Shown: positions 1 to 64,000 of the stretch, piece after piece
How positions within the stretch are numbered: the first letter of the stretch is position 1
How the letters are laid out: every line of letters starts with the position of its first letter
DNA from: Roseovarius marisflavi
Lineage (GTDB): Bacteria; Pseudomonadota; Alphaproteobacteria; Rhodobacterales; Rhodobacteraceae
Direction: 5' to 3'
Length of the DNA stretch: 64,000 nt
Assembly: GCF_900142625.1 (NCBI RefSeq)
Contig: NZ_FRBN01000004.1
Span: 124,001 to 188,000 of the forward strand
Made by a program: the position numbers and the translations under genes
Notes under the pieces: generated by a model
Seen by the model: the letters and a program-made list of their open reading frames with translations, nothing else
Told to the model about the DNA's origin: nothing
Database searches by the model: none

Positions 1-2
1 AC

Positions 3-263
3 CTCAAATCCAAGGGCGCGGCCAAGCTTGTGGTGCGCGCCGAAAAGCTGGTCTTGTCGAGATTGAGCGCCGCAAAGGGCGTGATTTCGGTCCCCGCCCG
101 CGTCGAAACCGTCGATTACCAGGGACAGGCCGTGCGCTATTTCGTGCGCGCGGGCGAGACCCAGTTACAGGCCATCAACATGATCGACGGGCGCCCCTTT
201 GCCGTGGGCGACAAGGTCAACCTCCACCTTCGCCCGCAGGATTGCGCGGCGCTTCCGGGATAA
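3..263 (+). CDS. ABC transporter ATP-binding protein, C-terminal fragment (polyamine/iron type, TOBE domain)
   Basis: The gene enters from the left edge of the window; only about 86 C-terminal codons are visible, ending in TAA at 261-263. The residues form a TOBE-type beta-barrel pattern (PARVETVDYQGQAVRYFVRA, then a block ending in HLRPQD), as found behind the nucleotide-binding domain of PotA/FbpC-like ATPases of spermidine/putrescine importers. The nucleotide-binding motifs lie outside the window, so substrate and subclass cannot be read directly. It ends 4 bp before the following aminotransferase start, which suggests one operon. A polyamine importer would fit the acetylpolyamine-amidohydrolase-like and aminotransferase genes downstream; that link is inference. 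Confidence 0.8.
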   Translation, partial: LKSKGAAKLVVRAEKLVLSRLSAAKGVISVPARVETVDYQGQAVRYFVRAGETQLQAINMIDGRPFAVGDKVNLHLRPQDCAALPG

Positions 264-267
264 GACC

Positions 268-1620
268 ATGAGTGCAAAACCAAGCCACCTTTTCTATCAG
301 GGCAGAGAGCGCAAACCGGTGCTGGATCAGGCGCGTGGCGTTTACATGTGGGATGTCGACGGCAAGCGCTATCTTGACGGCTCGTCTGGTGCGATGGTCT
401 GTAACATCGGCCATTCCAATGAAAATGTGCTAGAGGCGATGCGCCGCCAGATGGAGAAATCGACCTTTGGCTATCGGCTTCACTTTGAAACCGAGGCCTC
501 GGAAAAGCTGGCCTCGAAAACCGCCGCCCTGACGCCCGAGGGGTTGAACCGGGTGTTCTTTGTTTCGGGTGGGTCCGAGGCGGTGGAAAGCGCTATCAAG
601 CTGGCCCGGCAATATGCGCTTGCCGTGGGGCAGGGCAGCCGCTGGAAAGTGATTTCGCGCAGCCCGAGCTATCATGGTTGCACTCTGGGCGCGCTTGCGA
701 TCACCGGCTATGCGCCGCTGACCAAACCGTTCGAGCCGATGATGCAGATGATGCCGAAGGTGCCCGCGCCGCGCGCCTATCTTGATGGGCTTGACCCTGA
801 TGACATCGCGACCGGGCATCATTATGCCAATATGCTTGAGGCGCAAATTCTGGCCGAAGGGCCGGAGTCGGTGCTGGCCTTTATCGTCGAGCCGGTCGGC
901 GGCGCCTCGACCGGGGCGCTTGTACCGCCGCGCGGATATATGGAGCGCGTGCAGGAGATTTGCCGCCAATATGGCGTACTTTTCATCCTTGACGAGGTGA
1001 TGACCGGTGCCGGGCGCACCGGCAAATTTCTTGCCTCAGAGCATTGGAAGCTGGAACCCGATATCATGGTTATGTCGAAGGGTTTCGCCGCCGGATACAT
1101 GCCACTTGGAGGGATGGTCGCGCATGAACGTCTGGTCGAGCCGGTGCTTGACGCGGGCGGCTTTTTGCACGGATTCACCTATGCCGGCAATCCGCTGGCC
1201 TGTGCCGCCGGCCTTGCCGTGATCGACGAGATCGAGCGTCTGGGGCTTGTCAAGAATTCGGCCCTGATGGGGGACAAGCTTGTGACCCGTTTGCGCGGGC
1301 TGATGGATCGCCATGCGATCATCGGCGATGTGCGCGGCATGGGTCTTTTGACGGCGTTCGAATTCATGGCGGACCGCACCACCAAGGCACCCCTGCCGAA
1401 AGAGTTGCGCGCCTTTGACCGCTTTGTCCAGATCGCCTATGACAAGGGGCTTATCGTCTATTCGCGCCGCACCCGTGATGGTGTCGAGGGCGATCATATC
1501 CTTGTCTGCCCGCCGATGATCGTGAATGAAACGCATCTGGACGAGATCACCGAAATGCTGGATGCAGCACTTGCGCAATTCACCGCCGAAATCCGCCCCA
1601 GCCTAGACAAGATCGCGTAA
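268..1620 (+). CDS. Class III (omega) PLP-dependent aminotransferase
   Basis: 450 residues, the usual length for class III aminotransferases. An N-terminal block with DVDGKRYLDGSSGAMVCNIG, the SGGSEAVESAIKLAR phosphate-binding region, the ILDEVMTGAGRTG strand with the ring-stacking Asp, and the PLP lysine K271 in MSKGFAAGYMPLG are all visible. Such enzymes move an omega- or beta-amino group to pyruvate or 2-oxoglutarate. The ATG at 268 is preferred over a frame-open ATG at 199 because the latter overlaps the ABC gene and the homologous sequence begins at MSAKPSHLFYQG. It lies 4 bp behind the ABC ATPase and 9 bp ahead of the BKACE gene, so it probably feeds a keto acid from an imported amine into the same pathway. 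The exact substrate cannot be read. Confidence 0.9.
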   Translation: MSAKPSHLFYQGRERKPVLDQARGVYMWDVDGKRYLDGSSGAMVCNIGHSNENVLEAMRRQMEKSTFGYRLHFETEASEKLASKTAALTPEGLNRVFFVSGGSEAVESAIKLARQYALAVGQGSRWKVISRSPSYHGCTLGALAITGYAPLTKPFEPMMQMMPKVPAPRAYLDGLDPDDIATGHHYANMLEAQILAEGPESVLAFIVEPVGGASTGALVPPRGYMERVQEICRQYGVLFILDEVMTGAGRTGKFLASEHWKLEPDIMVMSKGFAAGYMPLGGMVAHERLVEPVLDAGGFLHGFTYAGNPLACAAGLAVIDEIERLGLVKNSALMGDKLVTRLRGLMDRHAIIGDVRGMGLLTAFEFMADRTTKAPLPKELRAFDRFVQIAYDKGLIVYSRRTRDGVEGDHILVCPPMIVNETHLDEITEMLDAALAQFTAEIRPSLDKIA

Positions 1621-1629
1621 GGGGCGGGG

Positions 1630-2556
1630 ATGCGCGAGATCATCATCACCTGCGCCCTGACCGGCTCGATCCACACGCCAAGCATGTCGCCGCACCTGCC
1701 TATCACGGCGGATGAGATCACGGCAGCCGGTCTTGGCGCGGCCGAGGCGGGGGCGGCGATCCTGCACCTGCATGCGCGCGATCCCGAGACCGGCAAACCC
1801 TCTGCCGAGCCGGAGCATTTCATGGGCTTCCTGCCCCGCCTGAAACAGGCGAGTGCTGCGGTGCTCAACATCTCGACCGGCGGCAGCGCGGTGATGAGCC
1901 TTGATCAGCGACTCGCCGCGTCGAAACAGGCCGCGCCTGAAATGGCCTCGCTCAACATGGGGACGATGAATTTTGCGCTCTACCCGATGGCCGAGCGGAT
2001 TTCAGAGTGGAAACACGACTGGGAAAAGCCGTTTCTTGAGGGTTCTGATGACCTTGTTTTCAAAAATACCCCGCGCGATATCGCCCGTATACTGACCGAG
2101 CTTGGCCGGGATCGTGGCGCGCGGTTTGAATTCGAATGCTATGACCTGAGCCACCTTTACATGCTGCGCCATTTTGCCGATCGCGGGCTGATCAAGGCGC
2201 CGTTTTTCATTCAGTTCGTGTTTGGTGTCTTGGGCGGCATGGGGCCGGACCCCGAGAACCTGACGCATATGGTGCGGATCGCGGACAAGCTTTTTGGCGA
2301 GGATTACATGTTCTCGGTTCTGGCGGCGGGGCGGCACCAAATGCCGCTTATTACCATGTCGGCGGCCATGGGCGGGCATGTACGTGTCGGGCTTGAGGAT
2401 AGCCTGACCATCGCGCGCGGCACTCTGGCGCAAAGCAACGCCGAACAGGTCGCCAAGATCCGTGGCATTGTCGAGGCTTTGGGCCGCACCGTCGCCACCC
2501 CCGATCAGGCGCGCGCGATTCTGGGCCTCAAGGGCGCGGACAAGACGGCGATCTGA
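1630..2556 (+). CDS. BKACE family 3-keto acid cleavage enzyme (DUF849)
   Basis: 308 residues, normal for the BKACE (beta-keto acid cleavage enzyme, formerly DUF849) family. These Zn-dependent TIM-barrel enzymes condense a beta-keto acid with acetyl-CoA to give acetoacetate plus a new CoA thioester. The diagnostic N-terminus (IIITCALTGSIHTPSMSP) and the metal-binding stretch AAILHLHARDP with H46 and H48 are present. It sits between an aminotransferase and a GNAT gene in a tight operon (9 bp before, 3 bp after). An aminotransferase making a keto acid followed by a BKACE cleaving it is a sensible order, as in lysine fermentation where Kce acts on 3-keto-5-aminohexanoate. BKACE specificity varies widely, so the substrate is left open. 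Confidence 0.92.
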   Translation: MREIIITCALTGSIHTPSMSPHLPITADEITAAGLGAAEAGAAILHLHARDPETGKPSAEPEHFMGFLPRLKQASAAVLNISTGGSAVMSLDQRLAASKQAAPEMASLNMGTMNFALYPMAERISEWKHDWEKPFLEGSDDLVFKNTPRDIARILTELGRDRGARFEFECYDLSHLYMLRHFADRGLIKAPFFIQFVFGVLGGMGPDPENLTHMVRIADKLFGEDYMFSVLAAGRHQMPLITMSAAMGGHVRVGLEDSLTIARGTLAQSNAEQVAKIRGIVEALGRTVATPDQARAILGLKGADKTAI

Positions 2557-2559
2557 GCG

Positions 2560-3048
2560 ATGGGTGCGCTTGAATATCGTCCGGTGCAAAATGCCGATGA
2601 CCTTGACCATTTGGATCATGCCCTGCGCGCGCTTAGCGTCGAGTTGGGCGATGCGCATCTGGCCGACAAAGGCGTGTTGCGCGCGGGGCTGTTCGGGCCA
2701 GTGCCCGCCGCCTATGGCCTCCTGGCCCTGCACGATGGCGCGTTGATCGGCGCGGCGCTGTTCAGCCCGGTGTTTTCCACCGCCCGCGGGACGGCGGGTG
2801 TTTATGTCTCTGACCTCTGGATCGCAGAGGCGGCGCGCGGTCAAAAGCTTGGGCAGGGTATGCTGGCAGAGGTCGGCAAACGCGCCGACCTTCTTTGGGG
2901 GGGCAAGTGGATGACATTGGCGGTCTATGCCCATAGCATCGCCTCGCGCCGGTTCTACACGCGCCTCGGGTTCGAGCCGCAAAGCAATGCCACGACGATG
3001 CGCCTGTCACAGGATGCGATGCAACGACTGATAAGGAACGCGCAATGA
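2560..3048 (+). CDS. GNAT family N-acetyltransferase
   Basis: 162 residues with a GNAT fold pattern: a strand AGVYVSDLWIAEAARGQKLG containing the acetyl-CoA pyrophosphate-binding loop (positions about 86-105), followed by a helix and the late motif SIASRRFYTRLGFEP typical of the C-terminal beta-bulge. It would transfer acetyl from acetyl-CoA to an amine. The gene overlaps the next start by 4 bp (ATGA at 3045-3048), so translation is probably coupled to the deacetylase that follows. An acetyltransferase next to an acetylpolyamine-amidohydrolase-like enzyme suggests acetylation and deacetylation of an amine intermediate, but regulation of one of the enzymes by acetylation is also possible. Confidence 0.85.
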   Translation: MGALEYRPVQNADDLDHLDHALRALSVELGDAHLADKGVLRAGLFGPVPAAYGLLALHDGALIGAALFSPVFSTARGTAGVYVSDLWIAEAARGQKLGQGMLAEVGKRADLLWGGKWMTLAVYAHSIASRRFYTRLGFEPQSNATTMRLSQDAMQRLIRNAQ

Positions 3049-4067
3049 AGGCCATTTTTGACGACCGCCAGTGGTACCATGATCCGAAACATTTCATGGC
3101 CAATGGCAAGGTCCTGCCCAGCCCCGAACAACCAGAGCGGATCGCCCGCCTGCGCCACGGTGCCGAGGCGGCGGGCTGTGATTTCATCGCGCCGAAGGAT
3201 GCCGGGCTTGGCCCGATCGCGGCGCTGCATTCGCCGGAATATGTGACGTTTCTCAGGAATATCTACACCCGCTGGCAGCGGATCAAGGGCGCCGGAGAAG
3301 AGGTGATCCCGAATATTCATCCCGCCAACCGATCCGACAATTATCCCAGGTCCGCCGTCGGGCAGGCGGGGTTTCATCAGGCCGATACCGCCTGTCCGAT
3401 TGGCAAGGGCACGTGGGAAGCGGCCTATTGGTCGGCGCAATCCGCCGTGACCGGGGCCGATCTTCTGGCGGATGGCGCGCGTGCGGGCTATGCGCTATGC
3501 CGCCCGCCGGGGCATCATGCTTACGGTGATCTGGCGGGGGGGTTCTGCTTTCTCAACAATGCCGGGATCGCCGCAGAGCGGCTGCGCGCCAGCGGCCTGC
3601 GCGCCGCAATTCTGGATGTCGATGTGCATCACGGCAACGGCACGCAGGGCATTTTCTATGACCGCGACGATGTGCTGACCGTGTCGATCCATGCCGATCC
3701 GGCGCGGTTTTATCCCTTCTTCTGGGGGCATACCACCGAGCGCGGCGCGGGACGCGGGCTTGGCTACAACCTCAACCTGCCGCTGGCGCGCGGGACGGGG
3801 GATGACGCCTATCTCAGGGTGCTGGATACGGCGCTTGAGCGGGTTGCGGCCTTTGGCGCCGATGTGGTTGTGGTGGCGCTTGGGCTTGATGCCTATGAGG
3901 GCGATCCGTTTAAAGGCCTGGCGATCACGACGCCGGGGTTTGGCCGGATCGGGGCGGCGATTGCAGGCCTCGGCCTGCCGACGCTTTTCGTGCAGGAAGG
4001 CGGTTATATTTGCGAGGAGCTGGGCGAGAACCTGACCGCCACCTTGACAGGGTTTGAAGGCGCATGA
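3045..4067 (+). CDS. Histone-deacetylase-superfamily amidohydrolase (acetylpolyamine amidohydrolase-like)
   Basis: 340 residues, the size of bacterial class II HDAC/acetylpolyamine amidohydrolases. The catalytic region is intact: RPPGHHAYGDLAGGFCFLNN with the His pair H157/H158, then ILDVDVHHGNGTQGIFYD providing Zn-binding Asp and His, and the late Asp in LGLDAYEGDP. The N-terminal block with PSPEQPERIARLRH is also typical. Expected activity is hydrolysis of an N-acetyl amide, such as an acetylated polyamine. It overlaps the GNAT gene by 4 bp and the FAD oxidoreductase by 4 bp, placing it inside one translationally coupled operon. Substrate assignment to polyamines is by family and context only. 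Confidence 0.9.
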   Translation: MKAIFDDRQWYHDPKHFMANGKVLPSPEQPERIARLRHGAEAAGCDFIAPKDAGLGPIAALHSPEYVTFLRNIYTRWQRIKGAGEEVIPNIHPANRSDNYPRSAVGQAGFHQADTACPIGKGTWEAAYWSAQSAVTGADLLADGARAGYALCRPPGHHAYGDLAGGFCFLNNAGIAAERLRASGLRAAILDVDVHHGNGTQGIFYDRDDVLTVSIHADPARFYPFFWGHTTERGAGRGLGYNLNLPLARGTGDDAYLRVLDTALERVAAFGADVVVVALGLDAYEGDPFKGLAITTPGFGRIGAAIAGLGLPTLFVQEGGYICEELGENLTATLTGFEGA

Positions 4068-5167
4068 GCCACGCTGATGTCATCGTGATCGGCGGCGGGA
4101 TCGCCGGGGTAAGTGCCGCCGCAGAGCTCGCGCGCGGTGGGGCGAAGGTTATCCTGCTAGAGGGCGAGCCACAGCTTGGCTATCACTCGACCGGGCGCTC
4201 GGCGGCGATCTTTATTCGCAACTATGGCAATGCCACCCTGCGTGCGCTCAACGCGGCCGCAGAGCCGGTCTTTGAAAATCCCGGCGATATTTGCGATGGC
4301 CCTCTGCTTAGCCCGCGCGGCGAGTTGCTGATCGCCAGCGAAGATGAAATGCCGGTGCTTGAGGCCTATCTTGACGGCTCCACCGGGATCGAGCGGCTGA
4401 GCGGGGCGCAAGCCGCCGAGATCGTGCCGATCCTGCGCCCCGACCGTATTGCCGGGGCGATGATCGAACATGGCGCGCAAGGTATCGACGTGGACCGGAT
4501 GTTGCAGGGCTATGCCCGGTATCTGCGCAGCAATGGCGGCCAGATCGTGACCGGCGCGCCGGTGGGCGAGATCCGCCATGACGGGGGGCTTTGGCAGGTT
4601 GAAACACCGCAAGGCACATTCACCGCGCCTGTCATCGTCAATGCCGCCGGGGCCTGGGCCGATGAGGTGGCAGGGCGCGCGGGCGTGGCGCAGGTGGCGC
4701 TGCAACCGCTGCGCCGCTCGGCCGCGATCATCCCTGCACCCGAGGGGTATGATTGCGCGGATTGGCCTGTGTTCGGCTCTATTGCCGAGACCTGGTATGC
4801 CAAGCCCGAGGCCGGCAAGCTTATGGTGTCACCCGCCGATGAAGACCCGGTTGATCCGCATGATGCCTGGGCCGACGATATGGTTCTGGCCGAAGGGTTG
4901 CACCGGTTTGAACAGGCGGTGACGGTGCCGGTGACGCGGGTCGAGCATAGCTGGGCCGGGTTGCGCAGCTTTGTCAGTGATCGCACGCCGGTGGCGGGTT
5001 TTGCCCCCGATGTGCGCGGGTTTTTCTGGCTGGCGGGGCAGGGGGGTTACGGGGTGCAGACCGCACCCGCCTTGTCGCGCCTGACAGCGGCGCTTGTGCT
5101 CGGGGAAAAGCCCGAGCTTGGGCCAGAGGTGATCGCGGCGCTTTCGCCAGAGCGGTTATTGGCGTGA
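4064..5167 (+). CDS. FAD-dependent oxidoreductase of the DAO/glycine oxidase family
   Basis: 367 residues. An N-terminal Rossmann dinucleotide motif (VIVIGGGIAGVSAAAELARG, about residues 6-25) is followed by LEGEPQLGYHSTGRSAAIF, typical of DadA/glycine-oxidase-like flavoenzymes, and a C-terminal FAD segment (LAGQGGYGVQTAPALSRL). Such proteins oxidise D-amino acids, N-methylated glycines or secondary amines. There are no membrane segments or signal peptide, so it is cytoplasmic. It is the last gene of the first operon and overlaps the deacetylase by 4 bp. It ends 7 bp before the stop of the convergent GntR regulator. Confidence 0.88.
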   Translation: MSHADVIVIGGGIAGVSAAAELARGGAKVILLEGEPQLGYHSTGRSAAIFIRNYGNATLRALNAAAEPVFENPGDICDGPLLSPRGELLIASEDEMPVLEAYLDGSTGIERLSGAQAAEIVPILRPDRIAGAMIEHGAQGIDVDRMLQGYARYLRSNGGQIVTGAPVGEIRHDGGLWQVETPQGTFTAPVIVNAAGAWADEVAGRAGVAQVALQPLRRSAAIIPAPEGYDCADWPVFGSIAETWYAKPEAGKLMVSPADEDPVDPHDAWADDMVLAEGLHRFEQAVTVPVTRVEHSWAGLRSFVSDRTPVAGFAPDVRGFFWLAGQGGYGVQTAPALSRLTAALVLGEKPELGPEVIAALSPERLLA

Positions 5168-5174
5168 TACCGCC

Positions 5175-5864
5175 CTAGCCTTTGGCCGAAATCGAGGCGT
5201 GCTTTCGCAACAGATGCTCTTTCATAAGCCGCGCCGTGGTTGCCCCGTCGCGGGCACAAAGCGCCTCGGCAATCGCCTCGTGTTCCTCGACCGCTGCGCG
5301 CCAGCGGTCTGCTGTAAGGTTCGCCTGATAGCGCGCGCGCTGAACGCGGTAGGCCAAAAGCTCGTGCGAGCGCAGCAGGGTTTCGTTATCCGCCGCCTGC
5401 AATATCGCCTTGTGAATGCCCTGATTGATGCGGAAATAGGTTGGCCTGTCGGTTTCTTCATAAGAGCGGCGCAGCTTTTGCGTCATGGTTTCGATCTCTT
5501 TGAGAGCGCCATCGCTGGCCGCCACCGTCGCAAGCTCGCCGGCCAGCCCCTCAAGAGCGGCCAGAACGCGAAACACCTCGGCCAGTTCGCTCTCGCTTTG
5601 GCGGGTGATGACCGCACCGCGGTGCGGGATCAGATCAAGCAACCCCTCCGCCGCAAGCACCTTGAGCGCCTCGCGCAGGGGCGTGCGTGACACGCCGAAC
5701 TGTTCGGTCAAAAGCTTTTCGTTGATCTTTCCACCGGGCTCCAGCTGCCCTTCAAGGATCATCTGGCGCAGGCGATTGGTGATCTCGACGGCAAGGGCGG
5801 TGCGCCCGATCGGCTCTGGTTTGAGCTCGGACATGGCGGCGGCGTTTTCGGGGTCGTTATACAT
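5175..5864 (-). CDS. GntR family transcriptional regulator (FadR/FCD subfamily)
   Basis: 229 residues. The N-terminal winged helix-turn-helix is recognisable (ITNRLRQMILEGQLEPGGKI followed by LTEQFGVSRTPLREALKVLA), and the remainder is an all-helical FCD effector domain that normally binds a carboxylic acid with a metal. The ATG at 5864 was chosen because it overlaps the upstream dehydrogenase stop (5857) by 8 bp and is followed by a plausible FadR-type N-terminus; a second ATG at 5834 is possible. It is the distal gene of a leftward unit whose promoter region holds the 17-bp palindrome at 8835-8851, its likely operator. The effector is probably a substrate of the adjacent dehydrogenase or TRAP operon. 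Confidence 0.92.
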   Translation of the reverse strand: MYNDPENAAAMSELKPEPIGRTALAVEITNRLRQMILEGQLEPGGKINEKLLTEQFGVSRTPLREALKVLAAEGLLDLIPHRGAVITRQSESELAEVFRVLAALEGLAGELATVAASDGALKEIETMTQKLRRSYEETDRPTYFRINQGIHKAILQAADNETLLRSHELLAYRVQRARYQANLTADRWRAAVEEHEAIAEALCARDGATTARLMKEHLLRKHASISAKG

Positions 5865-8787
5865 GCTCTTGGCCCTTTCCTGCTGTCTCTGCCGAGGCTC
5901 TGTCGAAAACTTCCGCGATATGCAAGGCCCGCCGCCCGGTGCCATCGGCGATCTGGTGGCGGCAAGAGGTGCCATTGGCGATCACAAGATCATCCGGCGC
6001 GGCGGCGCGCACGGCGGGCAAAAGCGACAGCTCGCCCATGCGGATCGACACGTCGTAGGTTTCCGCGCCATAGCCAAAGGCGCCGGCCATGCCGCAGCAA
6101 CTGCTTTCGATATTCTGTGCGGCAAGCCCCGGCACAAGGTCAAGCGCGGCCCCCATATCGCCCATGACCCCGGCGGCTTTTTGGTGGCAATGGCCATGCA
6201 CATGCGCGCCCTTGCCGGTGTCGTGCATCTTGAGGTCAAAGCGCCCCGCTTTGGCCTCGCGCGCGGCGAACTCCTCGAAGAGAAAGGCGTTTTGGGCAAG
6301 CGCGCGGGCGTCTTCGCCGGGCAGAAGGGTCAGGAATTCGTCGCGCAGCGTCAAAAGGCAAGAGGGCTCCAGCCCGACAATCGGCGTGCCCGCGCGCGCA
6401 TGCGGCATCAGGGCGTCAAGCGTGCGCCGCGCCTCGGCGCGTGCCTTGTCGATCATGCCCGCCGCCAGATAGGTGCGCCCACAACACAGCGGGCGACCGG
6501 AGGCAGTGGCGGGGATCACCTCGTATCCCGCACGGGTCAGAACCCGCAGCGCGGCGCGCGGAATTTCGGGTTCCATCCAGCGGTTGAACGTATCGGTGAA
6601 CAGGATCACCTTGCCCGCTGTGCCACCCGCCTTGGCCTGTTTCACCTCGCTGTCGCGAAAGAAATCACCGCGAAACAACGGCAGGCTGCGCGCCGCCGCC
6701 AGCCCGAGAAGTTTTTCTCCCAGGCGCGCCAGAAACGGCACCCGGTTGCGCAGTGCGATCACCCCACGCAGCGCCACCGCAAGGCGGGCATAGCGGGGCA
6801 TTTCCGCGATCAGCCGCTCGCGCGTGCCATAGCCCAGTTTCTGACCGCGCTGATAAAGAACCTCGGTTTTCATCTTGGCCATATCCACCCCGGTGGGGCA
6901 TTCGCGCTTGCAGGCCTTGCAGCCGACGCAAAGCTTTAGCGTCTCGGCCATATCTTGCGAAAACAGCGCGTCTTTGCCCAAGCGCCCAGACAAAGCAAGG
7001 CGCAGGGTGTTGGCGCGCCCGCGGGTCACGTCACGCTCGTCGCGGGTCACGCGATAGCTCGGGCACATCGCGCCCCCGGTCAGCTTGCGACAGGCGCCGT
7101 TGTTGTTGCACATCTCGACCGCGCCCTGAAATCCAGCCCCCGCGCCGGTCCAGCCGGACCAGTCATGCCCGGTCTTGAGGTCGTCAAACGCATAACCCGG
7201 CGGATAGCGCATCAGGCTCCGGTCATCCATTTTCGGCGCATGCACGATCTTGCCGGGGTTAAGGCGCGCACCGGGATCAAACGCCGATTTCACCTCTTCA
7301 AAGGCGCTCAGGATGCGTTGGCCGAACATCGCCCCGTGAAATTCGGATCGCACGATGCCATCGCCATGCTCGCCGGAATGCGAGCCTTTGTACTCGCGCA
7401 CCATCTCAAACGCGGCTTCGGCGATTTCACGCATGGCGCGGACGTCTTTTTTAAGCTTGAGGTTGAGGATCGGGCGCACATGAAGGCAGCCCTCAGAGGC
7501 ATGCGCATACCATGTGCCGGTGGTGTCATGGCGATGAAACACCTCGGTCAGCCGGTCGGTGTAATCGGCCAGATGATCCAGCGGCACGGCGCAATCCTCG
7601 ACGAATGACACCGGCTTGCCCGCCTCTTTCATCGACATCATGATATTGAGACCGGCCTTGCGCAGCTCGCCGATATCGGCGGCAAGACCCATATCCCAGA
7701 CCTCGACGACGCCACCTTCGTGATCGCCGCCCTTGCCGAACCCAAAGCCGAGATCGGCCATGGTATCGGCAAGATGGCGCATGTTTTCCTGGTTCTCATC
7801 GGGGCTATCGGCGAATTCGACAAAGAGCATCGCGGCGGGGGTGCCACGCACGAAGCCCTCAAGCGTTTTGGCATAGATCGGGATGGATCGGGCAAGGTCG
7901 ATCATCGTCGAATCGACCAGTTCCACGGATGTCGGCCCAAGCGCCACAAGCGGTTTTGCTGCCTCCATCGCGGCGCGGAAGGTCGGGAAATGGCACACCC
8001 CCATGACGCGGGTTTTCGAGGGTAGGGGCGACAGCTTGATCTCGATCGCGGTTGAAATCGCCAGAGTGCCCTCGGAGCCAATCAGAAGATGCGCAAGGTT
8101 GATAGGTGCCGCGCCGGGCACAAGTGCGTCGATGTTATAGCCGCCAACACGACGCTGAACCTTCGGGAAACGCGCGGCGATTTCATCCGCCTCGCGCGCG
8201 CCGAGGTCAAGCATCTGCCGCAACAAAGGTTCGGGTACGCGATTGCCAGATCCGGGGCCGAAATCAAACGCGGTGCCATCTGCCAAAAGCCCTTCGATCC
8301 GGTCGACATTATCGCGCGTCGTGCCATAGCGAAGCGACCGCGAGCCGCAGGAGTTATTGCCGACCATGCCGCCAATCGTGGCGCGCGAGGCGGTCGAGAC
8401 ATCGACCGGAAACCAAAGCCCATGCGGCTTGAGCGCGCGATTGAGGTCATCAAGCACGATCCCCGGTTCGACCACCGCGCGCCGACCCGGCACATCAAGT
8501 TCGATGATCCGGTTGAGGTATTTCGAGCAATCCACGATCAGCCCGGAATTCACCGTTTGCCCGCATTGCGAGGTGCCACCGCCCCGCATGGTGAGCGGGA
8601 TATCGGCCTCGCGCGCGGCCTCAAGCGCGGCGGCGACATCGCCTGCACTCCTGGCGATGACCACCCCGGCGGGCATGATCTGATAGATCGAGGCATCGGT
8701 GGCATAGCGCCCCGCCGAGAAGGCATCAAAGCGGGTTTCGCCCTCGATGTCGCGCGCCAGCCGTGAGCGTATAGTTTCATCCAGCAT
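5857..8787 (-). CDS. FAD-binding and (Fe-S)-binding 2-hydroxyacid dehydrogenase (GlcD-GlpC fusion type)
   Basis: 976 residues. The N-terminal half is an FAD_binding_4/FAD-oxidase module (MPAGVVIARSAGDVAAALEA, then TMRGGGTSQCGQTVNSGLIV and VGNNSCGSRSLRYGTTRDN). The C-terminal half carries a ferredoxin-type cluster motif (LCVGCKACKRECPTGVDMAK) and two CCG-type domains (PLCCGRTYLAAG; SSCCGMAGAFGYG). This is the fused architecture of membrane-associated D-lactate or D-2-hydroxyglutarate dehydrogenases that pass electrons to quinone. It overlaps the GntR gene and is divergent from an aminotransferase/TRAP operon, suggesting oxidation of an imported 2-hydroxy acid. The substrate is unresolved. Confidence 0.92.
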   Translation of the reverse strand: MLDETIRSRLARDIEGETRFDAFSAGRYATDASIYQIMPAGVVIARSAGDVAAALEAAREADIPLTMRGGGTSQCGQTVNSGLIVDCSKYLNRIIELDVPGRRAVVEPGIVLDDLNRALKPHGLWFPVDVSTASRATIGGMVGNNSCGSRSLRYGTTRDNVDRIEGLLADGTAFDFGPGSGNRVPEPLLRQMLDLGAREADEIAARFPKVQRRVGGYNIDALVPGAAPINLAHLLIGSEGTLAISTAIEIKLSPLPSKTRVMGVCHFPTFRAAMEAAKPLVALGPTSVELVDSTMIDLARSIPIYAKTLEGFVRGTPAAMLFVEFADSPDENQENMRHLADTMADLGFGFGKGGDHEGGVVEVWDMGLAADIGELRKAGLNIMMSMKEAGKPVSFVEDCAVPLDHLADYTDRLTEVFHRHDTTGTWYAHASEGCLHVRPILNLKLKKDVRAMREIAEAAFEMVREYKGSHSGEHGDGIVRSEFHGAMFGQRILSAFEEVKSAFDPGARLNPGKIVHAPKMDDRSLMRYPPGYAFDDLKTGHDWSGWTGAGAGFQGAVEMCNNNGACRKLTGGAMCPSYRVTRDERDVTRGRANTLRLALSGRLGKDALFSQDMAETLKLCVGCKACKRECPTGVDMAKMKTEVLYQRGQKLGYGTRERLIAEMPRYARLAVALRGVIALRNRVPFLARLGEKLLGLAAARSLPLFRGDFFRDSEVKQAKAGGTAGKVILFTDTFNRWMEPEIPRAALRVLTRAGYEVIPATASGRPLCCGRTYLAAGMIDKARAEARRTLDALMPHARAGTPIVGLEPSCLLTLRDEFLTLLPGEDARALAQNAFLFEEFAAREAKAGRFDLKMHDTGKGAHVHGHCHQKAAGVMGDMGAALDLVPGLAAQNIESSCCGMAGAFGYGAETYDVSIRMGELSLLPAVRAAAPDDLVIANGTSCRHQIADGTGRRALHIAEVFDRASAETAGKGQEHV

Positions 8788-8823
8788 GCGGCCCGATCCT
8801 TCAAAAAAACTTTGCGATATTTC

Positions 8824-8851
8824 TTGACAGAATATTGAATTCAGAATTCAA
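8824..8851 (+). promoter_or_regulatory. Divergent promoter region with near-perfect palindrome, likely GntR operator
   Basis: The 123-bp gap between the leftward dehydrogenase and the rightward aminotransferase holds a consensus -35 hexamer TTGACA at 8824-8829. Directly behind it is TTGAATTCAGAATTCAA at 8835-8851, two 8-bp arms around one central base. The palindrome occupies the spacer and -10 area of the rightward promoter, an ideal position for repression. A further half site (ATTCAA, 8850-8855 region) follows. The regulator encoded at the end of the leftward unit is of the FadR/FCD class, which binds short palindromes of this kind. Operator function is inferred. Confidence 0.6.
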
Positions 8852-8910
8852 TTCAACAAAATTCCCTCGTGTTTCGACGCGGGGTCTATCGTATCGGGGA
8901 GAGGACAACC

Positions 8911-10095
8911 ATGACTGCCGGACGCCACTTTTTGCAAATTCCCGGGCCTTCCAATGTGCCGGATCGTATCCTGCGCGCGATGGATTACCCGACGATGGAT
9001 CACCGCGGCCCCGCCTTTGCCGATGTTGGCCGCAGGGCGCTTGAGGGGATGAAATCAATCTTCAAGACCGAAAGCCGGGTGGTGATCTACCCCTCGTCGG
9101 GCACCGGCGCATGGGAGGCGGCGCTGGTTAATACCCTGTCGCCGGGCGACACGGTTTTGATGTATGAAACCGGCCATTTCGCGACCCTTTGGAAATCACT
9201 GGCGCAGAAACTTGACCTTAACCCGGTCTTTATCGAAAGCGACTGGCGTGCCGGCGCCGACCCGGCGGCCATTGAAGAGCGGCTGCGCGCCGACAAGGGC
9301 CACGAGATCAAGGCGGTCTGTGTGGTGCATAATGAAACCTCCACCGGCTCGGTCACGCCGGTGGCCGACGTGCGCCGCGCGATGGATGCCGCCGGGCATC
9401 CGGCGCTGCTTATGGCCGACACGATTTCCTCGCTCGCCTCGATTGACTTCAAGCATGATGACTGGGGTGTCGATGTCACGGTATCCGGCTCGCAAAAGGG
9501 CTTGATGCTGCCGCCGGGCCTGTCGTTCAACGCGATCAGCGACAAGGCGATGAAAGCCTCTGAGACCGCCGGCCTTAAGCGCGCCTATTGGAGCTGGGCG
9601 GACATGGCGGGGCCGAATGACACCGGGTATTTCCCCTACACGCCCGCGACCAACCTGCTTTATGGCCTCAACGAGGCGATTGATATGCTGCATGAAGAGG
9701 GGCTTGAGAACGTCTTTGCCCGCCATCAGCGTCACGCCGCCGCCACCCGCGCCGCAGTCAAAGCATGGGGCCTTGAGGTGCTCTGCCAGGTGCCCGAGCA
9801 TCGCTCGCCGGTTCTGACGGCGGTGATGGTGCCCGAGGGGCATTCGGCGGATAATTTCCGCGCTGTCACCCTGCGCAATTACGATATGTCGCTTGGCAAC
9901 GGCTTGTCCAAGGTCGCCGACCGGGTGTTCCGGATCGGGCATCTGGGGGATTTCAACGATCTCATGCTCTGCGGCACCCTGTCGGGCGTCGAAATGGGGC
10001 TGCGCGATGCGGGCATCCCCTATCGCGCCGGGGGCGTTCAAGCCGCGCTTGAGGTTTTGGGCCAGAAATTCGATGGTGCCCGTGCAGCGGCCTGA
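8911..10095 (+). CDS. Class V aminotransferase (serine/alanine-glyoxylate aminotransferase type)
   Basis: 394 residues from the ATG at 8911, which has a GGGAGAGGA ribosome site just upstream; earlier in-frame codons from 8869 lie inside the promoter region. The N-terminus (FLQIPGPSNVPDRILRAMDY) and YPSSGTGAWEAALVN are signatures of serine-glyoxylate aminotransferases (SgaA/AGXT type), and the PLP lysine is K196 in VSGSQKGLMLPPGL. The same family includes aspartate-glyoxylate aminotransferase BhcA, but the other Bhc genes are absent here. It opens an operon leading to the TRAP transporter and CoA enzymes, so it probably links an imported amino or hydroxy acid to glyoxylate or glycine metabolism. 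Confidence 0.9.
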   Translation: MTAGRHFLQIPGPSNVPDRILRAMDYPTMDHRGPAFADVGRRALEGMKSIFKTESRVVIYPSSGTGAWEAALVNTLSPGDTVLMYETGHFATLWKSLAQKLDLNPVFIESDWRAGADPAAIEERLRADKGHEIKAVCVVHNETSTGSVTPVADVRRAMDAAGHPALLMADTISSLASIDFKHDDWGVDVTVSGSQKGLMLPPGLSFNAISDKAMKASETAGLKRAYWSWADMAGPNDTGYFPYTPATNLLYGLNEAIDMLHEEGLENVFARHQRHAAATRAAVKAWGLEVLCQVPEHRSPVLTAVMVPEGHSADNFRAVTLRNYDMSLGNGLSKVADRVFRIGHLGDFNDLMLCGTLSGVEMGLRDAGIPYRAGGVQAALEVLGQKFDGARAAA

Positions 10096-10109
10096 CCCAC
10101 TACAGAAAT

Positions 10110-10141
10110 GGTCAACGCGTGAGGAGGAGCCCGCGTTGACC
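10110..10141 (+). terminator. Perfect 10-bp stem-loop between the aminotransferase and the TRAP binding protein
   Basis: GGTCAACGCG at 10110-10119 pairs exactly with CGCGTTGACC at 10132-10141 around a 12-nt loop. It starts 15 bp behind the aminotransferase stop and lies 115 bp before the TRAP binding-protein gene. There is no T run after it, so it may be a partial terminator, an RNA-processing site or an mRNA 3'-end stabiliser rather than a full stop signal. Confidence 0.45.
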
Positions 10142-10256
10142 TTGATCGGCAAAACCTAGCGAGACCCAAGATAACCACCGCGCGGCACGGACAAAAGAAG
10201 GCACAGTGCCCAACGGCACCGCCCGCGCCTCATTCAGATATCCAGGGAGGATCAAG

Positions 10257-11231
10257 ATGAAAAAGACACTTATCGCAACCGCTGTGGCCGCGATGCTTGC
10301 CATGCCGGCAATGGCCGCTGACGTCACCATGAAATTCGGCCATGTCGGCGCGCCCGGCTCGCTGTTCGAGGCGACAGTCAACAACTTCGCCGCCTGCGTT
10401 GGCGACAAATCCGGCGGCAAGATCGAGGTTCAGACCTTTGGCTCGTCACAGCTTGGCAAGGACAAGGAACTGCTGCAAAAGCTCAAGCTGGGGCAGGTTG
10501 ATTTCGCGCTTCCGTCTTCGGTGATGTCCTCGGTCAGTGACGTTTTCGGCGTGTTCGAGATGCCCTATATCATCAAGGACCGCGATCACATGCGCCGCGT
10601 GCAAGGCGCGATGATGGACAAATTCCAGGGTGCGGCCAACGACAATGGCTATCACATTGTCGGGCTGGCCGAGAACGGCTTTCGCCACATCACCAACAAC
10701 ACCCGCCCGATCAACAAACCCGAGGATCTTGAGGGGATCAAGCTGCGCACGCCGAACGGCGCGTGGCGCGTCAAGATGTTCCAGCAATACGGCGCCAACC
10801 CCACGCCGATGTCCTTTTCCGACGTCTTTACCGCGCTTCAGACTGGTGTGATCGACGGCCAGGAAAACCCCTATGCACAGATCGCCTCGGCCAAGTTTCA
10901 AGAGGTGCAAAAGTACCTCTCGATCACCGGCCATGTCTATACGCCTGCGTATATTCTGACCTCGTCCAAGACTTTTGCCAAACAATCGGCGGATGTTCAG
11001 GCAATGCTGACCGAGTGCGCGAACGACACCCAAACCTTTACCTATGAAAAGGCGGCCCAGCTTGAGACCGACCTTTTGACGGTGATCAAGGATGCCGGTG
11101 TCGAGGTGAACGAGGCCGACAAGGCCGCATTCATCGAAGCCTCCAAGCCGATCTATGAAGGCTTTGCCGCCGAGGTAGAGGGCGGTCAGGAGCTGATCGA
11201 CACGGTCATGGGGCTCGCCCAGTCGAGCTAA
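10257..11231 (+). CDS. dctP: TRAP transporter substrate-binding protein, DctP family
   Basis: 324 residues. A Sec signal peptide (MKKTLIATAVAAMLAMPAMA, cleavage after AMA) precedes a DctP-type binding protein with typical segments such as ELLQKLKLGQVDFALPS and LRTPNGAWRVKMFQQYGANP, the latter carrying the conserved carboxylate-binding arginine. The ATG at 10257 follows a strong CCAGGGAGGA ribosome site. It acts in the periplasm and delivers an organic acid to the DctQM membrane subunits encoded next. The ligand cannot be read, but neighbours (hydroxyacid dehydrogenase, CoA-transferase, hydratase) point to a small carboxylate. Confidence 0.92.
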   Translation: MKKTLIATAVAAMLAMPAMAADVTMKFGHVGAPGSLFEATVNNFAACVGDKSGGKIEVQTFGSSQLGKDKELLQKLKLGQVDFALPSSVMSSVSDVFGVFEMPYIIKDRDHMRRVQGAMMDKFQGAANDNGYHIVGLAENGFRHITNNTRPINKPEDLEGIKLRTPNGAWRVKMFQQYGANPTPMSFSDVFTALQTGVIDGQENPYAQIASAKFQEVQKYLSITGHVYTPAYILTSSKTFAKQSADVQAMLTECANDTQTFTYEKAAQLETDLLTVIKDAGVEVNEADKAAFIEASKPIYEGFAAEVEGGQELIDTVMGLAQSS

Positions 11232-11246
11232 GCCCGCACACTATCC

Positions 11247-11269
11247 GGCGGTCCCGTCATGGGGCCGCC
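11247..11269 (+). terminator. Stem-loop between dctP and dctQ
   Basis: GGCGGTCCC (11247-11255) pairs with GGGGCCGCC (11261-11269) over 9 bp with one G-U wobble and a 5-nt loop, 15 bp after the dctP stop. No T-tract follows. Such hairpins behind binding-protein genes usually give partial termination or protect the upstream message, raising binding protein over membrane subunits. Confidence 0.45.
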
Positions 11270-11359
11270 AAACCCCGTTTCCCAAGATCAAACACCCCCG
11301 GATCATCCTGTCACGTCAATCGGGCAGGGGCGTTCGGATGCATGTAAAAGAAGGCCCCC

Positions 11360-11911
11360 ATGACTATTCTGTCACGCGCCAACCACATCCTGAGCCGTAT
11401 TCTGGAAAGTCTCACGATCCTGCTGATGGTCGGTCTGACCGCGATCGTGATCATCGCCGTTCTGGCCCGCCTCATGGGGCAGAGCTTTTCGTGGTACGAC
11501 GAGGTGGCCGCGATCATGCTGGCCTGGATCACCTATTATGGTTCGGCACTTGCGGCGCTGCATCGTCGCCACATCGGGTTTGATACCGTGCTTTTGGCGC
11601 TGCCGCCGAGTATGCGGCTTGTCGCACTTTTGGTGGGCGAGGGGCTTGTGTTGCTGTTCTTCGTGCTGATGGCGCGCGCCGGGCTTCAGGTGCTTGAGGT
11701 GCTTGAGGGCGACATGCTTGTGTCGCTGACCTGGGTGCCGGTGCAATTCACCCAATCCGTGATCCCGATTGGCGCCACCCTTTTCGTGGTCTGCCAATTA
11801 CTGAGCCTGCCGGAGTACTGGGCAAAGACCATGCAGGGCATATCGCTTGAACACGCCGAAATCGAAGAAGAGGTCGAGACCGAACTTCAGAAGAACAAGG
11901 ATCGCGTCTGA
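11360..11911 (+). CDS. dctQ: TRAP transporter small permease subunit, DctQ family
   Basis: 183 residues with four hydrophobic segments expected for DctQ. The first (LTILLMVGLTAIVIIAVLAR) is followed by the family hallmark FSWYDEVAAIMLAWITYYGSA, and then two more helices. The C-terminus is a charged acidic tail (EHAEIEEEVETELQ), somewhat longer than usual. The stop overlaps the DctM start (TGATG at 11909-11913), so the two membrane subunits are translationally coupled. It sits in the inner membrane with DctM. Confidence 0.92.
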   Translation: MTILSRANHILSRILESLTILLMVGLTAIVIIAVLARLMGQSFSWYDEVAAIMLAWITYYGSALAALHRRHIGFDTVLLALPPSMRLVALLVGEGLVLLFFVLMARAGLQVLEVLEGDMLVSLTWVPVQFTQSVIPIGATLFVVCQLLSLPEYWAKTMQGISLEHAEIEEEVETELQKNKDRV

Positions 11912-13191
11912 TGCTTATGTTGGCCATTTTCCTAGCCCTTTTGGCGATGATCTGTATCAACGTGCCGATTGCCGTGGCTCTGGCGATGTCGGGTGTTCTG
12001 GGCCTTTTGGTCACCGAGGGGCCCGATAGTCTCGTGACCATCGCGCTTGATATGTACGACGGGTCGACCAAGTTTTCGCTGATTGCGATCCCGATGTTCG
12101 TGCTGGCCGGTGCGATCATGAATGCCGGTGGCATCACCGACCGGCTTATCAACTTTGTCTCGGCGATTGTCGGCTTTGTGCGCGGCGGATTGGCGATGGT
12201 GAATATCGGCGTCTCGCTGTTCTTCGCGGAAATTTCTGGCTCTGCGGTGGCGGATGTGGCGGCGATGGGCTCGATCCTGATCCCGCAGATGAAAAAGCGC
12301 GGCTATTCCAAGGAACTGTCGGCGGCGGTCACATCGTCTTCGGCGTCGCTCGCGATCATCATCCCGCCGTCGATCCCGATGATCCTTTACGCGGCCTCGG
12401 CCAATACATCCGTGGAACAGCTTTTCGTGGCCGGCGTGGTGCCGGGCCTTTTGGGGGCGGCGGGGCTCATGCTGGTCGCCTATATCTTTGCGCGCCGCTA
12501 CAACCTTCCGACCGAAGAGGCGTTCAACATGCCGCGCCTGCGCGAGACCTTTGTCGATGCCCTGCCGGCCTTTACCCTTCCGGTGATCATCCTTGGCGGC
12601 ATCTTTGGCGGCTTTGTCACCGCGACCGAAGGCGCGGGCCTTGCGGTGATTGCCGCGCTTGCGGTTTCGGCCTGGTATCGCAACCTTGACCTTGGCCACC
12701 TGCGCCGCGCCATGCTGGACGGCGGCATGCAGACCGCCGTTGTCATGCTTTTGGTCGCGGCCTCGGTCCTTATGGGCGGGTTCCTGACCCGTGCGCAGAT
12801 CCCGCAGGAGCTTGCCAATGGCATCCTGTCGATCACCGACAAGCAATGGGCGATCCTGCTGATCCTCAACTTTTTCTTCCTGATCATCGGCTTTTTCCTG
12901 CACTCTGCGGCGGCGATCATCCTTGTGGTGCCGATTGTCATCCCGCTGATCACCGCGGCGGGGATCGACCCGGTGCATTTCGGCCTTGTGGTCACGCTTA
13001 ACCTTGCCATCGGTCAACAGACCCCACCCGTGGCCTCGGTTCTGATCACATCCTGTGCGGTGGCGCGGGCCAATATCTGGGAGGTGTCCAAGGTCAATAT
13101 CTGGTTCGTGATGGTGCTTTTGGCGGTGCTGATGCTTTGCACCTATGTGCCGTCGGTGCCATTGTTCCTGGTCGAATATTTCTACAGATAA
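11911..13191 (+). CDS. dctM: TRAP transporter large permease subunit, DctM family
   Basis: 426 residues, typical length for DctM, almost entirely hydrophobic with about twelve membrane segments. Family signatures include FFAEISGSAVADVAAMGSIL, the SASLAIIIPPSIPMILYA loop, and the late LNLAIGQQTPPVASVL. It forms the sodium-coupled transport channel with DctQ and receives substrate from DctP. The neighbouring enoyl-CoA hydratase starts 9 bp after its stop, so catabolic enzymes and transporter share one message. Confidence 0.94.
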   Translation: MLMLAIFLALLAMICINVPIAVALAMSGVLGLLVTEGPDSLVTIALDMYDGSTKFSLIAIPMFVLAGAIMNAGGITDRLINFVSAIVGFVRGGLAMVNIGVSLFFAEISGSAVADVAAMGSILIPQMKKRGYSKELSAAVTSSSASLAIIIPPSIPMILYAASANTSVEQLFVAGVVPGLLGAAGLMLVAYIFARRYNLPTEEAFNMPRLRETFVDALPAFTLPVIILGGIFGGFVTATEGAGLAVIAALAVSAWYRNLDLGHLRRAMLDGGMQTAVVMLLVAASVLMGGFLTRAQIPQELANGILSITDKQWAILLILNFFFLIIGFFLHSAAAIILVVPIVIPLITAAGIDPVHFGLVVTLNLAIGQQTPPVASVLITSCAVARANIWEVSKVNIWFVMVLLAVLMLCTYVPSVPLFLVEYFYR

Positions 13192-13200
13192 GGCGGCAAG

Positions 13201-13974
13201 ATGAGCGAACTTACCCATGATATCCGCGACGCGACGCTATGGATCACCTTTAACCGACCACAGGCGCGCAATGCGCTGACCTTTGAGATGTACGAGGGGC
13301 TTGCCGATCTCTGTCGCGGCGTGCCGACGGACGGAAGCCTGCGCGCCGTGGTTCTGTCGGGGGCCGGCGGGCGGGCCTTTGCGGCGGGCACCGACATGAC
13401 CCAGTTTCGGGCCTTTGATAAGGCGCAGGATGCGCTTGATTACGAGGCAAAGATCGGCGCCGTGCTTGACGCGGTTGAGCGCTGCCCTTTGCCAACCATC
13501 GCGGCGCTCAACGGGGCCTGTACCGGGGGCGGGGCGGCGATTGCGGCGGCCTGCGATATCCGCATTGCAAGTGCCAACCTCAAGTTCGGCTTTCCGATTG
13601 CGCGCACCCTTGGCAATTGCCTGGCCGCCGCCAATCTGGCGCGGCTTTCGGCACTGATGGGGGCGGGGCGCGTGCGCGAGATGATCTTTACCGCGCGGCT
13701 TTTGGGCGCGGATGAGGCGCAGGCCTGTGGGTTGATTTCCGAGGTGCTTGAAGATGAGGCGGCGCTTATGGCGCGCGCCGAAGCCCTCGCAAAAACACTT
13801 GGCGAGATGGCGCCCCTGACCCTGCGCGCCACCAAAGAGGCGATGCGCCGTGTCGGTGCCGCAGCCGCTGTTGAAGACGCCGACCTGATCGAGATGTGTT
13901 ACATGAGCGCAGATTTCCGTCACGGGATGGAAGCCTTCCTTGCCAAGGAGGCCCCGAAATGGACGGGAAAATAG
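13201..13974 (+). CDS. Enoyl-CoA hydratase/isomerase family protein
   Basis: 257 residues with the crotonase fold. The oxyanion-hole segments are clear: VVLSGAGGRAFAAGTDMTQF near residue 60, and LNGACTGGGAAIAAACDIRIA near residue 100, where acidic catalytic residues would sit. It acts on an acyl-CoA in the cytoplasm. Its 3' end overlaps the CoA-transferase start by 16 bp, and the ribosome site AAGGAGG for the latter lies inside this gene. Together with the CoA-transferase and hydratase this makes a short activation and hydration/retro-aldol route for a carboxylic acid. Crotonases are functionally diverse, so the reaction is not fixed. Confidence 0.9.
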   Translation: MSELTHDIRDATLWITFNRPQARNALTFEMYEGLADLCRGVPTDGSLRAVVLSGAGGRAFAAGTDMTQFRAFDKAQDALDYEAKIGAVLDAVERCPLPTIAALNGACTGGGAAIAAACDIRIASANLKFGFPIARTLGNCLAAANLARLSALMGAGRVREMIFTARLLGADEAQACGLISEVLEDEAALMARAEALAKTLGEMAPLTLRATKEAMRRVGAAAAVEDADLIEMCYMSADFRHGMEAFLAKEAPKWTGK

Positions 13975-15179
13975 CGCCGCAGGCGAGCGGTCCGCTGGCC
14001 GGGATGAAGGTGGTCGAGCTTGCGCACATCATGGCCGGGCCGGTCTGTGGCCTGATGCTGGCCGATATGGGCGCGGATGTGATCAAGGTTGAAAAGCCCG
14101 ACGGCGATGACAGCCGCCGCTTTGTGCCCCCCGCGATCGAAGGAGAATCCGCCGCCTATATGATGATGAACCGGAACAAGCGGGGGCTGGCGCTTAACCT
14201 CAAGCAACCGGATGCGGTGGCGGCGCTTCACCGTCTGTTGGAAGAGGCCGACGTTGTGATCGAAAACTATCGCATGGGCACGATGGAGCGGTTGGGCCTT
14301 GGCTATGACGAGCTGCGCGCGATCAATCCGCGACTGATCTATTGCGAGATTTCCGGCTTTGGCCGTACGGGTCCGTATGCAGAGCGCGGCGGTTTTGATC
14401 TTATCGCCCAAGGCATGTCTGGCCTGATGTCGATCACCGGCGAAGGGCAAGGCCGCCCGCCCGTCAAGCCTGGAGCACCGATTTCTGACATCACGGCGGG
14501 GATCATCGCCGCCATGGGCGTTTCGGCGGCCTATGCCCGGATGTTGCAAACCGGAGAGGGGCAAAAGGTTGACACCTCGCTGTTTGAGGCGGCCATCACC
14601 CAGACCTATTGGCAATCGGCCATCGCCTTTGCCACCGGCACGGCGCCCGGCCCGCTTGGCTCGGCGCATCCGCTGAATGCGCCTTACCAGTCGTTTCGCA
14701 CCTCTGACGGCTGGATCAATGTTGGCGCCGCCAATCAACGCAACTGGGAACGGTTTCTTGACGTGATCGACGCGCCAGAGCTTGGCCATGATCCGCGCTT
14801 TGCCAGCAATCAGGACCGGATGCAGAACCTGCATGCGCTTGAAGGCATCCTGAACGAGAAACTTGGCCATGAAACAACGCAGGTCTGGCTTGACCGGATG
14901 GAGGCCGCGGGCCTGCCCGCCGGGCCGGTGCTTGATATCCTTGAAATGCACCGTGATCCGCAAACCCTTGCCCGCGACATGATCGTCGAGGTGGCGCACC
15001 CCAAGGCGGGCAACATTCAGACCCTCGGCCACCCGATCAAGTTTAGCGAGACCCCCGCCAGCATCCGCAGCGCCGCGCCGGTTCTGGGCCAACATAGCCG
15101 CGAAGTGCTTGGGGAGGCGGGCTATGACGCCGCCGTGATTGACGCCATGATCGCAAGTGGCGCGGTGATTGCCGCATGA
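13959..15179 (+). CDS. Family III CoA-transferase (CaiB/BaiF)
   Basis: 406 residues from the ATG at 13959, which has a strong AAGGAGG site 7 bp upstream; a frame-open start at 13896 would lengthen the overlap with the hydratase needlessly. The N-terminal motif (VVELAHIMAGPVCGLMLADM), the catalytic-Asp region near residue 170 (HDAC-unrelated GGFDLIAQGMSGLMSITGEG) and NAPYQSFRTSDGWINVGAAN are diagnostic of CaiB/Frc-like enzymes. These transfer CoA between carboxylates, commonly succinate, oxalate or a C5-C6 dicarboxylate. It probably activates the acid imported by the DctPQM system. The stop overlaps the following hydratase start by 4 bp. Confidence 0.92.
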   Translation: MDGKIAPQASGPLAGMKVVELAHIMAGPVCGLMLADMGADVIKVEKPDGDDSRRFVPPAIEGESAAYMMMNRNKRGLALNLKQPDAVAALHRLLEEADVVIENYRMGTMERLGLGYDELRAINPRLIYCEISGFGRTGPYAERGGFDLIAQGMSGLMSITGEGQGRPPVKPGAPISDITAGIIAAMGVSAAYARMLQTGEGQKVDTSLFEAAITQTYWQSAIAFATGTAPGPLGSAHPLNAPYQSFRTSDGWINVGAANQRNWERFLDVIDAPELGHDPRFASNQDRMQNLHALEGILNEKLGHETTQVWLDRMEAAGLPAGPVLDILEMHRDPQTLARDMIVEVAHPKAGNIQTLGHPIKFSETPASIRSAAPVLGQHSREVLGEAGYDAAVIDAMIASGAVIAA

Positions 15180-15922
15180 ATGATCCCTTGATCCCGCTGC
15201 TGCATGCCGCGCGCGCCGGAGGCCCGAGACTGCCTGCCGGGGCAGGTGAAGGGCTGACCCGCGCGCGCGTCTTTGCCGTGCAAGAGGCGCTTGCCGCCAC
15301 GCTTGGCCCGGTCGGCGGTTTCAAGGTGGCCTATCCGCCGGATGCCCCCATCATCATCGGGCCGATCTATGCCAGCGATATTCACGCCAGCCCTGCAACC
15401 CTTGACTTGCCTGCCGATGAAGAGGTCGGGGTCGAGCTTGAATATGCCTTTCGCCTGATCGCCCCTCTGCCGGATCGCGACGCGCCTGATTTTGCCGATA
15501 AACTGCGCGCAGCGGTCGAACTGCTGCCGGTGTTCGAGCTTGTGCGCAGCCGGTTGGACGACCCCAAAGGCGCAAGCCCGCTGTTGAAGATGCTCGACAA
15601 TCAGTTGAACGGCGCGGTGGTCTTTGGCGCGCCAATCCGTGACTGGCAGGGGATTGATGTGACCGAGGCCACCGCGCGCCTGACGATTGGCGACGCAGTG
15701 CATCTGAGCGGCGCGGCGCGGGTGCCGGGCGGCGATGCCTTTGCGACACTGTGCAAGCTTGCCCTTGCGATCGGCGATCATTGTGGCGGCTTGCAGCCCG
15801 GTCAGGTGGTGATCACCGGATCGCTCAACGGGTTACCCTGGGTCAAACCGGGCCTTGTGTCGCGCGGCGAGATTGCCGGGCTCGGTACAGTGGAAATGAC
15901 CCTTGAGGCCGGATCAGAATGA
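15176..15922 (+). CDS. 2-keto-4-pentenoate hydratase-like protein (MhpD/FAH superfamily)
   Basis: 248 residues, the length of 2-oxopent-4-enoate or 2-oxohepta-3-ene-1,7-dioate hydratases. The motif VGVELEYAFRL holds metal-binding glutamates, followed by LLPVFELVRSRL and the C-terminal GDHCGGLQPGQVVITGSLNG that is conserved in this group. The enzyme would hydrate a dienoate or decarboxylate/tautomerise an oxo-diacid with Mg2+. It is the last gene of the rightward operon, overlaps the CoA-transferase stop by 4 bp, and converges on the XRE regulator with a 9-bp overlap. Confidence 0.88.
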   Translation: MNDPLIPLLHAARAGGPRLPAGAGEGLTRARVFAVQEALAATLGPVGGFKVAYPPDAPIIIGPIYASDIHASPATLDLPADEEVGVELEYAFRLIAPLPDRDAPDFADKLRAAVELLPVFELVRSRLDDPKGASPLLKMLDNQLNGAVVFGAPIRDWQGIDVTEATARLTIGDAVHLSGAARVPGGDAFATLCKLALAIGDHCGGLQPGQVVITGSLNGLPWVKPGLVSRGEIAGLGTVEMTLEAGSE

Positions 15923-16468
15923 CGGCGGCGTACAGGCGCTGATGATCTTGCAGACTTCCTTGCCGGGATTGCGAAACCGGTGGGGCAGGCGGCTATCAAA
16001 GAGGTATCCATCGCCGGGGTGTAGCACCCTGACCTGATCTTCGACGGTGATTTCGATCATGCCCGCGATCACGATGCCGGCCTCTTCGCCAATATGGCTA
16101 AGCAATTCCGGCCCGGTGTCGGCGTCTGGCGGATAGGTCTCATCCAGAATTTGCAGGGCATGGTTGCTGGCATTGCCAAGCTGGCGCAACGACACTGCCG
16201 TCAGGCCCGATTGCGGCGCGATCTCGGTGAACTCGTCAGGGCCGTAGAAATACTTGCTGTCCTGGATGTCCTCGATCGTGGCAAAGAATTCCGCGATACT
16301 CATGGGAATCGCATCCAGCAGACTTTTGAGCGAGGCCACTGAAGGGCTGGTCTTATTCTGCTCGATCAGTGAGATCGTTCCATTTGTCAGACCCGCCCGA
16401 GCGGCAAGTTCCCGCTGAGACAACCCATGTGCTTTGCGGATTTCCTGGAGCCTGTTGCCAATGTCCAC
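15914..16468 (-). CDS. XRE-cupin transcriptional regulator (PuuR-like)
   Basis: 184 residues from a GTG at 16468 preceded by AGAAGGAAC at the correct spacing; the longer frame begins with an unsupported TTG at 16513. The N-terminus (IGNRLQEIRKAHGLSQRELA, then RAGLTNGTISLIEQNKTSPS) is a helix-turn-helix of the XRE type, and residues from about 100 form a small cupin barrel ending in LHPGDGYLFDSRLPHRFRNP. This architecture is that of PuuR, the repressor of putrescine/GABA use. It is divergent from gabT across 229 bp, so it most probably regulates gabT and responds to a polyamine-derived ligand. Confidence 0.9.
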   Translation of the reverse strand: MDIGNRLQEIRKAHGLSQRELAARAGLTNGTISLIEQNKTSPSVASLKSLLDAIPMSIAEFFATIEDIQDSKYFYGPDEFTEIAPQSGLTAVSLRQLGNASNHALQILDETYPPDADTGPELLSHIGEEAGIVIAGMIEITVEDQVRVLHPGDGYLFDSRLPHRFRNPGKEVCKIISACTPPSF

Positions 16469-16612
16469 GTCTCGTTCCTTCTGCGCCTTCGGAATAATCT
16501 TTTGCGAGAACAATGTAGTACACGCAACCCCGCACCGTAACCTTGTTTGGAATCAAATGTGTTGCACTGCTCGCATCTGTCGCACATCGAGAATGCCTTG
16601 GCGGAAACGGGA

Positions 16613-16640
16613 TTGACAGGTAAATTAAACGTATTATGAG
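16613..16640 (+). promoter_or_regulatory. Candidate sigma-70 promoter for gabT
   Basis: TTGACA at 16613-16618 is followed after 16 bp by TATGAG at 16635-16640, about 57 bp before the gabT ATG. The surrounding 40 bp are unusually AT-rich, with repeated TTAAAC words at 16625-16630 and 16645-16650 that could be regulator contacts. Confidence 0.5.
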
Positions 16641-16697
16641 AATTTTAAACACACCCCTGAACGGGACCGGTGTTCGTCAGAACAAGGAAATAGCGAA

Positions 16698-18083
16698 ATG
16701 TCCAATACCGTAAAGAAAAAGCCCCGCAAGGCTGCTGCCGCGTCCAAGGCCAAGATTGCAATCGTGCCGGATGTTGCGCGCGACCCACAAACTAATGCCG
16801 CGCTTATCGCCCGTCGCGAGGCCGCCGTTGCGCGCGGTGTGGCCTCTGCGGCCCCGGTCTTTGCAAGCCATGCCGAAAACGCCGAGCTTTGGGATGTCGA
16901 AGGCAACCGCTATATCGATTTCGTCGGCGGGATTGCCGTGCTCAACACCGGGCATCGTCACCCCAAAGTGGTCGCTGCCGCCAAGGCGCAGGAAGATCAT
17001 TACACGCATACCAGCTTTCAGGTTGTGCCCTACGAGCCCTATATTGCCCTGGCCGAGAAACTGAACGATCTGGCCCCCGGCGATCACGCCAAGAAATCCC
17101 TTCTGGTCACCACCGGCGCCGAAGCGGTTGAAAACGCGGTCAAGATTGCCCGCGCCGCCACCGGCCGTCCGGGCATTATCGCCTTTACCGGCGGCTATCA
17201 TGGCCGCACATTGCTCACGCTTGGCATGACCGGCAAGATCTCTCCCTATAAAAAGGACGTCGGCCCGTTCCCGTCCGATATCTTCCGCGCGCCCTTCCCG
17301 AGTGTGCGTGACGGCATCACCGTGCAGGACGCCCTTACCGGGCTTCAGAACCTGTTCCTCACAGACGCACAGCCCGAGCGGATTGCCGCGATCATCATCG
17401 AGCCGGTGCTTGGCGAGGCTGGCTATACGCCGGTGCCCTTCGAGATGATGCAGGCGCTGCGCGATATCTGTGACACCCATGGCATCATGCTGATCGCCGA
17501 CGAGATTCAGGCTGGTTTTGGCCGTACAGGTACATGGTTTGCGGTTGAGCATTCCGGCGTTGTGCCGGATCTGATCACCGTCGCCAAATCCATGGCCGGC
17601 GGCTATCCCCTTGCCGGTGTGATTGGTCGCGCCGAGGTGATGGATGCGATGATTCCCGGTGGTCTGGGCGGCACTTACGGCGGTAACCCGGTGGCCTGCG
17701 CCGCGGCACTTGCCGCAATCGAAGCGATTGAGGAAGAGGGCCTTTTGGCGCGCTCGACCGAGCTTGGTGAGCATTTCCGCGCCCGCTTTGCCGAGATTGG
17801 CGCGCGCGTGGCACCGTTCCGCATGTGGGATATCCGCGGCCTTGGCGCCATGCTGGCGGTCGAGTTCGTGACCGACTTTGACAGTGCCGCGCCCGATGCC
17901 GCGCTGACCAAGGCGGTTGTTGCCCATGCGCTCAAACGCGGGCTGATCCTGCTGTCCTGTGGCATGCATGGCAACGCGGTTCGGATCATGGTGCCGCTGA
18001 CCGCGTCGGATGGGATCATCGAAGAAGGTCTGGCCATCTTCGAGGCGGCATTGGTTGACGCGATGGCCGAACTGCAAGCCTAA
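16698..18083 (+). CDS. gabT: 4-aminobutyrate--2-oxoglutarate aminotransferase
   Basis: 461 residues. A basic, alanine-rich leader of about 25 residues precedes a standard GabT body: [20 protein letters not shown]-like segment, [17 protein letters not shown], the [20 protein letters not shown] phosphate pocket, [14 protein letters not shown], and PLP lysine K297 in [13 protein letters not shown]. It converts GABA (or 5-aminovalerate) and 2-oxoglutarate to succinate semialdehyde and glutamate. The ATG at 16698 follows AACAAGGAAATAGCG. A divergent PuuR-like regulator suggests induction by GABA or polyamines. A strong terminator at 18103 ends the unit, so gabT is monocistronic, with no adjacent gabD. 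Confidence 0.93.
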
Positions 18084-18102
18084 GCAATCCCGGATTGCGA
18101 AG

Positions 18103-18131
18103 AGGGGCGGGCGGTTGCCTGCCCCTTTTTT
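18103..18131 (+). terminator. Rho-independent terminator of gabT
   Basis: A 10-bp stem (18103-18112 with 18117-18126, one G-U pair) closes a GGTT loop and is followed by a T6 run, 20 bp after the gabT stop. It also faces the end of the convergent FMN-binding gene, which stops at 18154. Confidence 0.85.
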
Positions 18132-18153
18132 GTGTCTCTGCCCATGTTTGGGA

Positions 18154-19767
18154 TCAGTCGACAGGCGCAAACTGATCCGCTTTGGCGCGGGCCCATCTTG
18201 TGCGATAGCCACCCGGATCTTCCTTGCCGTCCTTCAGCAAAAAGCCGACCGGCAGGATCGAATAGGCCTCATCGCCGGTGACCATCTGCGCATCGCTCTG
18301 CCGGATCATAAGGTGACGTGGCAAAAACTCGCCCGGATTGGACAGGCCGGCTGCGCCGGTCATTTCGCCCAAAGCCGCCAGCGTATTGCGGTGAAAATTT
18401 GCGACGCGCTTGCTTTTTCCGACCGGATCAAGCGCGCGTTGGCGCAGCGGGTCCTGGGTGGCGACCCCGACGGGGCAATGGTTGGTATGACAGGCCTGCG
18501 CCTGGATACAGCCGATGGCAAACATATAGCCGCGCGCCGAATTGCACCAATCCGCCCCAAGCGCGAGGGCGCGGGCAATATCAAAGGCCGAGACGATCTT
18601 GCCCGCCGCCCCAATCTTGACCTGATCACGCAGCCCTGCGCCGCGCAGGGTGTTGTGCACAAAGGTCAGCCCCTCGACCATCGGCATGCCGATGTGATTG
18701 GCAAATTCCAGCGGCGCGGCGCCGGTGCCGCCCTCGGTCCCGTCAACCACGATGAAATCAGGGGTGAATTTGGTTTCGATCATCGCCTTGACCATGCACA
18801 TGAATTCGCGCCGGTGGCCGATGCAAAGCTTGAAGCCCACCGGCTTGCCGCCGGATCTCTCGCGCAAAAGCGCGAGGAACTGCATCATCTCGATCGGGGT
18901 GGAAAAGGCGGAATGCGAGGCCGGTGATACACAATCCTGTCCCATCGGCACGCCGCGCGCCTCGGCGATCTCGGGGCTTATTTTCGAGGCGGGCAACATG
19001 CCGCCATGGCCCGGCTTGGCCCCCTGGCTTAGCTTGACCTCGATCATCTTGATTTGCGGGCTTGCGGCCTGTTCAGAAAAACGGTCGGCGTTAAAGGTAC
19101 CATCATCATTGCGACAGCCGAAATAACCCGAGCCGACCTCGTAAATCAGATCGCCGCCGCCCTCGCGGTGATAGCGGCTTACCCCGCCCTCGCCGGTGTC
19201 ATGGGCAAAGCCGCCAATCTTTGCGCCGGTGTTCAGCGCCAGAATGGCATTGGCCGACAGCGCGCCAAAGCTCATGGCGGAGATGTTGTAGATCGAGGCA
19301 TCGTAGGGCTGGGCACAGTCGGGCCCGCCGATGCGCACGCGGAAATCGGTATCCTCAAGATGTTTCGGCATCACCGAATGCGTGACCCAGGAATAGCCCG
19401 CATCATAGACCCGCATCCGCGTACCAAAGGGCCGTTTGTCCTCCATCCCCTTGGCGCGCTGATAAACAAGCGAGCGGGCGTCGCGGCTAAAGGGTTCTTC
19501 GTCCTGATCGCTTTCAATCAGGTACTGGCGGATTTCGGGGCGGATACCCTCGAACAGAAACCGCATATGCCCGATCACCGGATAATTGCGCAGGATTGAA
19601 TGGCTGTTCTGGGTCACATCCAGAACACCAAGCGCAGTCAGCCCCGCGAAAAATACCAGCGGAATTAGCATCCAGATCGACCAGAACAGGCCAATGAGGG
19701 ACACAAATGCCAAAAGCCCCGATAGCGCAAAGGCCGCAAAGCGCCCCATTTCATTCATCTTCGGCAT
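18154..19767 (-). CDS. FMN-binding glutamate-synthase-family protein with N-terminal membrane anchor
   Basis: 537 residues. Two hydrophobic helices near the N-terminus (about 10-55, including LSGLLAFVSLIGLFWSIWML) precede a complete glutamate synthase central/FMN domain with ISAMSFGALSANAILALNTG, a KLSQGAKPGHGGMLPASKIS loop, VDGTEGGTGAAPLEFANHIG and ALGADWCNSARGYMFAIGCI with the downstream Cys pattern (CIQAQACHTNHCPVG) of the 3Fe-4S site. It lacks the N-terminal amidotransferase and the C-terminal GXGXG domains of GltB, so it cannot make glutamate from glutamine alone. Stand-alone proteins of this form are widespread and uncharacterised. It is alone, not in an operon. Confidence 0.88.
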   Translation of the reverse strand: MPKMNEMGRFAAFALSGLLAFVSLIGLFWSIWMLIPLVFFAGLTALGVLDVTQNSHSILRNYPVIGHMRFLFEGIRPEIRQYLIESDQDEEPFSRDARSLVYQRAKGMEDKRPFGTRMRVYDAGYSWVTHSVMPKHLEDTDFRVRIGGPDCAQPYDASIYNISAMSFGALSANAILALNTGAKIGGFAHDTGEGGVSRYHREGGGDLIYEVGSGYFGCRNDDGTFNADRFSEQAASPQIKMIEVKLSQGAKPGHGGMLPASKISPEIAEARGVPMGQDCVSPASHSAFSTPIEMMQFLALLRERSGGKPVGFKLCIGHRREFMCMVKAMIETKFTPDFIVVDGTEGGTGAAPLEFANHIGMPMVEGLTFVHNTLRGAGLRDQVKIGAAGKIVSAFDIARALALGADWCNSARGYMFAIGCIQAQACHTNHCPVGVATQDPLRQRALDPVGKSKRVANFHRNTLAALGEMTGAAGLSNPGEFLPRHLMIRQSDAQMVTGDEAYSILPVGFLLKDGKEDPGGYRTRWARAKADQFAPVD

Positions 19768-19823
19768 GTGGTCGTCCTTTCGAGTTTCGCGTACCTATAC
19801 AACGACAAGTCTGAATTTTTGCC

Positions 19824-21206
19824 TTACTGCAACAATAACGGCATCATGAGCGAAGCGAGGCTCAGAACCAAAAAGAATCCGGCCATATCGGTGATTGTTG
19901 TCAAAAGCGGGCCACTGGCGACCGCCGGATCCTGGCCGACGCGCTTGAGAAGAAGCGGCACGACCCCGCCAATCGACACCGCAATCAGCGTGTTGAGCGC
20001 AAGCGCAAGACCGATGACAAGACCAAGGTAGGGGTTTCCTTTCCAGGCCCAACAGACAAGCCCGATGAGAATACCAAGCACGATCCCGTTGATCACCCCG
20101 ACAGAAACTTCTTTCATCCAGACCCGCATCGCATCTTTTGGCCGCACAAGACCAAGGGACAGTTCGCGCATGGTCACGCCGACCGCCTGATTTCCCGAAC
20201 AGCCGCTCATGTCCGACACCATCGGCAGGAACACGGCGATGGCAATGACGGCGGCGAGGGTTTCTTCATAGGCGGAAATCACGCTGGCCGCGATGATGTT
20301 CAGCACGATATTGGCCGACAGCCAGGCAAGACGACGCCGCGAGCGGATCGCCAGCGGCATGGTGCGAAGCTCGTCCCCGACGATCCCTTGCAGGCGCAGG
20401 TTATCGCCCTCGGCGCGCGCAAGAATGGCGGCATCGACCGCGGTGCGAGAGATCACGCCGACCAGGGCCTTGGCCTCGTCGACAACCGGGAAACCAAGAA
20501 AATCATAGTCGTTGAACAGGTCCTGAAGCGTATCAAGCGAGGCCTGCGCATCCACCGTGAGCGGCGTCACCATGATGTCTTCAAGTTTGGCGCTGCGCTT
20601 GGCCGTCAACAGCCCGCGCAATGACACAACGCCGACCGGATGACCCAACTCATCGACGATATAGGGGTGCTGCCCGTGATAGCGTTCAAGGTCTTCGTCG
20701 TCACTGGCGAGGCTGCGCAAAACCGCGCCAACCGTCTGGTTCGGGCGGAACTGAAAGGCATCCGCCAGCATCAGACCACCGGCAGTACCGGCATCATATT
20801 CGGCCAGGCGGCGCACCCCGGCGGCGTCTTCCGGGTCAAGCCCGGCCAGAATCGCATCGGCATCTTCCTGGTCAAGCTCGGCCAGAACATCGGCCTGAAC
20901 GTCCGAATCAAGTTCGTCGAAAATTTCAACCGCCCTGGCCGTTTCCTGGCCTTCGATCAGCTCGCCGGCAAGTTCAAGGGGGGCTTCGTCAATCAACTGC
21001 GAGGCCATTTCAGGCGAGAGCAAAGCGATCAGCGCGTCCCGTTCCGTGTGCGAAAACGTCAACACTTCGCGCAGGGCTTCGCTAATGGTTACGCTGTCAA
21101 GAAGCGTGTCAAGCCGGTCACCGTCAGCGGCATCAAAGGCGGCCCTAACATCATCGGAAATATCAATATTTTCAATTATTTCGTTGTCAATCAGGGGGGC
21201 ATCCAT
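19824..21206 (-). CDS. mgtE: Magnesium transporter MgtE
   Basis: 460 residues from ATG 21206; earlier frame-open codons up to 21290 lack family similarity. The order is the MgtE one: N-terminal helical domain (ALREVLTFSHTERDALIALL to EDAAGVRRLAEYDAGTAGGL), a CBS pair (about 150-270), then five membrane helices with PMVSDMSGCSGNQAVGVTMR, the conserved cytoplasmic-loop and pore signature, and GLALALNTLIAVSIGGVVPL. It is a homodimeric Mg2+ channel gated by cytosolic Mg2+ through the N and CBS domains. No Mg2+-responsive leader was recognised upstream. Confidence 0.95.
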   Translation of the reverse strand: MDAPLIDNEIIENIDISDDVRAAFDAADGDRLDTLLDSVTISEALREVLTFSHTERDALIALLSPEMASQLIDEAPLELAGELIEGQETARAVEIFDELDSDVQADVLAELDQEDADAILAGLDPEDAAGVRRLAEYDAGTAGGLMLADAFQFRPNQTVGAVLRSLASDDEDLERYHGQHPYIVDELGHPVGVVSLRGLLTAKRSAKLEDIMVTPLTVDAQASLDTLQDLFNDYDFLGFPVVDEAKALVGVISRTAVDAAILARAEGDNLRLQGIVGDELRTMPLAIRSRRRLAWLSANIVLNIIAASVISAYEETLAAVIAIAVFLPMVSDMSGCSGNQAVGVTMRELSLGLVRPKDAMRVWMKEVSVGVINGIVLGILIGLVCWAWKGNPYLGLVIGLALALNTLIAVSIGGVVPLLLKRVGQDPAVASGPLLTTITDMAGFFLVLSLASLMMPLLLQ

Positions 21207-21604
21207 GATGAGTTTCCTTGTTGGTGCGTGCCATCTTGCGGCCTGTTGAGACGGGTAATTCTGCGATCTGTCATCGCATTCCCTGATCATGGCTTTGTGC
21301 CACTTTAACGAGCAGTTGTTAACTGTCGGCGACGCCGTCTTGGTTTTTCCAGCATATATAACTTGATCAAAATATTAAACACTACTAGCCTCTTGATAAG
21401 AAGCGAAAACAATGCAGACTGGTTATGTCGGACAGGAATGAGACGCGGAAAGACCGCATGAACGGGCTCCCTGTCCAAACGCAATTTTACGCTCGCGAGC
21501 CTGTGACGTGCGACATATCGCACCCAAGTTCCGATCAAATACGAAAATGAACGAGACCATCCTTGAAGGGTGGCAATCCTAATCAAGACAACCGGGAGAA
21601 CACT
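21207..21604. other. 398-bp intergenic region with divergent promoters (mgtE left, TAXI-TRAP right)
   Basis: No gene is supported here. The stretch 21345-21410 is markedly AT-rich (for example TTGATCAAAATATTAAACAC) against a GC-rich background and is the likeliest promoter zone. The frame open on the minus strand across 21305-21769 covers mostly the signal-peptide region of the next gene and is not protein-like. A GGGAGAA ribosome site lies just before 21605. Confidence 0.5.
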
Positions 21605-22561
21605 ATGAAGATTTTCAAATCTCTTGCCTTTGCCGGCGCCATGTTGGCCGGTACAGCAAGCTTCGCACAAGAAAAATTCATCACCATCGGAACCGGCGGC
21701 CAGACCGGCGTTTACTTTGTGGTTGGCCAGTCGATTTGCCGCCTTGTGAACCGCGGCTCGGCGGATCACGGGCTTAAATGCACCGCGCCGTCAACCGGCG
21801 GCTCGATCGCCAATATCAACGCCATCCAGGCGGGCGACATGGATATGGGCGTGGCCCAGTCCGACTGGCAGTACCACGCTTATAACGGCACCTCTGAATT
21901 CGAGGGCAAGGCCTTTACCGACGAACGCGCGGTGTTCTCGGTGCATGGCGAACCTTTCACGGTCATTGCGCGTGCGGATTCCGGGATCAAAACCTTTGCC
22001 GATCTCAAGGGCAAGCGCGTGAACATCGGCAACCCCGGCTCGGGTCAGTATGCCACCATGCAGGTCGTGATGAACGCGCTTGGCTGGACAATGGACGATT
22101 TCGCCCTCGCCTCGGAACTCAAGCCCGCAGAACAGGCCGCCGCGCTTGGCGACAACAAGGTTGACGCGATCATCTATACGGTTGGCCATCCCAATGGCTC
22201 GATCCAAGAGGCCGTTTCGACCGTCGATGCGGTTCTGGTTCCTGTGACCGGCCCCGAGATCGACAAGCTGATCGCCGACAATCCGTTCTATGCTGCGGCC
22301 ACTGTGCCCGGCGGCATGTATGACGGCTCGCCCGAGGACACCCATACCTTTGGTGTGAAGGCGACCTTCGTGACCTCGGCCACGGTGGATGACGATGTCG
22401 TCTATGAGGTTGTGAAGGCGGTTTTCGATAACTTCGACCGCTTCAAGCGCCTGCACCCGGCGTTCGAGAACCTGAAAGAAGAAGACATGATCAGCGCCGG
22501 CCTCTCGGCCCCTCTGCATGACGGTGCGGTCCGCTATTACAAAGAGCGTGGCTGGAAGTAA
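21605..22561 (+). CDS. TRAP transporter substrate-binding protein, TAXI family
   Basis: 318 residues from ATG 21605 (GGGAGAACACT before it). A signal peptide (MKIFKSLAFAGAMLAGTASF, cleaved near AQ) leads into the TAXI hallmark ITIGTGGQTGVYFVVGQSIC, then CTAPSTGGSIANINAIQAGD and LKGKRVNIGNPGSGQYATMQ. TAXI proteins bind glutamate, glutamine, 2-oxoglutarate or related compounds in the periplasm and pair with a fused DctQM permease, encoded next. A strong stem-loop separates the two. The ligand is probably the substrate for the hydrolase/decarboxylase/ligase genes that follow. Confidence 0.94.
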   Translation: MKIFKSLAFAGAMLAGTASFAQEKFITIGTGGQTGVYFVVGQSICRLVNRGSADHGLKCTAPSTGGSIANINAIQAGDMDMGVAQSDWQYHAYNGTSEFEGKAFTDERAVFSVHGEPFTVIARADSGIKTFADLKGKRVNIGNPGSGQYATMQVVMNALGWTMDDFALASELKPAEQAAALGDNKVDAIIYTVGHPNGSIQEAVSTVDAVLVPVTGPEIDKLIADNPFYAAATVPGGMYDGSPEDTHTFGVKATFVTSATVDDDVVYEVVKAVFDNFDRFKRLHPAFENLKEEDMISAGLSAPLHDGAVRYYKERGWK

Positions 22562-22589
22562 GGCGCCTCGCCTTTCGGCACCTGAAAAA

Positions 22590-22619
22590 TCGGTGCGGCA
22601 AGAGGGCTTGTCGCACCGA
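22590..22619 (+). terminator. Stem-loop between TAXI binding protein and fused permease genes
   Basis: TCGGTGCGGCAA (22590-22601) pairs with TTGTCGCACCGA (22608-22619), 12 bp with a single G-U wobble and a 6-nt loop. No T run follows. It sits 28 bp behind the binding-protein stop and 51 bp before the permease start, the same placement as the hairpin in the DctPQM operon. It probably tunes the ratio of binding protein to permease. Confidence 0.5.
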
Positions 22620-22670
22620 CCTTGAGACACAGCAATCAAGCGCCTGAAAAACGGGCCGCGGGGGACTGAC

Positions 22671-25421
22671 ATGTCGGACAATCCAAACCAACAGCAAACC
22701 AAAGATCGTGGCGGGCTATCGCAGGAAGAACTCGACGCGCTGGTTGCCTCCTCTGATACGGGTGGGCGCGGGACGACGGGTACAGTCGGCATCTTTTTGA
22801 CCTGCGTCGCGCTTGCCTGGTCGCTGTTTCAGCTTTGGATTGCCTCGCCGATCCCGTTTATCGTCGGCTGGGGCGTGTTCAACGACACCGAGAGCCGGTC
22901 GATTCACCTGGCCTTTGCCATTTTTCTTGCTTTCGCGGCCTTTCCGGCGGCGCGCACCAAGTTCCAGCTTGGGCTTGGCGTTGTCGTACCGGTGGTTCTG
23001 GCTTTTCTGTTCATGGTCGGTGCCAAAGATGACACCTCGACATGGTGGATTCCGCTAATCGCGATAGCTCTTGTCGCGGCGATCCTGCTTGGCTCGCCAA
23101 AGGACAAGGTGCCGGCCTGGGAATGGGCAATGGCGGTTGTTGGCGCCATGGCCGCGCTATATCTCTATGTCTATTATCGTGATATTTCCGGCCGCGTCGG
23201 CGCGCCGATCCTTCAGGATTTCGTCGTTGCCGTGATCGGCTTGATGCTGTTGCTAGAGGCCACGCGCCGCGCGCTTGGGCCCGCCTTGATGATCGTCGCT
23301 TCGGTCTTTCTCGTCTATACCGTGCTTGGCCCCTATATGCCCGGCATCATCGCCCATAAAGGTAATAGCCTGTCGGAAATCGTGAACCACCAGTGGATCA
23401 CCACAGAGGGCGTGTTCGGCATCGCCTTGGGCGTCTCGACTTCCTTCGTGTTCCTGTTCGTTCTGTTCGGCTCGCTGCTCGACCGGGCAGGGGCGGGCAA
23501 CTATTTCATTCAGGTCGCCTTTAGCCTGATGGGTCACATGAAGGGCGGCCCCGCCAAGGCGGCGGTGGTGTCTTCGGCGATGACCGGCCTTATCTCGGGC
23601 TCGTCGATTGCCAACGTGGTGACCACCGGCACCTTTACCATTCCGCTGATGAAAAAGGTCGGCTTCAGCTCGGAAAAGGCCGGCGCTGTCGAGGTTGCCA
23701 GCTCTGTCAACGGCCAGATCATGCCACCGGTGATGGGGGCGGCGGCGTTCCTTATGGTGGAATATGTAGGCATTCCCTATTTCGACGTGGTCAAACACGC
23801 CTTTTTGCCTGCCGTGATCAGCTATATCGCGCTGGTCTATATCGTGCATCTTGAGGCGCTTAAGGCCGGCATGGAGGGTCTTCCGCGCGCCTATACGCCC
23901 AAACCCATCGTGCAGCGCCTGATCGGCATTGCCTTTACCATCGCCGCGATCTGCGCGATTTCCTTTGCGGTTTATTATGGCATGGGCTGGATTCGCCCGG
24001 CGTTTCCGAATGCGGCGGGTTATATCATCTTCGCCTTCATCTCGCTGGTCTATATCGCCCTGCTTTATGTCGCCTCAAAAGAAGAGCCGCTTGAGCTTGA
24101 CGATCCCAATGCGCCGGTGACCGCGCTTCCGCTGCCGGGGCCGACGGTTCGTTCGGGGCTGCATTTCATCCTGCCGGTTGTGGTTCTGGTCTGGGCGCTG
24201 ATGGTGGATCGCCTGTCGCCGGGTCTGTCGGCCTTCTGGGCGACCGCCTATATGGTGTTCATCCTGCTGACCCAACGCCCGCTGACCGCGATCATGCGCG
24301 GCGAGGGCAAGCTTGGCGGCGCGCTCAAAGAAGGTTTGACCGATCTGATCGACGGCCTTGAAACCGGCGCGCGCAACATGATCGGTATCGGCATTGCCAC
24401 CGCGACCGCCGGTATCATCGTCGGCGCCGTAAGCCAGACCGGCGTCGGCTCGGCGCTTGCCGATGTGGTCGAGGTTCTGTCCGGCGGCAATATCCTTGCC
24501 ATCCTGTTCCTGACCGCAATCCTGTCGCTGATCCTTGGCATGGGCCTGCCGACCACGGCGAACTATATCGTTGTCTCGGCGCTTTTGGCCCCCGTCATCG
24601 TGACCCTTGGCCAGCAGAACGGCCTTATCGTGCCGCTGATCGCCGTGCATCTCTTTGTGTTCTATTTCGGGATCATGGCCGATGTGACGCCGCCCGTCGG
24701 CCTTGCAAGCTTTGCCGCCGCCGCCGTGTCGGGCGGCGATCCGATCAAGACCGGGGTTGTGGCGTTCTTTTACTCGCTGCGCACCGCCGCCCTTCCATTC
24801 CTGTTCATCTTCAATACCGAGCTGTTGCTGATAGATGTGACATGGATTCAGGGGATATTTGTCTTTATTGTCGCGACAATTGCCATGCTCTTGTTTGCGG
24901 CGGCAACGCAGGGGTGGTTCATCGCCAGAAACCGTATCTACGAAACTCTGGCGCTGCTGCTGATCGCCTTTACACTGTTCCGTCCGGGGTTCTGGATGGA
25001 TATGGTCGCGCCGCCCTATAGCGAGGAAAACCCGACCGAGATTGCCGCCGCTGCGATGGCAACGCCGGTTGGCGAGGACCTGCGGCTTCGGGTGGCAGGG
25101 GTGAATGATCTTGGTGACCCGATCGAATTTGTCGCCGTCCTGCCGATCAAGGAGGGCGCAACCGGTGAAGAACGGCTGCAAAACGCCGGTCTGGCGTTCC
25201 GTAACGAAGGCGATACACTGGTGATCGACGACGTCGCCTTTGGCAGCGCCGGGGCAACGGCCGGTCTTGACTGGGATCAGGAAGTGTTGCGCGTGCTGCG
25301 CCCGGTGGGTCAGCCAAGCAAATACCTGATGTTCATTCCCGCGCTCTTGCTCTTGGGCTTTGTCGTGTTCCTTCAGCGGGGCCGCAACGCGCGCGCGCCG
25401 CGCAAACCCGCCGCCGCCTGA
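22671..25421 (+). CDS. TRAP transporter permease, DctQM (4TM/12TM) fusion with C-terminal DUF3394
   Basis: 916 residues. After a short cytoplasmic N-terminus the protein has an N-terminal DctQ-like four-helix part, then a DctM-like multi-helix body containing GSLLDRAGAGNYFIQVAFSL, MTGLISGSSIANVVTTGTFT, GLPTTANYIVVSALLAPVIV and FYFGIMADVTPPVGLASFAA. The last ~130 residues form a soluble beta-rich DUF3394 domain (LRVAGVNDLGDPIEFVAVLP) followed by a final helix and a basic tail. This is the standard partner of TAXI binding proteins. The universal stress protein gene follows 11 bp later with a GGAGAGA ribosome site, so both are co-transcribed. Confidence 0.94.
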   Translation: MSDNPNQQQTKDRGGLSQEELDALVASSDTGGRGTTGTVGIFLTCVALAWSLFQLWIASPIPFIVGWGVFNDTESRSIHLAFAIFLAFAAFPAARTKFQLGLGVVVPVVLAFLFMVGAKDDTSTWWIPLIAIALVAAILLGSPKDKVPAWEWAMAVVGAMAALYLYVYYRDISGRVGAPILQDFVVAVIGLMLLLEATRRALGPALMIVASVFLVYTVLGPYMPGIIAHKGNSLSEIVNHQWITTEGVFGIALGVSTSFVFLFVLFGSLLDRAGAGNYFIQVAFSLMGHMKGGPAKAAVVSSAMTGLISGSSIANVVTTGTFTIPLMKKVGFSSEKAGAVEVASSVNGQIMPPVMGAAAFLMVEYVGIPYFDVVKHAFLPAVISYIALVYIVHLEALKAGMEGLPRAYTPKPIVQRLIGIAFTIAAICAISFAVYYGMGWIRPAFPNAAGYIIFAFISLVYIALLYVASKEEPLELDDPNAPVTALPLPGPTVRSGLHFILPVVVLVWALMVDRLSPGLSAFWATAYMVFILLTQRPLTAIMRGEGKLGGALKEGLTDLIDGLETGARNMIGIGIATATAGIIVGAVSQTGVGSALADVVEVLSGGNILAILFLTAILSLILGMGLPTTANYIVVSALLAPVIVTLGQQNGLIVPLIAVHLFVFYFGIMADVTPPVGLASFAAAAVSGGDPIKTGVVAFFYSLRTAALPFLFIFNTELLLIDVTWIQGIFVFIVATIAMLLFAAATQGWFIARNRIYETLALLLIAFTLFRPGFWMDMVAPPYSEENPTEIAAAAMATPVGEDLRLRVAGVNDLGDPIEFVAVLPIKEGATGEERLQNAGLAFRNEGDTLVIDDVAFGSAGATAGLDWDQEVLRVLRPVGQPSKYLMFIPALLLLGFVVFLQRGRNARAPRKPAAA

Positions 25422-25432
25422 GGAGAGAGAGA

Positions 25433-25864
25433 ATGTTCAATACCATCCTGCTCACGATTGATCTTAACGCGCCGGCGTCTTGGAAAATGGCCCTGCCACA
25501 GGCGATAGAGCTTGTGCGCGCCTCAAAGGGCAAATTGCATATCATGTCGGTGGTCCCCGATATGGGCACGCCGCTTGTCGAAGGGTTCTTTCCCGAGGAT
25601 TTCGAGGCCAAGGCCGTCGCCGCCGCAAGCGAGGCCCTGAATACGCTGGTTTCCGCCGAGGTTCCGGAAGATGTGGACGTCAAGCAACACCTGGCATTTG
25701 GCAAGATTCACAAGAAAGTTCTCAAGGTTATTGATGAAATCAACTGTGATCTCGTGATCATGGCCTCACCCAAGCCCGACCGGGTACGGGAGTTTCTTGT
25801 CGGCTCGAATGCGGATAGGATCGTGCGCAGATCACCTGTTTCCGTTCTGGTGGTAAGGGCGTAA
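25433..25864 (+). CDS. Universal stress protein (UspA family), TRAP-associated
   Basis: 143 residues. The start MFNTILLTIDLNAPASWKMA and the end VGSNADRIVRRSPVSVLVVR are typical; the GSNADRIVRRS stretch corresponds to the G-2x-G-9x-G-(S/T) ATP-binding motif in a slightly reduced form. USPs encoded directly behind TRAP permeases, such as TeaD in the Halomonas TeaABC ectoine transporter, bind ATP and modulate uptake. A similar role is likely here because it lies 11 bp behind the TAXI permease. Confidence 0.88.
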   Translation: MFNTILLTIDLNAPASWKMALPQAIELVRASKGKLHIMSVVPDMGTPLVEGFFPEDFEAKAVAAASEALNTLVSAEVPEDVDVKQHLAFGKIHKKVLKVIDEINCDLVIMASPKPDRVREFLVGSNADRIVRRSPVSVLVVRA

Positions 25865-25932
25865 TAGGTGGTCAAAGCAGAGAATCCTTGCGCCCGATCC
25901 GGGCCGCTCTGCCAGCACGGAGAGCTGACACT

Positions 25933-26907
25933 ATGACCCCTTTCGCAATTGCTGGCGTACAAATGTACGTCAACGCCCTGCAGCCCAATGTCGATGGCAT
26001 GCTTCACCGTCTTGACGTGCTTATGGCGCGGTTTCCCTGGACACAGATGGTGATGTTCAGCGAACTTTCGCCGTTTGGCCCGCTCGACAAATATGCCCTG
26101 CCTCATGAAAACGACGTGATCGACCAATTCTGCGAGGCGGCGCGGCGCTATAAGGTCTGGCTTATTCCCGGCTCGATGTTCCTGACCTCGCCGGTCGATG
26201 GCCGGATTTACAACACCGCGCTGGTGATCAACCCCGATGGCGAGGTGATCCGGCGCTATGCCAAGATGTTCCCGTTCCTGCCCTACGAGGCGGGGATCGC
26301 GGCGGGCACCGAATTCTGCGTCTTTGATGTGCCGGATGTGGGCCGCTTTGGCCTGTCGATCTGTTATGACATGTGGTTCCCGGAAACCACCCGCGAGCTG
26401 ACCAGTCAGGGGGTCGAGGTTCTGCTTCATCCGGTTCTGACCGGCACCACCGACCGCGACGCAGAGCTGGCCATCGCGCGCGCCACGGCGGCGCAGTTTC
26501 AGTGCTATGTGTTTGACGTGAACGGCCTTGGTGCCGGCGGCGTCGGCAAATCGCTGGTGGTCGATCCGACCTCTCTGGTGCTACACCAGTCGGCCGGTCA
26601 AGAGGACATGTTCCCGATTGAGGTCGATCTTTCGATGGTGCGCCGCCAACGCGAAACCGGTATGAAGGGTCTGGGCCAGGTGCTCAAGAGCTTCCGTGAC
26701 CGCTCGGTTGATTTCTCGGTTTACGATCGCACCAGCACAACCAACGACTATCTTAAAACACTCGGGCCGCTTGAAATCCCACAACAGGGATCACGTGCCG
26801 GATTGCATGTGGACGTGCCCGCCGATGCCGAAGCCGAAGAGCGCAATCACAAGCGCGCTCTTGGGTATGGAACCACCCCTTTCGAGGGCAGAACAACAGT
26901 CGGCTAG
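25933..26907 (+). CDS. Carbon-nitrogen hydrolase (nitrilase superfamily)
   Basis: 324 residues from ATG 25933. The catalytic triad is complete: E44 in MFSELSPFGP, K111 in RRYAKMFPFLPYEAG and C144 in GLSICYDMWFPE. The family hydrolyses amides, N-carbamoyl groups or nitriles; N-carbamoylputrescine amidase and omega-amidase belong to it. The C-terminal ~60 residues (after RSVDFSVYD) extend beyond the catalytic core. It is the first enzyme behind the TAXI transporter and USP, followed after 74 bp by the decarboxylase. A short hairpin (CAGGGGC/GCCCCTG, 26920-26938) lies in that gap. The substrate is unknown. Confidence 0.9.
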   Translation: MTPFAIAGVQMYVNALQPNVDGMLHRLDVLMARFPWTQMVMFSELSPFGPLDKYALPHENDVIDQFCEAARRYKVWLIPGSMFLTSPVDGRIYNTALVINPDGEVIRRYAKMFPFLPYEAGIAAGTEFCVFDVPDVGRFGLSICYDMWFPETTRELTSQGVEVLLHPVLTGTTDRDAELAIARATAAQFQCYVFDVNGLGAGGVGKSLVVDPTSLVLHQSAGQEDMFPIEVDLSMVRRQRETGMKGLGQVLKSFRDRSVDFSVYDRTSTTNDYLKTLGPLEIPQQGSRAGLHVDVPADAEAEERNHKRALGYGTTPFEGRTTVG

Positions 26908-26981
26908 AACGCAGGACCGCAGGGGCCCTGTGCCCCTGATCCGTTGATCGCGTTCCGGCCCAATAAGCGGGAGAATGATTG

Positions 26982-29507
26982 ATGGATTCTGTAAGCGACT
27001 ATTATTCCGCAACGCAGCTCCGCTCTGACCGGTGGAGCGCGTTGCGCGAGGCAACAACCTCTATATGCCGCGAGCGGGACGCCAAAAAGATTGCGACCCT
27101 CAAATTGCGGGTCAATGAGCTTTTTGAGGCCCTCGCCGTGATCGAACCCTATTGGGCCTTTCCCGGCATGGCCGCCTTTGATCACATGCGCCGCCAGTTC
27201 GAGCATGGCAATTTCGACGATCTGTCCTTTGGCGTGCACCGGGTCACGCGGGCGTTGACCACCGGGGCCTATCGGCGCCGCACGATCCCGCTTGATCGCG
27301 ACAGCATGGATGACGAAGAACATAACGACGAGGCAATGCTCTCGCCCGAGGCGCGCGCCATGGCGCGGCCCTATTTCGAGGTTCTGATCGTCGACAATGT
27401 CAGCGAACAGCAAGAACGCTGGCTCAAGTCCAACGTCACCCGGATGCGCCGCGCAGAAGACCCGTTTCACTATGAGGCGGTTGTCGTGCCAAGCCTTGAG
27501 GACGCACTTATTGCGGTGCTGTTCAACCATAACATTCAGGCGATTGTCGTGCGCCCCGGTCTTGTTCTGAAGTCCAAGAACGAAAACGAAATCCTCAGCA
27601 AATACCTCAGCAATGCCAGCGGCGCCGATGAGCTTGAGGCGCTGTTGCCCGAGAACTACGGGCCCGAACTCTGTCGCCTGATTGACCGGGTCCGCCCCGA
27701 GCTTGACGCCTATCTTGTCACCGAACGTTCGGTCGAGGATATCGCCGGGCTTGATCTTGGCATCTGTCGGCGTGTTTTCTACAATCAGGAAGATTTCATG
27801 GAGCTGCACCTCAATATCCTGCGCGGGGTCGAGGCCCGCAACAAGACGCCGTTCTTTACCGCGCTTGTGAACTATTCCAAACAGCCGACCGGCGTGTTTC
27901 ACGCGATGCCCATCAGCCGCGGCAAATCCATCAGCCGCAGCCATTGGATTCAGGATATGGGCGCGTTTTACGGCCCCAACATCTTTCTGGCCGAAACCTC
28001 TGCCACATCGGGCGGGCTTGATAGCCTTCTGGAACCGCATGGCCCCATCAAAGAGGCGCAGGAACTTGCCAGCCGGGCGTTCGGATCAAAACAGACCTTT
28101 TTTGCCACCAATGGCACCTCGACCTGTAACAAGATCGTGGTGCAGGCGCTTGTGCGCCCCGGTGACATCGTGCTTGTCGACCGCGATTGCCACAAATCGC
28201 ACCATTACGGCATGGTTCTTGCCGGCGCCGAGGTGGTCTATCTCGACAGCTATCCTCTCAATGAATACTCGATGTATGGCGCGGTGCCGCTGCGCGAAAT
28301 CAAGCATCAGCTTCTGGCCCTGAAGGCGGCGGGCAAGCTTGACCGGGTGCGCATGCTCTTGCTCACCAACTGTACCTTTGACGGGCTGGTTTACAACGTC
28401 GAGCGCGTGATGGAGGAATGCCTGGCGATCAAGCGCGACCTCGTGTTCCTCTGGGATGAGGCATGGTTTGCCTTTGCCCGCTTCAGCCCGACCTATCGTC
28501 AGCGCACCGGCATGCGGACCGCCAACAACCTGCGCCGCCGCCTGCGCACCGATGCGCATCGCCGCACCTATGAGGCCCAGCAAGAGGCCCTTGCCGATGC
28601 CACGGATGAAGAATGGCTGGACACCCGCCTTGTCGCGCCACCCGCCGCGCGCATAAGGGTCTATGCCACCCAATCGACCCATAAAACGCTGACCTCTCTG
28701 CGACAGGGCTCGATGATCCATGTCAACGATCAGGACTTCAAAGGCGAGGTCGAACAGAGCTTTCACGAAGCCTATATGACCCACACGTCAACCTCGCCCA
28801 ATTATCAGATCATCGCCTCGCTCGATGTCGGGCGCCGTCAGGTCGAGCTGGAAGGGTTTGAATTCGTTCAACGCCAGATCGAAGCGGCAATGTCGATGCG
28901 CAAGGCGATAAGCACCCATCCCTTGTTGCAAAAGTACTTCAAGGTTCTGACCGCCGGCGACATGATTCCCGAACATCACCGCCAAAGCGGCGTCACCCGG
29001 TCGTCGGTCGCGTATCTGATCGAGGTCTTGGTCGAAATTGCCAAGGATCTTGACGATCTTCTTGACGATGCCTCGAACATGGAGCGGATGTCGTTTGATC
29101 GCCGGGTCAAGAACCTGACCGAGAACTACCCGCCGCTGCCGGATTTCAGCCGCTTTCACGATGCGTTCCGACCAGACAACCTGACGCCTGAGGGCGATAT
29201 CAGGACCGCCTATTACCTGAGCTATGATCTCAACAACTGCGATTATCTTGAACTGGATGGATCGCTCAAGGACGCGCTTGAGGCCGGGAAAGAGGTGGTC
29301 TCCGCCAGCTTTATCATCCCCTATCCGCCGGGCTTTCCGATCCTGGTGCCGGGGCAGGTGATCAGCAAGGAAATCCTTGCCTTCATGCGCGCGCTCGACG
29401 TCAATGAAATCCACGGCTACCGCGCCGATCTTGGGTTGCGCGTCTTCACACCAGAGGCCCTGGCCGCCTTGCCCAAGGCCAAATCCATCAAGACTGCAGC
29501 CGAATAA
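26982..29507 (+). CDS. Orn/Lys/Arg-type PLP decarboxylase (large, fold type I)
   Basis: 841 residues; ATG 26982 follows GCGGGAGAATGATTG. Residues 1-130 are an N-terminal extension. Residues 131-205 look like the receiver-like wing domain of this family (YFEVLIVDNVSEQQERWLKS). The catalytic domain has FFATNGTSTCNKIVVQALVR, RDCHKSHHYGM, FLWDEAWFAFARFSPTY, PLP lysine K568 in YATQSTHKTLTS, and EAYMTHTSTSPNYQIIASLD, each matching inducible AdiA/LdcI-type enzymes. An extra ~35 residues, rich in Arg and Ala, lie between the active-site Asp strand and K568. The C-terminal lobe ends with IPYPPGFPILVPGQVIS. It makes an amine from a basic amino acid or a modified one; the substrate is not predictable. 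The ATP-grasp gene follows 15 bp later. Confidence 0.9.
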   Translation: MDSVSDYYSATQLRSDRWSALREATTSICRERDAKKIATLKLRVNELFEALAVIEPYWAFPGMAAFDHMRRQFEHGNFDDLSFGVHRVTRALTTGAYRRRTIPLDRDSMDDEEHNDEAMLSPEARAMARPYFEVLIVDNVSEQQERWLKSNVTRMRRAEDPFHYEAVVVPSLEDALIAVLFNHNIQAIVVRPGLVLKSKNENEILSKYLSNASGADELEALLPENYGPELCRLIDRVRPELDAYLVTERSVEDIAGLDLGICRRVFYNQEDFMELHLNILRGVEARNKTPFFTALVNYSKQPTGVFHAMPISRGKSISRSHWIQDMGAFYGPNIFLAETSATSGGLDSLLEPHGPIKEAQELASRAFGSKQTFFATNGTSTCNKIVVQALVRPGDIVLVDRDCHKSHHYGMVLAGAEVVYLDSYPLNEYSMYGAVPLREIKHQLLALKAAGKLDRVRMLLLTNCTFDGLVYNVERVMEECLAIKRDLVFLWDEAWFAFARFSPTYRQRTGMRTANNLRRRLRTDAHRRTYEAQQEALADATDEEWLDTRLVAPPAARIRVYATQSTHKTLTSLRQGSMIHVNDQDFKGEVEQSFHEAYMTHTSTSPNYQIIASLDVGRRQVELEGFEFVQRQIEAAMSMRKAISTHPLLQKYFKVLTAGDMIPEHHRQSGVTRSSVAYLIEVLVEIAKDLDDLLDDASNMERMSFDRRVKNLTENYPPLPDFSRFHDAFRPDNLTPEGDIRTAYYLSYDLNNCDYLELDGSLKDALEAGKEVVSASFIIPYPPGFPILVPGQVISKEILAFMRALDVNEIHGYRADLGLRVFTPEALAALPKAKSIKTAAE

Positions 29508-29522
29508 GGAAGGGAAACTATA

Positions 29523-30980
29523 ATGGCAACTGTGCTCAAGAATATCTCGGAAATCCGCCGGTTCTTTCACCGCAACGAAGACCCGATCTACTTTATCTCG
29601 GCCACCAACTTTAACCTTCTGGGTCTTGATGAGTGGGTGAAGAACTTCAAATATATCTGCTATATCGATTGTTACGGCGGCAAGCACCCGAACGTGTTCT
29701 GCCCCTCGGAACAACCCCATGCCGAATTCCAGTCGATTGAAGACATCAACAACTATCTGTTGCAGCACAAAGAGGTGATTGATTTCATCAAGCGCCGGGG
29801 CGGCAAGCCGAAATTCGTCTTCCTGATGTTTGACGAGGAAACCGAGCGTCTGTCAAAAGAGCTTGGCGCCGACGTCTGGTTCCCCAAGGCCAAGCTGCGC
29901 ACTTCGATGGACAACAAGATCGAAACCGTCCGCATCGGCAACAAGGCTGGCGTGCCTTCGGTGCCCAACGTTCTGGCCGAGGTGAAATCCTACGAGGATC
30001 TGCAAAAGACCTGTGAAAAGGCCGGGATCGGTCATGATCTGGTGCTGCAATCGGCCTTTGGCGATAGCGGCCATACCACGTTCTTCATCAAGTCCGAGGC
30101 CGATTTCCGTCGTCACGAGCACGAGATCATCGGCGAAGGCGAGATCAAGATCATGAAGCGGATTGATTGCCGGGGATCGGCAATCGAGGCTTGCGCCACC
30201 AAAGAGGGCACCATCGTTGGCCCGCTGATGACCGAGCTTGTCGGTTTCAAGGATCTCACGCCCTATCGCGGCGGTTGGTGTGGCAATGAAATCCTGTCCA
30301 CCGCATTTCCGCCCAAGGTCCGCCAACAGGCGCGCGAGCTGACCTTCAAATTCGGCGAGCAGCTTCGCAAAGAGGGCTATCGCGGCTACTTCGAGCTTGA
30401 TTTCCTGATCGACAAGAAGACTGGCGATCTTTGGCTGGGCGAGTTGAACCCGCGCATCACCGGGGCGTCGTCGATGACCAATCACGCCGCCTTTGCCCAT
30501 GCGGATGCGCCCTTGTTCCTGTTCCACCTGCTGGAATTTTCCAAGAAGAAGTTCGATCTTGATGTGGACGAACTTAACAATCGGTGGGCCAACCCCGACA
30601 TGATCGACAGCTGGTCGCAGATGGTGATCAAGCACACCGAGGACAGCGTTGATATCTGCACCGACGCGCCCGAAACCGGCATCTACAAGATGCTTGAGGA
30701 TGGCCGCGTGGTGTTTGACCGCTTCGATTATCACCGTCGCGCGGTTGAGTCGGAAAACGAGGCGTTCTTCCTGCGCATCCTTCAGCCCGGCGATTACCGC
30801 TACGAGGGCGCCGATATCGGCATTCTCGTGACGCGCGGCCGCTCGATGACCAAGAGCTTTCAGCTCAACGAGCGCGCGAAAAAGTGGATCCACGGCATCA
30901 AGCAGACTGTCGCGGGCAAACCGCTGCCGGTTGCCAATGCGGGGCCTGCCCTGGCGGATCCGGCCTTTAAGATCATGTAA
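29523..30980 (+). CDS. ATP-grasp ligase (biotin-carboxylase-like fold)
   Basis: 485 residues. The central ATP-grasp domain is clear: a lysine-bearing strand (HDLVLQSAFGDSGHTTFFIK, about 170-190), and the metal-binding end GYFELDFLIDKKTGDLWLGE followed by LNPRITGASSMTNHAAF, with the Glu and Asn that bind Mg-ATP. There is no biotin-carboxyl-carrier or carbamoyl-phosphate domain, so it likely forms an amide or peptide-like bond between a carboxylate and an amine. It lies 15 bp after the decarboxylase and 10 bp before the C45 hydrolase, so the amine product and a ligation step are encoded together. No characterised homologue with this context is known to me. Confidence 0.85.
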   Translation: MATVLKNISEIRRFFHRNEDPIYFISATNFNLLGLDEWVKNFKYICYIDCYGGKHPNVFCPSEQPHAEFQSIEDINNYLLQHKEVIDFIKRRGGKPKFVFLMFDEETERLSKELGADVWFPKAKLRTSMDNKIETVRIGNKAGVPSVPNVLAEVKSYEDLQKTCEKAGIGHDLVLQSAFGDSGHTTFFIKSEADFRRHEHEIIGEGEIKIMKRIDCRGSAIEACATKEGTIVGPLMTELVGFKDLTPYRGGWCGNEILSTAFPPKVRQQARELTFKFGEQLRKEGYRGYFELDFLIDKKTGDLWLGELNPRITGASSMTNHAAFAHADAPLFLFHLLEFSKKKFDLDVDELNNRWANPDMIDSWSQMVIKHTEDSVDICTDAPETGIYKMLEDGRVVFDRFDYHRRAVESENEAFFLRILQPGDYRYEGADIGILVTRGRSMTKSFQLNERAKKWIHGIKQTVAGKPLPVANAGPALADPAFKIM

Positions 30981-30990
30981 GGAAGTTGCG

Positions 30991-31962
30991 ATGCTCTGGC
31001 GCGCACTAAGCGAAGACATGCCCGGCCCGAAATGGGCCGGGCTTTTCGCCGAATACTGGCCCGACTACAAACGCTGGTGGCTCAAAGAGGGCGACGCTGC
31101 GCGGCCGAAATATCTTGAAAGCCGACGCGCCCTTGAGCAGCACATGCCCGAGATCGTGCCGCTTTACGATAGCCTGTGCGAGCTTGCCGGCGGCGGCGAT
31201 CAGGCCGCGCGCTTCCTGAGCTTTTATTGCCCGCCGCCTTATCTTTCGGGCTGTAGCCAGGCGATCTGGACCGGCGAAGAACCGGTGCTTGTGCGCAATT
31301 ACGACTATAACCCCAACGCCTTTGATAGTCTGATCCTGAAAACCGGCTGGCAGGGGCGGCGCGTTATCGGCACCTCTGATGGGCTCTGGGGGCTTGTTGA
31401 CGGGATGAACGATGCAGGTTTGGCGATCTCGCTTACCTTTGGCGGGCGGCGCGTGGTTGGCGAGGGGTTCGGCGTGCCGCTTATCCTGCGCTATGTGTTG
31501 CAAACCTGCGAAACCGCCAAAGAGGCCGGGGCCGCTCTGGCCCGTCTGCCGACACACATGAGCTATAACGTCACCGTTCTGGATGCCAAGCGCAAGTATC
31601 TGACCGCGATGATGGCGCCTGACCGCCCGGCGGTGATCACCCATGCCGCCGTTGCAACGAACCATCAGGAAAACGTCGAATGGGTCAGCCATGCGCGCTT
31701 TACCGCCACGGTCGAGCGCGAGCGGTATCTGCTGCAACGCCTGACCCTGCACCGCGATCCAGAGGATAAGTTCATCAACGCCTTCCTGCGCCCGCCGCTT
31801 TATTCAACGGCCTTTTCCGCCGGGTTTGGCACGCTATACACCGCCGTCTATCGACCGCGCCTGCAACAGATGGAGGTCCGCTGGCCGGGCACCGTCTGGT
31901 CGCAATCAATGGATCACTTTCAAGAGGGCGGCCGCCATGTTCAAATACCGGGTGCCGCATAG
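30991..31962 (+). CDS. C45-type Ntn hydrolase / acyl-CoA:6-aminopenicillanate acyltransferase-like protein
   Basis: 323 residues; ATG 30991 has GGAAG before it. The Gly-Cys processing site typical of the PenDE/C45 family is seen at G87-C88 (LSGCSQAIW), followed by the conserved VRNYDYNP block at about 101-108 and GLVDGMNDAGLAISLTFGG near 145. Family members cleave themselves before the Cys, which then acts as N-terminal nucleophile to hydrolyse or transfer an acyl group on an amide. Coupled with the ATP-grasp ligase, it may remove or exchange the group the ligase attaches. It is 9 bp before the aminotransferase. Confidence 0.85.
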   Translation: MLWRALSEDMPGPKWAGLFAEYWPDYKRWWLKEGDAARPKYLESRRALEQHMPEIVPLYDSLCELAGGGDQAARFLSFYCPPPYLSGCSQAIWTGEEPVLVRNYDYNPNAFDSLILKTGWQGRRVIGTSDGLWGLVDGMNDAGLAISLTFGGRRVVGEGFGVPLILRYVLQTCETAKEAGAALARLPTHMSYNVTVLDAKRKYLTAMMAPDRPAVITHAAVATNHQENVEWVSHARFTATVERERYLLQRLTLHRDPEDKFINAFLRPPLYSTAFSAGFGTLYTAVYRPRLQQMEVRWPGTVWSQSMDHFQEGGRHVQIPGAA

Positions 31963-31971
31963 GAGAGACTG

Positions 31972-33297
31972 ATGTCACATATTTTTCCACGCCATACCAA
32001 ACAACTGCCCCCGGTCGCCGCGCGCGGTGAGGGGTGTTATCTCTATGACACCAGCGGCAAGCAGTATCTTGACGCCTCGGGCGGTGCGGCGGTGTCCTGT
32101 CTTGGTCATGGCGACAAGACGATCATTGAGGCCGTCAAGGCCCAGCTTGATACACTGGCCTATGCCCATACCGGGTTTTTCACCTCGGAACCTGCCGAAA
32201 CGCTGGCCGATCTTCTGATCGCCCATGCGCCGGGCGATCTTGACCGGGTCTATCTTGTCTCGGGCGGCTCCGAGGCGATGGAAGCCGCGCTTAAGCTGGC
32301 GCGCCAGTATTTCGTCGAGAAGGGCGAGCCCAAGCGTGGCCGCCTTATCGCCCGCAAGCAAAGCTATCATGGCAACACCATGGGCGCGCTTTCGGCGGGG
32401 GGCAATGAGTGGCGCCGCGCGCAGTTCGGCCCGCTTCTGATCGACATGAGCCATATTGACCCGTGCTATGAATACCGTCTCAAGCGCGATGACGAGAGCC
32501 TTGAGGAGTACGGTGTGCGCGCCGCCAACCTTCTGGAAGAAGAATTGCTGCGGGTCGGGCCGGAAAACGTCATGGCCTTTGCTGCCGAGCCGGTTGTCGG
32601 GGCCACAGCGGGCGCGCTGACCGCCGCGCCGGGCTATTTCAAACGCATCCGCGAGATTTGCGATCAATACGGGATTCTGTTGATCCTTGACGAGGTGATG
32701 TGTGGCATGGGCCGCACCGGAAGCCTGTTCGCCTGTGAACAAGACGGCGTCACCCCCGATATCCTCTGCATCGCCAAGGGCCTTGGCGCAGGGTATCAGC
32801 CGATTGGCGCGATGCTCTGTAGCCGGAAAATCTATGAGACCATCGAAAACGGCAGCGGGTTTTTCCAGCACGGGCATACCTATCTTGGCCACCCCACCGC
32901 CGCCGCCGCCGGTGTTGCCGTGGTCAGCGCCATACTCGGGCGCAACCTTATCCCACGGGTGAAAACCCAAGGCGCTAAATTGATGGCGGCGCTTGAGGCC
33001 GAGTTTGGCCAGCATCCCAACGTGGGCGACATCCGGGGCAGGGGCCTGTTTCAGGGGGTCGAGCTTGTGGCCGACCGCGAGACCAAAGCGCCGTTTGATC
33101 CCGCGCGCAAGATTGCCGGGCGGATCAAGACGGCGGCGTTCGAGGCTGGTCTTATCTGTTACCCGATGAGCGGCACGATTGATGGACAAAGCGGCGATCA
33201 CGTTCTTCTCGCGCCGCCCTTTATCATCAGCGACGATCAGATCGACGAGTTAGTGCAAAAGCTCTCGGGTGCCATCGAAACGGCCCTACGGGCCTGA
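31972..33297 (+). CDS. Class III PLP-dependent aminotransferase
   Basis: 441 residues with all class III marks: YDTSGKQYLDASGGAAVSCL, VYLVSGGSEAMEAALKLARQ, LLILDEVMCGMGRTG and PLP lysine K269 in IAKGLGAGYQPIGAM. It is a paralogue of the aminotransferase at 268-1620, with similar motif spacing, but placed in a different pathway. The final gene of the transporter/decarboxylase/ligase cluster, it would oxidatively transaminate the terminal amine made by the decarboxylase, in the manner of putrescine, diaminobutyrate or beta-alanine aminotransferases. ATG 31972 follows AGGAGAG. Confidence 0.9.
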   Translation: MSHIFPRHTKQLPPVAARGEGCYLYDTSGKQYLDASGGAAVSCLGHGDKTIIEAVKAQLDTLAYAHTGFFTSEPAETLADLLIAHAPGDLDRVYLVSGGSEAMEAALKLARQYFVEKGEPKRGRLIARKQSYHGNTMGALSAGGNEWRRAQFGPLLIDMSHIDPCYEYRLKRDDESLEEYGVRAANLLEEELLRVGPENVMAFAAEPVVGATAGALTAAPGYFKRIREICDQYGILLILDEVMCGMGRTGSLFACEQDGVTPDILCIAKGLGAGYQPIGAMLCSRKIYETIENGSGFFQHGHTYLGHPTAAAAGVAVVSAILGRNLIPRVKTQGAKLMAALEAEFGQHPNVGDIRGRGLFQGVELVADRETKAPFDPARKIAGRIKTAAFEAGLICYPMSGTIDGQSGDHVLLAPPFIISDDQIDELVQKLSGAIETALRA

Positions 33298-33595
33298 TCG
33301 GGTGTCCTGCCTTGCGAAGGCTTGAGGTGGTTTTTAAAATCGCGATAGCTATCGACATGATTATGCAAGGCTTTTGACCTAACAACGGCAAGCATCCGAC
33401 GTCTCTGGTTACGTAAGGTCAACTTTCTCGGGGCACTCCACCCTTGTTAACATAACTATGTTTATGCGCAGTTAGTTGGCCCGCACGTTAGAATACTCGC
33501 ATGCGGACCCGGGCAAACAAAGCGCTATGGTTAGCCCCTCCTGCGCGTTACACACCAAAGCACCCCATCGCAAAGATTTCAACGGGAGATGCGTG
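33298..33595. other. 298-bp intergenic region with a short inverted repeat
   Basis: No gene is supported. The region is AT-richer than its flanks and contains AACATA-AC-TATGTT at 33449-33462, a perfect 6-bp inverted repeat about 135 bp before the SDR start. It is a candidate operator for the SDR operon. A weak stem GCCTT/AAGGC and a TTTTT lie at 33310-33337 and might terminate the aminotransferase message. Confidence 0.35.
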
Positions 33596-34369
33596 ATGCA
33601 GAATTTTGGACCGTTTTCCCTCACCGGCCAGCAGGCCCTGGTCACCGGCAGCAGCAGTGGGTTGGGCTTTGAAATCGCGCGCCTTCTGGCCGAAGCCGGG
33701 GCCATTGTCTGGGTCAATGGGCGCCGGGCTGATGCTGTGTACGAGGCCGTTGCACAGATCGAAAGCGAAGGCGGCGAGGCTCGGGCTTTGGTTTTTGATG
33801 TGGCTGATGATGATGCGGTTGCAATGGCGTTCGACACGATCGCGAACGCCGGGGGCGGGCTTGATATCCTGGTCAACAATGTTGGCCTCAGAGATCGCCG
33901 CGCCTTTGCTGAATTCACCGGTGCAGATGTGCGCCGCCTGCTGGATGTCGATCTCGTGGCACCGTTTTTGTTGGCCCAACATGCCGCCAGGATGATGACT
34001 GCGAACAAATCCAAAGGGCGGATTGTAAACATCTCGTCGATTGCCGGGCTCATCGCACAATCCGGTGATGCCGCATACACAGCCGCCAAATCAGGCCTTG
34101 TCGGGCTGACGCGGGCCCTGGCTGCCGAACTTGGCCCCAAGGGCGTCACTGTAAATGCCGTTGCACCGGGCTTCTTCAGGACTGAGCCGAACCGACAGGC
34201 GGCATCGGACCCCAGGATAGCCGACATGTTGGCGCGAAACACCTCGCTTGGTCGTTGGGGGGACCCGGCAGAGCTTGCCCCGGCCGTGCTGTTTCTGGCA
34301 TCTCCGGCGGCGTCCTATGTCACCGGGCAAGTGCTCGCGGTTGATGGCGGGTATGTATCGCATTATTAG
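33596..34369 (+). CDS. Short-chain dehydrogenase/reductase (SDR)
   Basis: 257 residues from ATG 33596 (GGGAG 7 bp upstream). Classical SDR motifs are complete: LVTGSSSGLGFEIARLLAEA (cofactor), LDILVNNVGLRD (NNxG), the catalytic Ser in IVNISSIAGL, YTAAKSG (Tyr and Lys), and the C-terminal YVTGQVLAVDGGYVSHY. It is an NAD(P)-dependent alcohol/ketone oxidoreductase, FabG- or gluconate-5-dehydrogenase-like. An arginine within WVNGRRAD after the second strand favours NADPH. It is followed by an AMP-ligase and a thiolase on the same strand, so a 3-oxoacyl substrate is plausible. Confidence 0.88.
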   Translation: MQNFGPFSLTGQQALVTGSSSGLGFEIARLLAEAGAIVWVNGRRADAVYEAVAQIESEGGEARALVFDVADDDAVAMAFDTIANAGGGLDILVNNVGLRDRRAFAEFTGADVRRLLDVDLVAPFLLAQHAARMMTANKSKGRIVNISSIAGLIAQSGDAAYTAAKSGLVGLTRALAAELGPKGVTVNAVAPGFFRTEPNRQAASDPRIADMLARNTSLGRWGDPAELAPAVLFLASPAASYVTGQVLAVDGGYVSHY

Positions 34370-34396
34370 ACTAGAACGCAGATCGGGGCTTAGCGT

Positions 34397-35566
34397 TTGA
34401 ACCAGAACTCCTTTGAATGGCGGGACTCCGCGACGGTGCTTGGATCGGACGTCGCGATGTCGCACCTCTGCGCACTGGTGCGCGCGCGCGCCTCGATTGC
34501 GGTTTCCGCCTCGGGCGTTGCGCCGCTTGACAGCCCCTCGTCTGACCCCGCGCGCTATCTTCACTGCGCGACCTCGGGCTCTGGCGGAGAGCCCAAGATT
34601 ATCCGGCGCACGCAATCCTCCTGGATGGAAAGTTTCGCGGTCAACGGGCGGGTGCTTGGCCTGTCATCGCGCGATTGCGCCGCGGTGTTCGGAACGCTGG
34701 CGCATTCGCTGGCGCTTTATGGCACGTTAGAGGCCGCCCATCACGGTGCGCGCATTCTTGGCCTGCATGGCTTGCGCCCCGACCGCCAGCTTGCCGCGCT
34801 TGAGCGCGAACAGGCAACGGTCCTTTACATCACGCCAACGCAGCTTGGCCTGCTGAGCGCGCAGGACACCCCCCCAATTCAATCGACACGCCATATTCTG
34901 GTCGGCGGTGGCCAACTTAGCGAAAGGATCGCGACCGACGCCGCAAGGACGTTTCCCAATGCCCGGCTGATCCATTTCTATGGCGCGGCCGAGACCAGCT
35001 TTGTCAGCTGGGCAAACGACACCACGCCGCTCGGTTCGGTCGGAGCCGCCTATCCCGGTGTCTCGATTTCGATCCGCGATGCGACGCGTCATGAAACCGA
35101 TCAGATCGGCGAAATCTGGGTCAAGAGCCCCTATCTCTTTGACGGCTACACCAGCGGTCAAAGCGCCGATACCCGCTGGGATGGCGCGTATCTTTCGATT
35201 GGCGAGCTGGGGCGGCTGGATGCGGCGGGCAACCTCTTTGTCGTTGGGCGCAAAAGCCGAATGGTGACAATCTCTGACATCAATGTCTTTCCCGAAGAGA
35301 TCGAAGGCTTTCTGGCCGCAACCCTTGGCACCGGCAGTGTCGCGGTACTCCCCCTGCCCGATGCAAAGCGCGGTCATCGCCTTGTCGCGGTCGTCGCCGG
35401 CGCCGATGCCACGATGAGCGAACACGATCTGCTGGTGCTTTGCCGACAAACCCTTGGCCCGCTGCGCGCCCCGCGCCGGGTGCATTTTGTCGCCGCCCTG
35501 CCGATGCTGGCGGCAGGCAAACCCGACTATTGCACACTTACCCAATGGGTCGAGGCCACCGCATGA
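34397..35566 (+). CDS. Short AMP-binding (ANL superfamily) acyl-CoA synthetase
   Basis: 389 residues, about 120 fewer than a normal acyl-CoA synthetase; the N-terminal part before the P-loop is missing. The adenylation motifs are present: CATSGSGGEPKIIRRTQSSW (P-loop), HFYGAAETSFVSW, LSIGELGRLDAAGNLFVVGR (GEL/GDLGR hinge) and the C-terminal KPDY region with the expected catalytic lysine. The start is the TTG at 34397, because an in-frame TAG lies just before it and the first ATG (34457) would remove conserved sequence. It activates a carboxylic acid to an acyl-adenylate/CoA ester. Its stop overlaps the thiolase start by 4 bp. Confidence 0.82.
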   Translation: MNQNSFEWRDSATVLGSDVAMSHLCALVRARASIAVSASGVAPLDSPSSDPARYLHCATSGSGGEPKIIRRTQSSWMESFAVNGRVLGLSSRDCAAVFGTLAHSLALYGTLEAAHHGARILGLHGLRPDRQLAALEREQATVLYITPTQLGLLSAQDTPPIQSTRHILVGGGQLSERIATDAARTFPNARLIHFYGAAETSFVSWANDTTPLGSVGAAYPGVSISIRDATRHETDQIGEIWVKSPYLFDGYTSGQSADTRWDGAYLSIGELGRLDAAGNLFVVGRKSRMVTISDINVFPEEIEGFLAATLGTGSVAVLPLPDAKRGHRLVAVVAGADATMSEHDLLVLCRQTLGPLRAPRRVHFVAALPMLAAGKPDYCTLTQWVEATA

Positions 35567-36669
35567 CGCATAGCTATATTGTCGCCGCCAAACGATCCGC
35601 CGTCGTGCCCCTGAACGGCGCTTTTGCGCATCTGGAGTTTCATGATATCGCCGCCCCGGTGATCCGCGCCTGTCTTGTCGGCTGTGGCCTCGCCCCCGAG
35701 GAGGTTGGCGAAGTGATTGTCGGCAACGCCCTTGGCGCGGGTGGCAATCCTGCGCGGTTATGCGCTCTGGCGGCGGGCCTGCCCGAGCATGTGGCGGGGC
35801 TTTCGATTGACCGGCAATGCGCCAGCGGCCTCGACGCGCTTAACCTCGCCGATGCGATGATCCGTTCTGGTCAGGTGGAGATCGTCGTGGCCGGCGGCAC
35901 CGAGAGCTATTCGCGCCGCCCCGAACGCGCCCGCACCTTTGCCGATGGCCGCCCCGCCCTGCCCTATGCCCAGGCCCGGTTTACCCCCTGGCCGGACCGC
36001 GACCCCGACATGCATGTGGCCGCAGATGCCCTAGCCGCAGAGCTTGGCATCCCCCGCGCCGCGCAGGATGCCTGGGCCGTGCAAAGCCATGATCGCGCGC
36101 TCCGGGCGCGTCACCGGCTGGCGCGCGAGCTGATCACGATTGGGGGCATCACAGACGATCCCTTCACCCGTGCCCTTTCGCCCGGCCTTTGTACGCGAAG
36201 CCGCGCGATGGTCGGCACCATCACGCCCGCCAATACCTCGGTCGCGGCCGATGGCGCGGCGTTTTGCGTTGTGGTCTCGGAGCGGATCGCGCGCAGCCTT
36301 GATGCGCCGGCCGTCAAGATCATCGGCGGCTGTACCCTGGGCGGACGCCCCGACCTTCCCGGTCTGGCGCCTGTCGCGGCGATCCAGAAACTTCTGCACG
36401 ACGCCAGTCTCTCCCCCGATCACCTTGCCGTGGCCGAGATAATGGAGGCCTACGCCGCACAGGCCATCGCCTGCGTCACCGAAAGCGGTATCCCCCCCGA
36501 GATCGTCAACCCCGGCGGCGGATCGCTTGCGCGCGGCCACCCCATAGGCGCATCCGGCGCGATCAATGCCGTGCGGCTTTATCATGAATTGGTCGCGCGG
36601 GGCGGCACAGGGATTGCGGCGATTGCCGCCGCCGGGGGGATCGGCACGGCGCTCTTGCTGCGCGCCTAG
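35563..36669 (+). CDS. Thiolase family protein (acetyl-CoA acyltransferase-like)
   Basis: 368 residues from ATG 35563 (overlaps the ligase stop). The nucleophilic Cys lies in LSIDRQCASGLDALNLADAM, the His/Cys end is in NPGGGSLARGHPIGASGAIN, and the final GGIGTALLL is standard. The usual second cysteine motif near the end (CxGGG) appears as AAAGGIG, so the Cys proton donor of biosynthetic thiolases is replaced by Ala; this may favour a non-standard condensation or cleavage. It forms an operon with SDR and AMP-ligase genes, suggesting chain extension or shortening of a specific acyl-CoA. The true role is unknown. Confidence 0.85.
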   Translation: MTHSYIVAAKRSAVVPLNGAFAHLEFHDIAAPVIRACLVGCGLAPEEVGEVIVGNALGAGGNPARLCALAAGLPEHVAGLSIDRQCASGLDALNLADAMIRSGQVEIVVAGGTESYSRRPERARTFADGRPALPYAQARFTPWPDRDPDMHVAADALAAELGIPRAAQDAWAVQSHDRALRARHRLARELITIGGITDDPFTRALSPGLCTRSRAMVGTITPANTSVAADGAAFCVVVSERIARSLDAPAVKIIGGCTLGGRPDLPGLAPVAAIQKLLHDASLSPDHLAVAEIMEAYAAQAIACVTESGIPPEIVNPGGGSLARGHPIGASGAINAVRLYHELVARGGTGIAAIAAAGGIGTALLLRA

Positions 36670-36683
36670 GGTCTGTTGATTCC

Positions 36684-36730
36684 GCATGTTTGAGAAGCTC
36701 AAAACCGGTTCCCACTTTTGAGCAACATGC
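36684..36730. repeat. Nested palindromic intergenic repeat between convergent genes
   Basis: An outer 7-bp pair (GCATGTT 36684-36690 with AACATGC 36724-36730) encloses an inner perfect 8-bp pair (GCTCAAAA 36697-36704 with TTTTGAGC 36716-36723) around CCGGTTCCCAC. The core resembles palindromic intergenic repeats that are abundant in Rhizobiales and other alphaproteobacteria (AAAACCGGTTCCCACTTTTG type). It fills the 62 bp between the convergent thiolase and nitroreductase and could serve both as terminator. Confidence 0.65.
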
Positions 36731-36731
36731 T

Positions 36732-37415
36732 TTAGTCGTCAAACCCCTCAAAACGCGCAAACTCCTCAAGCGCGTCGCGCTCTGTCCTGACCGTGTTCAC
36801 CGGCGCCGCGTTATCCGGGTGCCCAAGGGCAATGCCGCACACCACAAGCTCATCCTCGGGCAGGCCAAGCGTCGCATGCACAAGATCGCCGTAGTTGCCC
36901 AAGGCACCGATTCCGCTTGTGCCATAACCCATATCCTCGGCCGCGAGAAACAGCGCCATGAGGGTCATGCCAAGATCCATGAAACACCCCTTGCCCATGT
37001 CCGCCCGGATCGTAACGACAATCCCGACCGGCGCGTCAAAGAACCGATAGTTCTGATCAAACTGCGCCTTGCGCCCTGCCAAATCCCGCCGCTCAATCCC
37101 GAGCGCGGAATAAAGCGCATAGCCCGCCGCGCGTTGCTTGGCCTTTAGCCCCGGCGGCATCGGATCGGGGAAATACGAGAATTGCGAGACCTGCGGGCGC
37201 CCCGCCGCCACCGCGTCAAGCAGAGCGGATTTCAACCCCTCCAGCGGCACACCACAGAGCACGTGAAAGCGCCCTGGCTGAAGGTTCGCGCCACTTGGCG
37301 CCCGCCGCGCCGCGGTGAGAATGCGGGCAACATCGGCCCTTGGCACCGGTGTCGCGTGATATTTGCGCACCGAGCGACGCGAGGCCAAAAGCTGCTCAAG
37401 AGGCGAAATGCTCAT
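36732..37415 (-). CDS. Nitroreductase family FMN oxidoreductase
   Basis: 227 residues with the nitroreductase fold: SVRKYHATPVPRADVARILT and ARRAPSGANLQPGRFHVL at the N-terminus form the FMN-binding loop, and EDMGYGTSGIGALGNY and VCGIALGHPD the second half. Such proteins reduce nitroaromatics, quinones or enones with NAD(P)H; some have dedicated roles (BluB, BioI-unrelated). It overlaps the BioY stop by 4 bp and so is the last gene of the bioMNY unit. Whether it takes part in biotin metabolism is unclear. Confidence 0.88.
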   Translation of the reverse strand: MSISPLEQLLASRRSVRKYHATPVPRADVARILTAARRAPSGANLQPGRFHVLCGVPLEGLKSALLDAVAAGRPQVSQFSYFPDPMPPGLKAKQRAAGYALYSALGIERRDLAGRKAQFDQNYRFFDAPVGIVVTIRADMGKGCFMDLGMTLMALFLAAEDMGYGTSGIGALGNYGDLVHATLGLPEDELVVCGIALGHPDNAAPVNTVRTERDALEEFARFEGFDD

Positions 37416-37957
37416 GCCCGCGATAGAACACTCTGTGGCCGGGCCTTGGCAAGGGCCGCGGTGATCACACCCGCAAGCACCGCTTTGACAATATCGCCGG
37501 GCACAAAGGCAACCACCAGCAGGGCGGCTTCATAACCGGATTTCTTCAAGGTCACGGCCAGGCCGGCAACGCCGAAAACATAGAGCACGAGAATGCCGCC
37601 GATCACCGAAGCAATCCCGGCCACGACCGCAAGCGACGCCCCGCGCCATTTCTCGACCACAAGGCCGGTGACAAAGGCCGCGACCGGCCAGCCAAACAGG
37701 AAGCCGGCCGAAGGCGACACGAAAAGGCCCAGCCCGCCGCGCCCCCCCGCCAAAAGCGGAAGGCCAAGCGCGAGCAGCAACAGGAACAGCAACACCGCCA
37801 TCGCCCCGCGCCGCGATCCAAGCACCGTCCCGCAGAGCATGATCCCAAGGCTTTGCGCCGTGATTGGCACGCCGAACCCGAGGGTAAATTTCGGGATAAG
37901 CCCAAGCGCCGCAATCAAGGCGGCAAAAAGCGCCACGAGGGCAAGATTACGTTCCAT
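37412..37957 (-). CDS. bioY: Biotin ECF transporter S component BioY
   Basis: 181 residues, six predicted membrane segments. The BioY signature appears in the N-terminal GFGVPITAQSLGIMLCGTVL and GLPLLAGGRGGLGLFVSPSA region, and in the later FGWPVAAFVTGLVVEKW. It binds biotin with high affinity in the inner membrane and works with the ATPase BioM and transmembrane BioN. It is 13 bp downstream of bioN and overlaps the nitroreductase. No BioR box of the TTATMKATAA form was seen around it. Confidence 0.93.
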   Translation of the reverse strand: MERNLALVALFAALIAALGLIPKFTLGFGVPITAQSLGIMLCGTVLGSRRGAMAVLLFLLLLALGLPLLAGGRGGLGLFVSPSAGFLFGWPVAAFVTGLVVEKWRGASLAVVAGIASVIGGILVLYVFGVAGLAVTLKKSGYEAALLVVAFVPGDIVKAVLAGVITAALAKARPQSVLSRA

Positions 37958-37970
37958 TCTTTGACTTCCT

Positions 37971-38576
37971 TTACCGGTTTAGACCGCCGCGCGCCTTAAG
38001 CGCTTCGGCCACATATTCTGCGTCGTCGATGGCCAGCACGGTGAATGGCATGACGATCCTCCAACTGGGTTTTTTGGGCGAGCGGGCCGACCACGACTGT
38101 GCCAGCTGCGCGCCCTTGTCGGCCAGCGTCGGGGTGAAGCGCACGACAAGGGCAATCCCGATTTCAAGCGCGCGGGTATTCACCCCTATCCGTCTGAACG
38201 GCGCCGCCAGCCAGCGAACCACCTCGATCATCGCCGAAAGGCGGGTCGTCATCGTTACCAGATTGGCAAGCGCCACGGCCGATAACAACCGCAGAACGAC
38301 GACCAGGCCCTCAACCGGCGCGCCAATCACCAGATGCCAGACCAGCACCACCGCAATGAACGGCCAGAGCGCAACAAGCCCCTTCACCCCGGCGCGGAAA
38401 AACCGCCCGCCGGGCAGGCGATAGACAAGCAGGCAAGCGGCAAATACCACCGCATGAAAGCCAAGGCCCTCTTGCGCAAACAACACAACCGTCGCGCCGC
38501 AAAGCGCCGCAAGCTTTGCGCCCGCCGACCAGCCATGGGCGCGCGTTTCAACCGGCGAGGTCAGAGATATCATCAT
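37971..38576 (-). CDS. bioN: ECF transporter T component (BioN/EcfT)
   Basis: 201 residues from ATG 38576 (a GGGGGG run sits just upstream; the adjacent ATG 38573 is equally possible, and a TTG at 38585 is less likely). It overlaps bioM by about 29 bp. Five hydrophobic segments are expected of the CbiQ/EcfT family, and the Ala-Arg-type coupling motif that contacts the ATPase is visible in the C-terminal half (QSWSARSPKKPSWRIVMPF). It forms the membrane scaffold of the biotin importer between BioM and BioY. Confidence 0.9.
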   Translation of the reverse strand: MMISLTSPVETRAHGWSAGAKLAALCGATVVLFAQEGLGFHAVVFAACLLVYRLPGGRFFRAGVKGLVALWPFIAVVLVWHLVIGAPVEGLVVVLRLLSAVALANLVTMTTRLSAMIEVVRWLAAPFRRIGVNTRALEIGIALVVRFTPTLADKGAQLAQSWSARSPKKPSWRIVMPFTVLAIDDAEYVAEALKARGGLNR

Positions 38577-39306
38577 GCCCCCCAAGATCGGTCATATGTT
38601 TGCCAAAGGCCGCAAGCGCTTGGGCCGCCTCACTATCCTGTTTGATCCGCCCCTCTTCAAGCCAGATCACCCTTTCATAGCCGCGCAAGGCCTGCGGGTC
38701 ATGCGTGATATGGATCAGCGCCGCATCAATACGGTCAAAATACCGCGTCAACTGGGCGCGGGTCGGAATATCGAGCCCGGAAAACGGCTCGTCGAGAATA
38801 ACCACCTTGGGTGCCATCGCGATGATGGCCATCAAACAGACCAGTTGCTTTTGCCCCTGCGAAAGCTGATGCGTCGCCGCCGATGCCCAATGGGATTTGT
38901 CAAACCGCGCCAGGATATCGGCAACCTGTCGTTCCGCCTCGGGTTTTGACGCGCCGGCCTGAAGCAAACCAAAGGCCAGCTCTTCTTCCACGGTCGGAAA
39001 AATGATCTGATGATCGGGGTTTTGAAACAGGATGCCCACGGTTTGGATCGCCGCCCTGCGATCCTTGGCGATATCCACGCCGCAAACCCGAACCTCGCCT
39101 TGGTCAGGCGCCACAAGACCGGACAGAACCCGCGCCAACGTGGTCTTGCCCGACCCGTTTCGCCCGACAATCCCGATGCGCCGTTCCGTCACGCGCAGAT
39201 TGAGCCCCGTCAAGAGCGCCCGGCCCTCGCGGAAAAAGGACACTCCGGCCATTTCAAACGTCACAGACGGATCGCCGGATCGTGAAATGACACCCTCGCC
39301 TTGCAT
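38548..39306 (-). CDS. bioM: ECF transporter ATPase (BioM/EcfA)
   Basis: 252 residues with a complete ABC ATPase set: Walker A GRNGSGKTTLA, Q-loop LFQNPDHQI, signature LSQGQKQLVCLMA (a Q in place of the first G), Walker B VVILDEPFSGLD and switch His ITHD. It starts at ATG 39306 and is the first gene of the leftward unit bioM-bioN-bioY-nitroreductase, the same order as the characterised bioMNY locus of Rhodobacter capsulatus. A 9-bp imperfect inverted repeat lies 24-45 bp upstream. Confidence 0.93.
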   Translation of the reverse strand: MQGEGVISRSGDPSVTFEMAGVSFFREGRALLTGLNLRVTERRIGIVGRNGSGKTTLARVLSGLVAPDQGEVRVCGVDIAKDRRAAIQTVGILFQNPDHQIIFPTVEEELAFGLLQAGASKPEAERQVADILARFDKSHWASAATHQLSQGQKQLVCLMAIIAMAPKVVILDEPFSGLDIPTRAQLTRYFDRIDAALIHITHDPQALRGYERVIWLEEGRIKQDSEAAQALAAFGKHMTDLGGHDDISDLAG

Positions 39307-39329
39307 TCTCGTCCCTCAAAGTCGTTGTT

Positions 39330-39351
39330 GATACGCGCAGGCGCACGTATC
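39330..39351 (-). promoter_or_regulatory. Inverted repeat upstream of bioM, possible operator
   Basis: GATACGCGC (39330-39338) and GCACGTATC (39343-39351) form 9-bp arms with one mismatch and a 4-bp centre. The element lies 24-45 bp upstream of the bioM start, in the 55-bp gap before the degenerate signalling operon. It does not resemble the BioR box. Confidence 0.4.
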
Positions 39352-39447
39352 GCCATCGACACTAGCGAATGCAAGCGGGCACGAACATGCCCCATGATAT
39401 CATTGCCGCAGTTTCGCGGCTGATCAATCGGCGATAGCGGCCTTTTC

Positions 39448-40521
39448 CTAGGCCTGAGCCCGTACGCCCGGCTCGCCCGCGCCCAGAATGAAATGGAACG
39501 ATGTGCCATTTGGGGCATTGGGTTCGCACCAGATTGTTCCACCATGGCGCAAGGCGATTTTGCGACAGGTCGCAAGGCCAAGCCCCGTGCCCTGGGGGGG
39601 CATTCCAGCCATTGATCCGACGAAACGTCTCGAAAATGCGGCCGCGAAATTCCTCCGGAACACCCTGACCGTTGTCCGAGACCGTCACCCTGAGCCCCTT
39701 TGCAACCCTCTGCGTAGACACGACTATATCGGGCGTCTCCTCACCGCGATACTTGATTGCATTGGCAATCAGATTCTGAAGCACCTGCGCCACCTGCGGG
39801 GCGGAACACACGGCGCTTGCCCCGACGTCGTTGGTCCGTACTTGCGCGCCACTCAACGAAATGTCGCGCTCATTGGCCATGATCGCACGCTCGAAAAGCT
39901 CGCCAAGATAGGCCTCGCAAAACGGCTCATCGGAATCGACCCTGGTCAGCATGGCCAGACTCTCGATCAACTCTGACATCTGCCGGGTGGAGCGGTTCAA
40001 CAAGCCAAGACTGACCTGCACATCCGCCATATCCCCGTTCTCAAGACCCTCTTTTATCTGTTCGGCCAGAAAGCTGGCTCCCCGGATCGGCGCCTTGAAA
40101 TCATGCACAAGAATATGCGCAAAGGTTTCAAGCTCCTGACGCTGCAGATCAATCTTGGCCTGCATATGCGTCAGGGCAATCCTGGTATCCAGCATCCGGA
40201 ACAGCGCGTTCTGATTTAGCGACCGCTTGGAAATATAATCCGATGCGCCAAGCTGAATCGCCGATTTTGCAATCTCTTCATCGCCATGCCCGGTCATCAG
40301 GATATAGGCCGCACCCGGCCATTTTTCCTTGAGCCCCTTGAGCATCTCCAGCCCGGTCAGATCCGGCATCAGATAATCAAGCAGGACAACATCCGGCACC
40401 ATGTCGGCAAACGATTGCGCCTCTTTGAAACTCTTGGCCTCATAGACATTGGCCCCCTCCGGACGCCCCGCCAGCAAGCGCCGGATCAGCTTGAGATCGC
40501 CAAAACATCAATCACACTCAT
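39448..40521 (-). pseudogene. Degenerate receiver-histidine kinase hybrid
   Basis: The gene should start at ATG 40521, one base after the upstream regulator stop, and encode MSVIDVLAI, but a non-triplet deletion around 40495-40505 breaks the frame and removes the acidic pocket of the receiver domain. In the restored frame it continues DLKLIRRLLAGRPEGANVYE, LLDYLMPDLTG (phosphoacceptor Asp) and then a histidine kinase: HILVHDFKAPIRGASFLAEQ (H-box) and QVLQNLIANAIKYRG (N-box). At 39594-39600 a run of seven G (plus strand) holds one base too many; after it, the G-box GTGLGLATCRKIALRHGG is only readable in the next frame, ending at 39448. Two independent lesions make function unlikely. Confidence 0.8.
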
Positions 40522-40522
40522 A

Positions 40523-40987
40523 TCAAGCGATCCTATCCAATCTCATGTCCGGCAGTTCGACAATCCGCCAGAAGTGATCAAGCGTGCCAATCAGATCAAC
40601 AAAATCGCTGCCCGCGTTCTGCTTTTGAATATAGCCCGTCACATTATGCGCATAGGCCGCCGCCCTGTCGCGTTCATCGCTTGACGTGGTCAGCAGAAAC
40701 GCAACCGCCTCCTTGAGCAGAGGGTCTATCCGGATTTCCTCCAACAACTCGATGCCATTCATCCGCGGCATGTTGAGATCAATCAAAAGTATGTAGGAAT
40801 CCGGCGGCGTTCCGGTTTCGCCGCGCAAGAGGCCAAGCGCCTCGATCCCGTCAACCACACGCATAACCGGGTTGGCGATTTTTGCGCGCGTCAGTGCCCG
40901 CCTTATGGCCTTTGCATCGCCATCGTCATCTTCGACAAGGATGATATCAAGTGGCGGCCGTTCGCTCAGTTTCACTGAGTCACTCAT
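40523..40987 (-). CDS. Stand-alone CheY-like response regulator (Rcp1 type)
   Basis: 154 residues, a single receiver domain with no output domain. The acidic pocket is IILVEDDDGD, the phosphoacceptor D70 is in LLIDLNMPRMNG, and a conserved Lys (K122, YIQKQNAG) is present. This form is typical of the Rcp1/phytochrome-associated regulators that pair with histidine kinases. It is the only undamaged gene of the four-gene signalling operon; its start (ATGA at 40984-40987) overlaps the stop of the damaged upstream kinase. Its partner kinases on both sides are broken, so it is probably orphaned. Confidence 0.88.
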   Translation of the reverse strand: MSDSVKLSERPPLDIILVEDDDGDAKAIRRALTRAKIANPVMRVVDGIEALGLLRGETGTPPDSYILLIDLNMPRMNGIELLEEIRIDPLLKEAVAFLLTTSSDERDRAAAYAHNVTGYIQKQNAGSDFVDLIGTLDHFWRIVELPDMRLDRIA

Positions 40988-42377
40988 GCTGCTTGTCCCT
41001 TCTGGGAGTTATTTTGAATCACGCAAGGCCAGAAAATCCGAAATTCGGCCCCTCGTCCCGCGCCCAAAATCACCTCAATACGCCCGCCCGCAAGCTGGAC
41101 ATGCTTTTTGACAATGGCGAGGCCCATGCCACTTCCATCGACCTGATCGCGCGGGCGCGCAGGGTTTGACCCAAAAGCTGGTTCCCAAGGGAGGCAAAGG
41201 CAAGGGTCAGTTCCCCGATTTCGTCATTGGTCGAGACCATAAGATCAAAAGGTTTGGCCCCGGCGTGCCTGCGAACCGCATCGGCGAGTTGGAGCAGTGG
41301 ATCGGTAAGGTGCGCGCCGAAGATCCCCGCGATACCGATGGCAAGAAAAATCAGGACAAAAGCCACAACCGCATTCCGAACCAGCATCTTGTTCGCAGCC
41401 GCAAAAAGGGCGTCGCGCGGCATTTCCGTCACCACATAAAGGCCGAACGGACGATTGAGTTGCGGGGTCACAACCGCGTTTGCGGCCATCGCCACATCGC
41501 CGGCAAAGAAGATTTGCCCCGGACCAGCCTTTGATGCGATTTCCACATCATGCGGCGGCGGAATGAAATCAGGATCGGAATGATAGAATAGCTTTGGTCT
41601 CGAATCATCGGCGCTGAAGGTCATGTGATCCCCCAGGCCCGTCACCACACCAAGCCGGAAGCCCTCCGAAACGGTTGGCCTCGCCGCAGTAATCAGAGCC
41701 TGAAAATCCGCATTTACGACGATGACGCCATATAAGGCACCTTCCTCATCCAACACCGGCTGCACGTAGCGAATGGTTGGCGGGCCAACTTCGATTCCAT
41801 GCTCGCGGTTGTAGGTCACCGTCGAAAAATAGCCATGGCCTGCGGCCTGCCTTACGAGGTCTTTCAAGTACGGCTCGCCGCCTTTGGCTTGAAGATCCGC
41901 AGTATCGACGGCATTTATATGATCCTCATGACGGCCGACGCGAACACGTTCGCGCCAGTTATCCGCTTGGCCGATAAACCTGAGCTGCGTGTAATGCGGG
42001 CGCGTTGTCAGGATCGATCTGAAAATCTCCTGAAGCCGGTGTTTACGCTGCGCCTTGAGGGACCCCGGCTGCACATCGCCGCCATCGGAGATTTTATCGC
42101 GTTGAACAATTTCCCTGACCGGCGGCAGCCCGGCAAACACAGTGGCATCAATGGCTGTCTGTTCAAGCACATCGGCGATCTGTTCGGATTGATGCCGTGC
42201 AATGTCACCTAACCGGTCTGTGGCGGCATGCCGGACGGTTGCACGCACCTGGGAGTAGGCCATGGCGGCGAAAATAACCGCCATCGCCAAGGTCATGCAG
42301 AGCGTCATCATCACAAGCTTGCCGCGCAAACGAAACCCGTTTGTTGGGGCCGTGACCAACAGACCCGGCGCGGTCAT
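40984..42377 (-). pseudogene. Degenerate Cache-domain histidine kinase with internal deletion
   Basis: The N-terminal part is normal: an N-terminal membrane helix (LVMMTLCMTLAMAVIFAAMA), a periplasmic dCache-like sensor (LGDIARHQSEQIADVLEQTA to YVVTEMPRDALFAAANKMLV), a second helix and a HAMP region (AHLTDPLLQLADAVRRHAGA). Right after the HAMP the frame jumps at about 41150-41165: phosphotransfer domain and most of the ATPase domain are missing. The terminal G-box VDGSGMGLAIVKKHVQLAGG and the tail ending QNNSQKGQAA are readable only in the neighbouring frame, stopping at 40984 in overlap with the regulator start. The ancestral start overlaps the stop of the upstream gene (ATGA at 42374-42377). 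Confidence 0.8.
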
Positions 42378-43107
42378 TCCAAACGCGGAGGTCTTGGCAC
42401 ACCTTTTCCATCTACTGCGTCACGCGCGACCGCGACCAATCCGTTGACCTCATCAAGGTAACCAAACAGATTGGCGCAATCATCTTCCAGCCCCTGACGG
42501 TTGCGCGCAACGTTCGGGTTGGTCGCCGCATCGCCGCGCAGGCTTCGAACCCGGCGCATCATTGCCGCCATGATGGCCCGCATATCCGGCGCACTTGCCC
42601 GTGAAAACCGGTCAACGGTCTCCGCAAGCGACGCGCGCGTGGAGTGTTCAGAGGTGATCACGGCCAACAGCAGGTTGCGCTCGATCGCCATGGTCACCGA
42701 CTTGCGAATACTTTCGGCGCTCAGCTCGTCCTTGATCAGGTAATCGGCACAGCCTGAGCGCATCGCTTCGACGATGATGTCATGCTCGCCAACGCTCGTG
42801 ACCATGATCGGGATCGCGTCTCTCTGCCGACCATGCGCTTTTACAAGCGCAAGCGCCTCAAGCCCGGTTTCAACGCCAAGATGATAGTCAAGGAAAACCA
42901 GGTCGAACTGATAGCGATCAAGCGCCGCCGCCATTTGCGCAAGATCACCTGCCTCTTCGGCCTTGAAATTCAGACCGGTCTTTTGCAAAAGATGATGATC
43001 CGGTGGCGATCAACAGGGTCATCATCGACAAACAACACCGACGAAAGATGTTTCTCGGTCGGAACGACAAGCTGAGAGGGTTGGATGTCTTTTGCCCTGT
43101 CTTTCAT
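42374..43107 (-). pseudogene. Degenerate response regulator, frameshifted near its N-terminus
   Basis: The start at ATG 43107 (GGAAAAC upstream) encodes an N-terminus ending VLFVDDDPVDRHRI, a normal receiver start. Within a triple GAT repeat at 42991-42999 one base has been lost, so the frame stops after FCKRPV. The continuation (QKTGLNFKAEEAGDLAQM, then LVFLDYHLGVETG with the phosphoacceptor Asp and ADYLIKDEL) reads in the next frame to 42374. The C-terminal ~70 residues match no DNA-binding domain. It is the first gene of the four-gene signalling operon. Confidence 0.75.
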
Positions 43108-43663
43108 CGGCGTTTTCCTTTTTAAACTAGGCCGCGCCTGCCGCCTTTTACGGGCGTCAAAACGGCATATATCCGGGGGCATTCCCCAATTGGCTGATGT
43201 TGCGGCACGCCACAAAGCGCAGCCCCAAAGCCCATTAAACACGCGTCCAATGACAAGCCTCAAAAGGCGAGCCCATCACAGCCTGACCCTCAGAATGCCA
43301 AATCCGGACTAAGAAACGATTAAGAAAAATACACCGCGCCGACCCATGCGCCACAAAGAGCCCGCCACGGCGCGGCGCGGTCTGCAAAGCCCGGGCACCG
43401 CCGACAACCCGGCGCGCATCAGGGCCTTGCAACCGGCATGAAAGCCCTACTTTGGTCGTAGGAACCGCCCCCATCAAAGCCTTGCTCTTTGGAAAATCTA
43501 GGCTAGGCTCGCGTCTTGTGAATGCAACGTAAGAGGTATTTTCACTGGCCTGCGAAGGGGAGAGCGCGCGCCGGTTCAGCGTTTCGATTGCAAGACCAGG
43601 CGACCCGATTGTAGCCCTGACACGACGATCAAACACGTAAGATTTTCAAATGGGAGGAACCAC
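43108..43663. other. 556-bp intergenic region, with an inverted repeat upstream of the PQQ dehydrogenase
   Basis: No gene is supported; the minus-strand frame at 43235-43636 has an irregular composition and no recognisable domain. CCTAC-TTTGGTC-GTAGG at 43446-43462 is an inverted repeat with 5-bp arms, about 200 bp before the dehydrogenase start. A GGGAGGA ribosome site precedes 43664. Confidence 0.4.
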
Positions 43664-44920
43664 ATGAAACATCTGCTATCATCCATTGCCGCGCTCGCCC
43701 TGACGGCCGGGCTGGGCCACGCACAGGGCGCGAATGTGCCCGACAACCTCGACAAGCTGTCGAATTTCCAATCGACCGGCGTGACCGATTTTACCTTTAT
43801 CGAGCAAAGCGGCGCCTATGCCGATGGCATCAAGAAGACGCTTGAGGGCATCACCCTTCCGGCCGGCTTCAAGATCGGCCTTTACGCGGTTGTGCCCGAT
43901 GCGCGCCACATGGCCGTCGGCCCGCAGGGCGTGGTCACCTTTGTCGGCACCCGCAAAGACAAGGTCTGGTCGGTGACCGACCGCAACAAGGATCGTGTCG
44001 CCGATGAGGTCAAGGATTTCGCGCCCTCGCTCAAGTTCTCGATCCCGAACGGCCCCTGCTTTTCCAAGGATGGCTTTCTCTACATTGCCGAACAGAACCG
44101 CGTGCTGCTGTTCCCTGCTGCGGAATTCTTTTACGAAAGCCCCGATGTGGCGGCCTTCAACCTTGTTGCACAGGGTGACCTGATCCCCGAAGAACAGGAA
44201 AGCTTCAACCACACCGCGCGGGTGTGCGATATCGGCCCGGATGGCAAGATCTATATCTCGCTCGGCCAGCCGTTCAACGTCGCGCCGAAAGAGAACCTTG
44301 AGATCAACACCAAATGGGGGATCGGCGGTATCATCCGCATGAACACCGATGGCACCGGCCGCGAGGTCTATACCTACGGCGTGCGCAATTCGGTCGGTCA
44401 GGATTTCCACCCCGAAACCGGCGATCTGTGGTGGACCGACAATCAGGTTGACGGCATGGGCGATGACATCCCCCCCGGCGAGCTCAACCATCAGACCGAG
44501 GCGGGCCAGCACTTTGGCCATCCCTGGTATGGCGGCGGCTCGGTGCGCACCAACGAGTACAAGGGCGAAGACGTGCCGGTTGACGTGGTGATGCCTGCGG
44601 TCGAAACCGTGGCCCATGCCGCCGACCTTGGCATGACCTTCTACACCGGCAAGATGTTCCCGGCGCATTACAAGAACGCCATCTTCTCGGCGCAGCACGG
44701 CTCGTGGAACCGCACAGATCCGGTTGGCGCGCGCGTCATGGTCACCCATATCGCCGAAGATGGCACCGCCACGATGGAGCCGTTTGCAGAGGGCTGGATC
44801 GACGAGAACGGTGAATACCTTGGCCGCCCGGTGGACGTGGCGCAACTGCGCGACGGCTCGCTTCTGGTGTCGGATGACCTTGCCGGCGCGATCTATCGCA
44901 TCTGGTACGAGGGCAACTGA
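43664..44920 (+). CDS. PQQ-dependent sugar dehydrogenase (L-sorbosone dehydrogenase-like), periplasmic
   Basis: 418 residues with a signal peptide (MKHLLSSIAALALTAGLGHA). The mature protein is a beta-propeller of the soluble-glucose/sorbosone dehydrogenase family: GFLYIAEQNRVLLFPAAEFF, GIGGIIRMNTDGTGREVYTY, GVRNSVGQDFHPETGDLWWT and the basic HGSWNRTDPVGARVMV region are typical PQQ- and metal-site blocks. It oxidises a sugar or aldehyde in the periplasm and passes electrons to the cytochrome c encoded next, whose start overlaps its stop (TGATG). No PQQ biosynthesis genes are in the window. Confidence 0.9.
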   Translation: MKHLLSSIAALALTAGLGHAQGANVPDNLDKLSNFQSTGVTDFTFIEQSGAYADGIKKTLEGITLPAGFKIGLYAVVPDARHMAVGPQGVVTFVGTRKDKVWSVTDRNKDRVADEVKDFAPSLKFSIPNGPCFSKDGFLYIAEQNRVLLFPAAEFFYESPDVAAFNLVAQGDLIPEEQESFNHTARVCDIGPDGKIYISLGQPFNVAPKENLEINTKWGIGGIIRMNTDGTGREVYTYGVRNSVGQDFHPETGDLWWTDNQVDGMGDDIPPGELNHQTEAGQHFGHPWYGGGSVRTNEYKGEDVPVDVVMPAVETVAHAADLGMTFYTGKMFPAHYKNAIFSAQHGSWNRTDPVGARVMVTHIAEDGTATMEPFAEGWIDENGEYLGRPVDVAQLRDGSLLVSDDLAGAIYRIWYEGN

Positions 44921-45504
44921 TGCTCAAGGCATGTGTTCTGGCTCTGGGCGGGGGTTTCCTCGCCCAGAGTGGCCTTGCCCAGGAGGCCGTTGGCGATCCT
45001 GAGGCCGGGCGCAAGCTTGCCGGTCAATGCCGCACCTGTCACGGCATCGACGGCTTTGCCAAAATCCCGATCGCGCCGCATATCGGCGGCGAGAACCCGG
45101 CCTATATCACCCATCAGCTGACCGCGTTTCGCGATGGCACACGGGTACACGAGATGATGACCGTCGTGGCCAAAAACCTTGACGATACCGCCATCGCCAA
45201 CCTCGCCGCCTGGTACAGCAGCCAGACCCCGGTCGCCGCACTGTCCGCGCGCCAATCGCCCGACGATGCGCCCGAAGGCTGTGTTGCCTGTCACGGCGTC
45301 GACGGCATCGCCCAGATCGAGGATGCCCCCAATCTTGCGGGCGAAACCACCATGTATATCGACACGCAACTCAAGGCCTTTCGCACCGGAAAGCGCACCC
45401 ATGACATCATGACCGGGATCGCCGCCGAGATGACGAACGAGGAAATCCGCGCCGTCGCCGAATGGTACGCCGCGGTTGATTTCAAGGTGAACCCTTCGGA
45501 CTAA
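44920..45504 (+). CDS. Dihaem cytochrome c, periplasmic
   Basis: 194 residues with a short signal peptide (cleavage near GLAQ) and two CXXCH haem sites: C37-C40-H41 (CRTCHGIDGFAK) and C121-C124-H125 (CVACHGVDGIAQ). The two halves are internal repeats, each with the downstream Met region (MMTVVAKNLDDT, DIMTGIAAEMTN) for the sixth ligand. It is translationally coupled to the PQQ dehydrogenase and most likely its direct electron acceptor, feeding a terminal oxidase. No further gene follows in this unit; a degenerate Hint-domain piece comes next. Confidence 0.92.
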   Translation: MLKACVLALGGGFLAQSGLAQEAVGDPEAGRKLAGQCRTCHGIDGFAKIPIAPHIGGENPAYITHQLTAFRDGTRVHEMMTVVAKNLDDTAIANLAAWYSSQTPVAALSARQSPDDAPEGCVACHGVDGIAQIEDAPNLAGETTMYIDTQLKAFRTGKRTHDIMTGIAAEMTNEEIRAVAEWYAAVDFKVNPSD

Positions 45505-45518
45505 CTCCGGCCAATCGG

Positions 45519-45870
45519 TCAATGTGCGTGGAGTCTGGCACCAGCACCACCGTTTCCTGCGGCGGTTTTCCCCGGCGTGATACCCTGTGCCTGAAACCGG
45601 TTGGGGTTGGCCATTAGCTTCGCGGCCCAGAGGCTGATCTTGGCAAAGTGCCGGGCCTTGCGCGGCGGTTTCGGGTAGAGCGCGCGGCATTTATGTGAAT
45701 CGGTCAGCATGAGTGATTTCAAACCCTGCGGGCCAGGGTAAAAGCTTTCGACAGCAAGCCCCTCTGCTAAGATGATCTCGTGCCGGTCGAAGGCGAGGTT
45801 GACAACATCGGCCCGGCCGGTGCCCATAATGCGGGTGACGGCCGGATGCGACGCCAGCGCCTTTGCCGCC
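45519..45870 (-). pseudogene. Remnant of a Hint-domain protein
   Basis: On the minus strand the frame reads ASHPAVTRIMGTGRADVVNL, then AFDRHEIILAEGLAVESFYP and GPQGLKSLML. The FDRHEII...ESFYPG pattern is that of the C-terminal Hint (intein-like) domain common in secreted proteins of Rhodobacteraceae. The N-terminal part of such a protein is absent, and the frame extends upstream into unrelated sequence, so this is read as a leftover 3' end. The C-terminal tail through 45519 looks plausible. No start codon or ribosome site fits. Confidence 0.5.
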
Positions 45871-46023
45871 CTGCCCGAGGTTTTGGGCGCGCGACTTGCG
45901 CCCTGCACCCTTTTCGCGGAAAACCAGACCCGGCGGCTTAATCCACCCAAAGCGCACCAAATGCTGGAGTTACCCGCAAGGAGTGCGTAGAACCAACTGA
46001 ACCCGAATGACCAAGGCCCTCGC

Positions 46024-46674
46024 ATGACCAAAAGCAAAGACGCCGTCAACACCCCGGAACTCGCCCAAGACCCGCACCGGGTACGCGATCTCAATGAACG
46101 AAACCTTGAGTCCGCCATCGGCCGCGAGGTTCGTGCGTTTCGCCATCAAAAGGGCATGACCGTGGCCGATCTTGCCAATGCGACGGGACTGTCGCTCGGG
46201 ATGCTGTCGAAGATCGAGAACGGCATCACATCGCCCTCGCTGACGACATTGCAAATTCTGGCGCATACACTCAGCACGCCAATCACCTCATTTTTTCGCC
46301 GCTTTGAAGAGCGACGCGAGGCGATGCATGTCAAGGCCGGGGATGCGGTTGAAATCAACCGAGCCGGCACCCGCTCGGGGCATCAGTACAACCTGCTTGG
46401 CCATATCGGCAGCAACGCCTCGGGCGTCACGGTCGAGCCATATCTTATCACCCTTTCGGAAACCTCTGATGTGTTTCCCACGTTTCAGCATGACGGCCTC
46501 GAACTGCTGTACATGCTCGAAGGCGTGATCGATTACCGACATGGCGACAATCATTACCTGCTGGAACCGGGCGATAGCCTGTTCTTTGATGCCGATGCGC
46601 CGCATGGCCCGGACGGGCTTGTGAAACTGCCTGCGCGCTATCTGTCGATCATCTGTTACCCGCAGGGCAACTAA
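46024..46674 (+). CDS. XRE-cupin transcriptional regulator
   Basis: 216 residues: a ~25-residue leader, then a helix-turn-helix (IGREVRAFRHQKGMTVADLA, NATGLSLGMLSKIENGITSP) and a C-terminal cupin barrel with LELLYMLEGVIDYRHGDNHY and LLEPGDSLFFDADAPHGPDG. It is upstream of, and in the same direction as, the glxBCD cluster, separated by 160 bp, so it probably regulates that cluster; similar XRE-cupin proteins accompany glxBCD and glnT-type genes in alphaproteobacteria. It is not closely similar in sequence to the PuuR-like regulator at 15914. Confidence 0.88.
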   Translation: MTKSKDAVNTPELAQDPHRVRDLNERNLESAIGREVRAFRHQKGMTVADLANATGLSLGMLSKIENGITSPSLTTLQILAHTLSTPITSFFRRFEERREAMHVKAGDAVEINRAGTRSGHQYNLLGHIGSNASGVTVEPYLITLSETSDVFPTFQHDGLELLYMLEGVIDYRHGDNHYLLEPGDSLFFDADAPHGPDGLVKLPARYLSIICYPQGN

Positions 46675-46834
46675 CTCCTTCAGGCCACAGACCAACATGA
46701 CCCGATTGCGCCCCGCACCAGCGGTGCGCATTCAGTTTGCGCCATGCTTGTTAAGAAAAAAAGTTTCCTGGCAGTTGAATCAATTGTTTTCTGTGCTAGA
46801 GTTTTCTCAAACATGAACCAAGGAGAACCGACTC

Positions 46835-47731
46835 ATGTGTGGCATTGTGGGCTTATTCCTGAAGGACAGCGCGTTAGAACCGCAGCTGGGCGCCCTTCTG
46901 ACTGACATGCTGGTCACTATGACCGACCGCGGCCCGGATAGTGCCGGCATCGCCATTTACGGCGGCGCAGAGGCCGGCAAATGGACCATCACCGTACAAT
47001 CGGCCAATCCCGACGCGGATTTCGCAACGCTTGAGGCCGATCTTGCCGCCGCCCTGGACGCGCCGGTCAAGATGACGATCAAAGACACCCACGCGGTGCT
47101 TGTGCTTGACGCCGACAAGGCCGACGCCGCGCGCGCCGCCCTTAAATCCCTGCGCCCCGACCTTCGCATCATGAGCTCGGGCGAAAGCATCGAGATTTTT
47201 AAAGAGGTCGGCCTTCCCGCCGATGTGGCCGCCCGCTTCGAGGTCTCCAAGATGTCCGGCAGCCACGGCATCGGCCACACCCGCATGGCAACCGAATCCG
47301 CGATCACCACCATGGGCGCGCATCCGTTTTCCACCGGGCCCGATCAATGCCTTGTGCACAACGGCTCGCTCAGCAACCACAACAGCCTGCGCCGCCGCCT
47401 GATCCGCGAAGGCATGACCTTTGAGACCGAAAACGACAGCGAAGTCGCCGCCGCCTACCTGAGCTGGAAAATGGCCAACGGTGCCGATCTCGGCGGTGCC
47501 CTTGAGGCCTCTCTTGACGATCTCGACGGGTTCTACACCTTCGTTGTCGGCACCAAGGACGGCTTTGGCGTGCTGCGCGATCCGATTGCCTGCAAGCCCG
47601 CCGTGATGGCCGAGACCGATCAATATGTCGCCTTCGGCTCGGAGTACCGCGCGATGGTCAACCTGCCGGGCATTGAAACCGCCCGCGTCTGGGAGCCCGA
47701 ACCCTCAACCGTTTATTTCTGGAAGCACTGA
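46835..47731 (+). CDS. glxB: Class II glutamine amidotransferase, GlxB-like
   Basis: 298 residues. The protein starts with the nucleophilic Cys as residue 2 (MCGIVGLFLKDS), followed by MTDRGPDSAGIAIYGG, and VAFGHTR-like GIGHTRMATESAIT and HPFSTGPDQCLVHNGSLSNH, as in glutamate-synthase-type amidotransferase subunits. It would release ammonia from glutamine for the FMN subunit. It is followed by glxC 3 bp later and glxD 11 bp after that. The same triad is used by N-methylglutamate synthase (MgsABC), so that function is an alternative; gmaS and mgd genes are not in the window. Confidence 0.85.
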   Translation: MCGIVGLFLKDSALEPQLGALLTDMLVTMTDRGPDSAGIAIYGGAEAGKWTITVQSANPDADFATLEADLAAALDAPVKMTIKDTHAVLVLDADKADAARAALKSLRPDLRIMSSGESIEIFKEVGLPADVAARFEVSKMSGSHGIGHTRMATESAITTMGAHPFSTGPDQCLVHNGSLSNHNSLRRRLIREGMTFETENDSEVAAAYLSWKMANGADLGGALEASLDDLDGFYTFVVGTKDGFGVLRDPIACKPAVMAETDQYVAFGSEYRAMVNLPGIETARVWEPEPSTVYFWKH

Positions 47732-47734
47732 CCC

Positions 47735-48418
47735 ATGCAGACATTCGATCTAGAGGCCGACGGGCTGCGCGCTCTTAATTCCACGCTGCACGCCCAAAAG
47801 GAAAGCACCAACGCAACCGCCTGGGAAATCATCAACCCCAAGGGCAGCCACGCGCTTGCCGTGGGCGTCGATGCCCCGCTCGATATTACCGTGCGCGGCT
47901 CGACCGGGTATTACTGCGCTGGCATGAACAAGCTTGCCACGATCCGCATCAAGGGCAATGCCGGACCGGGCGTGGCGGAAAACATGATGTCGGGCAGCGT
48001 CATCATCGACGGTGACGCAAGCCAATATGCTGGCGCCACCGGGCGCGGCGGTACCCTTGTGATCAAGGGCAATGCCGCCTCTCGCTGTGGTATCTCGATG
48101 AAGGGCATCGACATCATCGTGCATGGCAACATCGGCCATATGTCGGCCTTCATGGCGCAATCGGGCAACCTTGTGGTCTGCGGCGATGCCGGCGACGCGC
48201 TTGGCGACAGCCTCTATGAGGCGCGGATTTTCGTGCGCGGTTCGGTCAGGAGCCTTGGCGCGGATTGCATCGAAAAGGAAATGCGCCCCGAACATATCGA
48301 GATCCTGCGCGATCTTCTGGCCCGTGGCGAATGCGATGCCGACCCGTCGGAATTTCGCCGCTATGGCTCGGCCCGCAATCTCTATAATTTCAACGTCGAC
48401 AACGCGTCGGCCTACTGA
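47735..48418 (+). CDS. glxC: GXGXG-domain protein, GlxC-like (glutamate synthase alpha C-terminal homologue)
   Basis: 227 residues forming the right-handed beta-helix of glutamate synthase's C-terminal domain: repeating G-x-x-G-G turns such as RIKGNAGPGVAENMMSGSVI, GATGRGGTLVIKGNAASRCG and MAQSGNLVVCGDAGDALGDS. It is a structural subunit that joins the amidotransferase and FMN subunits of a three-part GOGAT-like enzyme. Its position between glxB and glxD with 3- and 11-bp gaps shows a single operon. Confidence 0.9.
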   Translation: MQTFDLEADGLRALNSTLHAQKESTNATAWEIINPKGSHALAVGVDAPLDITVRGSTGYYCAGMNKLATIRIKGNAGPGVAENMMSGSVIIDGDASQYAGATGRGGTLVIKGNAASRCGISMKGIDIIVHGNIGHMSAFMAQSGNLVVCGDAGDALGDSLYEARIFVRGSVRSLGADCIEKEMRPEHIEILRDLLARGECDADPSEFRRYGSARNLYNFNVDNASAY

Positions 48419-48429
48419 GGCACATTCAG

Positions 48430-49464
48430 ATGACTGATCAATCGCCGAAAATTCCCCAAACCGTGCCGCGCCAGTCCGCCACTTTCACCAATGAGATCAA
48501 CTCGGAAATCCGCCGAGCTGCGGCGACGGGCATCTATGATATCCGCGGTGGCGGCGCCAAGCGCAAAGTCCCGCATTTCGATGACCTCTTGTTCCTTGGT
48601 GCCTCGATCAGCCGCTATCCCCTCGAAGGCTATCGCGAAAAATGCAGCACCAATGTCACCCTCGGCACCCGCTTTGCCAAAAAGCCGATCGAGCTTGATA
48701 TCCCCGTCACCATCGCCGGCATGAGCTTTGGCGCGCTGTCGGGCAACGCCAAAGAGGCGCTTGGCCGCGGCGCCTCGCTTGCGGGCACCTCGACCACCAC
48801 CGGCGACGGCGGCATGACCGAAGAAGAGCGCGGCCATTCCAAAACGCTGGTCTACCAGGTGCTGCCCTCGCGCTATGGCATGAACCCCGATGACCTGCGG
48901 CGCGCCGATGCGATCGAGGTGGTGATCGGTCAGGGCGCCAAGCCGGGCGGCGGCGGCATGCTTCTGGGGCAAAAGATCACCGACCGGGTCGCCGAGATGC
49001 GCACCCTGCCCAAGGGCATCGACCAGCGCTCGGCCTGTCGTCACCCCGATTGGACCGGCCCCGACGATCTTGAAATCAAGATCCTCGAACTGCGCGAAAT
49101 CACCGGCTGGGAAAAGCCGATCTATGTGAAAATCGGCGGCACGCGACCCTATTATGACACCACTCTGGCGGTCAAGGCGGGTGCCGATGTGGTGGTTCTT
49201 GACGGCGTGCAGGGCGGCACGGCGGCAACACGGGACGTGTTCATCGAACACGTCGGCCTGCCGACGCTGGCCTGTATCCGCCCCGCCGTTCCGCCGCTTC
49301 GCCATTCTTGTATCCATTCATGCGGGTTGGATACATCTTGGCATGCTGTCCGAATTTGCCGGGCCGCTTCCGGCCTATGGCGCGATGCTTTCACTCAAAG
49401 GGCATCCAGGCAGGTGCCCTTTATCGTTCAAGCGGAAGCCGGCACGCTCTGTTCGCTCTCGTAG
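48430..49464 (+). pseudogene. glxD: Truncated FMN glutamate-synthase-like subunit GlxD
   Basis: The first ~287 codons are a normal GlxD/MgsC (FMN domain): IAGMSFGALSGNAKEALGRG, VVIGQGAKPGGGGMLLGQKI, YVKIGGTRPYYDTTLAVKAG and VVVLDGVQGGTAATRDVFIE. After TLACIRPAV (codon ending 49290) the sequence has no family similarity and about 150 C-terminal residues, including the GGIRSG-type FMN phosphate site and 3Fe-4S cysteines, are lost. The frame continues by chance to 49464 across the end of phoH. This junction matches a rearrangement breakpoint, so the Glx complex here is probably inactive. Confidence 0.82.
49397..49422 (-). terminator. Stem-loop terminator behind phoH
   Basis: AAAGGGCA (49397-49404) pairs with TGCCCTTT (49415-49422) in a perfect 8-bp stem with a 10-nt loop, immediately beyond the phoH stop at 49428. 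The A/T-rich stem ends substitute for a U-run. Confidence 0.55.
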
Positions 49465-50453
49465 GCCTCGATGATCGCGGCCACAAGCGGATGGCGTACC
49501 ACATCTTTGGATGTGAAATAGTTAAAGCTGATCTTGGGAATGGCCTTCAAAAGACGTTCCGCGTCGGCCAGCCCCGACGGCACCCCTCGCGGAAGGTCGA
49601 TCTGGGTGCGATCGCCGGTGATCACCATGCGGCTGCCCTCGCCGAGGCGGGTCAGGAACATCTTCATCTGCATCGTGGTGGCGTTCTGCGCCTCGTCCAG
49701 CACCACAAAGGCGTTCGACAGGGTGCGCCCGCGCATGAAGGCCAGCGGCGCGATCTCAATCCGCTTTTCCTCAATCAGCTTGGCAAGCTGCTTGCCGGGC
49801 AGGAAATCGTTGAGCGCGTCATAGAGCGGCTGCATGTAGGGGTCGACCTTGTCCTTCATGTCGCCGGGCAGATAGCCAAGCTTTTCACCCGCTTCGACCG
49901 CCGGGCGCGACAGGATGATGCGATCCACATGGCCTTCGATGAACATATTCACCGCCACTGCAACCGCCAGATAGGTCTTGCCGGTGCCCGCTGGCCCGAT
50001 GCCAAAGGCAAGTTCATTGGCAAAAAGCGAGTGAACATAGGCCTTTTGCGCGTCGGTGCGCGGCTCGACCAGCTTTTTGCGGGTCTTGATCTCGACCGCA
50101 CCGCCCTTGAACATCTCAAGCTGATCACCGTCGCGCGCGCCGGTGCCCGCATCCGAGCCGCCCATGCGCAATTCGCGGTCGACATCGCCGTGCTCCACGC
50201 CTTTACCGGTTTCAAGCCGCCCGTAAAGCGCGTTCAGCACGGTCACCGCCTCGGTGGCGGCGGCCTCGTCGCCGATGATCGACAACTGATTGCCGCGCCG
50301 GACGATCTGCACGCCAAGGCTGCGCTCGATCGCGGCAAGGTTCTTGTCGTATTCGCCGCATAAATCAATCAGCAGCTTGTTATCGGGAAATTCAATAACG
50401 GCTTCGTGGATCGAAGCCACGTCGGAAACGGGGGGTGGCGCACTATGGACCAA
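49428..50453 (-). CDS. phoH: PhoH family protein (YbeZ)
   Basis: 341 residues. A helical/KH-like N-terminus (LLIDLCGEYDKNLAAIERSL) precedes a PhoH P-loop ATPase: FGIGPAGTGKTYLAVAVAVN (Walker A), HVDRIILSRPAVEAGEKLGY, FVVLDEAQNATTMQMKMFLT (Walker B) and MVITGDRTQIDLPRG. The protein is a ribosome/RNA-associated NTPase that works with YbeY. The likely start is the TTG at 50453, behind GGAGAA; an in-frame stop precedes it. In most proteobacteria miaB, phoH, ybeY, corC and lnt are collinear; here phoH faces away from ybeY. Confidence 0.92.
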   Translation of the reverse strand: MVHSAPPPVSDVASIHEAVIEFPDNKLLIDLCGEYDKNLAAIERSLGVQIVRRGNQLSIIGDEAAATEAVTVLNALYGRLETGKGVEHGDVDRELRMGGSDAGTGARDGDQLEMFKGGAVEIKTRKKLVEPRTDAQKAYVHSLFANELAFGIGPAGTGKTYLAVAVAVNMFIEGHVDRIILSRPAVEAGEKLGYLPGDMKDKVDPYMQPLYDALNDFLPGKQLAKLIEEKRIEIAPLAFMRGRTLSNAFVVLDEAQNATTMQMKMFLTRLGEGSRMVITGDRTQIDLPRGVPSGLADAERLLKAIPKISFNYFTSKDVVRHPLVAAIIEAYESEQSVPASA

Positions 50454-50602
50454 TCAGTTCTCCAAAAACCAGAGGTGTGATTTCAGCCTGCCAAGTTGCG
50501 GGGCAAGGTGCAAGCGGTGGGTGGCAAAACTTTGCTGACCACAACGAAAAACTGCGGACCTTTCGGCCCGCAGTTCAATTTTTCGACCAATGGCCGCTCC
50601 GC

Positions 50603-50920
50603 TCAGAGCGAATCCGGGATCGAGCTGCCACCTTTGAAGTTGCCGGTGGCAACCGTCGCCGGCCCGACGCCCGAACAGACCGGCTTGCCGAATTTATCCA
50701 GACGCTGCGACAGGTAGCCCTCGACGCCATCGTCGATGATCCAGTGATCACAGCCGTTGGGGTCAATCCAGATACCAGCCTGAAGCTGGCTCAGGTGTTT
50801 CCGGTCGGTGCCGCGATCGCTGGTCTTGTCGGACCCGATCGCGCCATGAGCGCCACCTTCACAGGCGGCAAGCAGGCCGATGATCGGAAGCGCAAGTGCA
50901 AGTTTAACTGTTTTCATCAT
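50603..50920 (-). CDS. Small lipoprotein with a Cys-containing repeat domain
   Basis: 105 residues with a lipoprotein signal (MMKTVKLALALPIIGLLAAC, lipobox LAAC with the lipidated Cys). The mature part contains IWIDPNGCDHWIIDDGVEGY and, about 10 residues later, GKPVCSG. The same motif is in the OmpA-family gene immediately upstream (IWVDPDGCEHWVMDDGAEGY ... GIPVCRE), so the two share a small domain, with a probable disulfide between the two Cys. It is 9 bp from that gene, so they form an operon. Function unknown; cell-envelope location is very likely. Confidence 0.8.
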   Translation of the reverse strand: MMKTVKLALALPIIGLLAACEGGAHGAIGSDKTSDRGTDRKHLSQLQAGIWIDPNGCDHWIIDDGVEGYLSQRLDKFGKPVCSGVGPATVATGNFKGGSSIPDSL

Positions 50921-50929
50921 CCGATCCCC

Positions 50930-51511
50930 TTAACGCCAGCACAAGATTTCGACACGGCGGTTTTTGGCCATGCCCGCTGCGGTATTGTTTGACGCCTTGG
51001 GCATCCGTTCGCCGTACCCACGAACATCGGCAATGCTCGCGCCGGTGCGCTTGGCGACCGAGGCAACCGCATTGGCACGACGCAGCGAAAGACCCATGTT
51101 GTATTCATCCGAGGCGCGGCTGTCGGTGTGACCGACGATGGTATAAGACACCGCTCCTGCCTTCTGGAAGAACTCCGTAAGGCGCTGGCGACCGCCGGAA
51201 TTGATGCGCGCGCTGTCGGTGGCAAACATCTGGTCGGTATTGATCACGCCACAAAGGTTCACCTCGCGACAGACCGGAATGCCCTGGCGGCTGACATGGG
51301 GGGACATATAGCCTTCGGCCCCGTCATCCATGACCCAATGCTCACAGCCATCGGGATCAACCCAGATTGTCGGCACATAGCGCTCGCCAACGATGGTGCG
51401 TTGACCGCCACTCTGGGCAAAGCCCACCTCCGCTGTCATGGCGACACAAAGGGCAGCGGCACAAACGCCCCCGACCATGCCGCGCAGCGTTTTCGAAATA
51501 ATTTTCGTCAC
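50930..51511 (-). CDS. OmpA family peptidoglycan-binding protein with N-terminal Cys domain
   Basis: 193 residues from a GTG at 51511 (AAAAGGA upstream); frame-open codons upstream to 51679 lack a signal peptide. A signal peptide is followed by the Cys domain (IWVDPDGCEHWVMDDGAEGY), then a C-terminal OmpA/MotB domain: FATDSARINSGGRQRLTEFF, YTIVGHTDSRASDEYNMGLS and LRRANAVASV ending YGERMPKASNNTAAGMAKNR. It is exported and anchors non-covalently to peptidoglycan. It pairs with the small lipoprotein downstream that carries the same Cys domain. Confidence 0.85.
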   Translation of the reverse strand: MTKIISKTLRGMVGGVCAAALCVAMTAEVGFAQSGGQRTIVGERYVPTIWVDPDGCEHWVMDDGAEGYMSPHVSRQGIPVCREVNLCGVINTDQMFATDSARINSGGRQRLTEFFQKAGAVSYTIVGHTDSRASDEYNMGLSLRRANAVASVAKRTGASIADVRGYGERMPKASNNTAAGMAKNRRVEILCWR

Positions 51512-51700
51512 CCTACTGTCCTTTTCGTGGCCCCGGCCAAACACGTGCAACAAAGGCACCGACCGACCGTTAAATATGGCTGAATTGTAGCAATAATCAA
51601 AAGAAAGTGAAGCAAATTCCACCATATATTGTGGATAGAGTTGAAACAATCCATAGAGCTCGCCGTAATTCTGCCACAATCAGGGCAAATAGCGCAGGTT

Positions 51701-53029
51701 TCAGCCCCGGACCAAACGTCCGGCCAAAGAGTTGGTGCCGCTCTCGATGATCTCGACACGGGCCAGATCGCCCACGGCAACATCGGCATTGGCCACGTGA
51801 ACCGCGTGCAGGTAATCTGATTTCCCCATCATCTGCCCCTCAAGGCGACCGGGCTTTTCGAACAAAACCCCCACGGTGCGCCCCACCATCGCGTCCTGAA
51901 TGGCGCGTTGCTGGCGGGTGATCAGGCCTTGCAGACGTTGCAGGCGCTCGGATTTCACATCCTCATCGACCTGCGCGCGCTCGGCGGCGGGGGTGCCGGG
52001 GCGGGTCGAATATTTGAACGAATAGGCATAGCCGTAATTGACCTCTTCAACGAGATCCAGCGTGGCCTGAAAATCGGCTTCGGTCTCTTCCGGGAAACCG
52101 ACGATGAAATCGCCCGACAACAGGATATCGGGGCGCGCCGCGCGAATGCGCTCGATCAGGCGCAGATAGCTTTCGGCGGTATGGCTGCGGTTCATCCGCT
52201 TGAGGATCTTGTCGCTGCCCGACTGCACCGGAAGATGCAGATAGGGCATCAGCTTGGCGCATTCGCCATGCGCCGCGATAAGGTCGTCGCCCATGTCGTT
52301 GGGGTGGCTGGTGGTAAAGCGGATGCGTTCAAGACCGTCGATGTTATTGAGCGCCCAGATCAGCCGCGCCAATGTCCAGTCACCGCCGTCCTCGCCCGCG
52401 CCGTGATAGGCGTTCACGTTCTGGCCCAGAAGGGTGATTTCGCGCACGCCGCGCTCGACCAGGTTGCGGGCCTCTTCGAGGATGCGGCTGGCCGGGCGGC
52501 TTACCTCGGCGCCACGGGTATAGGGCACCACGCAGAACGCACAGAATTTGTCACAGCCCTCCTGCACCGTCAAAAAGGCGGTCGGGCCACGCGCGGCCTT
52601 GGGCCGGTGGCGAAGGGTGTCGAATTTGTCGTCGGCGGGAAAATCGGTATCAAGCGCCGTGCCCCCGGCGCGCACCTTGGCCTCCATCTGGGGCAGTCGG
52701 TGATAGCTTTGCGGCCCGACCACCAGATCGACCAGCGGCTGGCGGCGCATGATCTCTTCGCCCTCGGCCTGCGCGACACAGCCCGCCACGCCGATTTTGA
52801 GATCAGGGTTCGCGGCCTTGAGATCGCGAAAGCGGCCCAGCTCGGAATAGACCTTTTCGGCGGCCTTTTCGCGGATATGACAGGTGTTGAGCAGGATCAT
52901 GTCAGCGTCATCGGGGCTTGTGGTTTCGACATAACCCGCACCGCCCATGGCCTCTGCCATCCGCTCGCTGTCATAGACGTTCATCTGACAGCCATAGGTC
53001 TTGATATAGAGTTTTTTCACATCGGCCAT
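51701..53029 (-). CDS. miaB: tRNA-2-methylthio-N6-dimethylallyladenosine synthase MiaB
   Basis: 442 residues. ATG 53029 is chosen because the sequence from [21 protein letters not shown] matches MiaB; a longer frame upstream lacks similarity. Three domains are visible: the N-terminal UPF0004 with 4Fe-4S Cys in [26 protein letters not shown] and [12 protein letters not shown]-like positions, the radical SAM core with [17 protein letters not shown] and the C-terminal TRAM domain ([18 protein letters not shown]). It methylthiolates i6A37 in tRNAs. It is usually followed by phoH and ybeY; here it is separated from phoH by two envelope genes and reversed relative to ybeY. Confidence 0.95.
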
Positions 53030-53138
53030 ATGCCCGGCTCCTGCCATGGTTTCAGGGGGCCTGACTACATCACTTTCAGGGGCACTTGCAATGCGTCTGC
53101 GTTTGGCCGATTCTTGCACCAAAAGGACCGAGCAACGC

Positions 53139-54014
53139 ATGCCCTCACCGCGCCTCAGAGACTTTCTTGCCAACCCCGGCAAGGCCCTTGCAAAAGGGCC
53201 TGTGGCCATGGTGTTTGCCGAAGATGAGACCGAGCTTAATTCGACCCTGCGCCATCATCTTGATTCGGGGTTCAAATCGGTGCTGGCGTTCTTGCCGGAC
53301 AACTTTGATCTCGCCCCCGACGTGGCACAGGCCGAGACTGTTTACCGCATCCAGCATGATCTTTCGGGCGGCGACAGCCTGAGCGAGGCGGTCAATGCGG
53401 TGATTGCCGCCGCGCCGGGGCTTTGGATGTATTACTGCTACAACGCCGAATACCTGTTCTATCCGTTCTGCGAAACGCGCACCGTCGGGGAAATGCTTGC
53501 CTTTCACGCCGAAGAGCGGCGCGACGCGATGCTGTGCTATGTGATCGACCTTTATGCCGACGATCTTGATACCCATTCAAATGCGGTCTCGCTGGAACAT
53601 GCGCATATGGACAAATCCGGCTATTATGCGCTTGCCCGGCCCGATCCGGGCAATCACAACCACGCCAAGGAACGCCAGCTTGATTTCTTCGGCGGCCTGC
53701 GGTGGCGCTATGAAGAGCATATCCCGTCCAAGCGCCGCAAGATCGACCGGATCGCGCTTTTCAAGGCCAGGCCGGGGCTGATCCTGCGCGAGGATCACAC
53801 GTTCAGCGAGGAAGAATACAACACCTATGCCTGTCCCTGGCATCACAATCTGACAAGTGCGATCGTATCTTTTCGCACCGCCAAGGCGCTCAAGCGCAAC
53901 CCCGGCTCGACCTTTGATATCCACACGTTCAAGTGGCACAATTCCATTCCGTTTGACTGGCATTCGCGACAATTGCTGGATCTGGGGTTGATGGAACCGG
54001 GGCAGTGGTTCTAG
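53139..54014 (+). CDS. Glycosyltransferase-family-2-like protein (Glyco_tranf_2_4 type)
   Basis: 291 residues from ATG 53139; two earlier in-frame starts (53046, 53091) overlap the miaB 5' end. The protein has a Rossmann-like N-terminus ([20 protein letters not shown]), a mid-region DMYADDLDT-like segment ([20 protein letters not shown]) and a late [20 protein letters not shown] and [18 protein letters not shown] that are characteristic of Rhodobacteraceae proteins annotated as hypothetical or family 2 glycosyltransferases. No signal or membrane segments. It is divergent from miaB and ends 10 bp before an IS3 remnant. Confidence 0.6.
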
Positions 54015-54023
54015 TCAGGCATT

Positions 54024-54125
54024 TGGCGGCTCTCAAATTCGCTGGATGCCAGCTTTTGCGCTGAAGCCCTGGAGGAGGCTATTTCCAGCTACGGCAAGCC
54101 AGAGGTCATGAATGCGGACAATCAT
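54024..54125 (+). mobile_element. IS3-family transposase fragment (rve integrase domain)
   Basis: Thirty-four codons read WRLSNSLDASFCAEALEEAI then SSYGKPEVMNADNH, matching the region before and at the conserved N-T-D-Q step of the IS3-family OrfB DDE domain (here NADNH). There is no start codon, catalytic glutamate or terminal inverted repeat, so it is a scrap from an old insertion. Confidence 0.75.
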
Positions 54126-54491
54126 ATGATAGTCTCCGGTTCTCGGGTGGTTTGACTCAAACAGCGACCGACCTGACACGAGTCTTTCCCTGGACCTGTC
54201 GACTGCCCGGGAACGCCTTGCGGTGAGGCTTTGTCTCGAAGATGCCGCGTGACCCAGGAAGGGCCTGACCATCTGGTCTCATGACTGTCCTGAAAAGCAG
54301 GACCACTTCATTCTGAGCGCTCCGATGTGCATGTTTATGAATCTGTTCAGGCCCCGCGACCTCGGTTGCCTTTGCTCAAGACGTTTACCTCGAACCGGGG
54401 GGCTGGCTTCTCAAGCTTGCTGTCGGGTCATCTCGGACGTAATAGGGATGCATCCTTACACTTCCACTTCCAGCATTCTGCGTGAGCTTCC
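54126..54491. other. 366-bp non-coding debris between IS3 remnant and ybeY
   Basis: No gene, promoter or intact IS end is supported. The base composition is more balanced than in neighbouring genes. A short stem (GTCCTG/CAGGAC around AAAAG, near 54287-54303) occurs. This stretch, with the IS3 scrap, is the right-hand candidate breakpoint of the proposed inversion. Confidence 0.45.
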
Positions 54492-54980
54492 ATGTTAACT
54501 GAAATCCTGATTGAAGATGAGCGCTGGGCCCTCCTGGATTTCAGCCCACTTGCCGAACGCGCGGCCCAGGCCACCCTGATCCATCTCGGCCTTGATCCCG
54601 CCGATTGGGAAATCAGCATTCTGGGCTGTGACGATGCGCGCATAGCCGTGCTGAACGCGGATTTTCGTGAAAAGCCGCAGGCGACCAATGTGCTGTCCTG
54701 GCCAAGCGAAGAGCGCGCGGCGCAAACCCCCGGCGCGCTGCCCGATCTGCCGGTGCCGGGCCCGGATGCTGGGCTTGGCGATATCGCCATCGCCTATGAC
54801 ACCTGCGCCGCCGAGGCGGAAGCTGGCAACAAGCCGCTTGCGGATCATGTGACGCACTTGATTGTTCACGCGGTGTTACATTTGTTGGGTTATGATCATA
54901 TCCGTGACCAAGATGCCACTTTGATGGAAGCAACCGAAGTGGCGATACTTGGCAAACTGGGGTTACCTGACCCATATTAG
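54492..54980 (+). CDS. ybeY: Endoribonuclease YbeY (16S rRNA maturation)
   Basis: 162 residues, typical for YbeY. The metal-binding motif HAVLHLLGYDH gives H126, H130 and H136, and the upstream NVLSWPSEE resembles the conserved NVLSFP region. The enzyme processes the 3' end of 16S rRNA and takes part in 70S quality control. The start ATG 54492 sits directly after the non-coding debris. It is followed by corC, lnt, metK and trmB on the same strand. Confidence 0.94.
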   Translation: MLTEILIEDERWALLDFSPLAERAAQATLIHLGLDPADWEISILGCDDARIAVLNADFREKPQATNVLSWPSEERAAQTPGALPDLPVPGPDAGLGDIAIAYDTCAAEAEAGNKPLADHVTHLIVHAVLHLLGYDHIRDQDATLMEATEVAILGKLGLPDPY

Positions 54981-55019
54981 GACATTGGGCGCTTGTGCCC
55001 GCAAACTAGAAAGAGACGG

Positions 55020-55907
55020 ATGGGCGAGAGTATCGACGGGTCTTCTAACGCAGCGCAAAGCGCGCAGCCGGAAGACCAAACGGCAAGTGAAGAAACAGGC
55101 GGTTTTTTTCGCCGTTTCATAGGTGTGTTCAACCCCACCGATGCCACTGCTTTGGACGAGCAAGAAGATGCAACGCCGACCAACGGCGGCTTTGGCATGC
55201 GCAACCTGCGTGACATGGCGGTCGAAGACGTGGCCATCCCCAAGGCCGATATCGTCTCGGTGCCCGCTACCATAACCAAGGACGAGCTGGTGCATGTTTT
55301 CCGCAACAGCGGCATGACCCGCCTGCCGGTCTATGAGGGCACGCTGGATACGCCGATCGGCATGGTGCACCTCAAGGATTTCGCGCTCAAGCACGGGTTC
55401 AACGGCAATGGCGGGCGCTTTTCGCTCAAGCGGATGCTGCGGCCCTTGCTGTTCGTGCCGCCCTCGATGCCGATTGGCGTGCTTTTGCAAAAGATGCAGG
55501 CCGAGCGGCGCCACATGGCGCTTGTGATCGACGAATATGGCGGCGTTGACGGGCTTGTCACCATCGAAGACCTGATCGAACAGGTCGTCGGCGAGATCGA
55601 GGACGAGCATGACATCGACGAGGGCCATTTCTGGAACGAGGAAAGCCCAGGCTGTTACGTGGCGCTCGCCAAAACCCCGCTTGAGGATTTCGAGGCAGAG
55701 ATCGGCCAATCGCTGACGGATGTGGATTCGGTCGATGAAGAGGAAATCGACACGCTCGGCGGGCTGGTCTTCATGCTGCTTGGCCGGGTGCCGGTGCGCG
55801 GCGAGGTGATCGAGCATCCCGCCGGGCCGGTGATCGAGGTGATGGAGGCCGATCCGCGCCGGGTGAAACGCCTGCGCGTCCGGCTTGCCGAGCCGGTGAA
55901 TGGCTAA
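55020..55907 (+). CDS. corC: CorC/HlyC family CBS-domain protein (YbeX)
   Basis: 295 residues from ATG 55020 (AGAGACGG upstream); a TTG at 54993 is less likely. After a Ser/Glu-rich N-terminus come a CBS pair (ITKDELVHVFRNSGMTRLPV to HMALVIDEYGGVDGLVTIED) and the C-terminal CorC_HlyC domain (VDSVDEEEIDTLGGLVFMLLG). No membrane segments are present, so this is the soluble form encoded beside ybeY and lnt and associated with magnesium/cobalt homeostasis or ribosome-linked functions. Its stop overlaps lnt by 8 bp. Confidence 0.92.
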   Translation: MGESIDGSSNAAQSAQPEDQTASEETGGFFRRFIGVFNPTDATALDEQEDATPTNGGFGMRNLRDMAVEDVAIPKADIVSVPATITKDELVHVFRNSGMTRLPVYEGTLDTPIGMVHLKDFALKHGFNGNGGRFSLKRMLRPLLFVPPSMPIGVLLQKMQAERRHMALVIDEYGGVDGLVTIEDLIEQVVGEIEDEHDIDEGHFWNEESPGCYVALAKTPLEDFEAEIGQSLTDVDSVDEEEIDTLGGLVFMLLGRVPVRGEVIEHPAGPVIEVMEADPRRVKRLRVRLAEPVNG

Positions 55908-57423
55908 CCTTTCAGGCCTGCCGGACCGGGCCTTGTGCCGCCTTGTCGGCTTGGCGCCCCTGCGCCGCTGGCTAAGTGTCATTGCGATCGGCGCACTCGC
56001 CGCTCTGGGGCAGGCGCCATTTGGCCTTTGGCCGGTGACCCTTGTGATGGTCGCGCTGCTCTTTGGACTTTTTCTCAAGGTCTCTGACTGGCGTCAGGCG
56101 GCGGGGCTCGGCTGGGCCTTTGGCACCGGGTATTTCCTTGTGGCGCTCAGCTGGATCGTCGAGCCCTTTCTGGTCGATGTGGCGCGCCACGGCTGGATGG
56201 CGCCTTTCGCCTTGTTGGGTCTGGCGGCGGGGCTTGCCCTGTTCTTTGCGGCCGGCCTTGCGCTTGGCCGTGCGCCGGGGGGCGGTGCGGCCGGATTTAT
56301 CGGCGGGCCTGGCTTGGCCGAGGCCGCGCGCGGATATATTTTCACCGGGTTTCCATGGGCACAGCCGGGGCATGTGTTGATTGATACGGGCCTGTTGCAC
56401 TGGGCCTCTTATGCGGGAGCGCTCGGGCTGACGGCGCTTGTGCTTGGCGGGGCAGCGGCGCTTTGGCATGCGGTGTCGGGCGGGCGGGTCGCCGCCGTGG
56501 TGGTGGTTGCGCTTGGCTTGCTCTGGCCCTTGGGCGCCGGTTTGCGCCCCGATGCGGCGGCGCAGACCGGCGCGCCGACCGTGCGCCTGATCCAGCCCAA
56601 TGCGCCGCAGCATGAAAAGTGGCAGGCTGACAAGATACAGGGGTTTTTCGACCGCCAGATCCTGTTCACGCAGGCGGGGGAGCAACGCCCCGATCTGATC
56701 GTCTGGCCGGAAACGGCGGTGCCGGTCATGCTCAACAACGCCGCGCCGACGCTTGAGGTGATCTCGGCGGCCGCGGGCGGCGTGCCGGTGGTCGTGGGGT
56801 TACAACGCCATGACGATCGGCGGCTTTTCAACTCGCTGGCGCTGGTTGAGGCGGGCGGCACCGTCGCGGCGGTCTATGACAAGCATCATCTGGTGCCCTT
56901 TGGCGAATATGTGCCCTATGGCGACTGGCTTGGGCAGATCGGCATTCACGGCCTCGCCGCAAATGAGGGGCAGGGCTATTCCTCGGGGCCGGGGGCGCAG
57001 GTGATCGACATTGGGGGGCTTGGCGCGGCCCTGCCGCTGATCTGTTACGAGGGGGTCTTTGCGCAGGATGTCCTGTCGGCGCCCCGGCGGGCGGATTTCA
57101 TGCTTTTGATCACCAATGACGCCTGGTTCGGGCAGGTCTCGGGGCCCTATCAGCATCTGGCACAGGCCCGGCTGCGCAGCGCCGAACAGGGCCTGCCGAT
57201 GATCCGGGTCGCCAATACCGGCGTCTCGGCGATGATAGACGCCACTGGCCGGATCACGGCCCGCATCCCGATGGGACAGGCAGGCTGGCGCGATGCGCCC
57301 TTGCCGCCGCCCCTGCCGCCGACGTTTTATGCGCGCACCGGCGATCTTGGGGCGATCGTGCTTTTCGCTCTGCTGCTTGCGCTGTCACGCATTGGCCACA
57401 GGAAAAACGCCCGCCGCATATAG
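55900..57423 (+). CDS. lnt: Apolipoprotein N-acyltransferase
   Basis: 507 residues. Six to seven N-terminal membrane helices (including ALFFAAGLALGRAPGGGAAG) precede a periplasmic nitrilase-fold domain with the catalytic triad E271 (VWPETAVPVM), K328 (YDKHHLVPFGEYVPYG) and C382 (LPLICYEGVFAQD). It transfers the third acyl chain onto the N-terminal Cys of lipoproteins in the inner membrane. It overlaps corC by 8 bp. The next gene, metK, is separated by a 91-bp leader holding a riboswitch. Confidence 0.95.
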   Translation: MANLSGLPDRALCRLVGLAPLRRWLSVIAIGALAALGQAPFGLWPVTLVMVALLFGLFLKVSDWRQAAGLGWAFGTGYFLVALSWIVEPFLVDVARHGWMAPFALLGLAAGLALFFAAGLALGRAPGGGAAGFIGGPGLAEAARGYIFTGFPWAQPGHVLIDTGLLHWASYAGALGLTALVLGGAAALWHAVSGGRVAAVVVVALGLLWPLGAGLRPDAAAQTGAPTVRLIQPNAPQHEKWQADKIQGFFDRQILFTQAGEQRPDLIVWPETAVPVMLNNAAPTLEVISAAAGGVPVVVGLQRHDDRRLFNSLALVEAGGTVAAVYDKHHLVPFGEYVPYGDWLGQIGIHGLAANEGQGYSSGPGAQVIDIGGLGAALPLICYEGVFAQDVLSAPRRADFMLLITNDAWFGQVSGPYQHLAQARLRSAEQGLPMIRVANTGVSAMIDATGRITARIPMGQAGWRDAPLPPPLPPTFYARTGDLGAIVLFALLLALSRIGHRKNARRI

Positions 57424-57463
57424 TGATTGACGCCATCGGGGCAGGGGCGTAACCAAGCTCGCA

Positions 57464-57509
57464 TTCGTCACAACGGCTTCCTGACGTGGCGCAAGAGTAT
57501 ATTGGAGCG
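57464..57509 (+). ncRNA. SAM/SAH riboswitch controlling metK
   Basis: Just before metK the leader has CGTCACAACGGCTTCCTGAC (57466-57485), GTGGCG and, after a linker, ATTGGAGCG with the ribosome-binding GGAG (57504-57507). CGUCAC (57466-57471) pairs with GUGGCG (57486-57491); the CUUCC part pairs with GGAG as a pseudoknot that hides the Shine-Dalgarno sequence. Order and core words match the SAM/SAH class described for Rhodobacterales metK leaders (core ACAACGGCUUCCUG..GUG..UUGGAG). Ligand binding would lower MetK translation. Confidence 0.88.
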
Positions 57510-57514
57510 TTTTC

Positions 57515-58681
57515 ATGGCAAGACAGAACTATCTTTTCACTTCCGAGTCGGTCTCGGAAGGGCATCCCGACAAGGTGTGTGATCGCATCTCTGACGCGAT
57601 CCTTGATGCCTTTCTGGCGGAAGAGGCCAATGCCCGCGTGGCCTGCGAAACATTCGCCACAACCAACTGTGTCGTCGTCGGCGGCGAGGTGGGTCTTTCT
57701 GATCCTGCGCGCCTCAAGACCTTCATGGGTGGCGTTGAGGATATCGTGCGCGAATGTGTGCGCGACATCGGATATGAACAGGAAAAGTTCCACTGGAAAA
57801 ACCTGTCGTTCCAGAACCTGCTGCACCCGCAGTCGGCGCATATCGCGCAGGGCGTGGATCGCGACGGCGCCGGGGACCAGGGCATCATGTTCGGCTATGC
57901 GGTTGATGAAACAAAAGAATTGATGCCGGCCCCCATTCTCTATGCTCATGCGATCCTCAAGCGGCTTGCAGAGGCGCGCAAATCCGGGGCCGAGCCGACA
58001 CTTGGGCCGGATGCCAAGTCACAGCTGACCCTGCGCTATGAAGACGGTCGCCCGGTCGAGGTCACACAGCTTGTTCTGTCGACCCAGCACACCGATGAAA
58101 GCCAGACCAGCGACGACATTCGCGCCATTGTCGAGCCCTATATCAAAGAGGTTCTCCCGGCCGGTTGGCTGACCGAGAAAACCGAATGGTGGGTGAACCC
58201 GACCGGCACCTTCGTGATCGGTGGGCCGGATGGCGATGCAGGCCTGACCGGGCGCAAGATCATCGTGGATACCTATGGCGGCGCGGCCCCGCATGGCGGC
58301 GGCGCGTTCTCGGGCAAGGACCCGACAAAAGTGGACCGTTCGGCGGCCTATGCGGCGCGCTATCTGGCCAAGAACGTGGTTGCGGCAGGTCTGGCAGCAC
58401 GCTGCACCCTGCAGCTCAGCTATGCGATCGGTGTGGCCAAGCCGCTGTCGATCTATGTCGATACGCATGGCACCGGGCAGGTGGATGACATGCGGATCGA
58501 AAAAGCGGTCGAGGCCTGCATGGACCTTACCCCGCGCGGCATCCGCGAGCATCTTGACCTCTGCCGCCCGATCTATTCGCGCACAGCGGCCTATGGCCAT
58601 TTCGGCCGCGCACCCGAGGCCGATGGCGGCTTTAGCTGGGAACGCACCGATCTGATCGAGGCCTTGAAAAAGGCAGTTTAA
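57515..58681 (+). CDS. metK: S-adenosylmethionine synthetase
   Basis: 388 residues. Signatures of MAT are complete: [20 protein letters not shown] at the N-terminus (ATP and methionine site), [17 protein letters not shown], and the [19 protein letters not shown] loop with the phosphate-binding Lys and metal-binding Asp. It makes SAM from methionine and ATP. The ribosome site is inside the upstream riboswitch. Its stop is 44 bp before trmB, with a terminator-like hairpin in the gap. Confidence 0.97.
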
Positions 58682-58689
58682 TCAAGGGG

Positions 58690-58717
58690 CTGGCGCGCGT
58701 TCTTCGCGTGCCAGTTT
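58690..58717 (+). terminator. Stem-loop behind metK
   Basis: CTGGCGCGCG (58690-58699) pairs with CGCGTGCCAG (58705-58714) over 10 bp (one G-U) with a TTCTT loop and a short TTT. It lies 8 bp after metK and 12 bp before trmB, so it probably attenuates rather than fully separates them. Confidence 0.6.
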
Positions 58718-58725
58718 AACTGAAT

Positions 58726-59439
58726 ATGAAGCGCGACACACATCCTTCAGGCGCGCCTTGGCGCAACTTTTATGGTCGGTTCAAGGGCAAGACCCTGCGG
58801 CCAAGCCAAGAGACCTATCTTGACGAAGATCTGGCGAAACTATCGCCGGGGGCGGTCGGATGGGACGAGAACCCTGACCGCGAAAACATTGATCTCAAAG
58901 CGCTTTTTGGCGACAAGGATGTCTGGCTCGAGATCGGCTTTGGCGGTGGCGAGCACATGGTGCATCAGGCCGTTCAAAACCCTGACGTCGGCATCATCGG
59001 CTGCGAGCCTTTCATCAATGGCGTGGCCATGCTCCTGGGGAAAATCCGCGCGGCCGAGGCGGATAACATCAAGGTTTATCCCGGTGACGTGCGGCACATG
59101 TTTGACGTTTTGCCAGACGCCTCGATTTCGCGGGCGTTTCTTCTTTATCCTGATCCATGGCCGAAAAAACGCCATCACAGACGCCGCTTTGTCACGCAAG
59201 AGCATTTAACTCCGCTCTGCAAGGTTCTGAAAAAAGGCGCTATTTTCCGTGTGGCAACGGACATTCCCGATTATGTCCGCCAAACTCTTGAAGAGGTGCC
59301 GCACCATGGCTTCGAGTGGCTTGCAGAGCGCCCCAGTGATTGGCGCGAGCCCTGGGATGACTGGATATCAACGCGCTATGAGCAAAAGGCCCTGCGCGAG
59401 GGGCGCGTGCCGCATTACCTGACGTTCCGCAAAATCTAA
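58726..59439 (+). CDS. trmB: tRNA (guanine-N7-)-methyltransferase TrmB
   Basis: 237 residues, the length of TrmB. The SAM-binding VWLEIGFGGGEHMVHQAVQN, the GCEPFINGVAMLLGKIR second strand, and YPDPWPKKRHHRRRFVTQEH, the TrmB-specific motif, are visible. It methylates G46 in tRNA variable loops. It follows metK on the same strand, a common order. It converges on argE. Confidence 0.95.
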   Translation: MKRDTHPSGAPWRNFYGRFKGKTLRPSQETYLDEDLAKLSPGAVGWDENPDRENIDLKALFGDKDVWLEIGFGGGEHMVHQAVQNPDVGIIGCEPFINGVAMLLGKIRAAEADNIKVYPGDVRHMFDVLPDASISRAFLLYPDPWPKKRHHRRRFVTQEHLTPLCKVLKKGAIFRVATDIPDYVRQTLEEVPHHGFEWLAERPSDWREPWDDWISTRYEQKALREGRVPHYLTFRKI

Positions 59440-59468
59440 GGCTCGTCCGGCAAGGGGCGGATGAGCGC

Positions 59469-60632
59469 TCAGGCGGCCAGCTTGGTGCCAAGTCGGCCCA
59501 GCATATCGAGGCACTGCTGAAGCTGATCGAGCGACACATATTCATCGGGCTTGTGGGCCTGATCAATCGAGCCGGGCCCGCAGACCACCGCAGACATGCC
59601 GTATTGCTGAAAGATGCCGGCCTCGGTGCCGAACGGCACAAGCTCTGCCCCATTGGCGCCGGTCAGCTCCATCAGGATCGCCTTGGCCTCGTTCATTTCC
59701 GCAGGTTCCAGCCCGTCAACCTCGCCGATGACTTCGGTCACGATATTGGCGTCGGGGCAAATGCTTTGCATGGCGGGCAAGAGCACGTCGCGGCAATACT
59801 GGCGCAGGTCGTCCTTGACGAAAGCGGCGTCCGAGGCCTGAACCGGGCGCATTTCCCACTCGATGCTGGCATTCGAGGCAATCACGTTATGGGCCACGCC
59901 GCCCTTTACGCTGCCGGTGTTGATCGTGGTCCAGGGCGGCTCAAAGCGGCTGTCGCTTGGCGCACGCGCGCGCAGCGCATCCTTGAGCGCCAGCAGGCGA
60001 TTGATGTAGCGCGCCGCATATTCCACCGCGTTCACGCCGCGGTCCGGGGCCGAGCCATGGCCCGCAAGCCCGCTGAAGTGGGTGGTATATTCATAGCACC
60101 CCTTGTGGCCCTCGATGATGCGCATGCTGGTCGGCTCGCCGATGATCGCCACGCCGGGGCGGATGCCCTTGGCCTTGAGGCTGTCGACAAGGGCCTGCGC
60201 CCCGAAACAGCCCACCTCTTCGTCATAGGTAAAGGCGAAATGCAGCGGGCGATCCCTGACCTGTTCGGCAAAGACCGGGGCCATGGCGGTGGCGGCGGCG
60301 ATAAAGCCCTTCATGTCACAGGTGCCGCGCCCGTAAAGATGGCCGTCATGCTCAATCAACTCGAACGGATCGCTGGCCCAATCCTGTTCGGCCACGGGCA
60401 CCACATCAGAATGACCCGACAGAACGATGCCGCCATCCACCTCGGGGCCGATGGTGGCGAAGAGGTTGGCCTTATGGCCGATTTCGTCATGAAAGATATC
60501 TACCCGCGCCCCATGGGATTCAAGCACATGCGCAAGATAGGCGATCATATCGAGATTGCTCATTTCCGAAACGGTCGGAAAGGCGATCAGATCGTGCAAA
60601 AGCGCGACGGTATCGGAAAGCATGGTGCGCAC
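59469..60632 (-). CDS. argE: Acetylornithine deacetylase
   Basis: 387 residues from GTG 60632, which has AAGGA at 8-bp spacing; ATG 60623 is three codons on and a TTG lies at 60638. The M20 peptidase metal ligands are seen in VLSGHSDVVPV, GRGTCDMKGFIAAATAMAPV and the TYDEEVGCFGAQALV (catalytic Glu pair), with dimerisation domain HFSGLAGHGSAPDRGVNAVE. The sequence fits ArgE, with IGEPTSMRIIEGHKGCYEYT conserved. It hydrolyses N-acetylornithine to ornithine (or a related N-acyl amino acid). Confidence 0.88.
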   Translation of the reverse strand: MRTMLSDTVALLHDLIAFPTVSEMSNLDMIAYLAHVLESHGARVDIFHDEIGHKANLFATIGPEVDGGIVLSGHSDVVPVAEQDWASDPFELIEHDGHLYGRGTCDMKGFIAAATAMAPVFAEQVRDRPLHFAFTYDEEVGCFGAQALVDSLKAKGIRPGVAIIGEPTSMRIIEGHKGCYEYTTHFSGLAGHGSAPDRGVNAVEYAARYINRLLALKDALRARAPSDSRFEPPWTTINTGSVKGGVAHNVIASNASIEWEMRPVQASDAAFVKDDLRQYCRDVLLPAMQSICPDANIVTEVIGEVDGLEPAEMNEAKAILMELTGANGAELVPFGTEAGIFQQYGMSAVVCGPGSIDQAHKPDEYVSLDQLQQCLDMLGRLGTKLAA

Positions 60633-61027
60633 GGGCAATATCCTTGGCGGTTTGAAGGTCGTTGAGACTGCGTGACTGTGTTGAGCATGGCCAAGCCCGT
60701 CAAGCCCTGAGGGTGTAAATTTCCCAGGATGACACCGCCGAAAGCGAGGTGAAGAGTTGCAATTGCGACTCTGAGTGGTGGATGGGTGTGTGAATTCAGT
60801 CTCACACCGCTAGATATCTGGCAAATATGCTCATTTTGTCCGAATCACTTCAAAAACATCTAGCGATTGTGTCTAAGAAACGGGAATTGGAAGGCAGAAA
60901 AGTAAAGTGATGCGCCAAAGTATTACGTTGTGAGGCTTAAAGTGGTGGTGTTAAGAGAGCGATTGATTATGTTGCCTGCACGGGTGCGGGCCCGTCGCAG
61001 CGTGGGTCGGTTCTGGGTCAAGGTGGT
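60633..61027. other. 395-bp intergenic region between argE and adhesin
   Basis: Contains an 18-bp near-palindrome GAGTTGCAATTGCGACTC at 60754-60771 and a second weaker dyad around GTGTGTGAATTCAGTCTCACAC (60786-60807). The composition is AT-richer around 60810-60910. In the adhesin frame, sequence with a family-like N-terminus (VKRAIDYVACTGAGPSQRGS) is open from 60941 but has no ATG, GTG or TTG start before 61028. Confidence 0.45.
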
Positions 61028-63520
61028 GTGACGGTTATACCTGCCGATCAGGGCCAGGAAATTTCCCTAAATCTCAGACAGACCGACATTCAGGGCTATT
61101 CCCGTGATGGTGGTGATCTTGTGATCACGCTGTCGGATGGCCGGATGATCGTGCTGGACAATTATTACGGTGATGCAGGTGCTGCGCAAAGCCGCCTGTT
61201 TATCAGTGCTGATGGTTATTTGAACGAGGTCAGCCTGATTGAGGGCACCGAAGGCACGGTTTACGCGCAATATGGTCCGACCGAACAGTGGGGCAAGTGG
61301 AGCCCGACCGAAGATCTTATCTTCCTGAGTGGCAATGAGATCACCACGCCGGTTGGTGGCGATGATGAGGTCTCGATGCTCGGGGCCGGTATTCTGGCGG
61401 GCGGAAGCCTGTTGGGTCTTGGCGGGGCCGGGGCGGCTGGTCTTGCGGCGGCGGCCGTGATCGGTGCCGGAACTGGTGGCGGTGGCAGCGGTGGCGCCGC
61501 AACCCGCATTCCGCCTTCGGTCAATGAAGATGGCACAATTACCATTGGTGGCGATGACGCGGAGGACCCGACGATCACCATCACCGGCGGCGGCGAGCCC
61601 GGCTCGGATGTCGGGGTCACCATCGGCGATCAGACCGTCGATACCGTGGTTGATGAAAATGGCGAATGGGACGTCGCGTTCGAGGGTGATACCTTCCCCG
61701 AAGACGGCGAACATGTCGCCGTCGTCGTCGTGACAGAGCCCGATGGTGCCGAGACCACGCTGGATGGCCTGCCGATCATGATCGACACCACCCCGCCCGA
61801 GGTTTCGGTCGAAGAGGGCACCGTGGCCACGGATCACGTGGTCAACGCCGAAGATTATGACGACGGCGTCGATATCGCCGGTCAGGGCGTGCCGGGCGCG
61901 TCGATCACGGTTGTGGTCGATGGTCTGGAACAGAGCACAGTCATCGGCGAAGACGGTCAGTGGAAGGTCACCTTTGATCCTGCCGATCTGGCCGGGGGCG
62001 AGCGTGAGGCCGAGGTGACCATCACCGCAACCGACAGCTTTGGCAACTCGACCACGGTCACGGATGCCCTTTCGATTGATACGGTGCCGCATCCGATTGC
62101 CATCAATGGCGCAGCGATTGGCGGCGATGGTGTGTTGAACTTTGCCGAGCTGGATGCCGGGTATCAGGTCTCGGGCACATCGACGGCCGGGGCGACCGTG
62201 CGCGTCACGCTTGAGGGGATCGAGCAGGACGTGATCGTTGGCGAAAACGGCACATGGACCGCGCAATTCGAATCTCAAAGCATCGCTGGCGGCACGCGCG
62301 AAGCGACCGTCACCGCAAGCACGTTTGATGCGGCGGGCAACCCGAGCCAGACAACCGGCACCTTCCATATCGACACCGAGGTGCGCGACTTTGCCATGTC
62401 GGGCAATGCCGGTGGCGACGATTCCGTGATCAACGCGGTCGAACAGAATGGCGGCTTTACCATGAGCGGTCAGGTCGAGCCGGACTCGAGCGTGGTGGTG
62501 ACCTTCCGCGGGGCTGAGGTCGATGCGGTTGTCGACGCAAACGGAAGCTGGACGGCGTACTTTACCGGCGCGCAAATTCCGGCGGGCACCTATAGTGCCG
62601 ATGTCGTCGCGATTGCGACCGATGCGGCCAACAACACCTCTGAGGAGCTTCGCCAGACGATCACGGTTGATACCGAAGCGGGCAGCCTGACGCTGAACGC
62701 GGCCAGCATTGGCGGCAATGGCGTGATCAACGGCGACGAGGCGAACGCGGGCGTTCTCGTGACCGGCACCGCCGATCCGGGTGCGCGGGTGATCGTCACG
62801 CTGGACGGTGTCGAACATACCGCCATGGCCAACAACAGCGGTCAGTGGCAGAGCCTTTACAGAAGCCAGGAAATCACCCGCGGCACCCATGACCCGCTGG
62901 TCACGGCCTATACCGAGGATGCCGCCGGTAATCCGGCCGAGGTCGAGGCGACGGTGCGTGTGGATACGCAGGTTGACAACCTCAACCTCAACGATCTCAA
63001 TCTGGCGATCACCGCCGATGGGCGCGATGTGATCAACAACGACGTGGCCACTGGCGGCTTTAGCGTCACCGGCACGATCGAACCCGGCTCGCAGGTCACT
63101 GTGACCGTCGACGGGGTCGAACATGACGCGACCGTGGATAGTGCCGACAACTGGGTTGCCGTCTTTGGCGCCAACGAGATTGTCTCGGGCCAGCGTTTCG
63201 CCAACCTGCGCGTCGACGTGATCGACCCGGCGGGCAACGAGGCCTTCCTGACCGATACGGTTCAGACCGACACCTTTGTCGACGAGCTGTCGCTTCAGGG
63301 GCCGATCACCGCGGATAATGTCGTCAACATCGCCGAGGCGCAGGGCGGGCTCCAGCTCTCGGGTCGTGTCGAGGCGGGATCGAGCGCAACCATCGACGTC
63401 TTTGGCCGCACCTATGACGCGGCGGTGGACGGCGCGGGCAACTGGACGCTGACCATTCCGCAAGGCGATATCCCGCTGGAAGAAGGCAGCACGCAAATGG
63501 TGATCAACGCCACCGATTAG
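61028..63520 (+). CDS. Large Ig-like repeat adhesin (BapA-type), N-terminal part, ending at an in-frame amber codon
   Basis: 830 codons from GTG 61028 to TAG 63518-63520. Residues about 1-110 match the BapA-prefix region (QEISLNLRQTDIQGYSRDGG, DLVITLSDGRMIVLDNYYGD). A glycine/alanine-rich hydrophobic linker (LGAGILAGGSLLGLGGAGAA) is followed from about residue 160 by tandem ~90-residue Ig-like repeats, each with a VSGT.EPGA-like entry, VIVGENGTWTAQFESQSIAG and an ATDAAGN-type exit followed by VDT. These are surface adhesins secreted by type I systems. The stop interrupts the ATD-AGN motif, where homologous repeats have an alanine or similar codon. Real translation may begin upstream. Confidence 0.8.
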   Translation: MTVIPADQGQEISLNLRQTDIQGYSRDGGDLVITLSDGRMIVLDNYYGDAGAAQSRLFISADGYLNEVSLIEGTEGTVYAQYGPTEQWGKWSPTEDLIFLSGNEITTPVGGDDEVSMLGAGILAGGSLLGLGGAGAAGLAAAAVIGAGTGGGGSGGAATRIPPSVNEDGTITIGGDDAEDPTITITGGGEPGSDVGVTIGDQTVDTVVDENGEWDVAFEGDTFPEDGEHVAVVVVTEPDGAETTLDGLPIMIDTTPPEVSVEEGTVATDHVVNAEDYDDGVDIAGQGVPGASITVVVDGLEQSTVIGEDGQWKVTFDPADLAGGEREAEVTITATDSFGNSTTVTDALSIDTVPHPIAINGAAIGGDGVLNFAELDAGYQVSGTSTAGATVRVTLEGIEQDVIVGENGTWTAQFESQSIAGGTREATVTASTFDAAGNPSQTTGTFHIDTEVRDFAMSGNAGGDDSVINAVEQNGGFTMSGQVEPDSSVVVTFRGAEVDAVVDANGSWTAYFTGAQIPAGTYSADVVAIATDAANNTSEELRQTITVDTEAGSLTLNAASIGGNGVINGDEANAGVLVTGTADPGARVIVTLDGVEHTAMANNSGQWQSLYRSQEITRGTHDPLVTAYTEDAAGNPAEVEATVRVDTQVDNLNLNDLNLAITADGRDVINNDVATGGFSVTGTIEPGSQVTVTVDGVEHDATVDSADNWVAVFGANEIVSGQRFANLRVDVIDPAGNEAFLTDTVQTDTFVDELSLQGPITADNVVNIAEAQGGLQLSGRVEAGSSATIDVFGRTYDAAVDGAGNWTLTIPQGDIPLEEGSTQMVINATD

Positions 63521-64000
63521 GCGGGCAACACCGGCCAGATATTTGAGACGCTGAACTATGACATGGTGGCCCCCGATACCCCCGGTATCGTCGGTTATTT
63601 CCGTCAGGGCGACGGCTATCGCAATGCCACCGTGGAAACCAACGAAGACGATATCAGCATTCATCAGGTTGATGCAGGCGGCAATGTTCAGCAGTTGTCG
63701 CTTGGCGAACAGCCCAATGCCTTTACCGGTGAGACGGATTACTTCTTTCTCGACACGGCCGGAGGTAGCAAGCCGGTTCCCGATGGCTCGCAACTTGTGG
63801 TGACCGCGACAGATCCCGGCGGCAACACCGCCAGCACCTATGTGGTGCTGGATGAAACCAGCACCTCGGTTGTCAATATCGCCAACCCGAACCTGGCCGC
63901 GTTTGATATTGAAACCATCGACCTGCGCTTTGGCGATCAGTCCCAGCTTACGCTGAGCGAAGCGCAGGTTCTGGCGCTGTCGGGCAACAGCGATACGGTT
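63521..64000 (+). pseudogene. Continuation of the adhesin beyond the amber codon, running off the window
   Basis: The frame of the preceding adhesin stays open from 63521 to the window end and keeps the family pattern: AGNTGQIFETLNYDMVAPDT, DISIHQVDAGGNVQQLSLGE, VVTATDPGGNTASTYVVLDE and IETIDLRFGDQSQLTLSEAQ, the last being typical of C-terminal regions of these adhesins. No new start or ribosome site is present. The simplest reading is one long gene with a single CAG-, GAG- or AAG-to-TAG type substitution. Confidence 0.7.

Follow-up and report, generated by a model that had tools for sequence, protein, structure and literature searches.

A four-gene two-component operon of the marine bacterium Roseovarius marisflavi is broken in three of its genes, its copy in the sister species R. 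gaetbuli is broken by other lesions, and a third relative has no operon at the same place. We consider it highly probable that the operon was gained by a common ancestor of the two carriers, was held under constraint for long and was then inactivated separately in both lineages. Decay of this type is ordinary pseudogenisation, a known and well-documented process, and the added result is its parallel course in two sister species. Caught in mid-decay in both of them, and set beside an operon-free relative, the operon provides a small natural record of how a signalling system is gained, used and lost in parallel, and its deletions at short repeats show one path by which an operon decays. It also holds a warning for annotation, given that three of the four genes in R. 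marisflavi would enter annotations as shortened, unusual kinases and regulators. Our literature searches did not meet the decay of this operon, which does not show it to be unpublished.

The stretch analysed here (the window) comprises 64,000 nucleotides of R. marisflavi (C52:124001-188000) and was compared with a genus set of 84 genomes, 72 of which have a completeness of 90% or more and a contamination of 5% or less. The operon is carried by two genomes, both draft assemblies: that of the window and that of R. gaetbuli CECT 8370 (G009), in which it lies on contig C69 (NZ_FWFJ01000004.1).

Gene content and relation to known systems

The operon, as read in the window, consists of the following genes:

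42374..43107, minus strand: gene 1, broken; response regulator with a receiver and a C-terminal part (Response_reg in Pfam; receiver open in R. gaetbuli)
40984..42377, minus strand: gene 2, broken; sensor histidine kinase of which the sensor part remains, with the last ATPase motif in a different frame
40523..40987, minus strand: gene 3, open; Rcp1-type response regulator with a single domain (Response_reg, E 7.8e-14)
39448..40521, minus strand: gene 4, broken in the window; receiver-HisKA-HATPase hybrid, open only in R. gaetbuli (366 aa)

The ATGA overlaps and one-base gaps described in the initial annotation are legible in the window sequence, the overlaps at the junctions of genes 1 and 2 and of genes 2 and 3, and a one-base gap between genes 3 and 4. 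Gene 1 now falls into two pieces, one starting from the ATG at 43107 and the second being the ORF at 42374-42988. Its C-terminal part has no match in Pfam; the same part (window 42374-42700) is also present in an open homologue in genome G002 (L027:8878-9582). PF21623 is the sole Pfam family matched by the sensor part of gene 2, for which NCBIfam gave no match. Its previous designation as a Cache-HAMP kinase holds for the kinase, with Cache and HAMP being labels of the initial annotation only. The gene 2 tail at 40984-41127 resembles the end of HATPase_c at a score below the cut-off (20.6 against 26.4), and the R. gaetbuli frame across the part missing from the window matches PAS, HisKA and HATPase in Pfam. 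Gene 3, previously described as a CheY-like regulator and the only intact gene, is indeed open and matched by Response_reg; its final codons carry small indels relative to R. gaetbuli. None of the four products matched a DNA-binding domain in the Pfam scans, so phosphate was probably handed on among the components of the operon or to an outside partner.

LvrAB is a phosphorelay of Leptospira. Gene 4 of R. gaetbuli aligns with LvrB (NF047466) over residues 4-354 of 366 and has the same receiver-then-kinase order, in which the receiver is followed by HisKA and HATPase, and LvrA (NF047465) is the best NCBIfam match for both gene 4 and the kinase part of gene 2. However, the scores stay far below the curated cut-offs of these families (LvrB, 92.2 against 500; LvrA, 121 and 108.3 against 1200). 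Gene 3 aligns through residues 9-145 of 154 with residues 5-144 of Rcp1 (1i3c), a near full-length match to a single receiver, and RcpA, RcpB and bacteriophytochrome response regulators in the PDB match it as well. As in phytochrome/Rcp1 pairs, gene 3 comes after a kinase gene; in contrast to these pairs, the sensor of gene 2 is PF21623, and no phytochrome domain was matched. Cassettes in two other genomes of the genus, G002 and G008, contain in this order a kinase core (39-42% identity to gene 2) and homologues of gene 3 (45-46%) and gene 1 (30-33%), all of them open, and G013 has the kinase core and the gene 3 homologue. The G002 and G008 cassettes differ from the window operon in that they have other sensor regions, carry the gene 1 homologue last rather than first, and include no gene-4-like receiver-then-kinase gene among the matching ORFs listed.

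Lesions in the two species

Alignment with the R. gaetbuli copy reveals four lesions in the window operon, breaking three of its four genes:

42981..42984, minus strand: lesion 1, gene 1; four A against five in R. gaetbuli, frame lost
41146..41152, minus strand: lesion 2, gene 2; junction of an 889-bp deletion at a GCGCGAT repeat
40496..40503, minus strand: lesion 3, gene 4; loss of 19 bp at an imperfect TTGGYGAT repeat that R. gaetbuli has in two copies
39594..39600, minus strand: lesion 4, gene 4; one extra base at a C7 run (G7 on the plus strand)

All four had been proposed from the window alone, and all four are real. The one-base loss in gene 1 had been assigned to a GAT repeat at 42991-42999, and here the loss holds but its position does not: the GAT repeat aligns to R. 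gaetbuli with one substitution and no gap, and the missing base belongs to the A run, which sits 7-18 bases away. Gene 2 had been seen to pass straight from its sensor part to the last ATPase motif, and 889 bp are indeed absent at the junction 41152-41146. R. gaetbuli retains both GCGCGAT copies at a spacing of 889 bases; the deletion removes the PAS and HisKA domains and most of the ATPase domain, and its length leaves a remainder of one when divided by three. The missing 889 bp occur nowhere else in the window's assembly, and the same search recovers 889 bp in R. gaetbuli. A mixed assembly as the source of the missing kinase domains, which the initial annotation had named as fatal to its reading, is therefore rejected for the kinase part of gene 2. 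In gene 4, the non-triplet deletion expected near 40500 corresponds to 19 bp absent at 40503, taking part of the start of the receiver, and the extra base in the G7 run, where R. gaetbuli has one base fewer, puts the two portions of the HATPase domain in different frames. Set against an open homologue, genes 1, 2 and 4 carry disabling lesions, as expected of a pseudogene operon; for genes 1 and 2, the R. gaetbuli reference copy is itself broken elsewhere, yet open across the lesion of the window.

While comparison with a relative's operon, as initially suggested, confirms the four lesions, the R. gaetbuli operon is not intact either. Its gene 1 is interrupted by an in-frame TAA (TCA in the window) and its gene 2 by an in-frame TAG (CAG in the window). 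In addition, a 186-bp deletion between copies of GGCGGGC, both of which persist in the window (41088-41082 and 40902-40896), fuses gene 2 to gene 3, the start of which is lost. Contig C69 both ends and starts within the operon. The contig's end carries, 39 bases past the last gene 1 match and on the opposite strand, an incomplete frame for an integrase-core transposase (rve_3, E 1.7e-22); at its start, the gene 2 match is preceded by other DNA with a short open frame that is reminiscent of an IS110-type transposase but matched no Pfam family. The segment of 822 bp that separates the two matches (window 41619-42440) was not found in the R. gaetbuli assembly, where a longer query including its flanks did match. 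The deletions of 889 and 19 bp in the window and of 186 bp in R. gaetbuli all lie at direct repeats of 7-8 bp, one of them imperfect. In the parts present in both genomes the two species share not a single lesion; the parts absent from either one (41619-42440 and the 889-bp kinase part) do not allow a check for an older, shared lesion.

Distribution and origin of the operon

Gene 2 has a match in two of the 84 genus genomes, those of the window and R. gaetbuli, and in 11 of 385 sampled genomes of the class; one of the 11 is the window's own, and the remaining ten are 27-31% identical. A pattern search of a species-genome collection, which reaches close relatives only and from which the window's own record is possibly left out, found R. 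gaetbuli as the only relative of gene 2. Viral contigs yielded no relative of this gene and plasmids no DNA match to it, and no donor of the operon was found among species genomes, viral contigs and plasmids.

In the third relative (G019), the operon is absent and its flanks are adjacent, with the flanking dehydrogenase and ABC-transporter genes about 475 bp apart. Comparison with this genome delimits the insert:

39393..43429, no strand assigned: insert containing the operon; homology to G019 reaches up to 39392 and starts again at 43430

The site in G019 is occupied by some 155 bp of unrelated sequence, and no remnants of the operon were recovered by blastn of this sequence between the flanks or by a DNA search of the whole G019 genome. 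Over the flanks, the two carriers agree at 93.9% and 95.8%, and G019 is equidistant from them (85.9% and 85.9%; 91.3% and 91.0%), so that a gain before the carriers split and a loss in G019 both fit. GC content is 0.570 in the insert and 0.607 in the remainder of the window; GC3 of the operon is 0.595-0.665, compared with 0.727 on average in the neighbours (sd 0.033). Since the highest operon value (gene 4, 0.665) exceeds the lowest neighbour (0.650), this composition is only suggestive of gain. Low GC3 and the failure of gene 2 to match any of the remaining 82 genomes of the genus favour gain over loss, and we infer that the operon was acquired, probably before the window species and R. gaetbuli split, rather than lost from the other relatives. 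The edges of the insert, each searched alone, contain no direct repeat; one short palindrome is present at an edge (43380-43405). Upstream of gene 1, the window has 84 bp (43327-43410) and R. gaetbuli 14 bp, a possible promoter difference.

Selection on the operon and its neighbours

The neighbouring genes used for comparison come from the parts of window 1-49300 that are collinear with C69. They comprise 35 of 41 automatically chosen ORFs that are open in the window, with overlaps resolved in favour of the lowest dN/dS; four were dropped for a dN/dS above 1 (5199-5690, 13920-15095, 36031-36702 and 48412-49317) and two for lying inside the operon (39362-40477 and 41166-41534). Relative to R. 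gaetbuli, no frameshift or stop falls well within any of the 35 genes, in line with the few lesions initially noted outside the operon. Frame-shifting gaps occur in four neighbours: two have compensating pairs 7-8 bases apart, one has its gap in the stop codon, and one has it 13 bases past an automatic GTG start, with an ATG further in in both genomes. One of the 35 has an in-frame TGA in R. gaetbuli, 14 codons past an automatic TTG start. Two ORFs that look like real genes but were excluded by the overlap rule (13896-15179 and 35440-36669) show no stops and no net frameshifts. The density of lesions in the operon compared with its neighbours is more than chance.

For the 852 codons that the two genomes have in common, the operon has a dN/dS of 0.174 and a dS of 0.242, and the neighbour medians are 0.069 and 0.217 (n=35). 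Because five of the 35 neighbours exceed the value of the operon, dN/dS alone does not show relaxation. It is also far from the value near 1 over the whole divergence that is expected only if inactivation preceded the split. Given a dN/dS of 0.17 and neighbour-like dS, inactivation looks recent and separate in each species; the operon would have been under constraint for most of the time since the split, with the individual lesions left undated by dN/dS. The similarity of its dS to that of the neighbours fits vertical descent since the split.

Alternative explanations

Homopolymers are also places where sequencing errors arise, and two of the four window lesions are single-base differences in such runs. 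However, the 889- and 19-bp deletions at direct repeats are not base-calling errors, the missing kinase DNA is absent from the assembly, the neighbours are clean and the sister species is damaged differently, which argues for loss of selection, as initially proposed, and makes an error of sequencing or assembly (mixed assembly included) extremely improbable. A single inactivation before the split, for example through an altered promoter or damage to a part since lost from one genome, would have left both copies to decay neutrally. Both copies are indeed broken, the stretch upstream of gene 1 differs between them, and 41619-42440 and the 889-bp kinase part are not comparable; but the dN/dS of the operon far below 1, the lack of a common lesion wherever both copies can be compared, and the open state of gene 4 in R. 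gaetbuli and gene 3 in the window render such a shared event unlikely.

The open Rcp1-type gene 3 could have been kept for another kinase, as a reduced system that would be compatible with the preferred reading. Its dN/dS of 0.21 (bootstrap 0.08-0.47) is in keeping with this idea, which nevertheless appears doubtful, as gene 3 lacks a start in R. gaetbuli, lies downstream of two broken genes and finds its closest match elsewhere in the window's own genome at 31% identity. There is, finally, a modest chance that the parallel loss was adaptive rather than due to drift, the operon having grown costly in both species; genes 3 and 4 are the last ones open, in opposite lineages.

According to the preferred reading of ancestral gain and separate inactivation, the common ancestor of the two species would have acquired, on a plasmid-like replicon, a phosphorelay operon of four genes: a response regulator, a PAS-histidine kinase with its own sensor, an Rcp1-type response regulator and a receiver-kinase hybrid. 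Purifying selection would have acted on the operon through most of the divergence of the two species, before its use was lost in both lineages and each inactivated it separately. In the window lineage this may have come about through the deletions at short direct repeats and the gain or loss of single bases in homopolymers, and in R. gaetbuli through stop codons, one deletion at a repeat and one or more transposable elements. Signalling by the operon would have ceased.

The replicon

In R. gaetbuli, C69 encodes RepC beside ParB/RepB-like and ParA-like genes, a repABC-like module (C69:112715-115586) in which the RepB model scores below its cut-off (22.6 against 30) and ParB_N above. C69 maps, with gaps, in one circularly permuted order onto C52:35065-173300 and therefore behaves, judged by gene order, as a circular replicon. 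The replicon that bears the operon is thus plasmid-like in R. gaetbuli, and probably so in the window species. RepC was not found in the window's genome, which has a Rep_3 initiator near the corresponding place (C52:57321-58592; PF01051, E 7.7e-20). That collinear replicons differ in their replication genes, Rep_3 in the window's genome and repABC-like in R. gaetbuli, suggests that the replication module was swapped. Collinearity with C69 stops near 49300, and window 49301-64000 has no counterpart on this contig; at window 45512-45937, about 0.4 kb stand in place of about 10.7 kb of DNA in R. gaetbuli.
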